36,711 bases of DNA from Rhodovastum atsumiense (GTDB lineage: Bacteria; Pseudomonadota; Alphaproteobacteria; Acetobacterales; Acetobacteraceae): the NCBI GenBank assembly GCA_026225115.1, contig JAMFSE010000073.1, positions 1 to 36,711 of the forward strand. The letters are read 5' to 3'. Every line of letters begins with the position of its first letter. Position 1 is the stretch's first letter. The translations under genes and the position numbers were made by a program. Below, piece after piece: positions 1 through 36,711 of this stretch. A model generated the notes under the pieces. It saw nothing but the letters and a program-made list of their open reading frames with translations. It was not told where the DNA came from and searched no databases.

Positions 1-305
1 ACGAGGAACAGGCCGGGCTGCCGAGGGCAGAGGCAGCGCGCGCGGCGGGCTTGCGGCGCGCGCGACCCGTGGTGATGACCACGATGGCCATGGTGGCGGG
101 CATGATTCCGGTGGCGCTGGTCGGCGGCACCGGCGCCTCCCTGCGGCTGCCGATGGCCGTGGCGCTGATCGGCGGCCTGATTGTCTCAACCGCGCTCAGC
201 CTGATTCTGGTGCCGGTGTTTTATGTACTGATCGGCAATTTCACCGATCGTATCGCCCCCGTTTTCGGCCGGCTGGCAACCACGGCGCCCGAGGATTTCA
301 ATTGA
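1..305 (+). CDS. RND efflux transporter, C-terminal fragment (cut by window edge)
   Basis: This is the last ~100 codons of an inner-membrane RND (AcrB/MexB, HAE1-like) transporter; reading is in frame from base 3 to the TGA at 303-305. It covers the final transmembrane part, with the conserved stretch RRARPVVMTTMAMVAGMIPVA and the last helix ending in LILVPVFYVLIGNFTDR. The protein nearly matches the C-terminus of the complete RND transporter encoded at 3911-7012 on the other strand, including a perfect 77-base DNA match (69-145 against 4071-4147, inverted). No outer-membrane gene follows it, unlike the other copy. The gene is cut by the window, so adaptor and substrate are unknown. It may be a paralogue or one arm of an inverted duplication. 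Confidence 0.9.
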   Translation, partial: EEQAGLPRAEAARAAGLRRARPVVMTTMAMVAGMIPVALVGGTGASLRLPMAVALIGGLIVSTALSLILVPVFYVLIGNFTDRIAPVFGRLATTAPEDFN

Positions 306-401
306 TGTTGCAGCCATCTTAGGTCTTTAAATCGAAAAGTTCTTGGTTACGGCCAATATAAATTCGTTACGTTCTGAGGAATAGGCGGCCAGTTTTGCGG
401 T

Positions 402-1439
402 TCAAACGCCTTCGGCGATTGCTATCCTGGAGCGCGTTCCCAGGGCGGCGAGCGCTTGCGTCCTTAACTCCAGAAGGATCTCCGCAACGCTTTGAATCGA
501 CGTCACCATGCCAACCGACTGCCCCGCCATCACGGAGCCGCCTTGGATATCGCCGTCAATGACCGCGCGCCGCAGCGCGCCTGCCCAGAAATGTTCGATT
601 GAAAGCTGGGCCGCGGTTTTATCCAACTCGCCCGACTGAAATTTCGCCAGCACTTGCGCCTGATAATTCAGGAAATTTCGCGTGCCCTCATTGGCCAGTC
701 CGCGCACCGGGATTACCGGAAAGCGGTCATCCAATTGGATGGATGAAACCGCGTCGCGCGCATTGGCTTTGATAAACGCATTCTTGAAATTCTCATGCGC
801 GATGCTTTCAACCGATGCGGCAAACCGCGTCCCCAATTGCGCACCGCTGGCGCCCATTTCCAAATAGCCCAGGATCGCCTCGCCCCGCCCCAGGCCGCCG
901 GCGACAAATATTGGGACTTCGCTGATATACGGTAAAATTTCTTGAGCGAGTACGGTCAGAGATACCGGACCGATATGACCGCCTGCTTCAGAACCCTCGA
1001 TGATCAGCGCGTCGACGCCGGATCTCACGAATCGTTTGGCCAGCACCAGAGCGGGGGCAAAGGCGATCAGCTTTGCGCCGCCATCCTTCACGGCCCGCAA
1101 GGCGGAACCAGGCGGGATGCCGCCGGCGAGAACGACATGCCCCACCTCGGCGCGCAGACACACCTGGACCAGATCATCCAGCTCGGGATGCATCGTAATC
1201 AAATTGACGCCGAATGGCTTGTCGGTCAGGGCGCGCGTCCCGGCGATTTCCGCTTCCAGCAGCGCCGGCGACATCGACCCGCAGGCGATCACCCCGAAAC
1301 CGCCCGCATTGGAGACCGCAGCAACCAGATTGCGCTCGCTCACCCAGCTCATCGCGCCGCCCATGATGGCGTATTCGGTGCCCAGAAACGCTGCGCCTCG
1401 AGCCTGTAACGAATCGAATTGTTCAGCGGCGCTGTACAT
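402..1439 (-). CDS. Nitronate monooxygenase / 2-nitropropane dioxygenase family flavoprotein
   Basis: FMN-dependent TIM-barrel enzyme of the nitronate monooxygenase family, which oxidises alkyl nitronates; relatives include enoyl-ACP reductase FabK, so the exact reaction is open. Visible family marks (numbered from the upstream TTG at 1454) are the N-terminal GTEYAIMGGAMSWVS segment, EGSEAGGHIGP near 153-163 with the usual catalytic His, FVAGGLG near 183-189 and GAQLGTRF near 204-211, the last two typical of the FMN phosphate site. I prefer the ATG at 1439 (345 residues) because a GGAG lies nine bases upstream; a TTG at 1454 would add five residues. It stands on the same strand as the NRPS/efflux operon but is separated from its last gene by 393 bp, so it is probably a separate unit. 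Confidence 0.88.
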   Translation of the reverse strand: MYSAAEQFDSLQARGAAFLGTEYAIMGGAMSWVSERNLVAAVSNAGGFGVIACGSMSPALLEAEIAGTRALTDKPFGVNLITMHPELDDLVQVCLRAEVGHVVLAGGIPPGSALRAVKDGGAKLIAFAPALVLAKRFVRSGVDALIIEGSEAGGHIGPVSLTVLAQEILPYISEVPIFVAGGLGRGEAILGYLEMGASGAQLGTRFAASVESIAHENFKNAFIKANARDAVSSIQLDDRFPVIPVRGLANEGTRNFLNYQAQVLAKFQSGELDKTAAQLSIEHFWAGALRRAVIDGDIQGGSVMAGQSVGMVTSIQSVAEILLELRTQALAALGTRSRIAIAEGV

Positions 1440-1832
1440 CAACAAAAGCTCCAAGGACGCGCCAGGAAATTGACTGATTTATAGCTTAGTTAAGAACATT
1501 ACCGAAGCGTCGAAATGATTTTCCCCATTAGGCAACCGGGACTTCCGCGTTTCATCGCTTCATGGCCGGCCGCTCCTATAGCTCTATAAGCATAATTCGG
1601 AATTCACAACATTTGAATCCTGTTTCCAACGGACGGGTGTGACTTTGCTGACGGAGCCCCCGGTGGAGCACGATTGCTTTAGGTTGAGTAACCTGCTTGC
1701 TCAATTGGTTTGCCGACGGAGCCGGTGGATTGATTATAGGATCGGTCATTTCTCAATGCCCCTGCGTAACCGCAACCAGCGCTGAAAATCTCCAAAAGGT
1801 TCGAAGGCCGGCAGGATGACCTGCGATGCGCG
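1440..1832. other. Intergenic stretch without a recognised gene
   Basis: The 393 bp between the nitronate monooxygenase start and the methyltransferase stop hold no coding sequence I can support. Part must be the promoter region of the nitronate monooxygenase gene, but no convincing -35/-10 pair stands out. There is an imperfect direct repeat, TTTGCYGACGGAGCC...GGTGGA, at 1644-1667 and 1709-1729, and a short inverted repeat GGTT-gagt-AACC at 1682-1693. A T-rich inverted repeat TATAG-ag-CTATA (minus-strand reading) lies near 1576-1590. Confidence 0.5.
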
Positions 1833-2411
1833 TTAGAACAGGAAGGGTATCAGGGCGCGGGTGCGGGACATATAGCCGTGATAGGAGCTGCCGAAATGCT
1901 CGGATAGCCAGGTCTCTTCCTTGCCGCTCTTCCACCAGAAGCTGCCGAAGGCCAGCAGCGGCGCCACTAATCCGCGCCATTCGCCCCAGGCAATGCCGGT
2001 GCCCAGCATGGCGAGCAGGAGCCCGGTGTAGATAGGATGGCGGACAAAGGCGTAAGGCCCGCGCTCGATCAACTGATGATCGGACTGGATGGCGACCTCA
2101 CCGCTCCAGTTGCCGCCAAGCACCAGACGCGACCAGATGGTCAGCAGGAAGCCGGCGACGGTCACGATCACGCCGAGCGGCTGTGCCGGGCCAAGCAGCA
2201 CGGCGGGAAGGAAACGGCCGCATAGCAGGTTGAAAGGCAGCGTGGGGACTGCGAGCAGCAGACAGCCGAGCAGGAGCGGGGCCATATGCGCGCAATATTG
2301 TGGAAAACTTTCGTTGCGGCTGGGCGGCTTGTTGCCGATTGCCCAGATTATCCAGAGCAAAAACCAACTGATCCAGATAACGGCGAGGGTAATCCAGGTA
2401 CTTTTTTCCAT
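1833..2411 (-). CDS. Isoprenylcysteine carboxyl methyltransferase (ICMT/PEMT)-like membrane protein
   Basis: A 192-residue multi-pass membrane protein of the ICMT/PEMT family, whose members transfer methyl from SAM to carboxyl groups or phospholipids in the membrane. Predicted helices lie near residues 5-25, 44-62, 70-95 and 128-160. The signature GPYAFVRHPIYTG is at 118-130, with the paired acidic residues E165-E166 following, matching the SAM-binding core known for this family. Its ATG lies 63 bp after the outer-membrane factor stop, on the same strand, so it may be the last gene of the NRPS/efflux operon and could methylate the product or a lipid. That link is inferred from position only. 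Bacterial members are common and mostly uncharacterised. Confidence 0.82.
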   Translation of the reverse strand: MEKSTWITLAVIWISWFLLWIIWAIGNKPPSRNESFPQYCAHMAPLLLGCLLLAVPTLPFNLLCGRFLPAVLLGPAQPLGVIVTVAGFLLTIWSRLVLGGNWSGEVAIQSDHQLIERGPYAFVRHPIYTGLLLAMLGTGIAWGEWRGLVAPLLAFGSFWWKSGKEETWLSEHFGSSYHGYMSRTRALIPFLF

Positions 2412-2474
2412 GTGCTCTCACTAACAACTATCGGGGGTCGGAGGAAGGAAGGCGGATCGAATTTTGAAGAGCAT

Positions 2475-3911
2475 CTAAGGCGGGGCAAGGATTGCCATTG
2501 GTGCCGGTGATTGGGTAATGGGCAACACGCCGCCGCCGATTTCGGCATAGAGATTGATTGCCGTGATATCCGTGGCGGCTTGCGCATCCGCCGCATCCAT
2601 ATCCGCGGTTTCGCGTTGCCCCTCCACATCGAGCAGATCCGTAAGGTCGGTAAGGCCGCGGCCGAACAATATCTGTGCCGAGTTCAAGGCGCGCAATGCG
2701 GATTGCTGTTCGCGCGTCGCCGCCGCCAGTTCCGCATGCGATGCATTGATCCCGGCCAAAGCAGAGTCGACGGCGCCGATCCCTTCCGTCACAGCTTCAT
2801 GGTAATCCTCGATCCCGGCGGCCAGATTGGCCTGTGCCGCCTTCGCAGTGGCGTAGCGCTGGCCCCAGTCGAATAACGGGATCGTGACACCCGGGCCGCC
2901 CTCGGCGAGCCCTAATTTATTCGGCAGCACGCCCCCGGCCAGAGGGTTCACCAAATTGGCCCCGGCAAAAAGAGAAAGGGAGCCCCCCAGAGTGAATTGC
3001 GGATAGAGATCGGCGGTTGCGATCCCGAGGCTTGCCGCGTCAAGGGCGATGGTCGCTTCCGCCGCCATGACTTGCGGGCGCAGCCGCAAGAGATCGGCGG
3101 GCACCACATTGGGAAGCGAGAGCGGCGCCGGCGGCAACGGTGCGACCGTCAGCAATTTCGAATTCGGTGTGGTCTGACCTTCAAGAACCATGAGGCGCGC
3201 GATATCCGTGTCGATGCCAAGCTGTGCCGCGGGAAGTTTCAGCGACAGCTGGTCTGCGTGATTCTGCGCCCGCGCGACATCAAGATCGCTGGCAATTCCA
3301 GCCTGCGCCTGAATCTTGACGAGATCGGTGATGTGATTGCTGTCCGCGAGCTCGGCCTGCAGCAAACTCAGGCGCTGCTGGTCGGCCCGCAAGCCGATAT
3401 AGGCCTGGGCAATGCCGGCCACCACCGCGACCTGTGCTGCTTGCCGCGCCGCGGTGGCAATGTCCAGCGTTCCGACAACCGCTTTTTTGGTGGCGCTCAG
3501 ACGGCCGAACAAGGGCAGCGTCCAACTCAGCCCGAGCGTGGCCTGGCCGGCAAACTGGGCAGGCGAGGGCTCGGGCAGCGGCTGGCCAATGGAGGAGACT
3601 TTCGCATAGACGATGCCGCCATTTACCGAAGCGGACGGCAGCAGCGAGGCGTTCGCCGATGTGCCGAGCGCACTGGCCGCGGCGATCCGGTACTGTGCCG
3701 CCTGAATGGTGAAATTCTGCGCGATACCCTGGGCCACCAACTGGTTGAGGATTGGGTCCTGAAATTCGGTCCAATAGGTGGAGAGATCGACCGGCGGGCG
3801 GGCAGGTGGGAGGCCGGCGAAGCTGTCCGGCAGTTTCTGGGACAGCGGCGGTTCCACCTGCAGACCGCACCCTGCGAGCAGCAATACCAGCACGCATGCA
3901 AAAACCCGCAT
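2475..3911 (-). CDS. Outer-membrane efflux lipoprotein (NodT/OprM type, TolC superfamily)
   Basis: A 478-residue outer-membrane factor forming the exit duct of a tripartite pump. The N-terminus MRVFACVLVLLLAGCG has a signal peptide with a lipobox, the lipidated residue being Cys15. Two outer-membrane-efflux-protein repeats follow, rich in alanine and glutamine coiled-coil heptads (for example YRIAAASALG, AAQANLAAGI, RETADMDAADAQAATDI), and the length is usual for the NodT family. The ATG shares one base with the RND transporter stop (TGATG at 3909-3913), so the two are translationally coupled. Together with the adaptor (7009-8091) and RND pump it completes a dedicated export system downstream of the NRPS genes. 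Confidence 0.93.
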   Translation of the reverse strand: MRVFACVLVLLLAGCGLQVEPPLSQKLPDSFAGLPPARPPVDLSTYWTEFQDPILNQLVAQGIAQNFTIQAAQYRIAAASALGTSANASLLPSASVNGGIVYAKVSSIGQPLPEPSPAQFAGQATLGLSWTLPLFGRLSATKKAVVGTLDIATAARQAAQVAVVAGIAQAYIGLRADQQRLSLLQAELADSNHITDLVKIQAQAGIASDLDVARAQNHADQLSLKLPAAQLGIDTDIARLMVLEGQTTPNSKLLTVAPLPPAPLSLPNVVPADLLRLRPQVMAAEATIALDAASLGIATADLYPQFTLGGSLSLFAGANLVNPLAGGVLPNKLGLAEGGPGVTIPLFDWGQRYATAKAAQANLAAGIEDYHEAVTEGIGAVDSALAGINASHAELAAATREQQSALRALNSAQILFGRGLTDLTDLLDVEGQRETADMDAADAQAATDITAINLYAEIGGGVLPITQSPAPMAILAPP

Positions 3912-6900
3912 CAGGTGAAATCCTCGGGCACGGTGGATACCAGCCGGCCGAAAACGGGTGCGATTCGATCGGTGAAATTGCCGATCATCACATAGAATAC
4001 CGGCACCAGGATCAGGCTCAGCGCGGTTGAAACAATCAAGCCGCCCATCAGCGCCACAGCCATCGGCAGGCGCAGGGAGGCGCCGGTGCCGCCGACCAGC
4101 GCCACCGGAATCATGCCCGCCACCATGGCCATCGTGGTCATCACCACTGGCCGCGCGCGCCGCAACCCCGCCGCGCGTGCGGCATCCAACCTTCCCAACC
4201 CGTTACGCTCTTCGGCCAAGGCGGCGTCGACGATCAGGATGCCGTTCTTGGTTACGATGCCGAGCAAAGTGAGCAGGCCGATGGACGATGAAAGGTCGAG
4301 CGCGAAACCGCCGATCAGCAACGCCAGCAACGCGCCGCCGATGCTCAGCGGCAGGACCGCGAGAATGGTCAGCGGCTGCAGCCAGTTGCGGAACAGCAGC
4401 AGCATCACGCCCAGCAAAGCGAGCACGCCGCCGCCGAGCGCAAAACCAAGTTGTGAGAACATTTCGTTCATGAATTCGACGGGACCGACCTCGAGCTCGC
4501 TGATCCCGGCGTCGGTCAGGGACCGATAGGCCGGCAGTGCGCGCATCGCCTGCAATGCCTGGCCTATCGTGGTGCCTGGCAGCAGATCCGCGGCGACACC
4601 TTCCATTGAGGTCCGGTCCAACCGCGTGACTTCGGCCGGCCCGGGCTGGACGCCCAGATTGGCGACCAGCGCCAAAGGTACCGCGCCGGTTCCCGCCTGG
4701 ATCGGCAGCTCACCGAGTGCTGCCTCGTTCGCCTCCCCGCTCAGTTCCAAGCGCAATGGAACTTGCTTGCCGTTCTCCGCGAGGACCGGCGCATCCGGCA
4801 GCACGGTGCCGGTGGCAAGCGCCAGCGTGGTTGCGACTTCGCCGGCGCTGACGCCCAGTGTTGAGGCCAATGCGGATTTTGGCGTCACGCTGATTTCAGT
4901 CGCATAGGGCGGCAAGGTGGTGCCGGCGTGCGAGAGACCCGGCAGCAACGCAGTTGCGTCAGCAAACCGCCGCATCGCCTGATCGAGAATTGCCGGGTCG
5001 TCGCCGGTGAAATCCAGTTCGACATCGCGGTTGTCGCCAAAGTTATCCATATGCCAGTCAAGATCCGGTATTTGATCCAGCACCGAGCGGAGTGCGGCTT
5101 CGAATTGCGCCTCAGTGCGCCGGCGGTGCGCGTTGAGAAGAATGATGACCAGAACCTGCTTCTGGTCCGCGAGTTGGGTGGCGCCGCCGGTGAGCGCGAA
5201 GACGCTTTGAATGTCGTGCTGCAGGCTCGGCGCGCGGCGCAATTGCGCGATCACTTTTGCCGCCTGCGCATCGCTGGCTGCAACCGTGCTGCCTGGGGGC
5301 AAGGTGAAGGCAAACTGGCTTTGATCTCGATCCTCAAGCGGCAGGAAACCGCTGGGCAGCTGCGTTGCAATTGCTACGGTGAGGAGCAGAACGCCGCCGG
5401 CCACCGCCAGGCTGATGCGGGGATTGGCAAGCCCATAGTCAAGCCATTTCTGATAGCCGGCCAGCCAGCCCCGGCGCGCCGGCGTTTGCGGCCAGCTGCC
5501 GCCGGGCGATGGCCGCAGGAAAAATGCCGCCAGTACCGGCGTGAAAAGCCGGGCGACGAGGAGCGAGGCGAACACTGCCACCGCCACCGTCAGACCGAAA
5601 GGTTTGAAATACTGGCCGACCACGCCTTGCATCATGCTGACGGGCAGAAAGACCGCGATGATCGCGAAACTCGTGGCCACCACGGCCGGGCCGATTTCAT
5701 CCGCTGCGTCGAGTGCGGCCCGATAGGGGCGCTTGCCCATGGCGATATGCCGCTCGATGTTTTCGATCTCGACAATTGCATCGTCCACCAGAATGCCGAC
5801 CACCAGCGCCAGCGCCAGCAAGGTGATGGAGTTGAGGCTCTGGCCCGCCAGCATCAGCACCAGGAATGCCGGCAGCAAGGCAAGCGGCATTGCCAGCGCC
5901 GCGATCAGCGTGGCGCGCGTATCCCGCAGGAAGAGCCAGACCGTAGCGGTGGCCAGCAGCAATCCCTCGAGCAGCGCTTCAATCGTGGTGTCATAGGTTG
6001 AGCGCGTCGCATCCACGGTGCCGCCGACGCGGGTGAAAACCAGGTGGGGATAGAGCGCCGTCAATCCATCCAACGTGGTCTGCACGGCGCTGCTCAGCCT
6101 GAGCACGTCGGCGCCCGGGGACTGCCATATTTCAAAGGCGACGACCGGCGCGCCGTCCAACCGGGCCAGCGAGGCGGTGGGGGCCGCGGCTTCATGCACC
6201 GAGGCGATGGCGGCAAGCGGTACCGATGTCCCCGGGCCGAGCACCACCGGCAGATCGCCGAGCGAGGCCGCCGAATTATAGCCTGCCAGCGTTTGCACGG
6301 CCGCTTCCTGCTCGCCGAGCGTGCCGATGCCCGCTTGCGGGATGCTGGCGGCGGCGCGGATCTGCTGCTGCAATGCCGGCAGCGTCAGCCCAAGGGCTGC
6401 GAGCCGTGCCGGATCGACGGCGATGTTGATTTCCGGCGTCGGCGCGCCGAGCACCGCCAGCGCGGATACGCCCGGCAGGTCCGAAAGCGTCGTTTTGATA
6501 CGGATCCGCACCAGCTCGCTCAACGCCAGGCGCGAGAGCGAGGGGTCGGCTGCGGCATAGACCAGCGCCGGGCCACCCTGGGCGTCCAGCTTGGTGACGC
6601 TGGGTGGCTGCAGATTGGGCGGCAAGCGGGCCTGGGCGCTGGCGACGGCTGCGCGCACGGCGGCGATTGCCGCATCGGGATTATCGCCGATGCTGAATTC
6701 CACCGTCACCGTGGCAAGGCCCGAGCTGGTCTGCGAAAGCACATGGTGCACGCCCGGGATCGCGGTGACGGCATCCTCCAGCGGCTCGGTGACGGATTGG
6801 CTTATCTCCAGCGGGCTGGCACCCGGATCGACGGCGGCGACCACCGCCACCGGGAAGGAGGTGTCGGGACTGAGCGCGATCGGCAAGGCCCGGAAACCGA

Positions 6901-7012
6901 ATACGCCGCCGATCGCGAGGACCAGGAACAGGACGATGACGGGCATCGGGGCGCGAATCGCATGCGCCGAGATGTTTCTCAGGAAGCCGCCTGGTTCTCT
7001 CGCTTGATTCAA
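3911..7012 (-). CDS. RND multidrug/metabolite efflux transporter, inner-membrane subunit
   Basis: A full-length 1033-residue proton-driven RND transporter of the AcrB/MexB (HAE1-like) type. Helix 4 carries the proton-relay pair Asp410-Asp411 in GILVDDAIVEIENIERH. Two large periplasmic porter/docking loops and the C-terminal helices (LLTLLGIVTKNGILIVDAAL, RRARPVVMTTMAMVAG) are all present. The start is TTG at 7012, chosen because it overlaps the adaptor stop as TTGA, the usual four-base coupling geometry with TTG in place of ATG. It lies between adaptor and outer-membrane factor genes, inside the NRPS operon, so export of the NRPS product is the likeliest job. Its 3' end is duplicated in inverted orientation at 1-305. 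Confidence 0.95.
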   Translation of the reverse strand: MNQAREPGGFLRNISAHAIRAPMPVIVLFLVLAIGGVFGFRALPIALSPDTSFPVAVVAAVDPGASPLEISQSVTEPLEDAVTAIPGVHHVLSQTSSGLATVTVEFSIGDNPDAAIAAVRAAVASAQARLPPNLQPPSVTKLDAQGGPALVYAAADPSLSRLALSELVRIRIKTTLSDLPGVSALAVLGAPTPEINIAVDPARLAALGLTLPALQQQIRAAASIPQAGIGTLGEQEAAVQTLAGYNSAASLGDLPVVLGPGTSVPLAAIASVHEAAAPTASLARLDGAPVVAFEIWQSPGADVLRLSSAVQTTLDGLTALYPHLVFTRVGGTVDATRSTYDTTIEALLEGLLLATATVWLFLRDTRATLIAALAMPLALLPAFLVLMLAGQSLNSITLLALALVVGILVDDAIVEIENIERHIAMGKRPYRAALDAADEIGPAVVATSFAIIAVFLPVSMMQGVVGQYFKPFGLTVAVAVFASLLVARLFTPVLAAFFLRPSPGGSWPQTPARRGWLAGYQKWLDYGLANPRISLAVAGGVLLLTVAIATQLPSGFLPLEDRDQSQFAFTLPPGSTVAASDAQAAKVIAQLRRAPSLQHDIQSVFALTGGATQLADQKQVLVIILLNAHRRRTEAQFEAALRSVLDQIPDLDWHMDNFGDNRDVELDFTGDDPAILDQAMRRFADATALLPGLSHAGTTLPPYATEISVTPKSALASTLGVSAGEVATTLALATGTVLPDAPVLAENGKQVPLRLELSGEANEAALGELPIQAGTGAVPLALVANLGVQPGPAEVTRLDRTSMEGVAADLLPGTTIGQALQAMRALPAYRSLTDAGISELEVGPVEFMNEMFSQLGFALGGGVLALLGVMLLLFRNWLQPLTILAVLPLSIGGALLALLIGGFALDLSSSIGLLTLLGIVTKNGILIVDAALAEERNGLGRLDAARAAGLRRARPVVMTTMAMVAGMIPVALVGGTGASLRLPMAVALMGGLIVSTALSLILVPVFYVMIGNFTDRIAPVFGRLVSTVPEDFT

Positions 7013-8091
7013 TTGGCCGGTCTTACAGTCTGTCCATCGCGCAGGCTGGCGCCATTTTGCATCACGATGACGTCTCCGGATCTGATGCCCGAGGCGATTG
7101 GCACCAGGCTGGAGGCATTGCCTGGGACGGTGGCCAAGGTCACCGGCTGAAATTGGGCGACGCCATGGTTCACCAGGACGACGTGAAACCCGTCTGCATC
7201 CGCGACCAGGGCGGTCTGCGGCACCGCCAGTTGCATCTGGCTGCCAAGGCGGATGGCGGCTTCTACAAAGGCGCCGGGGCGCAGCGCCGGATTTGGTTCC
7301 AAGGCGGCGCGCAACGATCCCAGATGCGTCATGGCGTCGATTTCAGGATCGGCGCCGATCACCGTGCCGTGCGCCGTGCCGCTGGGCAATGCGAGCTCCA
7401 CCGCCATCCCCGGGGCAATCAGCGCCACCTGGTCCTGCGGAATCGTGGCGCGGAAAATCAAGCCCTGGTCGCCGATCAGGCGGAACAACGGCGGACCGGC
7501 AGGGGCGGCGAGCTGCCCTGGCTCCGCGTTGCGTAAAGCGACAACGCCTGCCATCGGCGCGGTGATGGTGGCATTGGCGAGCTGCGCCTGGGCGGACGCC
7601 AGATTGGCGCGGGCGACCTGGATCTGGGCTCTCTGGGCCGTGGCATCGGCGCCGCGCTGGTCGACCTGCTCGGGGGCGATCGCGCCCGTTGCGCCCAGCC
7701 CGGCAACCCGGTCGTACGCCTGCGCCGTGGCCGCGCCATTTGCCTGGGCGACCAGCAATTGCGCCTGCGCCGCCGCCACCGCGGGCGCCAGCTGGCTGGT
7801 GTCAAAGCTGGCCAGCGTCTGGCCGGCAACCACATGGGCGCCGCTCTCGACCGCGACATTGGCGAGCGTGCCGGCCTCGCGGGCGCTGATAGCCACCTGC
7901 ACCGCCGGCTCGACGGTGCCCGCAGCCGTGAGTTCGGTCGATAAGGGTTGCGCGGTCACGGTCATCACCCGCACCAGCGGCGCCGGGTCCGGATAGGCCA
8001 CGCCGCTGGCGCGCCAGTGCAGGATGAGAACCATCGCCACCAGTGCCGCGGCAATCACCAGCGCCGGTCGAAACAGTGTTTTTGCAGACAT
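7009..8091 (-). CDS. RND periplasmic adaptor (membrane fusion protein, HlyD/AcrA type)
   Basis: A 360-residue adaptor linking an RND pump to its outer-membrane duct. It begins with a membrane anchor (LFRPALVIAAALVAMVLILHW). A split lipoyl/barrel-sandwich domain follows (AREAGTLANVAVESGAHVVAGQ and ANATITAPMAGVVALRNAEPG) around an alpha-helical hairpin rich in Ala and Gln, then beta-barrel and membrane-proximal domains. The ATG at 8091 is chosen over a start at 8235 because the hydrophobic anchor follows it directly and the upstream extension overlaps the phosphopantetheinyl transferase gene. The seven-base gap from that gene's stop and the four-base TTGA overlap with the RND gene put it in one operon with both. 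Confidence 0.93.
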   Translation of the reverse strand: MSAKTLFRPALVIAAALVAMVLILHWRASGVAYPDPAPLVRVMTVTAQPLSTELTAAGTVEPAVQVAISAREAGTLANVAVESGAHVVAGQTLASFDTSQLAPAVAAAQAQLLVAQANGAATAQAYDRVAGLGATGAIAPEQVDQRGADATAQRAQIQVARANLASAQAQLANATITAPMAGVVALRNAEPGQLAAPAGPPLFRLIGDQGLIFRATIPQDQVALIAPGMAVELALPSGTAHGTVIGADPEIDAMTHLGSLRAALEPNPALRPGAFVEAAIRLGSQMQLAVPQTALVADADGFHVVLVNHGVAQFQPVTLATVPGNASSLVPIASGIRSGDVIVMQNGASLRDGQTVRPAN

Positions 8092-8098
8092 CCGCTTT

Positions 8099-8776
8099 TT
8101 ATCGCCCCCCGCCCGGTCCGAAGGCAATGGCCACGGTGAAACCGGCGTGAGAATGGCGCTCCAACCGCCAGCCCGCCGGATCGCCGAAGGATTCCGGCGC
8201 CGCGATAAGCCGCGTCGCGCAAGGCGAGAGTTCAAGCTGCCTGAAGTTGAGACCGAGGCCCGAGCCTTCGGCTTTCGACAACGCCTCCTTCAGCGTCCAT
8301 AGATCGATGGGCGCGATCTGGCTTGGCTGGCCATCGCAGGAATATTCGGCGCGGGCGGAAATCGCCGCCACCACTTCCGGTTCGATATGGCGCGATAACG
8401 GTTCGGCATCGATACCGATGCGGCCGCCTTTGCTTACCGTTGCAGCGGCATAACCGTTGCAATGGGTGAGGCTGATATCGATGTCCGGCGCGCCGGCAAG
8501 CTTCGGCTTTCCGCCCGCTCTATCGGTATAGAACCGGAACGATCTGGCGGGTCTGCCGGTTGCCGCGGCCAGGACCAGACGGCGCAGGCCATGCGCGACG
8601 ATGGCATCCCGGCGCGCCAGCGGGCGGCGCAGGCGGTCGATCGATGCCTGTTCACCGGCATCGAGAACATCCTCGAGTTGCGACAGGGTCTGCGCTTCGA
8701 GATCGGCGGTTGGTAGGCCGCTCCATAAATACGGCGCTTGCGTCGTTTGACCACCAAGGCTCAAGCCAGCTCTCAT
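8099..8776 (-). CDS. 4'-phosphopantetheinyl transferase, Sfp type
   Basis: This 225-residue enzyme moves 4'-phosphopantetheine from coenzyme A to the conserved serine of carrier domains. Its likely client is the T domain (Ser1006) of the NRPS two genes upstream. Both family signatures are visible: GRIGIDAEPL with the Mg-binding pair Asp123 and Glu125, preceded by DISLTHCNGYAAATVS, and LWTLKEALSKAEGSGLGL (160-177) with Trp160, Lys163, Glu164 and Lys168. The length is normal for Sfp-type rather than AcpS-type enzymes. Its ATG overlaps the glycosyltransferase stop as ATGA, so it is co-translated with the biosynthetic genes. The presence of a dedicated activating enzyme makes the pathway self-contained. 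Confidence 0.94.
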   Translation of the reverse strand: MRAGLSLGGQTTQAPYLWSGLPTADLEAQTLSQLEDVLDAGEQASIDRLRRPLARRDAIVAHGLRRLVLAAATGRPARSFRFYTDRAGGKPKLAGAPDIDISLTHCNGYAAATVSKGGRIGIDAEPLSRHIEPEVVAAISARAEYSCDGQPSQIAPIDLWTLKEALSKAEGSGLGLNFRQLELSPCATRLIAAPESFGDPAGWRLERHSHAGFTVAIAFGPGGGR

Positions 8777-10086
8777 GCGACGGCTTGTACCGGCGCCTGT
8801 TGTTCAGCGAGGGCTGCCTCGATGGCACCGATGGCATCCACTTCACGCAATTGCTCTGCCATGCTGAGGGCGCGCTCGCGATAGCCGGGATCGGCAAAAA
8901 TTTCGGTAACGGCGGCAGCGAGCAATGCCGCATCCGGCCGCCCGGTGGCGGCGTTGATGCCGACGCCGGCATAGGCGACGCGTGTGGCGATTTCCGGTTT
9001 TTCCTCGGAATCGCCTGCGATCAGCAGCGGCACGCCATGCTGCAGCGCCAGCAGCACGCCCCCGAAGCCGCCATTGGTGATCAATAGATCCAGATGCGGA
9101 AATATCGCCGCATAGGGGATGAACGGGACAACGCGCGCGTTCGGCGGCGCCATGGCCAAAACCGGCTGCGGATCGGCGCCGCTGGTGATGGCGATGACCA
9201 GCGCGTCGCTTGACGCCAGCGCCCGCAGCGCCGGCATGACCAGCTGGTCGAGATCGGCGCTGGCGATGGTGCCCTGCGTGATCAGGATGATTTTACGGCC
9301 GGCGGCGCGGGCCTGCGCAATCTCATCCCACCAAGGCGGGGGTGCGAGATTTGGCGCCGGCGCCGGCAGCGCGCCGATGAAGCGGATACTGCCGGGCAGC
9401 GCCCGCTTATATTCCAGCGCCGCGACGCCGAGTTGAAAATACACATCCGGCAGGGTGATGACCGCGTCCGATATGAACGCCTGCAGCTTCGGCGCGCCAG
9501 ATGCCTTCAGGGCATTGTTGATATAAGTCTGTACACCCGAAAATACGTGGTGGTGCATGTAACGGTTGACGGATTGGTTGCGGGCGCGTTGCTGATCGGT
9601 ACGCGCCGGCGGCAGGCCGGAGCCATAGAATGCCGTTTCGGGTCCGGAAAGTGTGAGGCAGGAAATGCCGAGATGCGCGATCCTCGGGCGGGCTTCGGGC
9701 GGCCCCAGCAGCAGTGGCAGGGTGCCGAGGAACAGCATGTCCGCGAGGATGGCGTCGGCCGCGAAATCGCGCATGATATCGCACAGGCCCTGATGCTGGG
9801 GGCCGAGCGAGTCTGCGAAAAGATGCTGGATGCCCCAGAGCATTTGCGCAGGACCCGGCGGCAGCGCCGCGCGTTCCGGAAAACGCGCGTCGATGTCGCG
9901 ATAGTCGATATCGATTTCCGGCGCCAAAGGGACGAAGCGGGCGCCGGCGCGTTCGACGCTGGCGCGGAACAGGCTGCCGGTATGGATGACAACCTCATGG
10001 CCGCGCGCGACCAGCCCGGCGGCGGCGGCAATAACCGGGTCGGCATGGCCCGGCATTGGGGTGGCGGCGGCGAGGTATTTTGCCAT
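8773..10086 (-). CDS. Glycosyltransferase, GT1/MGT-like (NDP-sugar-dependent)
   Basis: A 437-residue GT-B-fold glycosyltransferase of the macrolide/UDP-glucosyltransferase-like group. The N-terminal acceptor domain starts MAKYLAAATPMPGHADP. The C-terminal donor domain has LITQGTIAS at 268-276 and the sugar-nucleotide motif ITNGGFGGVLLALQHGVPLL at 336-355, then GDSEEKPEIATRV at 358-370. Classical GT1 enzymes have His in THGG; here Asn338 replaces it, as in a subset of bacterial members. Donor sugar and acceptor cannot be read from sequence. It starts five bases after the NRPS stop and overlaps the phosphopantetheinyl transferase by four, so glycosylation of the NRPS product, before export by the adjacent pump, is the natural inference. 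Confidence 0.9.
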   Translation of the reverse strand: MAKYLAAATPMPGHADPVIAAAAGLVARGHEVVIHTGSLFRASVERAGARFVPLAPEIDIDYRDIDARFPERAALPPGPAQMLWGIQHLFADSLGPQHQGLCDIMRDFAADAILADMLFLGTLPLLLGPPEARPRIAHLGISCLTLSGPETAFYGSGLPPARTDQQRARNQSVNRYMHHHVFSGVQTYINNALKASGAPKLQAFISDAVITLPDVYFQLGVAALEYKRALPGSIRFIGALPAPAPNLAPPPWWDEIAQARAAGRKIILITQGTIASADLDQLVMPALRALASSDALVIAITSGADPQPVLAMAPPNARVVPFIPYAAIFPHLDLLITNGGFGGVLLALQHGVPLLIAGDSEEKPEIATRVAYAGVGINAATGRPDAALLAAAVTEIFADPGYRERALSMAEQLREVDAIGAIEAALAEQQAPVQAVA

Positions 10087-10091
10087 TGCCG

Positions 10092-13000
10092 TTACGCCTC
10101 CAGAACCAGATCGCCGACCCGTATTGCCGGATCCTCGACGGCGCCGGCGAGCAGGGCCACTAGCTGGGTGACCAGCCGCGCCGCGGTTTCGGGCGCGAAC
10201 AAATCGTTGCGGTATTCCAGCCAGCCGGCGATGCCCGCCGGCTTGCCGGCCCCATCGCGCATTTCGCTCAGCATGAAGGTGAGCTCGTAGCGCGCGGCGC
10301 CGAGCCAGACCGGCTCCGGCGTTACGCTGAGATCCGACATGTCGAGCTTGACGCTGGCAAGGTTCTGGAAATTCAGCATCACCTGGTAGAGCGGGTGCCG
10401 GGGACCGTCCGTGCTGGCGCCGAGCGCGGTGGCGACCTGCGCGAACGGCAGATCCTGATGCGCATAGGCGGCGAGGTTGAACTGGCGGACCCGGGCGACC
10501 AGTTCGGTGAAGCTGGGATTGCCGGAAACATCGGTGCGCAGCACCAGTTGGTTGAAGAAACTGCCAATCATCGGGTCGAGCGCTGCATCCAGCCTGGCGG
10601 CGACCGGGCTGCCGATTGGGATATCCTCGCCGGCTCCTTCGCGGCTCAGCAAGGCGGCGATGCCGGCCTGCAGCACCATAAACAGGCTGGCGCCCGCGCC
10701 GCGCGCGAGTTTGACAAGTTTCGCGTGCAGTTCAGGGTCGATTGCGAGCGGCGCGACGCCGCCTTCAAACCGGATTACGGGCGGGTAGGGATGATCGACC
10801 GGCAGGCTGATGGTCTTTGGCATGCCGTCCAGGGCCTGCGTCCAGAACTCGAGCTGGCTCGAAAGTCCTGCGGTCTCGTCGCGCTGCCACAGCGCGTAAT
10901 CGGCATATTGCAGTGGCAATGGCTGCCAGGCGGGCGCGTCGCCGGCCAGGCGCGCGGCATAGGCCATCGCGACGTCGCGCATGAGCGGCCCAAGGGACGC
11001 GCCGTCGGCGGCGATGTGATGCACCAGCATCAGCAACACATGGTCTTCCGGCGCCAGTTCCCAGAGATGCATGCGCACCGGAATTTCCCGCGTGACATCG
11101 AAGGTCAACCGCGCCGTGGCGTTGATGGTTTCATGCAGCGCTGCTTGCGTCAGTGCAACTGGCGCCAGGTTGAGCCGCGCATCCTCAGGGTCGAGGATCA
11201 CCTGCGCTGGCTCGCTTTCGCTGACGTCGATCAGCGTGCGCAGGCTTTCATGGCGCTCCAGAACGTCGTTCGCCGCATCCTCGAAGGCGGCGGCATTCAA
11301 CGGTCCGCGCAGCCGCAGGCCGAGGTTCATGTTATAGGCGGCGCCGACGCCGGGCATCTTCCAGACTTCGAACATCGACAATTGACTGGTGCCGAGCGGA
11401 ATTCTCTCCGGCCGTAGCCGCCGGGTGATCGGCGAGCGGCCGAATTCGGAACGTCCGACCAATGTGGCCAGACCGGCGATGGTGGTGGTCTCGAACATGG
11501 CGGTCAGCGGCAGATCGACGCCGAAAGTGTCGCGGATTTTTGCGACGATTTTCGCAACGACCAGGGAATCCGCGCCCAGTTCGAAAATATTCGCGTCGAT
11601 ATCGAGGTCGGGGAGGCCGAGCAGGTCGCAGAACAATGAGACCAGAACTTCCTGCGTCGGTGTGCGGTCGAACTGGCTGGAGGCCGAAACACTGACCGGA
11701 ACGGGCAGCGCATTGCGGTCCAGTTTGCCGGCCGGCGAGCGCGGCAATTCCGGCAGGACAACATAGGTGGCGGGCACCATGTATTCCGGCAGACGCAGCG
11801 CCAATGCGCGTTTCAGCAGCACCGGGTCCAGCATGACATGGGGCGAGTCCGGCACGACGAAACCAACCAGCCGGCCGTCGCGCGCGGTGACCGCCGCCTG
11901 GGCAACGCCCGGTTCGGCGGCAAGCAGCGTTTCGATTTCGCCAAGCTCGATGCGGAAACCGCGCAGCTTGACCTGGGTATCGGCGCGGCCGATGAAATGC
12001 AGCGCGCCGTTGGTGAATTTGGCGAGGTCGCCGGTGCGATACATGCGGCTGCCGGGTGGCCCGTACGGATTGGCAACGAAGCGTTCGGCGTTCAGGCCGG
12101 GCCGGTTGAGATAGCCGCGCGCCAGCCCCGCACCGCCGATATAGAGATCGCCGATGACATTTTCCGGTACCGGTTCCAGCCCGGAATCCAGGACGTAGAT
12201 TTGGGTTCTGGCGATCGGCCGGCCGACCGCGGGCGGGCCGGCGGCATCGATTTTCTGCAGCGTCGACCAGATCGTCGTCTCGGTCGGCCCGTACAGGTTG
12301 ATCGCTTCGGCGCCGATGGTGAACAGCTGGCTGGCCAGGCCCTCCAGCAGCGCTTCGCCGCCGGTCAGGATCCGCAGGGAGCGCAAGGCTTCGGCCTCGC
12401 CGCCGGTGAGGCTGTCCCAGAGCGATGGGGTGGCCTGCATGATGGTGGCGCCGCTGGCGGCGATCAGCCGCGCCAGGCTTGGCGGGTGGCGCAACAGCGC
12501 GCGCGGCGCCATGATGGTGCGCGCGCCGGCGAGCAAGGGCAGAAAAAGTTCCAGCGCCGCGATGTCGAAGCTGATGGTCGAGACGGCCAGCATCCGGTCG
12601 GCCGGATCGAGCGGGATTTGTTCTGCCATCGAACCGAGAAAATTCGCGAGATTGGCGCGGGTGAGGACCACGCCTTTCGGTTTGCCGGTGCTGCCCGAAG
12701 TATAGATCACGTAAGCCGGGGATTCCGGTGGCCGCACGACATCCGGTGTGCTGCTGGCCAAGCCATCCAGCGCGGCGTCGTCGAGAATCAGGATTGGATG
12801 GCCGGCCAGCGCGGCGGCGGTTTCGGTTGCCGCCATGATCAGCAGCGGCGTTGCATCCTCCGCCATGGCCTGCAGCCGCGCCACCGGCAGATCCGGGTCC
12901 AGCGGCAGATAGGCGGCGCCGGATTTCAGGACTCCGATGAGGGTGGCCAGCATGTCGATGCCGCGCGGCAGGCACACGCCGATGATTTGCTCCGGCCCGG

Positions 13001-14582
13001 CGCCGCGCGCCAGCAGCGCGTTGGCGATGCGGTTGGCGCGCGCATCGAGCCCGCGATAGGTGATGACGCTGAACTCATAGCCGGCCGCCACCGCCCAGGG
13101 TGTCTCGCGCACCTGGCGCTCGAAATCCTCTGGCATGAAGCGCAATGCCGGATCCGGTGCCGGCGGCGAACCGGCGGCAAAAATCCTAGCGCGCTCTGCA
13201 TCGTCCAGGAGATTGATGCGGCCGATCGGCAGCGTCAGGTCGCCGGCGATTTCCCGCAGCAGGCGCTCGATCCGTTGCGCGTGCGAGACCAGCTCGTCAC
13301 CGCTATAGATCTCCGGGCTGGCGTCGATATCGATATGCACCGGTCTGCCGGTGCCGCGGTCATAGACGAATATCGCCAGATCCTCGATGGAGCCATTCGA
13401 CAGATTGCTGACCGAGGTTGGGGCTTCGCCGAAACGCAGATCATAATCGAACGGCTCGATATTGATGATCGAGGTGAAGAGATGCCGGCCCTCGCCGATC
13501 AGGTTGAGATCCCGCCGCAGATCTTCATAACGATAACGCTGGTGGCGCAAGGCTTCGCGCACGCGCCTTGCGACCTGATGGACAATTTCGGTGACGGTGT
13601 CGGTCGACTTCATCCGCAGCCGCAGGGGCACGGCGTTGGCCAGCATGCTGGGAATTTTGCGCATTCTGCCGTTGGTGCGCGCCGTTACCGGCAGGCCGAG
13701 CACGATGTCCTCGGCGCCTGTCATGCGAAAGAAATAGATTGCGACCGCCGCGATCATCAGCTGCGGGAAACTGCCCTGGGCGGTCTTTGCGGCGGTCCGC
13801 AATTCATCGATGAAATCGGCCGGCAGCACCGTCGTACGCCGCAGCATGCCGCCCTGCAGCGACGGCCGGAAATGGCCCAGGCTGACGGGAGAGGGCTTGT
13901 CGGCGAATGCGGTGGTCCAGTATTTTCGCTCGGATGCGAAACGATCTGTCTGGCGATAGGCATGGTCCTCGTCTACCAGATCTTCCAGGGAACCAAAGCA
14001 GATGCGTTCCGGGGTCAGGCCGGCTGCATAGGCGGTGTAAAGCTCGGCGAGGCGGCGGGCGACCAGGCCGCCGGAGAAGCCATCGCCGACGATGTGATGG
14101 CTGCGGTGATACCAGAGATAATGATCGTCCTTCACCTTGAACAGGCCGCTCGACCACAGGCAATCATGCAGCGGGTCGTGGGGCAGTTGATATTCCACCA
14201 TCATCCAGGCAACCGCGGCGGCCCGCGGGTCGGGCTCGGCGGAATAATCCATGAACGGGATCAGCCCGCGAATCTCGGGATTAATCGATTGCATGGGCTC
14301 GTCGGCGATTTCGGTGAATTGCAACCGGGTTGTTGCCGCCTCAAGCGTGACATGCGCGAGTGCGGCGTAGAACGCGTCAACGTCCACCGCGCCATGGATT
14401 TCAATCAGCTCCGCGAGATTGAGGACCGCGTGCTTTGGGCCCAGGCGCTGTGCGAACCACATGCCGCGCTGGGCGTTGGTGAGCGGAAACCAACCCTCTT
14501 CGCCCGGCGGAGACGGCGTTACGATCAGCTCGGCGGCAGGAACTTCACGTTGCAATAATCGGGAAAAAGCATCGTCGTTCAT
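10092..14582 (-). CDS. Single-module nonribosomal peptide synthetase C-A(Gly)-T-C
   Basis: A 1496-residue NRPS. Condensation domain 1 spans about 30-455 (HHIVGDG, His162-His163...Asp167-Gly168). The adenylation domain is about 480-960 (YTSGSTGKPKG at 627-637, NLYGPTE at 762-768, YRTGD at 848-852, Lys953 in AGKLD). The carrier domain has LGADSL, with Ser1006. Condensation domain 2 is about 1060-1490 (HHIAADG, 1188-1194; GSFFNQLVLRTD). My manual reading of the ten pocket residues is D673 I674 L677 Q716 L739 G741 L763 I771 W772 K953, DILQLGLIWK, a code I know for glycine, as in DhbF. No thioesterase or reductase domain follows, so release may be catalysed by the terminal C domain on a free nucleophile. 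Domain 1 resembles the EntF-type C domain (YLWYHRSHHIVGDGFS). The ATG overlaps the MbtH stop as ATGA. Confidence 0.96.
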   Translation of the reverse strand: MNDDAFSRLLQREVPAAELIVTPSPPGEEGWFPLTNAQRGMWFAQRLGPKHAVLNLAELIEIHGAVDVDAFYAALAHVTLEAATTRLQFTEIADEPMQSINPEIRGLIPFMDYSAEPDPRAAAVAWMMVEYQLPHDPLHDCLWSSGLFKVKDDHYLWYHRSHHIVGDGFSGGLVARRLAELYTAYAAGLTPERICFGSLEDLVDEDHAYRQTDRFASERKYWTTAFADKPSPVSLGHFRPSLQGGMLRRTTVLPADFIDELRTAAKTAQGSFPQLMIAAVAIYFFRMTGAEDIVLGLPVTARTNGRMRKIPSMLANAVPLRLRMKSTDTVTEIVHQVARRVREALRHQRYRYEDLRRDLNLIGEGRHLFTSIINIEPFDYDLRFGEAPTSVSNLSNGSIEDLAIFVYDRGTGRPVHIDIDASPEIYSGDELVSHAQRIERLLREIAGDLTLPIGRINLLDDAERARIFAAGSPPAPDPALRFMPEDFERQVRETPWAVAAGYEFSVITYRGLDARANRIANALLARGAGPEQIIGVCLPRGIDMLATLIGVLKSGAAYLPLDPDLPVARLQAMAEDATPLLIMAATETAAALAGHPILILDDAALDGLASSTPDVVRPPESPAYVIYTSGSTGKPKGVVLTRANLANFLGSMAEQIPLDPADRMLAVSTISFDIAALELFLPLLAGARTIMAPRALLRHPPSLARLIAASGATIMQATPSLWDSLTGGEAEALRSLRILTGGEALLEGLASQLFTIGAEAINLYGPTETTIWSTLQKIDAAGPPAVGRPIARTQIYVLDSGLEPVPENVIGDLYIGGAGLARGYLNRPGLNAERFVANPYGPPGSRMYRTGDLAKFTNGALHFIGRADTQVKLRGFRIELGEIETLLAAEPGVAQAAVTARDGRLVGFVVPDSPHVMLDPVLLKRALALRLPEYMVPATYVVLPELPRSPAGKLDRNALPVPVSVSASSQFDRTPTQEVLVSLFCDLLGLPDLDIDANIFELGADSLVVAKIVAKIRDTFGVDLPLTAMFETTTIAGLATLVGRSEFGRSPITRRLRPERIPLGTSQLSMFEVWKMPGVGAAYNMNLGLRLRGPLNAAAFEDAANDVLERHESLRTLIDVSESEPAQVILDPEDARLNLAPVALTQAALHETINATARLTFDVTREIPVRMHLWELAPEDHVLLMLVHHIAADGASLGPLMRDVAMAYAARLAGDAPAWQPLPLQYADYALWQRDETAGLSSQLEFWTQALDGMPKTISLPVDHPYPPVIRFEGGVAPLAIDPELHAKLVKLARGAGASLFMVLQAGIAALLSREGAGEDIPIGSPVAARLDAALDPMIGSFFNQLVLRTDVSGNPSFTELVARVRQFNLAAYAHQDLPFAQVATALGASTDGPRHPLYQVMLNFQNLASVKLDMSDLSVTPEPVWLGAARYELTFMLSEMRDGAGKPAGIAGWLEYRNDLFAPETAARLVTQLVALLAGAVEDPAIRVGDLVLEA

Positions 14583-14794
14583 GAAATCGTTTCCGCGGTG
14601 GCGCCGGCCCGCTCGGTGCCGGTTCCCGCCCCAGTCGCGTCAATCCAGGCCAGCACTTCGGCGCGCGGCGCCGGCCCGCGGTGGATCTCCCAACCGGATG
14701 GCACATCGATATAGGTTGGCCAAATGGAATACTGCAAATCTGCGCTTATCAATGTCAGATAAAAGGCCTCTTGGTCATCAAAGGGATTCGGCAT
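14579..14794 (-). CDS. mbtH: MbtH-like NRPS accessory protein
   Basis: A 71-residue partner protein that binds adenylation domains and often is needed for their folding or activity. The core is clear: NPFDDQEAFYLTLIS, LQYSIWPTYIDVPSGWEIHRGP, with conserved Trp25 and Trp35. The C-terminal family motif (usually ...NWTDMRP) is missing; the chain instead ends in a Gly/Ala/Thr-rich tail after AEVLAWIDA, so the third conserved tryptophan is displaced (Trp50) or lost. It has a strong GGAGG ribosome site just upstream and is the first gene of the minus-strand operon, overlapping the NRPS start by four bases. Pairing with the downstream adenylation domain is expected. Confidence 0.9.
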   Translation of the reverse strand: MPNPFDDQEAFYLTLISADLQYSIWPTYIDVPSGWEIHRGPAPRAEVLAWIDATGAGTGTERAGATAETIS

Positions 14795-15385
14795 TTTACC
14801 TCCAGAGTATCATTCAAGCCCTGTGGCTTCGGAGTGCCTCCTGCATCAAACCGTCAGCCAATGTTACGAACCTCTGATGCCATAACATCATGCTGGCGGG
14901 AAAATCCAGTGAATTAGACAAGACAATGGGCAAATTTAAAGTCCATGCTGAAGGGCGCGCCCAAGCGTCAACAACGTTTTGCTAAAGAAATACTTGGTTT
15001 GTTTATCTGTCGTGCAACATTTGATATTTTCTAATGCAGTTTAAAATGGTTACGATAACGCATACACTTTAAGGTTGCTTAGATGGGTAATATTTTTGTC
15101 TCTATATAGAGACGAAATTTTATAAAACCGGAACCAAGCGGCTTGCGGTGCTGAGCAGTCACCAAATGTTACGACGATGACTTTACGATAGAGGACTTCG
15201 CAATTTTGATATTTTCCTTTATTACTTTTGTTTCGAAACCTAACGACACTTGGACGCCAGCGACTCAAAGGATCTGATTTATGAGCGATTTTTCCGGCGG
15301 TCCGAACGCAACCGGTCAAACCAGCGAATTTGCGCCAATCAGCCCCTGCCAAAGCCAACCGCGAAATTGGGCCTGAAGGGCGGCG
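14795..15385. promoter_or_regulatory. Divergent AT-rich control region of NRPS operon and acylase gene
   Basis: These 591 bp lie between the divergent MbtH and acylase starts and are clearly AT-richer than the genes beside them. They hold a perfect 16-bp palindrome at 15098-15113, three copies of AATG(G)TTACGA at 14860-14869, 15045-15055 and 15165-15174, and the short palindrome GGGCGCGCCC at 14953-14962. GTTACGATAAC at 15049-15059 is itself an inverted repeat. I saw no clear Fur, Irr or RirA site by eye and no certain -35/-10 pair. A minus-strand open frame at 15050-15358 has no recognisable family or codon character and is not called. Confidence 0.6.
15098..15113. promoter_or_regulatory. 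Perfect 16-bp palindrome, candidate operator
   Basis: GTCTCTATATAGAGAC is self-complementary over 16 bases; allowing one wobble, the symmetry extends three more bases each side. It sits near the middle of the divergent control region, about 300 bp from the MbtH start and 270 bp from the acylase start. Size and symmetry suit a dimeric repressor of the TetR, MarR or GntR type. No such regulator gene is in the window, so the partner is unknown. Confidence 0.45.
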
Positions 15386-17581
15386 ATGCCGTCAATCATT
15401 GATCGTGCTGCCGGCGTCGCTGGACTGCTTGGGTTCGTCTGGCGCGCTGCCAGGCTTCCGGCGCCCGGGACGCTTACGCTGGACGACCGGCTGAACAACC
15501 TGCCGCTTGATGGCGTGCCGATCACCGCCGCCGTGGAGATCCATTGGGACAAGCACGCAATTCCTTTCGTTAGGGCAGAAAACCTGCCTGACCTTGCGAC
15601 CGGCCTGGGTGTGGTTCATGCGCATCTGCGCCTCGGCCAATTGGAAATTATGCGCCGGCTTGCCCAGGGGCGCATTTCCGAGATGATCGGCGCCTTCGGA
15701 CTGGAATTTGACGTGGCGCTCAGGACCGTCGATCTCTGCCGGGCGGTGCCGGAGATCATCGCGATGCTGCCGGAGGAGTCCGCGATCTGGGCTGCAGGCT
15801 TTCTCGCGGGGATCAATCATGTCATTGCGCATGCGCCGGCGCTGCCCCTGGAGTTCCAGCTGCTGGGCTTTGAGCGCGAGCCCTGGACCATGGTCGATCT
15901 GTTCTCGCTGGCCCGGCTGACCAGCGCCGACATGACCTGGATGCCGGCATTGAAACTTTTGCAGGCGCGTGAGCGGATGGCGCCGGCGGATTGGGCGGCG
16001 TTATGGCCGGAGCTTCTGAACAGTGGCCTGCCGACCCCGAAAGGCATTACCGCCGCGATCGCCCGCGGCAGCAATTCGGCCGCTATCGCCGGGAGCAGGA
16101 CGGCGTCGGGCGCCGCCATCATCGCTTCCGATCCGCATGTCGGCCTGCAGCTGCCCAGCATCTGGCTGGCGTGCGGCCTGTCTGCGCCAGGGATGAACGC
16201 CGCCGGGCTGATGATCCCCGGCGTGCCCTATGTGGCGCTCGGCCGAAACGAGAAAATTGCATGGGGGGGCACCAATTTGCACGCCGCAAGCTCGGTCTTT
16301 GTCGACCTTAAGGCGGAAACCGAGCCTGACATAAGGGTCCGGGAAGTTGCAATCGCGGTGCGAGGCGGCGCCGCGCGGCGGGTTAAAATTCGCGATAGCC
16401 GGTTCGGCCCGGTGCTGTCGGATGTCAAGCTTGCCGGCTTGAAACATCCAACGGCGCTCGGTTGGGTTGGCCATCGGCCGAGTGATGAGCTGACAGCGAT
16501 GCTGGCGATCCACCGGGCCGCCGATTTCGCAACGGTTCAAGCGGCACTCGGCGATTTTGCCGTCCAGGGCTACAGCTTCACCTATGCCGACGAGAGCGGG
16601 CGTGTCGGGATTGTGCGCGCTGCCTTGGTGCCCGCACGGCCGGCAAAACCGGAGGATCTGCTCGAACGCGCCGCGGTGATGGATGAACTGACTTCCCTCG
16701 CGGCGGTGACCGGGGTGTTTGATCCGGAGCAAGGCTACGTGGTCTCGGCCAACGAAGATCCGCAGACCGCGGTGCAATCCGGATTTTTCTTCGCGCCGCC
16801 CGACCGGGCGGAACGGCAGACGACGCTGCTGAACAGAACCGGTGTTACGCGGCGCGATATGGAGGCGCTGCAAAGGGACGTAGCGTCTGCCGGCGCGCTG
16901 GCGCTGCGCGATGCGCTGGCGGCGCGGGCAACGCATTTTGGACTGGGCTTGCCGCAAGCCGTGCTGGACTGGGATGGATGTTACGATGAAGCTTCAATCG
17001 GGGCCCTGGCCTTCGAGGTGATGCTGGCCGAAGCGGCCGTAACGGTCGCCGGCAAGGCGGTGCTGGCGCCAGTGTCCGCGGTTTGGACCAGCCGGGCAAT
17101 GATTGCCTCCAGGCTGTTGGAGGCGCCTGATGCCTTGTTGAAGCGTGCCTTGTCGCGTGGGACCAAGCGAGCGGCGCAAGCAGTTTTAAAAAACCGAAAC
17201 TGGGGTGGGGCGCATGTGCTGCGCTTGGCGCATCTACTTGCCCTCCTGCCGATTGTCGGCCGGAAGTTTGGTCTGCAGGTTTTCGGCGTGCCCGGCAGCA
17301 ACGACACAATATACAAGACCGGCCACGACCCGGTGGGTTTGGCGCGCAAGAATGGCCGGCACCGGGTGACCTATGGCGCTTCCGCCCGCCACCTTGCCGA
17401 TTTCGCCGATCGGGACGCTAATTTTGTCGTGATATTGGGCGGCCAGGATGGTTGGATCGGCAGTGTGAACGCGACTGATCAAATTCCACTTTGGCGCGAG
17501 GGCAGATATTTGCGCCTACCGCTCACCCTTGACCCCGCAATGACGCATTTTACCAGGCTGACGAAGCTCAAAGCGAAATGA
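15386..17581 (+). CDS. Penicillin acylase family Ntn hydrolase (PvdQ/AHL-acylase-like)
   Basis: A 731-residue member of the penicillin amidase family, enzymes that hydrolyse amide-linked acyl chains from beta-lactams, N-acyl homoserine lactones or siderophore precursors. They mature by self-cleavage before a nucleophile at the start of the beta chain. Here ARGSNSAAIAGSRTASGA marks the site, so Ser229 should be the catalytic N-terminal residue after cleavage from Gly228. The usual ASDPHVGLQLPSIW follows, with an alpha-chain stretch before it. A clear signal peptide is not obvious, though residues 8-20 are weakly hydrophobic; PvdQ itself is periplasmic. It is the divergent neighbour of the NRPS operon, which suggests trimming of an N-acylated product or self-protection; quorum quenching is an alternative. 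Confidence 0.88.
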   Translation: MPSIIDRAAGVAGLLGFVWRAARLPAPGTLTLDDRLNNLPLDGVPITAAVEIHWDKHAIPFVRAENLPDLATGLGVVHAHLRLGQLEIMRRLAQGRISEMIGAFGLEFDVALRTVDLCRAVPEIIAMLPEESAIWAAGFLAGINHVIAHAPALPLEFQLLGFEREPWTMVDLFSLARLTSADMTWMPALKLLQARERMAPADWAALWPELLNSGLPTPKGITAAIARGSNSAAIAGSRTASGAAIIASDPHVGLQLPSIWLACGLSAPGMNAAGLMIPGVPYVALGRNEKIAWGGTNLHAASSVFVDLKAETEPDIRVREVAIAVRGGAARRVKIRDSRFGPVLSDVKLAGLKHPTALGWVGHRPSDELTAMLAIHRAADFATVQAALGDFAVQGYSFTYADESGRVGIVRAALVPARPAKPEDLLERAAVMDELTSLAAVTGVFDPEQGYVVSANEDPQTAVQSGFFFAPPDRAERQTTLLNRTGVTRRDMEALQRDVASAGALALRDALAARATHFGLGLPQAVLDWDGCYDEASIGALAFEVMLAEAAVTVAGKAVLAPVSAVWTSRAMIASRLLEAPDALLKRALSRGTKRAAQAVLKNRNWGGAHVLRLAHLLALLPIVGRKFGLQVFGVPGSNDTIYKTGHDPVGLARKNGRHRVTYGASARHLADFADRDANFVVILGGQDGWIGSVNATDQIPLWREGRYLRLPLTLDPAMTHFTRLTKLKAK

Positions 17582-17706
17582 TGAGATTTTTTACGGTCTA
17601 AAGTTTCGGTAGAAATTTCAGTAATAGCGCGACATGAAATAGCCCGGTATAATTCCCTTCGAGATCGCGCCGCGTAACGGAAAAGATCGGCCCCTTTTGA
17701 GAATTA

Positions 17707-17728
17707 TGAGGCTCACGCGTGGGCCTCA
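17707..17728. promoter_or_regulatory. Inverted repeat upstream of the first LLM monooxygenase gene
   Basis: TGAGGCTCACG followed directly by CGTGGGCCTCA forms an 11-bp-arm inverted repeat with one G-T mismatch, 94 bp before the monooxygenase ATG. No T-tract follows, so an intrinsic terminator for the acylase is unlikely. A regulator site or leader hairpin is possible. A smaller GAGGA-a-TCCTC repeat lies nearby at about 17757-17767. Confidence 0.35.
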
Positions 17729-17822
17729 CTCAGCTTAAACGAACTCAACCAATCATGAGGAATCCTCGTTTGTTTGATGATTCGTTCGTGGGTAAATCTA
17801 CGCGAAAGACAGGGGTTTACAC

Positions 17823-19175
17823 ATGACCAATCAACCGGTGCGACAATTGAAACTGGGCGCTATTCTTGAGGGGGTAGGCGCGGACCATACCAGCTGGCGC
17901 GACCCTGATCTGGCGGCCGATGCCAGCATTAACATCGACTGGTATATCGAAAACGCAAAAGCGGCCGAGGCCGCAAAATTCGATCTTGTCTTCATTGTCG
18001 ATTCACCCTACATCACGCCGGACACGGCGCCGCATTTTTTGAACCGGCTTGAGCCCCTGACGCTCCTGTCGGCGGTTGCCGTGTCCACCCGTAAGATCGG
18101 TGTCGTAGGCACGCTCACCACGTCATATTGGGAGCCGTATAATGTGGCGCGGCTGTTTGGCTCTCTCGACCATATCAGCAAGGGGCGCGCCGGTTGGAAC
18201 GTGGTGACGACCGGGCTGGAAGGGGCTGCGCGCAATTATAGCCGCGAAGAACATTTCGACCATGCGGTTCGTTATGGCCGGGCAAGAGAATTTGTCGATG
18301 TCGTGAAGGGCCTGTGGGATTCCTACGAGGATGACGCATTTCCGAGCGACAAGGCGAGCGGCGTTTTTTTGGATAAGCAAAAGCAGCATCGACTGGATCA
18401 TCGGGGCGAACATTTTTCCGTTGCCGGGCCGCTTGCGCTTAGCCGCTCGCCGCAAGGTCAGCCGGTGATATTCCAGGCCGGCGAGAGCAGCGAAGGGCGG
18501 GATCTTGGAGCGCTGATCGCGGACGCAACCTTTGCCAGTGCTCAGGATTTCAAAGCCGGGCAGTCCTATTATCAGGACCTGAAAGCGCGGGCGGCAGCAC
18601 TCGGCCGCGATCCTGAACTGATCAAGGTTCTTCCAGGACTTTTCCCTACCATTGCAGAGACGGATGAAGAAGCTCGCGCTTTGCTGGACGCGGAACGCGA
18701 TTCGCTGGACGTTAAGAAATTGCTGGTGCAGGTGGGACGGGCATTCAACTATCACGATTTTTCCAGATATGATCTTGATGCACCCTTTCCTGATCTGACT
18801 GGCGTGACCCTTAACAGCTATAAGGGCCATGCTGAGCAGATCATTCGGGTGGCGGCTGCAGAGAAACTGACCTTGCGGCAAGCGGCTTACCGGTTTGGCC
18901 GGTTCAAGTCTGATTTCGTGGGATCGCCTGAAACGATTGCCAATGAGATTGAGCGTTGGTTTGTCGGGCGTGCGGCAGATGGGTTTATTCTTCGTGTGAC
19001 CCGGCCAAAGGATTTCGCGCTGTTCCGTGAGCGGGTGGTGCCGATTTTACAGCAGCGCGGATTGTTCCGTACCGAATATGAGCATGATACGCTTCGGGGC
19101 CATCTTGGCTTGCCGGTGCCAAAACACCGCTATGCCGAGGATGGCGGTGAACCTCACGCAATCGCCGCCGAATAA
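17823..19175 (+). CDS. LLM class flavin-dependent monooxygenase (NtaA/SnaA/DszA family)
   Basis: A 450-residue bacterial-luciferase-like monooxygenase that uses reduced FMN supplied by a separate reductase. The NtaA/SnaA/DszA group includes dibenzothiophene-sulfone and nitrilotriacetate monooxygenases. Family marks are LKLGAILEG at the start, HFLNRLEPLT (71-80), [30 protein letters not shown] up to residue 130 and [14 protein letters not shown]. Length is typical. A GACAGGGG ribosome site precedes the ATG. It heads a plus-strand series continuing to the persulfide dioxygenase and peroxiredoxin-like genes. Given these neighbours and the ssu/tau genes nearby, release of sulfite from an organosulfur compound is likely, but the substrate is unknown. 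A second family member is at 23188-24528. Confidence 0.92.
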   Translation: MTNQPVRQLKLGAILEGVGADHTSWRDPDLAADASINIDWYIENAKAAEAAKFDLVFIVDSPYITPDTAPHFLNRLEPLTLLSAVAVSTRKIGVVGTLTTSYWEPYNVARLFGSLDHISKGRAGWNVVTTGLEGAARNYSREEHFDHAVRYGRAREFVDVVKGLWDSYEDDAFPSDKASGVFLDKQKQHRLDHRGEHFSVAGPLALSRSPQGQPVIFQAGESSEGRDLGALIADATFASAQDFKAGQSYYQDLKARAAALGRDPELIKVLPGLFPTIAETDEEARALLDAERDSLDVKKLLVQVGRAFNYHDFSRYDLDAPFPDLTGVTLNSYKGHAEQIIRVAAAEKLTLRQAAYRFGRFKSDFVGSPETIANEIERWFVGRAADGFILRVTRPKDFALFRERVVPILQQRGLFRTEYEHDTLRGHLGLPVPKHRYAEDGGEPHAIAAE

Positions 19176-19177
19176 TC

Positions 19178-19297
19178 GGCAGTTTTCTGTTCAGCGGCTT
19201 CGACCCGTTGGAAGACTTGATCCAATATGGCGGAGAACTGCTGCCCGTGGTACACCAAGCGGTAGCAAACCGTCCGCAGCGCGATATCGCCGGCTGA
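19178..19297 (+). pseudogene. C-terminal remnant of an SsuD-type alkanesulfonate monooxygenase
   Basis: Reading frame 2 from 19178 to the TGA at 19295-19297 encodes SFLFSGFDPLEDLIQYGGEL, then LPVVHQAVANRPQ. This matches the C-terminus of SsuD-type enzymes and aligns with the intact copy at 31313-32410 (TFLIRGFDPLEDATDYGREL, then IPLVRREIARRE). No start or upstream SsuD sequence is present; the match begins three bases after the stop of the preceding monooxygenase gene. It is therefore a deletion scar of a second ssuD-like gene, removed together with most of its body. Confidence 0.8.
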
Positions 19298-19427
19298 CCA
19301 GGTAGAAATCCGGCGCGCTTTGCGGATTGGCGCTGCCGCGAACACTCACGACCTGCCGGTATCGGAATCTGTTGTGCCTTGCAGCTTGGTCCGCTAGCTT
19401 CCGGCCAGGCAGCGGAAAGGCTTTTGC

Positions 19428-20309
19428 GTGGCAGATATCTCCGCGTTTTTTCATCAAGAAACGGGTTCTGTCAGCTATTTGGTGGCAGATCCTGCGAGTC
19501 GCCAAGCTGCGATTATCGACCCTGTACTTGATTATGAGCCCAGTCATGGACGGATTTCGACGACTTTCGCGGATCGGATGATCGATAGCATTGCTCAACG
19601 CAACCTGTCGGTTGAATGGATTTTGGAAACCCATGTCCACGCTGACCATCTTTCGGCAGCGCAGTATTTAAAGGCGAAGCTTGGAGGCAGCGTTTGTACC
19701 GGCAGCCATGTTCGTCAGGTTCAAAACCATTGGGCAGCAATTTTTGACATTGAAGACGCGTTTGGTGCGGGACAACAATATTTTGATGAAGTATTTGAAG
19801 ACGGCGATGTCCGTACAATCGGCGGGCTGACGTTCAGCGTGTTGCATACGCCTGGGCATACGCCGGCCGATGTCACCTATCTGATTGATGATGCCGCTTT
19901 TGTTGGCGATCTCTTGTTCACGCCGGATTATGGCACGGCGCGCGCGGATTTTCCGGGCGGGAATGCTGCGCGGCTGTATCGCTCGATAAGACTTATCTTC
20001 GATCTTCCGCAATGCACCCGGCTCTTCAGCGGCCATGATTATCTAACCCCGGGGCGTTCATTCCATGTTTGGGAAAGCAGCGTTCAAGCGCAGCGGACGA
20101 TGAATATCCACATCAATGATGGCATTACCGAAGAAGATTTCGTTGCGATGCGGACGGCACGCGATGCGCAGCTCGCGCTTCCCAGCCTCATATTTCAGGC
20201 GGTTCAAGTAAACATGCGTGCAGGCCGGTTGCCGCCATCCGATGAATCCGGCGCCTTCTATTTCAAAATACCGGCCGATTACTCCAGCACCCGAAGTGGC
20301 ATAAGCTGA
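19428..20309 (+). CDS. Persulfide dioxygenase-like metallo-beta-lactamase-fold protein (Blh/ETHE1 type)
   Basis: A 293-residue non-haem-iron enzyme of the sulfur dioxygenase branch of the metallo-beta-lactamase fold; relatives oxidise glutathione persulfide to sulfite. Metal ligands are visible: THVHADH at 68-74 (His69, His71, Asp73, His74), His144 in HTPGHTP, Asp161 in FVGDLLF and His203 in FSGHDY. The sequence FTPDYGTARADFPGGNA at 164-180 is the Blh-type signature. GTG at 19428 is used as start because AAAGG lies seven bases upstream and the MADISAFFHQETGSVSYLV opening fits the family. It follows a monooxygenase gene and an ssuD remnant, consistent with clearing sulfane sulfur made while organosulfur compounds are broken down. 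Confidence 0.92.
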   Translation: MADISAFFHQETGSVSYLVADPASRQAAIIDPVLDYEPSHGRISTTFADRMIDSIAQRNLSVEWILETHVHADHLSAAQYLKAKLGGSVCTGSHVRQVQNHWAAIFDIEDAFGAGQQYFDEVFEDGDVRTIGGLTFSVLHTPGHTPADVTYLIDDAAFVGDLLFTPDYGTARADFPGGNAARLYRSIRLIFDLPQCTRLFSGHDYLTPGRSFHVWESSVQAQRTMNIHINDGITEEDFVAMRTARDAQLALPSLIFQAVQVNMRAGRLPPSDESGAFYFKIPADYSSTRSGIS

Positions 20310-20408
20310 GCTCATGAATTGCTGCCGAAATTCTTATTATTCGAGGCGCCAAAATTCATCTAAAAATATAAAATTGGCTCTTTTGAAAACAGGCAAGGAA
20401 ACCAGCAA

Positions 20409-21089
20409 ATGAATGAAAAAGAATCCCTCAACCAATTATTCGTGGATTTGCACGCGCATCGGGTGGCAACCTTCAAGCCGGAGGATCTTGCAGTCAACGT
20501 TAATCAGCGGAAATTTCTGATCGAGAATACCGATCGCACAAAATTTATAAAAATTGGCGATGTTGTCGACTCTCTGGCGCTTCCTGAAGTCGATGGTGGC
20601 ACGGTGGTGCTGGATGCACTTCTACAAAACGGTCCCGCCGTCCTCATTTTTTTCCGCTTTGCCGGCTGTCCAGCCTGCAATCTGGCTTTGCCTTATTATC
20701 AGCGGCAGCTTTATCCCGCGCTTAAATCGCTCGGCGCATCTTTGGTTGCGATCAGTCCGCAAATTCCGGAGAAGCTTCGGGACATCAAGGTGCGGCATCG
20801 GCTTGAATTTCCGGTGGCAACGGATTTCGGGAATGAGCTGGGGCATAAATTCGGCATTGTCTTTACCGCGGATGAGGCTTCGCAGAAATCGGCTTTGGCA
20901 AAAGGCAATAATATGGGGGAGACCATCGGCACCGGGACCTGGGATTTACCCATGCCGAGCGTGATCGTCATCGATCAGGAGCATATCGTTCGGTTTGCGG
21001 CGGTGAGCCCGGATTGGCTGGTGCGGACAGAGGCCGATGAGATCATTGCGACCGTACGCGGAATCGCGGCGATCTCGAAAGCAGCCTGA
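20409..21089 (+). CDS. Peroxiredoxin-like (AhpC/TSA family) thioredoxin-fold protein
   Basis: A 226-residue cytosolic thioredoxin-fold protein. After an N-terminal helical stretch, the core FFRFAGCPACNLALPYYQ carries a CPAC pair, Cys87 and Cys90. Such a CXXC at the peroxidatic position is typical of the peroxiredoxin-like AhpC/TSA proteins rather than classical 2-Cys enzymes. DLPMPSVIVIDQEHIVRFAAVSPDW near the end is the usual thioredoxin-fold cis-Pro region and last strand. A good AAGGAAACC ribosome site precedes the ATG. It follows the persulfide dioxygenase by 99 bp and ends at a strong terminator. Reduction of peroxides or of persulfide intermediates made during sulfur scavenging would fit. 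Confidence 0.87.
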   Translation: MNEKESLNQLFVDLHAHRVATFKPEDLAVNVNQRKFLIENTDRTKFIKIGDVVDSLALPEVDGGTVVLDALLQNGPAVLIFFRFAGCPACNLALPYYQRQLYPALKSLGASLVAISPQIPEKLRDIKVRHRLEFPVATDFGNELGHKFGIVFTADEASQKSALAKGNNMGETIGTGTWDLPMPSVIVIDQEHIVRFAAVSPDWLVRTEADEIIATVRGIAAISKAA

Positions 21090-21105
21090 AGAAATTTGGG
21101 CAATA

Positions 21106-21141
21106 AAAAAGGCCTCCAGTTTTGCAACTGGAGGCCTTTTT
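21106..21141. terminator. Bidirectional rho-independent terminator
   Basis: A perfect 16-bp stem (AAAAAGGCCTCCAGTT at 21106-21121) with a TTGC loop and its complement at 21126-21141. A-tract and T-tract flank the GC-rich stem, so it can stop transcription on both strands. It sits between the convergent ends of the peroxiredoxin-like gene (plus) and the TauD-type gene (minus). Confidence 0.93.
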
Positions 21142-21153
21142 GCCGCCCAAGGT

Positions 21154-22011
21154 CTAGAGGTCAGCGTATTGCGGTTCGTCCTGGATAAGAATCCGGTCCA
21201 GCAGACGCGGAAAGTCGCCGTAATTTCGAACCGCCAGATGCACGGCGGCGCGATTGTCCCAGAAAGCGATTGAACCGGGGCGCCAGGAGAAGCGCACCTG
21301 AAGATCCGGCTTCTTGTAATGGTCGAGGATGATTCGGAGCAGCTCTTTATTCTCGGCGGCGTCGAGGCCGATGATGTGGGGTTTTTGCGTAAAATTCACC
21401 CACAGGATTTTTTTGCCGGTTTCCCGATGGGTTCTGACGATAGGATGCGCCACAATGGGATAATCCAGCCCGAATTTGCTCAGGGCTTCCCGGTAATCAT
21501 GCGTGACATGCTTGCCCTCCAGACGCTGTTTGACGGCTTCGGGGAGCAGGTCGTAAGCAGCGCCGGCATCCACCCAGATCGTATCGCCGCCGACTTCCGG
21601 AAGGTTGACGGCGCGCAGCACCGCACCCCAGGTCGGCACAAGGCGCCAGCTGGTGTCGGTATGGTATCCGGATTCGATGCTCGTGGGGTCCGGCGTGTTC
21701 ACGTATTTCTTTTCGTCATCCGCGGAGATTTTATGGATCGCGGCAATTTTGTCATCTCGCCTGGTGTTGGGGTGCGTATAAAGCGGCCCAAACCGGCTGG
21801 CGAAATCCTCGTGCTGTTCCTTTGAAATATGCTGGTCCCGAAAAAATACGACTTTGTATTTCAAGATCGTATTTTTGATGGCATCACGTGTGATGTCCGA
21901 AATCGGCTGGGTCAGATCGACACCGCTGATTTCGGCCCCGATATGCGGCTGCAATGGCTTTACCGTCAGTTCCGCCGGATGGGTATGAGGATAGTCTAGC
22001 GCTGCGCTCAT
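21154..22011 (-). CDS. tauD: TauD/TfdA family Fe(II)/2-oxoglutarate dioxygenase
   Basis: A 285-residue dioxygenase of the taurine/alkylsulfatase family, which uses iron, oxygen and 2-oxoglutarate to hydroxylate the carbon next to a sulfonate or sulfate, releasing sulfite or sulfate. Visible ligands are His117 and Asp119 (GYHTDTSW) and His258 (RAAVHLAVRNYG), with the 2-oxoglutarate-binding Arg near 273 (LLDRILI). The ATG at 22011 is chosen because AAGGAA lies just upstream; an alternative start at 22047 would add 12 residues without a better site. It lies downstream of the binding-protein gene on the same strand. AtsK-like sulfate-ester enzymes are equally possible, so the symbol is only a family label. 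Confidence 0.92.
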   Translation of the reverse strand: MSAALDYPHTHPAELTVKPLQPHIGAEISGVDLTQPISDITRDAIKNTILKYKVVFFRDQHISKEQHEDFASRFGPLYTHPNTRRDDKIAAIHKISADDEKKYVNTPDPTSIESGYHTDTSWRLVPTWGAVLRAVNLPEVGGDTIWVDAGAAYDLLPEAVKQRLEGKHVTHDYREALSKFGLDYPIVAHPIVRTHRETGKKILWVNFTQKPHIIGLDAAENKELLRIILDHYKKPDLQVRFSWRPGSIAFWDNRAAVHLAVRNYGDFPRLLDRILIQDEPQYADL

Positions 22012-22152
22012 GGTGAGTTCCTTTTGGGTGTACTGCCAGCGGCCCAATTCAGCGGCACGTTAATGGCGTTTCCACAAATTGAAGAAATTAAATCTGTATG
22101 TCCAATTCGAATAACTCACGAATCATATAGAAATATATTATACATTATAGAA

Positions 22153-23136
22153 TCAGGCGTTGTTCTGGAAAGTTTTGTTGAATGCAAAACTGACGGGGAA
22201 TGATTTCGGCAGCAGAGTCGCCTCCGCATACAGATCCGCCAATTTTTGTACCGACGCGATACGTTCGTCGTCGATCGGCACGACGGCATAGCAATTATTG
22301 GCCGCATAGCTCTGCGCCACGTCCAGCGGCACGCCCGTGTCCTTTGCGAATGCCGCGGCGAAATCATTGGGGTGGGTGGCAGCCCAATCCCGCGCCTTGC
22401 CAAAGCGTGTGAGAAAGTCCTGAAGCGCTGCCTGTTTATTCTGGATCGCCGCGTTGGTCGCGACGATAAACCCAACGCCTTCGATCAGGCCGTTGGGCAG
22501 GCTGATGGCCTGCAGCCCGTTATGCAACTCGCCGATGGCAACATAAGGCTGCCAGGTACCCCAGGCGTCGACGCCGCCATTCAGCAGTGCGGTCATGCCG
22601 TCACTGGGGCCAAGGTAGATGAAGTTGACCGCATCCAGCGGGATATTTGCCGCCCGTAGCGCAGCGAGCACCACATATTCCCCGCTGGAGCCGCGCACGA
22701 CCGCGACGCGCTTGCCGATAAGGTCATGAATTGTCTGGAAGCCGGAATTGGAACGAACAAGTATTCCGGCGGCCTGCGCGGTGGGCGAGGTGAAGTTCAG
22801 CGCGGCGATTGCCTGCACCGGCGGTTTCGATGCGAGGAAAAACACGAATGGGGCGTCACCGCCAATTCCGGCGTCGATGGCGCCCGCATTCATGGCCTCG
22901 AACAAGGGGGCCGCGGCGCCGAATTGCGCCCATTTGATGGTGTAATCCACATTCGAAAGCTGGCCCGACTGCTCCAGCAGGGTCTGCAGACCGCCCTTTT
23001 GGTCGCCGACGGTTAAGGTCACATTCTGGCTGGATTTCTTGCAGCCCGCGACCAGCAATGCGGAGCAGGAGCCGCTTGCCTGCAGCATCCGGCGGCGGGA
23101 CAAGGTAGAGCCATTCTTAGTCAGTTCATTCAGCAC
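22153..23136 (-). CDS. ssuA: SsuA/TauA-type ABC transporter substrate-binding lipoprotein
   Basis: A 327-residue periplasmic solute-binding protein for aliphatic sulfonates, taurine or nitrate-like anions. The export signal has twin arginines (SRRRMLQASG, 13-22), then a lipobox-like LLVAGC with Cys32, so it may be Tat-exported and lipid-anchored. The body has the family features VTLTVGDQKGG at the start of the mature chain, DAGIGGDAPFVFFLA, GKRVAVVRGSSGEYVVLAAL and DAWGTWQPYVA. The start codon is GTG at 23136, with GGA eight bases upstream. It lies 51 bp after the second LLM gene on the same strand. Its probable partners SsuB and SsuC are about 9 kb away. Substrate is inferred only from the neighbourhood. 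Confidence 0.9.
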   Translation of the reverse strand: MLNELTKNGSTLSRRRMLQASGSCSALLVAGCKKSSQNVTLTVGDQKGGLQTLLEQSGQLSNVDYTIKWAQFGAAAPLFEAMNAGAIDAGIGGDAPFVFFLASKPPVQAIAALNFTSPTAQAAGILVRSNSGFQTIHDLIGKRVAVVRGSSGEYVVLAALRAANIPLDAVNFIYLGPSDGMTALLNGGVDAWGTWQPYVAIGELHNGLQAISLPNGLIEGVGFIVATNAAIQNKQAALQDFLTRFGKARDWAATHPNDFAAAFAKDTGVPLDVAQSYAANNCYAVVPIDDERIASVQKLADLYAEATLLPKSFPVSFAFNKTFQNNA

Positions 23137-23187
23137 AATGATATCCAGTGGCGTTGGTGATTTAGCGCGGCTTTGGCCGCGTTGCCG

Positions 23188-24528
23188 CTATTCCGCGGCA
23201 ATGCGTTGGCGTTTTGCCGCGGTGTAGCGGTTTGTAGGGAATTGCAGGCCGAGGTTCTGGCGCAACGTATCGCCTTCGTAATCGTGACGGAAAATGCCGC
23301 GTGCCTGCAATATCGGCACCACGGTTTCGACGAAAATGTCGAGCTGGCCGGGCAGCGATTCAAAGGTGACAAACCCGTCGGAGGCGCGTTCTTCAAACCA
23401 TGCCTGCAACGCATCCGCCACCTGCACCGGCGTCCCCGTAAAGACATTGCGCGGCGTGGCAAAACGCAGCGCTACTTGCCGCAATGTGAGGCCTTCCTCC
23501 AAGGCGGCCTTAGTGATTTTCAGCACTGCGCTCTGCTGGCTGTTTGCGCCGATATGCGCGACGTCCGGAAAAGCCTCGTCCAGCGGATAGATGCTGAAGT
23601 CATGATCGTTGAAAGGCCGGCCTAGCATGCGCAATGCATCGCCGATTGATACCAGGGAGATGAATTCCTGATATTTTTGCGCAACCTCCGCTTCCGTGCG
23701 GCCGATCACCGGCCGGATACCTGGCAGGATCAGCAGCTCATCGGGATTACGCCCGAAGCCCTCGGCGCGTGCTTTTACATCCTTGTAATAGGTTTTGGCT
23801 TCCTCGATGTTATTATGGCCGACGAAAATTGCATCGGCGCGTTTTGCTGCGAAATTCATGCCGTCATCTGAAGCGCCGGCCTGGAAAATAACCGGCTGTC
23901 CTTGCGCGGAACGGGCGATGTTGAGCGGCCCGCGCACCGAAAAATATGTGCCAGCGTGGTTGAGTTCATGCAGTTTGGCGGCATCGAAGAATTGCCCTGA
24001 GGCTTTGTCATGCGTCAGCGCATCGTCTTCCCAGCTATCCCACAGCCCCTGCACGACATCGAGATACTCGGCGGCAATCTTATACCGCACATCATGTGCC
24101 GGGTGTTCGGGCTTGCCGTAATTGCTGGCGCTGCCTTCGAGCCAGGAGGTCACCACATTCCAGCCGGCGCGGCCGCCGCTGACATGGTCGAGTGATGCGA
24201 ATTGCCGCGCCACGTTATAGGGCTCGCTATAGCTGACGGTCAGCGTGGCGACCAGCCCGATACGCTCGGTGACGGCCGCGAGGCCGGAGAGCACGGTGAG
24301 CGGCTCGAACCGGTTGAGATAATGCGGGCTGGATTGTGGCGTTATGAACACGCTGTCGGCGACAAACAGAAAATCGAACTTGCCGGCTTCCGCCAGTTGC
24401 GCCTGGCGTTTGTAGAGCTTGAAATCCGTGCTGCCGGCGGCATTGGCGTCCGGGTGGCGCCAGTCGCCCCAGCCCACGCCATTGCCGTGCAAAATAAAAC
24501 CAAGCTTGAGTTGCCGCGCGGTAGCCAT
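23188..24528 (-). CDS. LLM class flavin-dependent monooxygenase (NtaA/SnaA/DszA family), second copy
   Basis: A 446-residue luciferase-like monooxygenase, paralogous to the one at 17823-19175. It shares [41 protein letters not shown] (GRAGWNVVT at 119-127), [13 protein letters not shown] and the C-terminal [10 protein letters not shown] with the family. It needs FMNH2 from a separate flavin reductase, and no such reductase gene is in this window. It leads a minus-strand operon followed by the binding-protein gene and probably the TauD-type gene. GAGG lies eight bases before the ATG. Transcription diverges from tonB over 346 bp. C-S bond cleavage of an imported sulfone or sulfonate is the likely role. 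Confidence 0.92.
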
Positions 24529-24874
24529 GTGGAAAACCTCATCTATTATGAATAGTGACCTAATAGGATAATCACAATTTTTCCAGTCAATTTCTTTTCA
24601 TGGTGATATTTGCGGTACTCATAGTTTAACCTCTCTTCAGAAGCCTGTTAACGCCGGATAAAATTCTATTTTAATCATGTATAACAGCATAAACTATCGG
24701 TTGTTGAGGTTGGCCGCCGATGCCTGCCGCGCGCCTAGAAATAACTATGCGGGAATCCGGTGAAATCACCGCTAAATTATTCTATAGATTCGATAGACAA
24801 AGCGAGCGTACTCTCATATCTAGCCCATCAACCCCATCGGCATTTTCCGTCGGCGGGCAGATTGGAGCGTTTAC
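24529..24874. promoter_or_regulatory. Divergent promoter region between the LLM monooxygenase operon and tonB
   Basis: These 346 AT-rich bases contain no supported gene. They include the short inverted repeat CTATT-atg-AATAG near 24542-24554 and the 11-mer ATAAACTATCG at 24689-24699, which recurs next to the LysR gene at 34346-34356. The shared motif suggests joint control of both divergent units by that regulator. A GGAG at about 24863 serves the tonB GTG start. Confidence 0.5.
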
Positions 24875-25510
24875 GTGGACTACGCTGAGCAGAGATTTTC
24901 GTCGCGTCAGGCCATCGGCATCGGCTTTGTGTTGCTGCTGCATATCGTGATTATTTACGCCCTGGTCAGCGGTCTCGGCGCGCAGGCGATTCAGGTGTTG
25001 CGGCAGCCGTTAGAGGCAAAAATAATCACGCAGCCGAAGCTGCTGCCGCCGGTGGCGCCCCCACCGCCGCCACCGCAAATGCTGGCGCCTCCGCCGCCGT
25101 TTATTCCGCCGCCTTTGGTGCAGATCGCGCAGCCGCCGCCGGTGCCTGTGATCGCGCAGGTGACGCATGTGCAGCCGGCAACACCCAGGCCGCCGGTACC
25201 CGCCCCCGCCCCGCGGCCGGTCGCGCGCACCGGGGCCAGGCTGCAAGCCGGAGGCTGCGCGCCGCCGCCCTATCCCGAACAGGCGGAAGATAACAACGAA
25301 TCCGGCACGACGGTGATGCAGTTTCTGATTTCCACCAGCAACACAGTTCTTACCGGCCGGGTTGCCGTCTCCAGCGGTCATGCGATTTTGGATGATGCGG
25401 CCCTTGCCGGATTTTCATTGTGTAAATTCAGTGCGGCCGTCGGCGCTGACGGCAATCCGCAGGAGGGCTGGGTGACCCTGCGTTATAACTGGCAGGGACC
25501 ACAAGACTGA
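24875..25510 (+). CDS. tonB: TonB energy transducer
   Basis: A 211-residue TonB protein that passes proton-motive energy from ExbB/ExbD to outer-membrane receptors. It has an N-terminal membrane anchor (AIGIGFVLLLHIVIIYALVSG, about 13-33, with the His of the SXXXH-type face), a proline-rich periplasmic spacer with polyproline runs at about 55-118, and a C-terminal receptor-binding domain. That domain shows PPPYPEQAE, VSSGHAILDDAALAGF and a final beta strand. Two cysteines, in GGCAPP and SLCKF, could form a disulfide in the domain. GTG at 24875 is the start, with GGAG seven bases upstream. It heads tonB-exbB-exbD1-exbD2, followed by a TPR gene and a receptor gene. Confidence 0.94.
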   Translation: MDYAEQRFSSRQAIGIGFVLLLHIVIIYALVSGLGAQAIQVLRQPLEAKIITQPKLLPPVAPPPPPPQMLAPPPPFIPPPLVQIAQPPPVPVIAQVTHVQPATPRPPVPAPAPRPVARTGARLQAGGCAPPPYPEQAEDNNESGTTVMQFLISTSNTVLTGRVAVSSGHAILDDAALAGFSLCKFSAAVGADGNPQEGWVTLRYNWQGPQD

Positions 25511-25560
25511 GATCCCGCTCGCCAGCGATTATCATATTTTCTAAGTTTGGAGTGTTAACC

Positions 25561-26481
25561 ATGCGAATTCTGAAAAGCCATGCCACCGCCGCCGTTGTTG
25601 TTATGGGTCTCGCCGGGCTGATCGCAGTTCCCCATATCGCCAGCGCGGACCCTGCCACGACTGCCCCGACGGTAACGGCGGTGACCCCCGATGCCGCGCC
25701 GGCAGCGCCAACCGCCGCGCCGGCATTACAGGCGCCAGCCCCGGCAACGGCTGAAATCGCCAATCCCTACGGCCTTGGCGCGCTCTGGGGCCAGGGTGAC
25801 TTCATCGCCCGCGGCACGTTGATTGCGTTGGCACTGATGTCGGCCAGCACCTGGTATATTCTGGTCACGAAGTTGCTCGAGCAAAGCCAACTTCTAAGGC
25901 AGGCGCGCAGTGCGAATGCGACATTCTGGAAGGCAAATTCGGTCGCCGAAGGGGCTGGAACGCTGCCGGCCAAAAGCCCGTTCCATGCCGTCGCCAGCAC
26001 CGGCCTCAGCGCCCTTGAACATCACGAAGGCTCGCTGGTGGAGAGCATCGATCTCAATACCTGGGTGACGCTGTCGATCCAGCGTGTCGTGGACCAGATT
26101 GTAAGCCGGCTACAGGGCGGTCTGGCGGTGCTGGCGACTGTCGGGTCAACAGCACCCTTCATCGGCCTGTTCGGCACCGTCTGGGGCATCTACCACGCGC
26201 TGGTGGCCATTGGCATCGCCGGGCAGGCCTCCATCGACAAGGTGGCCGGTCCGGTAGGCGAGGCGCTGATTATGACCGCGCTCGGTCTGGCAACAGCGGT
26301 GCCGGCCGTGCTGGGGTATAACTGGCTGGTGCGCCGCAACAAGCTCGCCGTGGAGAAGCTGCGCGGCTTTGCCAATGATTTGCATTCGGTGCTGATCAGC
26401 GGCAAGGCGTTGAACCGCCCCGCTTCGCCCGCCGTGGTGGCAGCACCTGCACGCCCAGTCGCCGTTGCCCGGAGTTTTTGA
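25561..26481 (+). CDS. exbB: ExbB proton-channel subunit with N-terminal periplasmic extension
   Basis: A 306-residue MotA/TolQ/ExbB-family protein. It begins with a signal peptide (MRILKSHATAAVVVMGLAGL, cleavage near IASA) and an Ala/Pro/Thr-rich periplasmic extension to about residue 60. Then come three membrane segments: GTLIALALMSASTWYILVT, LAVLATVGSTAPFIGLFGTV and EALIMTALGLATAVPAVLGY. The last two carry the conserved pore Thr/Pro positions of the family. The ATG at 25561 follows GGAG; a GTG nine bases upstream is less likely. It lies 50 bp after tonB and three bases before exbD1. The complex forms the proton-driven motor for TonB. Confidence 0.95.
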   Translation: MRILKSHATAAVVVMGLAGLIAVPHIASADPATTAPTVTAVTPDAAPAAPTAAPALQAPAPATAEIANPYGLGALWGQGDFIARGTLIALALMSASTWYILVTKLLEQSQLLRQARSANATFWKANSVAEGAGTLPAKSPFHAVASTGLSALEHHEGSLVESIDLNTWVTLSIQRVVDQIVSRLQGGLAVLATVGSTAPFIGLFGTVWGIYHALVAIGIAGQASIDKVAGPVGEALIMTALGLATAVPAVLGYNWLVRRNKLAVEKLRGFANDLHSVLISGKALNRPASPAVVAAPARPVAVARSF

Positions 26482-26484
26482 GCC

Positions 26485-26913
26485 ATGGCGATCTCCTTCG
26501 GTTCGTCGAGCGGCGAGGACGAGCTGCTCAGCACGATCAACACCACACCGCTTGTGGACGTGATGCTGGTGCTGCTGATCATCTTCCTCATTACCGTGCC
26601 GGTGGTGACCCACACCGTCCCGGTTTCCTTGCCGCATGAGCGTAACCAGCCGACCCAGACCAAGCCGCAGAATATCAATATCTCGGTCGATAAGGACGGG
26701 GCGATTTATTGGAATTTAACGAAGCTGGGAGGACTGCAGGCGCTGCAGGCAAAGCTGCTGACGGTGTCCGGCGCCGTGCCGCAGCCGGAAGTGCATATTT
26801 GGGGGGATCAGAACGCGCATTATCAAAGTGTCGGCGAAGTGCTGCTCGCTTGTCAGCGTTCGGGCATTCAAAAAGTCGGCTTTATTACCCAACCCCCGCC
26901 CGGCGCGAATTAG
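26485..26913 (+). CDS. exbD: ExbD proton-channel subunit, copy 1
   Basis: A 142-residue ExbD/TolR protein with one N-terminal membrane helix and a periplasmic domain. The essential proton-carrying aspartate is Asp25 in INTTPLVDVMLVLLIIFLIT. The periplasmic part includes NISVDKDGAIYWN and ends in GFITQPPPGAN. The gene starts three bases after exbB and ends 11 bases before the second exbD. Two exbD genes in tandem resemble the tonB-exbB-exbD1-exbD2 layout known in Xanthomonas campestris. Confidence 0.95.
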   Translation: MAISFGSSSGEDELLSTINTTPLVDVMLVLLIIFLITVPVVTHTVPVSLPHERNQPTQTKPQNINISVDKDGAIYWNLTKLGGLQALQAKLLTVSGAVPQPEVHIWGDQNAHYQSVGEVLLACQRSGIQKVGFITQPPPGAN

Positions 26914-26924
26914 AGGACAATCCC

Positions 26925-27356
26925 ATGGCGATGACCATTGGCAACGCAATCAGCTCCGATGAGCCCGAGGTGATGATCGACATCAATACCACGCCGCTGA
27001 TCGACGTGATGCTGGTGCTGCTGATCATGTTGATTATTACAATTCCGATGCAGACACATGCGGTGAAACTCAACCTGCCGACCGCCAACCCGCCGCCGCC
27101 GTTGGTGCAGCCGCAAGTGGTGGAGGTGGATATCGATTTCGATGGAACGATTCTGTGGAACGGAGCGGTGGTGCCGGACCGGCAAACGCTGGACGCCGAC
27201 CTTACCGGCCTCGCAGCGCAGTCAAACCAGGCAGAGCTGCATGTGCGCCCCGACAAACTTACCGACTACAAATACGTCGCTGAAGTGCTGGCCACGGCGC
27301 AGCGCCTCGGGGTGCAAAAAATCGGTATCATCGGCTATGACCAGTTCACAAATTGA
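26925..27356 (+). CDS. exbD: ExbD proton-channel subunit, copy 2
   Basis: A 143-residue second ExbD paralogue. Its membrane helix INTTPLIDVMLVLLIMLIIT carries the expected Asp27. A polyproline stretch (ANPPPPLVQP) follows in the periplasm, absent from copy 1, then VDIDFDGTILWN and a C-terminal KIGIIGYDQ. The ATG at 26925 with AGAGGA upstream is preferred to an upstream in-frame start inside exbD1. Both copies keep the catalytic aspartate, so both could enter the motor; they might pair as a mixed dimer. Confidence 0.94.
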   Translation: MAMTIGNAISSDEPEVMIDINTTPLIDVMLVLLIMLIITIPMQTHAVKLNLPTANPPPPLVQPQVVEVDIDFDGTILWNGAVVPDRQTLDADLTGLAAQSNQAELHVRPDKLTDYKYVAEVLATAQRLGVQKIGIIGYDQFTN

Positions 27357-27367
27357 AGCGCGCACAA

Positions 27368-28483
27368 ATGAAACTTTCACTCCTGACTGGTGCGGCACTC
27401 CTCGTGCTGCCTTGCTTTGCTGGCGCCGACACAGTGCGACCTGCCGTGGGAAAACCGCTGCAGCAGGCGCAGGTGCTAATGCAGAAGGGCAATTACAATG
27501 CCGCCTTGCAACAGGTGAACAAAGCGAGCGCGGTGGGCGGGCTGACACCGTTTGAAGCGGTGACCATTGCGCAGATCCGCGGCGCGGCGGAGGCTGGGGC
27601 AGGGCATTACAGCGAAGCCGCAGGCGCCTATCAAACCGTGCTGGCCGCAGGCAACGCGCCGCTGGCCACGCAGGCGGAATTGGTGCAGGCGATCGCGGGG
27701 TTTTATTACCAGGCACAGGATTATCCGCATGCGGAAATCTGGCTAAACCGCTACATTGCCGGGCACGGGCAGGATAGCCGCACCCGTGCCTTGCTGGCGC
27801 AAGCTTATTATGCGCAGGGCAATTACCCTCAGGCCGAGCAGGCGGTGTTGCGTGAGCAGCAGGCGGCTCAAAGCACCGGTCAAAAGCTACCGGAATCCGA
27901 GTTGCAACTGCTCGCCAGCGCCGCCCAGAAATCCGGCAATAACGCCGGTTATTTTTCAGCGCTTGTTGACCTGCTACGCAATTATCCAAACCCGCAATAT
28001 TGGTCGGCGGCGATCGCGCTCGTAACCGGGGCTTCAGGCTTTCCGGATAGCCTGACGCTGGATGTCTACCGGCTACGTTTTGTAACCGAAACACTCAGCC
28101 AGCCGGCGGATTACGAGGACTATGTCGAACGCGCGATTTTGGCCGGCGATAACAGCGAGGCGAATACGGTAGTTTCGCAAGGTTTTGCCTCAGGTGTTTT
28201 AAATGATACGACGGATGCGGGCCATGCGAGCCGGCTGAAAACCTTGGCCGCCAAAGATAATGCGACTACGCCAAAAACACCGGCTGATTTTGTCGGTGAG
28301 GCGAAGGCTGGCAGCTCCCTGCTGGACCTTGGCATTGCATATTTCCAAGTCGGCGATACGGTGAATGCAGTTAAAACCTTTCAGAGCATCCAGGTTGCGG
28401 CACCCGGCGACTTGTCAAATCCGCAATCCGCTTTGGCATTGCTTTGGGAAATTCGTGCGCAAAATACTTCGATTAAAAATTGA
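27368..28483 (+). CDS. Exported tetratricopeptide-repeat protein
   Basis: A 371-residue periplasmic protein with a signal peptide (MKLSLLTGAALLVLPCFAGA) and several TPR-like helical repeats: QKGNYNAALQQVNKA, GAGHYSEAAGAYQTVLA, QAQDYPHAEIWLNRYI, AQGNYPQAEQAVL and near the end FQVGDTVNAVKTFQSIQ. TPR proteins act as docking scaffolds. Position between exbD2 and the receptor suggests assembly or coupling of the TonB complex, which is inference. The ATG at 27368 puts the signal peptide at the N-terminus; a TTG at 27353, overlapping the exbD2 stop as TTGA, would add five residues and is a real alternative. No firm function can be named. Confidence 0.85.
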   Translation: MKLSLLTGAALLVLPCFAGADTVRPAVGKPLQQAQVLMQKGNYNAALQQVNKASAVGGLTPFEAVTIAQIRGAAEAGAGHYSEAAGAYQTVLAAGNAPLATQAELVQAIAGFYYQAQDYPHAEIWLNRYIAGHGQDSRTRALLAQAYYAQGNYPQAEQAVLREQQAAQSTGQKLPESELQLLASAAQKSGNNAGYFSALVDLLRNYPNPQYWSAAIALVTGASGFPDSLTLDVYRLRFVTETLSQPADYEDYVERAILAGDNSEANTVVSQGFASGVLNDTTDAGHASRLKTLAAKDNATTPKTPADFVGEAKAGSSLLDLGIAYFQVGDTVNAVKTFQSIQVAAPGDLSNPQSALALLWEIRAQNTSIKN

Positions 28484-28751
28484 AATGATCCCGGTGTTTA
28501 CATCGACAATATTTATGATCAATAAAAGACTGCAAGAGGCGAAGTTTGGGGCCATGACTAAATATAATTTATCACACCGCACAATAAAGTTTTTTCAAAA
28601 CACTTGCGCGCAAAGCTGTTGACCTAACTCAACGCTGGCCGCCGCGGCAACGCGGCGCATCCTTCTCACACCATTCAACGCCCGCCCCGCAGAAAGCAGG
28701 CGAAGCTCGATAAATAACTCTACTTAATCTATCAAGTTAACAGGTAATATA
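28484..28751 (+). promoter_or_regulatory. Leader/promoter region of the TonB-dependent receptor gene
   Basis: These 268 bp separate the TPR gene from the receptor gene. They contain a 7-bp GC stem with a GCAA tetraloop (CGCCGCG-GCAA-CGCGGCG, 28640-28657) without a T-tract and the palindrome TTGCGCGCAA at 28604-28613. The stem could fold in a transcript leader. Length and structure suggest the receptor-ssuD unit may have its own promoter. Confidence 0.4.
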
Positions 28752-31295
28752 ATGTTTCAAAATGTGAATATAAGTACTGCTAAGCGGTCGCGTCTAAAGC
28801 GCGGATTTTTTGTAGGTATATCCTTGTTCTCTTTGCCGGGCATAAGCCTCGCGCAGACCAATCCGCCGGCACCGCCACCGCCGCCGGTTCCGTCCGCGTC
28901 GGCACTGCAATCCATCACCTATCCTCCGCCACCGCCACCGCCACCGCTCGCGACAACCGCAGGGGTGCAGGATGTTGTCATCACAGCCCGCCACCGCGCG
29001 GAGCGCGCGCAGAAAGTCCCTATCTCGCTGACGACGGTCAGTGCGAAACAAATCCAGGCACTGGGCTCGCTCAATCTAAACACGATCAAGCAGCTGGTGC
29101 CGACACTCACCATCAACGCCTATAACCCGCGCAATATCGGCCTTGATATTCGCGGTCTGGGTAGTGTCGGGTTTTTTGGCTATGACGGTCTGGAAGGCGG
29201 TGTCGGCATCTATGTCGATGGCGTGTTGCTCGGGCGCTCGACGCAATCGAATTTCGATCTTCCCGATCTACAGGATATCCAGGTGCTGCGCGGGCCGCAG
29301 GGCACCTTGTTCGGTAAAAACTCGGTCGCCGGCGTGGTGAACATCATCACCAAGGTGCCGAGCTACAAGCCGCAGGCGGAGATTTCCGGGTCTTACGGCA
29401 ATTACAATTACTGGCAGCTGCAAGGCTATGCGAGCAGCGCGCTTTTTGGCAGCGATAAAGCCGCCGCCTCAATCTCCTTCCACGCCACGCAGCATAACGG
29501 CTACATAAAAAACACCAACCCGCCTGGCACCCCCAATAGCGGAAACACCTATGCCAACCAGGACGATAAAGGTGTGCGGACTCAGCTGTTGCTGCAGCCG
29601 AATGACCGGCTCACGGTTCGTGTCATCGCCAATTACGATCATTCCGACGCGAATTGCTGCATCACGACGCCGCTTGGGATCGTCAACAATTATTCCAACG
29701 GCGCGGCTTATAACTCAGTACCCGGAAAGATCAGCGTCACCAATCGCCTGGCTGCAGCCGGCTACACGCTGCCGACCATCAATCCATACGGACGGACCAC
29801 CGATATCAACAGCTTCAATCATTATGCGATGGAGACTGGCGCGCTTTCCGTGCTCGCCGATTATGACCTCAACGGGTTTACGCTCTCCTCCATCACCGGC
29901 GGCAGTTACTATAACTGGTACCCGCATCTCGACGGTGATGGGATCGGCGCCAATATTCTAACCGCAGCCAACAATACGACGGATCAGCGGCAGTTCAGCC
30001 AGGAATTTCGGTTGACCTCACCGGTCGGTACCCATTTCGATTATACGCTGGGGGCGTTTGGCTTTTATCAGCAGCTGAATGATCAGGCGACGGCGGGGTA
30101 TGGCAATCAGGCTGCGGCGGATTTCGTCGGCTCGAGTACCAGCAAGACCTACACCGTAACGCAAGCCGCATTGAACGGTCTGACCTCGGCGGCAACAGAT
30201 ATTCCAAGCACCTACAGCACTGCATTCTACGGCCAGGGGACCTACCATATTACCCCGAAACTGGACCTGACCGGCGGCGCGCGTTTTACCTATGAGGAGA
30301 AATTCGGCAATTATTACACGGCCCGCCATGGTGGCGCGGTCTTGGCGACCGATCCCTCACTGGCCGGCATTCCCGGCGGCGTGGCGGCCGCGGTGGTGAC
30401 GCGCAATGCTTATGCGCCAATTACCTCTTATGAATTACGGCATATGGACATGTTGCCGGGGGGGTTGGTAACGCTTTCATACAAGCCGGAAGAGAATATT
30501 CTCTCTTATGCGACCTATTCGCATGGAGAAAAATCCGTCGGGTTGAATTTCGTAAATTCCCCGTTGATTCCGAAGATCGTTCCACCCGAGAAAATCGACA
30601 ACTATGAACTCGGTGTGAAAACGACGTTATTGAACGGCAATCTGCTGCTGAACGGCGACGCGTTCTGGGATAACGATACAGACTATCAGAGCACCATTCT
30701 GGGAGTCGTGAATAATCAGCTCACGGCCTACCTCGCCAGTGTTCCAAAAGTTATATCGCGCGGGTTGGAAACCGACATTCGTGCACAGGTGACGCCCAAT
30801 CTCAGCCTGTTCAGCTCGGCTATTTATGACGAGGCATATAACGAGTCCAACCCGAGCGGCGTCTGCCCGATTGAGGTGACCAATATCCATAAAGGCGCCA
30901 ACGCCTCCTGCGACCTAACCGGTAGTCCGCTGGCCGGCGCGTCCAAGTGGAACGCGAGTTTCGGCGGTGAATATGATTACCCGCTGCCGGAGATCGGCCA
31001 TACCGAGACCACCGCCTATTTTGGCGGCAACCTTGAGCTACGCAGCTTCTTCTACTCCACCGCCGACGACGGTCAGTATTCTAAAGTTCCAGGATACGGC
31101 CTAGGGAATATCGATTTCGGCATTCGTCAGGCAAATGGCAGGTGGGACCTCTCGGGCTGGATCCACAACGTGACCAATGAGCATTATTATTTGTTTCGGG
31201 AGGTCACTGGGTCGTTGCCGGTGTACAACTTGGTCGTCGGCGAAGTTGGCGATCCGATTACCTTTGGCATCACGCTGCGCGCGAAATTTGAATAA
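28752..31295 (+). CDS. TonB-dependent outer-membrane receptor
   Basis: An 847-residue outer-membrane active transporter. A signal peptide ends near ISLA-Q (residue 34). Two polyproline runs follow (about 38-47 and 58-64), then a TonB-box-like VQDVVITARH (71-80). The plug domain has IYVDGVLLGRSTQ, LQDIQVLRGPQGTLFGKN and VAGVVNIITK. A 22-strand-type barrel follows, ending ITFGITLRAKFE with the usual aromatic near the C-terminus. It is 17 bp from the ssuD-like gene and follows tonB-exbBD, so the imported molecule is probably a sulfonate, sulfone or sulfate ester too large or too scarce for porins; the substrate itself is not readable. Sulfate-ester receptors in the ats/sft clusters of pseudomonads are a precedent. 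Confidence 0.95.
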   Translation: MFQNVNISTAKRSRLKRGFFVGISLFSLPGISLAQTNPPAPPPPPVPSASALQSITYPPPPPPPPLATTAGVQDVVITARHRAERAQKVPISLTTVSAKQIQALGSLNLNTIKQLVPTLTINAYNPRNIGLDIRGLGSVGFFGYDGLEGGVGIYVDGVLLGRSTQSNFDLPDLQDIQVLRGPQGTLFGKNSVAGVVNIITKVPSYKPQAEISGSYGNYNYWQLQGYASSALFGSDKAAASISFHATQHNGYIKNTNPPGTPNSGNTYANQDDKGVRTQLLLQPNDRLTVRVIANYDHSDANCCITTPLGIVNNYSNGAAYNSVPGKISVTNRLAAAGYTLPTINPYGRTTDINSFNHYAMETGALSVLADYDLNGFTLSSITGGSYYNWYPHLDGDGIGANILTAANNTTDQRQFSQEFRLTSPVGTHFDYTLGAFGFYQQLNDQATAGYGNQAAADFVGSSTSKTYTVTQAALNGLTSAATDIPSTYSTAFYGQGTYHITPKLDLTGGARFTYEEKFGNYYTARHGGAVLATDPSLAGIPGGVAAAVVTRNAYAPITSYELRHMDMLPGGLVTLSYKPEENILSYATYSHGEKSVGLNFVNSPLIPKIVPPEKIDNYELGVKTTLLNGNLLLNGDAFWDNDTDYQSTILGVVNNQLTAYLASVPKVISRGLETDIRAQVTPNLSLFSSAIYDEAYNESNPSGVCPIEVTNIHKGANASCDLTGSPLAGASKWNASFGGEYDYPLPEIGHTETTAYFGGNLELRSFFYSTADDGQYSKVPGYGLGNIDFGIRQANGRWDLSGWIHNVTNEHYYLFREVTGSLPVYNLVVGEVGDPITFGITLRAKFE

Positions 31296-31312
31296 TCGAA
31301 AGGAGATACCCA

Positions 31313-32410
31313 ATGTCAGTTGAGTTTATCGGAATGCTCGGCACCCAGGCCGGTTCGGAGATCCATCCGCCCTCCGGACCGCTGGTCGATAAAACCTATA
31401 TCCGCGCCATGGCGCAGGCGCACGAAGCATCCGGTTTCGACCGGGTGCTGATTGGCTACGGCAGCGTCGCTCCGGACGGCTTTCTGCTTGCCTCCTATGT
31501 CACCCAGGTGACGCAGGCGTTGAAAATTCTGCTCGCCCACCGGCCAGGTTTCATGGCGCCCACGCTGGCCGCGCGCAAACTCGCCACGCTGGATCATTTC
31601 AGCGATGGCCGCGCAGCGGTGCATATCATCACTGGCGGCAGCGATGCGGAACAGCAGCGCGATGGCGATTACCTCAACCACGATCAGCGCTATGGGCGCA
31701 CGGATGAATATCTGGACGTGGTGAAGAAAGTCTGGAACGCCTCGGCGCCGTTGGACCATGAGGGCCCGCACTATAAATTCCAGGGACTCTTCTCCGTCGT
31801 CAAACCGCTGCATACGCCGCAAATTCCAATCTATTTCGGCGGCTCCTCCGATGCCGCCATCGAGGTTGCCGGCAAGCATGCGGATGTTTACGCATTATGG
31901 GGCGAATCCCTGGCGCAGGTGAAAGAAACGCTGGACAAGGTGCGCGCCGCAGCCGCGCGGCATGGCCGGGCGGATAAAATCCGCTTCAGCCTCTCGCTTC
32001 GTCCGGTGCTGGCGGCAACCGAGGAAAAGGCCTGGGCGCGCGCAGATTCCATTCTTGAACGCGCCAAAGCCAATCACCAAAAACTCTTCCGCTTCAGCGC
32101 CAATGGCGGACCGGAAAATGTCGGATCCAAGCGCCTTCTTGAAGCCGCCGCGAATGGCCGCGTGCTGGACAAACGCCTATGGACGGAAATCGCCGCGGTC
32201 ACCGGCGCCCAAGGCAACTCCACCGGCCTGGTCGGCACGCCCGAACAAGTGGCGGAAGCCCTGCTCGAATACCACAACATCGGAATTACGACCTTCCTGA
32301 TCCGTGGCTTCGACCCGCTGGAAGACGCCACCGATTACGGCCGCGAACTCATCCCGCTGGTCCGCCGGGAAATCGCCCGCCGGGAAAGTGCAAGCCTAGC
32401 GGCCGAATAA
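31313..32410 (+). CDS. ssuD: SsuD-type FMNH2-dependent alkanesulfonate monooxygenase
   Basis: A 365-residue luciferase-like enzyme of the alkanesulfonate monooxygenase branch. It uses reduced flavin and oxygen to split alkanesulfonates into aldehyde and sulfite. Family marks include EFIGMLGTQAGSE, AHRPGFMAPTLAARKLATLD, SDGRAAVHIITGGSD, YGRTDEYLDVVKKVW, PIYFGGSS and the terminal GITTFLIRGFDPLEDATDYG. A strong AAAGGAG ribosome site precedes the ATG, 17 bp after the receptor stop, so receptor and enzyme are co-transcribed. No ssuE-type flavin reductase gene is visible here. A C-terminal fragment of a related gene remains at 19178-19297. Confidence 0.94.
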   Translation: MSVEFIGMLGTQAGSEIHPPSGPLVDKTYIRAMAQAHEASGFDRVLIGYGSVAPDGFLLASYVTQVTQALKILLAHRPGFMAPTLAARKLATLDHFSDGRAAVHIITGGSDAEQQRDGDYLNHDQRYGRTDEYLDVVKKVWNASAPLDHEGPHYKFQGLFSVVKPLHTPQIPIYFGGSSDAAIEVAGKHADVYALWGESLAQVKETLDKVRAAAARHGRADKIRFSLSLRPVLAATEEKAWARADSILERAKANHQKLFRFSANGGPENVGSKRLLEAAANGRVLDKRLWTEIAAVTGAQGNSTGLVGTPEQVAEALLEYHNIGITTFLIRGFDPLEDATDYGRELIPLVRREIARRESASLAAE

Positions 32411-32546
32411 GGCAAGCGGTTCTTCTTTGAAAAAAGAACCAAAAACCTTTTTTTATCTGGGGCATGGGCGGTGGCAGTGACAACGCCCATGCCCCAGATT
32501 CGCAAAGTCTTTTGCTTCTTTTTCTTCAGAAAAAGAAGTGCTTACT
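32411..32546. repeat. Nested REP-like hairpin cluster acting as terminator between convergent genes
   Basis: Three hairpins fill the gap. One has arms at 32418-32424 and 32434-32440 (GGTTCTT...AAGAACC) followed by a T-run. A perfect 16-bp inverted repeat ATCTGGGGCATGGGCG pairs 32455-32470 with 32484-32499 around a 13-base loop. The third is CTTCTTTTTC-TTCA-GAAAAAGAAG at 32515-32538. The layout, two A/T-rich hairpins flanking a GC-rich one, looks like a dispersed bacterial repeat element and should stop transcription from both sides. Confidence 0.7.
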
Positions 32547-33377
32547 TTAACTGCCTAAAATAATTTCCTTGGCTACTGCATGCTGCTGCGTTTCATCCTC
32601 CGCTTCCACGCCTAGCTGTTCCAGGAAGTAGCGGCGCAGTGCCGCGAATCCGGGTTGGCCGGGTTGGCGTTTGCGGGGCAGGTCGACGCGTCTTTCGACG
32701 ATCAGTTTTCCTTCGGCCAGAATCAGCACCCGGTCCGCCAGGGCAATGGCTTCGTCCACGTCGTGGGTGACCATCAACACTGCTGGCTTATGCGCCTGCC
32801 AGAGCGATGCCACGAGGGCGTGCATTTTAATCCGCGTCAGAGCGTCCAGGGACGCGAACGGTTCGTCCAGGAGCAGGAGTTTCGGCTCCCGCACCAATGC
32901 ACGCGCCAGTGCGGCGCGCTGCGCCTCGCCGCCTGAGAGTGTGCTTGGCCAGGCATCGGCGCGGTGGTCCAAACCTACTTCGCTCAGCGCTTTCTGTGCT
33001 AAGGTGCGGGCGGCTTTGGCGCCGCCCAGCGCTTTCGGCTCCAGTCCCAGCAGCACATTGTTCCATACCCGCTTCCAGGGCAGCAGCCGCGGCTCCTGAA
33101 AGACCACGGCGCGCGCCGAGGGTAGTTTGACTTCGCCCTCGCTCACCGTATCCAGCCCGGCCAATGTGCGCAGGATGGTCGTCTTGCCGGAGCCGCTGCG
33201 ACCAAGCAAGGCGACAAACTCGCCTTCGCCGATTTCAAGATCGATGCTGTCGAGTACCGTGTTATTACTAAATCGCCGGGTGAACGCGCGCAATTGTACA
33301 ACCGGTTTTGGCGCCGGGCTGCCGGATGGGTTTGCAGGATCTAGCGCCTTAAATGCGAACAGCGTCTGGTTTTGCAT
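32547..33377 (-). CDS. ssuB: SsuB-type ABC transporter ATP-binding protein
   Basis: A 276-residue ATPase for sulfonate or taurine import. Walker A is GRSGSGKTT (59-67), the Q-loop region is VFQEPRLLPWKRVWNNV, the signature LSGGEAQRAALARAL starts at 147, Walker B is LLLLDEPFASLDA (167-179) and the H-loop is MVTHDVDEA. The VFQEPRLLPW wording is typical of the nitrate/sulfonate/taurine group. An N-terminal stretch of about 27 residues precedes the first beta strand. The ATG lies 13 bp after the permease stop with AAAGG upstream, so the two genes form one operon. Confidence 0.95.
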   Translation of the reverse strand: MQNQTLFAFKALDPANPSGSPAPKPVVQLRAFTRRFSNNTVLDSIDLEIGEGEFVALLGRSGSGKTTILRTLAGLDTVSEGEVKLPSARAVVFQEPRLLPWKRVWNNVLLGLEPKALGGAKAARTLAQKALSEVGLDHRADAWPSTLSGGEAQRAALARALVREPKLLLLDEPFASLDALTRIKMHALVASLWQAHKPAVLMVTHDVDEAIALADRVLILAEGKLIVERRVDLPRKRQPGQPGFAALRRYFLEQLGVEAEDETQQHAVAKEIILGS

Positions 33378-33390
33378 GGCTAAAACCTTT

Positions 33391-34185
33391 TCAGGTGACG
33401 TTGATAAAGGACGGCCGCCAGGCCAGCGCGAAGCGCTCGAGTGTGCGGACGATGAAATCTGTGGTCAGGCCAAGCACCGAATAGATCAGCAGGCAGACCA
33501 CGATGATATCGGTTCGCATGTAGTCCCGCGCATTATTGATCAGATAGCCGATGCCGGCCGTAGCGTTGACCTGCTCGGCTACCACCAGAGAGAGCCAGGA
33601 AATGCCAAGAGCATAGCGCAGTCCAACCAGAAAGGACGGCAATGCGCCCGGTAGGATCACGTGTTTTATCAAGGCCGCGTTGTTCAATCCAAAGCAGTTG
33701 CCGGCTTCGACGAGTTTTTTATCGACGGCACGGATGCCGGAGAACAGATTTAGATAGATCGGAAATGTGCCGCCCAGGGCGATCAGCGCGATTTTCGGGG
33801 TTTCACCAATGCCGAACCACAAAATAAACAAGGGCACCAATGCGAGAAATGGCATGGTCCGCAGCATTTGCATGGGCGCGTCCACCGCCATTTCGCCGGT
33901 CCGCGACAGCCCGGCGATCAATGCCAGCGAGCTGCCGGTGACGATGGCGATGGAAAGCCCGGTCAGTACCCGGCCGAGTGACACCAGGAGATTGGATTCG
34001 AGCTCGCCGGACGCCAGCATGTCCCAGAACGTCCCGGCCACCGCAGAAGGCGCGGCCAGAATTCGCGCCGGTATCAATCCTGCTTTCGACGCGGCTTCCC
34101 ACGCCAGCAACAGCGCAACCGTCGTTGCGAAGCGCTGCGCCCAGACGGGAATGCGGAAGTTCACGGGCTTGATTGTGGCTGACAC
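33391..34185 (-). CDS. ssuC: SsuC-type ABC transporter permease
   Basis: A 264-residue inner-membrane permease for aliphatic sulfonates with about six helices. The binding-protein-dependent transport fold shows the EAA-type loop EAGNCFGLNNAALIKHVILPGALPSFLVGLRYALGISW before the last helices. The GTG at 34185 is preferred because AAGAGG lies six bases upstream; a TTG at 34200 would add five residues. It is the first gene of the ssuCB pair and is divergent from the LysR gene. The likely binding partner is the SsuA-type lipoprotein at 22153-23136. Confidence 0.93.
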   Translation of the reverse strand: MSATIKPVNFRIPVWAQRFATTVALLLAWEAASKAGLIPARILAAPSAVAGTFWDMLASGELESNLLVSLGRVLTGLSIAIVTGSSLALIAGLSRTGEMAVDAPMQMLRTMPFLALVPLFILWFGIGETPKIALIALGGTFPIYLNLFSGIRAVDKKLVEAGNCFGLNNAALIKHVILPGALPSFLVGLRYALGISWLSLVVAEQVNATAGIGYLINNARDYMRTDIIVVCLLIYSVLGLTTDFIVRTLERFALAWRPSFINVT

Positions 34186-34410
34186 GGAACGCCTCTTCAA
34201 ATAGGGATTGTCTTAAAAGACTATAAAACGAGTAGAAAATAAAGAGTAACGTGGGAGAATTAATCGTCAATGTTGTTGCACAGCGATATGTGAGATTTCC
34301 TAATCAGAGCTGCGATGATCTTGGCGCATTGCAAACCACGGCATAATAAACTATCGAACTAATATACTTATTATCGGCGTTTGATCATCAATGACGGAAA
34401 CTCATTCAAC
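34186..34410. promoter_or_regulatory. Divergent ssuC/lysR promoter region with candidate LysR site
   Basis: The gap between ssuC and the regulator holds an interrupted palindrome with arms ATAATAA (34343-34349) and TTATTAT (34368-34374), the size and AT-rich nature expected of a LysR-type autoregulatory site. The 11-mer ATAAACTATCG at 34346-34356, inside the first arm, also occurs at 24689-24699. A second perfect repeat, GTCTT-aa-AAGAC, is at 34210-34221, just upstream of ssuC. Confidence 0.55.
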
Positions 34411-35256
34411 ATGGCGGTAAACCTGCCCATGGAATTGCTGCGCAGTTTCGTTGCCATCAACGAAACAGGCTCGATGGTGCAGGCAACGGAGCGCGTTTTC
34501 GTCACGCAATCCGCGCTCAGTCTGCAGATGCGGCGGCTTGAGGAAATTGTCCGGCAACCCTTATTCAACCGGCAAGGCCGCAGATTGCGTCTGGCGCCGG
34601 CTGGTGAGCATCTGCTCAGCACGGCCCGGCAAATCCTTGAGATGAACGATCGCGTTTTTTCCAGCCTGCAAGGACAGGCATTGTCGGGCAATATTCGCAT
34701 CGGCTTCAATCAGGATTTTGCCGAGACATTTCTGCCGGGTGTGCTGAACGATTTTGTGATCACGCATCCGCTTATCCAGCTGCAGGCGAGGGTTGGGGGA
34801 TCGCAGGAATTGCTGGATGCCCTGAAGGCCGGACAGATTGACGTCGTATCCTGCGTGCGTCCGGAAACCGAGCCGAACAATATCAAAACAACACCGATGC
34901 GTTGGATCGGCCAGCATCATCTGCTGGAGCGCGATGTCTTGCCGTTAGCGCTGCTGGAGGAGCCCTGCCTGTTTCGCGCCACGGCGTTGCGCTTGCTGGA
35001 AGAAGCGAGGCGGCCGTTTCGTATTGTGGTGGAAACCGCCAGCCTATCGGTGGTGCGTGCGGCGGTGCAGGCCGGCCTTGCCATCACCTGCCGCAACCAG
35101 CTTTTTATTGAATCCGGGTTGATGCCGGTTTTGCCGGAAGTCGGGTTGCCGGCGCTGCCGCGCCACGGCTATGCGCTGTTCACCGCCGAGCAGCCAACGC
35201 CCGCGGCTTTGCGCCTGGCGGATCTGGTTCGCCAATCCGTCTCGAAACTTGAATGA
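34411..35256 (+). CDS. LysR-type transcriptional regulator
   Basis: A 281-residue LysR-family regulator. The N-terminal winged helix-turn-helix reads LPMELLRSFVAINETGSMVQATERVFVTQSALSLQMRRLE with LFNRQGRRLRLAPAGEHLL after it, and a periplasmic-binding-protein-like effector domain starts near SGNIRIGFNQDF. The ATG at 34411 is used; an internal ATG at 34429 and a TTG at 34381 are alternatives. It is divergent from ssuC and 13 bp before a cupin gene. By analogy with CysB/Cbl regulators it may sense sulfur supply, but the effector domain gives no direct clue. Confidence 0.92.
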   Translation: MAVNLPMELLRSFVAINETGSMVQATERVFVTQSALSLQMRRLEEIVRQPLFNRQGRRLRLAPAGEHLLSTARQILEMNDRVFSSLQGQALSGNIRIGFNQDFAETFLPGVLNDFVITHPLIQLQARVGGSQELLDALKAGQIDVVSCVRPETEPNNIKTTPMRWIGQHHLLERDVLPLALLEEPCLFRATALRLLEEARRPFRIVVETASLSVVRAAVQAGLAITCRNQLFIESGLMPVLPEVGLPALPRHGYALFTAEQPTPAALRLADLVRQSVSKLE

Positions 35257-35269
35257 AAGAAGATCTTTG

Positions 35270-35752
35270 ATGAGTAGCTCCGAAGGCACAGATGATTGGA
35301 AACATGGCGGCGTACGCGTCATCCCTGCCGATCAACTCGACGATAACACCGCCCAGACTGCCGGAATGAGCCGGGCCGCGGCAATCAATTTTGCGCGTGT
35401 CGGCGCGCAAAAAATCTGGGCTGGTACCGTTACCATTCACCCAAACGCCAAAACCGGCGCGCATCATCACGGTCATGTCGAAAGCGTGATTTATGTCGTC
35501 AAGGGCCGTGCCCGCATGCGTTGGGGCGCGGCGCTGGAGTATACCGCGGAGGCCGGACCCGGCGATTTCATCTACGTACCGCCTTACGTGCCGCATCAGG
35601 AGATCAATGCGTTGGAAGGTGAGGATCTGGAATGCGTGCTGGTTCGCAGCGATCAGGAGCCGGTTGTCGTGAATTTGGATATCACGCCGGCGGAAGCGCC
35701 GGAATCCGTATTCTGGGTAGATCACGGCCATCCGCATCCGCATAAAGCGTAA
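35270..35752 (+). CDS. Cupin-domain protein
   Basis: A 160-residue single-domain cupin, a small beta barrel that usually binds a metal. The first motif is GAHHHGHVESVIYVVKGRARMRWG with the His/His/Glu pattern, and the second is PGDFIYVPPYVPHQEIN with the fourth His. The C-terminus is His-rich (DHGHPHPHKA), which may add metal affinity. A weak A/G-rich ribosome site precedes the ATG, 13 bp after the LysR stop, so the two are probably one transcript. Possible roles are dioxygenase, isomerase or sensor protein; none can be selected. Cupins beside sulfur-scavenging regulators suggest a link to that pathway. Confidence 0.87.
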   Translation: MSSSEGTDDWKHGGVRVIPADQLDDNTAQTAGMSRAAAINFARVGAQKIWAGTVTIHPNAKTGAHHHGHVESVIYVVKGRARMRWGAALEYTAEAGPGDFIYVPPYVPHQEINALEGEDLECVLVRSDQEPVVVNLDITPAEAPESVFWVDHGHPHPHKA

Positions 35753-35878
35753 ACACATGCCGAAGGGTCGCGCGGCGGAAGCGGCTTCGCACTGAGCAGA
35801 CGGCCCTGTTCCACCGGCATCGCGTCGGTCCATATGTGACTTGCGCCTATTATGCGCTTATGCGACGGAACAGACTCC

Positions 35879-36711
35879 ATGATCACCGCCCGCTTGCCGT
35901 ATTTACCGCCCGAGGCGGCCCTGGCGGCTTTTGCGTCGGCAACGGGTCTGGTGTTTCTCGATAGTGCGACGAAAGGGGACGCCCGGTCGCGCTTAAGCTA
36001 CCTCTGTCTTTCGCCGATCGCCGAAGTCTCGCTGACGGAGAATCCGTTCGGGGTTTTACGGCGCTGGATGGACGAACACCGACCGGTGGCGAGGCCGGCG
36101 GAATGGCCGTTCCCCTTTGCAGGCGGCGCCGTGGGTTGGATTGGATATGATCTTGCACGTGGCGCCGCCGGGGTCGCGAGCCGGTTTCCGCCGGTGCCGG
36201 GTTTGCCGGGCGGATGGTTCGGCCTCTACACGACGATCCTTGGCTTCGACATTGATCGCGAGGAAGTGTTCTATCTTGGCCCCGCCGAAGGGCTGCAAGA
36301 TATCAAAGCCCGGCTCGGCGCCGCATCGCCTTTGCCGGCTGTGCCCCGGATATTCTGGGAACAGGAAATGCCGTTCCCCAGCTACCAAGAGCGCCACCAG
36401 CGGCTGCGGATTTATATTGCGGCCGGAGACATCTACCAGGCCAATCTTACGATGCGATTCAGCGCGCCAGTTCCGGCTGGGCTTAGCCTGCCGGCCTTGC
36501 ATGCTGGCCTGCGCCGCCTGAGCCCGGCGCCGTTTTCAGCCTGCTTACAGGCCGAAAATTTTGGCCTGGTCTGCGCCTCTCCCGAGCGGTTCCTGCGGCT
36601 TTTCCCGGATGGCGCGGTGGAAGCCCGGCCGATCAAAGGCACTGCCGCCCGGCGCCCGGACCCTGTGGCTGACCAGCAGGCCGCCGCCGCGCTGCAGGCT
36701 GACCCTAAGGA
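35879..36711 (+). CDS. pabB: Aminodeoxychorismate synthase component I, 5' part (runs out of window)
   Basis: An open frame from the ATG at 35879 to the window end encodes the first ~277 residues of a chorismate-binding enzyme. PabB adds ammonia to chorismate to give 4-amino-4-deoxychorismate in folate synthesis. The N-terminal domain has GGAVGWIGYDLARG, and the start of the catalytic domain shows RIYIAAGDIYQANLTMRFSA, LVCASPERFLRL and EARPIKGTAARRPDP. The Lys in PIKGT favours PabB over anthranilate synthase TrpE. The start is preceded by a weak GGAAC. The gene is cut by the right edge, so a possible fused PabC-like lyase domain cannot be judged. It appears unrelated to the sulfur genes. Confidence 0.9.
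   Translation, partial: MITARLPYLPPEAALAAFASATGLVFLDSATKGDARSRLSYLCLSPIAEVSLTENPFGVLRRWMDEHRPVARPAEWPFPFAGGAVGWIGYDLARGAAGVASRFPPVPGLPGGWFGLYTTILGFDIDREEVFYLGPAEGLQDIKARLGAASPLPAVPRIFWEQEMPFPSYQERHQRLRIYIAAGDIYQANLTMRFSAPVPAGLSLPALHAGLRRLSPAPFSACLQAENFGLVCASPERFLRLFPDGAVEARPIKGTAARRPDPVADQQAAAALQADPK

Follow-up and report, generated by a model that had tools for sequence, protein, structure and literature searches.

The closest described relatives of the locus analysed here each share part of its design. DhbF of the bacillibactin system, solved as an A1-PCP1-C2 fragment with an MbtH-like partner (PDB 5U89), likewise has a glycine A domain with a D/Q/W pocket, an MbtH helper and the order A-T-C. 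RzmA belongs to a long assembly line, and its starter condensation domain (PDB 7C1H and others) is the closest solved relative of the first condensation domain, C1, of the present NRPS. FkbP and RapP, from the FK506 and rapamycin pathways, are single-module C-A-T-C enzymes with a terminal release C domain, which use pipecolate and finish a polyketide. The glidonin synthetase, according to the available portion of its report (PMC10587159), combines a starter C domain with release to a free amine by a C domain of the last module; the lipopeptide is also the substrate of an Ntn acylase. Similarly, the accessible part of the report on the Acinetobacter A1S_0112-0119 cluster (acinetin 505) describes a glycine-activating module, a dedicated phosphopantetheinyl transferase (PPTase), an RND-superfamily pump and a lipopeptide-like product (PMC5376624).

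The window, a stretch of 36,711 nucleotides from Rhodovastum atsumiense, departs from each of these systems. Whereas DhbF has a second module, the window NRPS stops after its second condensation domain, C2, and its locus adds a glycosyltransferase (GT), a pump and an acylase, unlike the DhbF system. It consists of one module, unlike the RzmA line, and it shares the C-A-T-C order of FkbP and RapP, a likeness drawn by description. Glidonins are dodecapeptides whose acylase, GdnD, is encoded elsewhere, and the available portion of the source names no GT; A*, T and TE come after the release C domain of their synthetase, whereas C2 ends the window protein, both being compared by description (PMC10587159). 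The Acinetobacter NRPS is a four-domain, thioesterase-ended enzyme in a cluster with an ACP and an acyl-CoA dehydrogenase, and the accessible text, from which this likeness is taken by description, names no GT or acylase (PMC5376624). Open-access literature, searched by title or start of abstract, yielded no matching described pathway. The features of the locus are as follows.

2475..3911, minus strand: outer-membrane efflux channel (OMF), NodT/TolC type (TIGR01845 8.2e-67, over cut-off; orthologs 60% identical)
3911..7012, minus strand: RND inner-membrane pump, 1033 aa (ACR_tran 1.4e-191; orthologs 64-67%)
7009..8091, minus strand, likely start ATG 8091: RND periplasmic adaptor (MFP) (TIGR01730 2.4e-57, over cut-off; orthologs 60-63%)
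8099..8776, minus strand: Sfp/HetI-like 4'-phosphopantetheinyl transferase, 225 aa (PF01648 3.5e-10; orthologs 55-58%, equivalent place)
8773..10086, minus strand: GT1-family glycosyltransferase, 437 aa (EryCIII-like_C 1.2e-17; orthologs 68-69%)
10092..14582, minus strand: NRPS, C-A-T-C, 1496 aa (Pfam Condensation twice, AMP-binding, PP-binding; orthologs 65-66%, full length)
10107..11402, minus strand: C2, terminal condensation domain and proposed release domain, about residues 1061-1492 (HHIAADG intact)
11448..11660, minus strand: T (carrier) domain, about residues 975-1045 (PF00550; LGADS)
11688..13139, minus strand: A domain, about residues 482-965 (code DILQLGLIWK; DhbF spacing)
13203..14492, minus strand: C1, putative starter (lipoinitiating) condensation domain, about residues 31-460 (PDB profile match; HHIVGDG intact)
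14579..14794, minus strand: MbtH-like protein, A-domain helper, 71 aa (PF03621 2.3e-18)
14795..15385, no strand: divergent intergenic region, GC 0.45, candidate control region (palindrome and direct repeats)
15386..17581, plus strand: penicillin-acylase-family Ntn hydrolase (PF01804 3e-136; orthologs 62-64%)

The first-pass annotation had described coupled MbtH, C-A-T-C NRPS, GT and PPTase genes continuing into a full RND pump, and coordinates, junctions and Pfam matches bear this out. The first four genes lie at the positions it gave, on the minus strand, all with clear Pfam matches. The MbtH and NRPS genes overlap by 4 bp, the GT gene follows the NRPS after 5 bp and overlaps the PPTase gene by 4 bp, the adaptor follows after 7 bp (given its start at ATG 8091), and the MFP/RND and RND/OMF overlaps are 4 bp and 1 bp. 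The MbtH-like protein is the sole MbtH match of the genome, with orthologs at the equivalent place in both same-genus relatives (L022 and L023). The cluster proteins covered by the Pfam scan included neither an acyl-activating enzyme nor an ACP. The host is an alphaproteobacterium of soil, and the operon is compact.

This arrangement is not a chance reading, because two other species keep this gene set in the same order. A scan of genome contigs with two peptide patterns returned 20 loci, two of them true relatives (NGEE_A_bin39 and NGEE_A_bin7) and 18 weak A-domain matches that were dropped; a tblastn search of plasmids returned 2542 records, every one below 60% identity. The relatives also extend the gene content first proposed: the acylase gene, divergent in the window, closes the operon in both, and it therefore belongs to the cluster alongside the genes already named. 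In the intergenic region, the palindrome GTCTCTATATAGAGAC (15098-15113) has no exact match in the loci of the two relatives; of two 17-nt direct repeats, at 14853 and 15158, the core occurs as one copy upstream in L022 and not in L023.

The A domain is supported as glycine-activating by its code. The earlier reading of the pocket as DILQLGLIWK, a glycine-type code, was confirmed on the translation by mapping through GrsA motif anchors, and the letters are identical at the aligned positions of both orthologs. Furthermore, D673, Q716 and W772 correspond to D656, Q699 and W755 of DhbF with identical spacing (43 and 99 residues), and the DhbF structure contains a glycine analogue (Gly-AVS). Translation and ortholog alignment alike show the core motifs of the A and T domains and the HHxxxDG motif of each C domain.

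C1 is the first domain of the NRPS, and its nearest solved structures are of the Cs type, well above other C types. With a profile of the three orthologs, the best PDB match was RzmA Cs (7c1k/7c1h, 312 bits), followed by ObiF1 (208), CDA Cs (201), EntF (171), VibH (106) and Txo2 (about 99 bits). Pocket residues Y138, M143 and R148 of RzmA are replaced by S161, G166 and G171 in the window and by S, I and G in the orthologs, and the column aligned to R148 holds Gly in 18 and Ala in one of 19 loci of the glycine-coded clade introduced below. In the accessible part of the structural study (PMC7804268), R148 is linked to the natural two-carbon chain of RzmA, and the triple mutant Y138A/M143A/R148G is reported to shift acceptance to C14 and up to C16. 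The window residues lie near those of this mutant, and C1 is, as far as its sequence tells, of the starter type with an open acyl pocket. We infer a medium to long acyl group, its length being read from three pocket positions transferred from RzmA. A starter that is aromatic and siderophore-like rather than a fatty acid is improbable. ObiF1 and EntF, which C1 also resembles, take dihydroxybenzoyl groups, and the whole C-A-T stretch matches the MxcG and EntF models under their cut-offs; RzmA Cs nevertheless scores 104 bits over the best aryl-type domain, and a dihydroxybenzoate-AMP ligase (TIGR02275) exceeds its cut-off in none of the three genomes, each of which holds weaker matches, though an aryl-CoA could also serve as donor. 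A bacillibactin- or enterobactin-type siderophore was rejected on this ligase result and because the NRPS contains neither a second module nor a thioesterase.

C2 is terminal, keeps an intact HHxxxDG and has no downstream module. Exactly two C domains, both in the NRPS gene, were found in each of the three genomes (the window's and those of the two relatives). All three are drafts, and G020 is 77% complete, so the assemblies may lack a partner module. Since the genome yielded no further C domain, C2, to which the first-pass annotation gave no role, should be the release domain, with a free nucleophile as the probable acceptor of the acyl-glycine. There is precedent, in the available portions of the sources, in glidonin release by a terminal C domain (PMC10587159) and in OaaC, a stand-alone C domain that acylates small amines (PMC13142362).

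By sequence, however, C2 is an ordinary elongation-type C domain (best PDB match DhbF C2 in 5u89, 427 bits), which normally works with a carrier-bound acceptor, and this counts against release. The same resemblance would suit a second NRPS module acting in trans, making the locus part of a longer peptide pathway, and on C77 the window genome does encode a Mur ligase-A-T-TE fusion with a further A domain of NRPS type. We regard such a partner as very unlikely, given the absence of further C domains and the A domains over the NRPS cut-off, which number two in the window genome (G000) and one in each relative (G013 and the incomplete G020). Alternatively, C2 could be the remnant of a DhbF-like two-module enzyme, so that free N-acyl-glycine leaves by slow hydrolysis or another thioesterase and is then glycosylated. 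The best PDB match for A-T-C is indeed the DhbF A1-PCP1-C2 fragment, the cousins L113 and L118 encode proteins of 2101 and 2106 aa with two A domains each, and thioesterase-bearing cousins would yield free acyl-glycine. Set against this, the motif and many invariant positions survive in all three species (about 65% identity), whose proteins share an end point, and a remnant seems unlikely to us. Decay of a multi-module NRPS was likewise set aside as unlikely, because the end point and intact motifs are common to the three species.

The first-pass view of the pathway as an orphan was not borne out: it has two full relatives, and 19 glycine-coded one-module NRPS loci were found in all, three of them in the window genus. 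These group together by C-A-T at 100/100, and 16 of the 19 have a GT1 gene alongside. Strong NRPS matches occur in 46 family genomes, of which the survey examined 45, counting the window's own and leaving out G799. Its 54-row locus table excludes L074 and L075 (the L075 region being L158), second NRPS hits in G544, G664 and G488 (that of G488 in the same ORF), and most of the further hits at class and phylum level, with long multi-module ORFs. None of the 35 other NRPS loci has an adjacent GT1 (Fisher p 4.6e-11), a comparison in which GTs of the clade contributed to the GT profile, so that remote GT1s beside other NRPSs might have escaped detection; when the five loci that trained the profile are set aside, the pairing is 11/14 against 0/35. 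Counted by genus, with labels assigned by hand (that of L121 is a placeholder, leaving the genus count unaffected), it is 8/9 against 0/16 (p 8e-6), and both p-values overstate independence because of relatedness among the rows surveyed. The loci where GT1 was not found are L071, L072 and L073, the last cut by a contig end.

The locus belongs to a recurring family of Gly-NRPS/GT1 gene pairs. Thirteen alphaproteobacterial cousins (L070, L114-L116, L119, L120, L124-L129 and L157) share with it the C-A-T group, the glycine code type and an adjacent GT1, and some carry an RND or ABC exporter or an acylase; no MbtH match was found in the stretches scanned at these loci. Unlike the window NRPS, theirs end in a thioesterase (12 of 12 scanned), and their GT1 belongs to another subfamily. 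Across the clade, Pfam detected a C-terminal thioesterase in all 14 loci scanned of the 16 outside the window genus, with L157 left out and L073 cut by its contig. As judged from domain content, the family theme is a glycine-specific lipoinitiating module with a GT1, and the window genus has a C domain where its cousins have a thioesterase.

Membership of the window GT in GT1 is indicated by PF06722 (1.2e-17) and PF00201 (1.5e-8, C-terminal donor domain); it falls under the cut-off of the MGT family model. Matches to it at E 1e-40 or better occur in 8 of 397 family genomes, including its own, and in G664 a GT relative lies about 0.85 Mb from the clade NRPS. In the PPTase, the superfamily domain is clear, with the HetI and Npt models under cut-off. 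The acylase is a penicillin-amidase-family Ntn hydrolase with Ser229 directly after Gly228 in a GSN motif, nearer to D-succinylase and glutaryl-7-ACA acylase; a PvdQ-like lipopeptide acylase was rejected (NF051460, 24.9 bits against a cut-off of 950). A homolog at 44% adjoins the Gly-NRPS at L116. No clear signal peptide was seen in the acylase sequence, which leaves periplasmic action unproven.

That last observation would also suit a self-resistance system, in which neither enzyme helps to build the final structure and an acyl-glycine agent within the cell is instead masked by the GT and destroyed by the acylase. The GT matches macrolide-type GT families, under every cut-off, and deacylation detoxifies glidonins according to the available part of that report (PMC10587159). 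Because the GT gene comes next after the NRPS gene in the coupled operon, and two GT1 subfamilies recur beside NRPSs of the clade, a tailoring role fits the GT better, and we hold self-resistance to be a rather unlikely account.

On balance, we consider it rather likely that the operon is self-contained and makes a small N-acyl-glycine compound bearing a sugar, which C2 releases and the pump exports. The PPTase would arm the carrier domain, the A domain with MbtH would load glycine, and C1 would attach a medium- to long-chain fatty acyl group, with acyl-CoA the probable donor, to the glycine nitrogen. Some small soluble amine or hydroxyl compound would then act as nucleophile and, in a reaction catalysed by C2, take the acyl-glycyl group off the carrier; the GT1 enzyme would attach a sugar, and the MFP-RND-OMF pump would export the product; the acylase may strip the acyl chain, for self-protection or maturation. 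Beyond the genes themselves, we infer what serves as nucleophile, which sugar is added and where, what the pump carries and what the acylase does. The first-pass proposal of a glycosylated acyl-glycine is supported in broad outline, and our best reading of the predicted structure is an exported glycosylated N-acylglycine amide or ester.

A bolder and rather unlikely extension is that these pairs represent an undescribed, widespread alphaproteobacterial class of glycosylated lipo-glycines, and that in the window genus C2 would join acyl-glycyl directly to a sugar, an amino sugar or a GT-made glycoside, with the acylase as a coupled off-switch; we know of no case of C-domain transfer of acyl-glycyl directly onto a sugar or amino sugar.

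These findings turn an odd operon into a testable class of small, complete single-module pathways with few genes, present in nine genera among the genomes surveyed, whose release domain (thioesterase or C), exporter (RND or ABC) and GT1 appear interchangeable. Pathways this short can be expressed whole, so that product, release chemistry and exporter specificity become directly addressable, and the terminal C domain would be a minimal model for release as an amide or ester.

The window is a single entire contig (C120) from a 3.67-Mb draft genome, and the main genes of the cluster are as follows.

Genes of the cluster assigned by Pfam
14579-14794, minus strand, MbtH protein
10092-14582, minus strand, NRPS
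8773-10086, minus strand, GT1 glycosyltransferase
8099-8776, minus strand, PPTase
15386-17581, plus strand, penicillin acylase (PF01804, 3e-136)

The first-pass annotation described coupled MbtH, NRPS, glycosyltransferase and PPTase genes running into an RND pump. This holds because gene calls, Pfam and NCBIfam place them on the minus strand, continued by the adaptor (MFP), RND pump and outer-membrane channel genes, with junctions that overlap by 1-4 bp or leave gaps of 5-7 bp. After the pump operon, in the same orientation and 63 bp further downstream, comes a PEMT/ICMT-type methyltransferase gene (1833-2411), for which no counterpart appeared among the called ORFs of the two related same-genus loci (L022 and L023).

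The label “orphan,” however, was not borne out. Among 38 genomes of the genus, a glycosyltransferase match at E 1e-40 or better occurred in three: the window's own, G013 and G020. Both relatives carry the full cluster on a single strand (MbtH-NRPS-GT-PPTase-MFP-RND-OMF-acylase), with NRPSs 65-66% identical to that of the window. G013 carries a second GT1 gene (L022 4635-5999), placed between its channel and acylase genes, with no counterpart seen in the window or L023.

NRPS profile searches of 385 class, 397 family and 398 phylum genomes brought in further loci, and the survey table has 54 rows (53 loci plus the window). A glycine-type code, DILQ[L/M]G[L/V/M]IWK, occurs in 19 rows (L073 is truncated before the final letter), all with the C1 motif HHxxxDGFxGG (AG in one). 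In a tree that includes 8 of the other rows, a 100/100 branch sets these 19 apart; the tree is midpoint-rooted, and the group is a clade only if the root falls outside it. Another 25 one-module rows (L131-L151, L153-L155, L158) carry DVWHFSLVDK, which we take to be a serine-type code, with no GT1 match near any of them; the remaining 10 have other codes. GT1 adjoins the NRPS in 16 of the 19 glycine-coded loci versus none of the 35 others (p 4.6e-11), or 8/9 versus 0/16 by genus (p 8e-6), both values to be read knowing that the rows are related to one another. Leaving out the five glycine-coded loci from which the glycosyltransferase profile was built gives 11/14 versus 0/35. The glycosyltransferases outside the genus belong to a single subfamily (38-95% identity among the pairs listed), to which that of the window shows weak or local similarity. 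Two different GT1 types thus accompany NRPSs of a single kind, an argument for glycosylation being part of the product. Exporters differ between loci: profile matches in L070 read PPTase-NRPS-GT1-MFP-RND (the MFP match weak, at 45 bits), whereas in L119, L120, L124 and L125 the GT1 is followed by an ABC ATPase and permease.

Re-reading the adenylation-domain motifs again gave DILQLGLIWK, present at aligned positions in both same-genus orthologs, which points to glycine, as first proposed. The nearest PDB entry to the A-T-C part is 5U89, described in a review (PMC11253843) as DhbF A1-PCP1-C2 with a glycine analogue and an MbtH-like protein, the glycine pocket using D656, Q699 and W755. Window residues D673, Q716 and W772 correspond to these and are equally spaced, at 43 and 99 residues. 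Searched by itself, the A domain matched LgrA entries best, their scores summing two A domains, and 5u89 next.

A three-ortholog profile of C1, the first condensation domain, matched the RzmA starter domain best (7c1k/7c1h, 312 bits), followed by ObiF1 (208), the CDA starter domain (201), EntF (171), VibH (106) and Txo2 (99); the whole C-A-T stretch also matches MxcG and EntF models, both below cut-offs. According to the RzmA paper (PMC7804268), which identifies 7C1H as RzmA, the acyl group grew from C2 to C8 or C10 when the side chain at R148 was shortened, and the Y138A/M143A/R148G variant moved to C14, with C16 as the longest. The equivalents of Y138, M143 and R148 are Ser161, Gly166 and Gly171 in the window (Ser, Ile and Gly in the relatives), from which a medium to long acyl chain is predicted.

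The acylase gene starts about 590 bp from the operon, across a GC-poor divergent promoter region (14795-15385, GC 0.45) in which a 17-nt repeat occurs twice, alongside the palindrome GTCTCTATATAGAGAC. The scanned cluster proteins included no evident regulator. The acylase is inverted relative to G013 and G020; since it follows the pump in both, we consider it part of the cluster. L116, ordered GT1-NRPS-acylase, encodes an acylase 44% identical to it. The window protein carries Gly-Ser229-Asn where cleavage is expected, and residue 229 is also where its alignment with PDB beta chains begins. Its closest PDB matches are D-succinylase and glutaryl-7-ACA acylase. Identity as a PvdQ equivalog was rejected by the family model test, and hydropathy revealed no convincing signal peptide. 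Acylated glidonins are reported to inhibit their producer, and the authors conclude that a PvdQ-like acylase could detoxify them by deacylation (PMC10587159); this is a precedent for the window acylase, not proof.

Beyond the acylase, the right flank (17823-36709) encodes three luciferase-like monooxygenases, TauD, an NMT1-type binding protein, an ABC ATPase and permease, a peroxiredoxin, a metallo-beta-lactamase-fold protein, TonB/ExbB/ExbD and a TonB receptor, and looks like an organosulfur uptake island.

A thioesterase ends all 14 glycine-coded NRPSs scanned outside the genus (16 in total; another breaks off at the edge of its contig), whereas the window NRPS ends in a condensation domain, C2. 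This domain retains HHIAADG, and its best match is DhbF C2 (427 bits). The Condensation family search found two C domains in each of the three genomes, both in this NRPS gene, so nothing visible takes over downstream of C2 in these draft assemblies (G020 is 77% complete). G013 and G020 each have a single NRPS-type A domain over cut-off; the window's genome has two, of which the second sits in a Mur ligase-A-T-TE fusion. No dihydroxybenzoate-AMP ligase reached cut-off in the three genomes, each having weaker matches. That odd fusion (L024:9317-13177, contig C77; 1286 aa, three Mur ligase domains at residues 36-458) adjoins DUF218, GH3 and a GT2/GT4 protein. Same-genus G004 encodes a 1299-aa protein (L025:3582-7481) combining hexapeptide repeats with an A domain and a weak carrier domain; it may resemble poly-lysine-type synthetases. 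As nothing visible follows C2, and given the precedents below, we propose that it releases the product onto a soluble nucleophile. The C domain of the last glidonin synthetase module releases the peptide onto free putrescine, standalone VibH and SchH being named as doing similar work (PMC10587159), and the free-standing C domain OaaC couples fatty acyl groups with small amines (PMC13142362).

No paper on the present cluster was found in the literature searched. The nearest functional parallel found in print is the Acinetobacter A1S_0112-0119 operon, in which a PPTase and an RND-family protein accompany one glycine-activating four-domain NRPS with a thioesterase, the product being acinetin 505 (PMC5376624); the window differs in its terminal C domain, GT1, MbtH and acylase. 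The glycosylated acyl-glycine chemistry envisaged in the first-pass annotation is plausible and unproven. All parts of the cluster are of known kinds; their combination, the recurrent pairing of glycine NRPS with GT1, and a C domain replacing the thioesterase look new.
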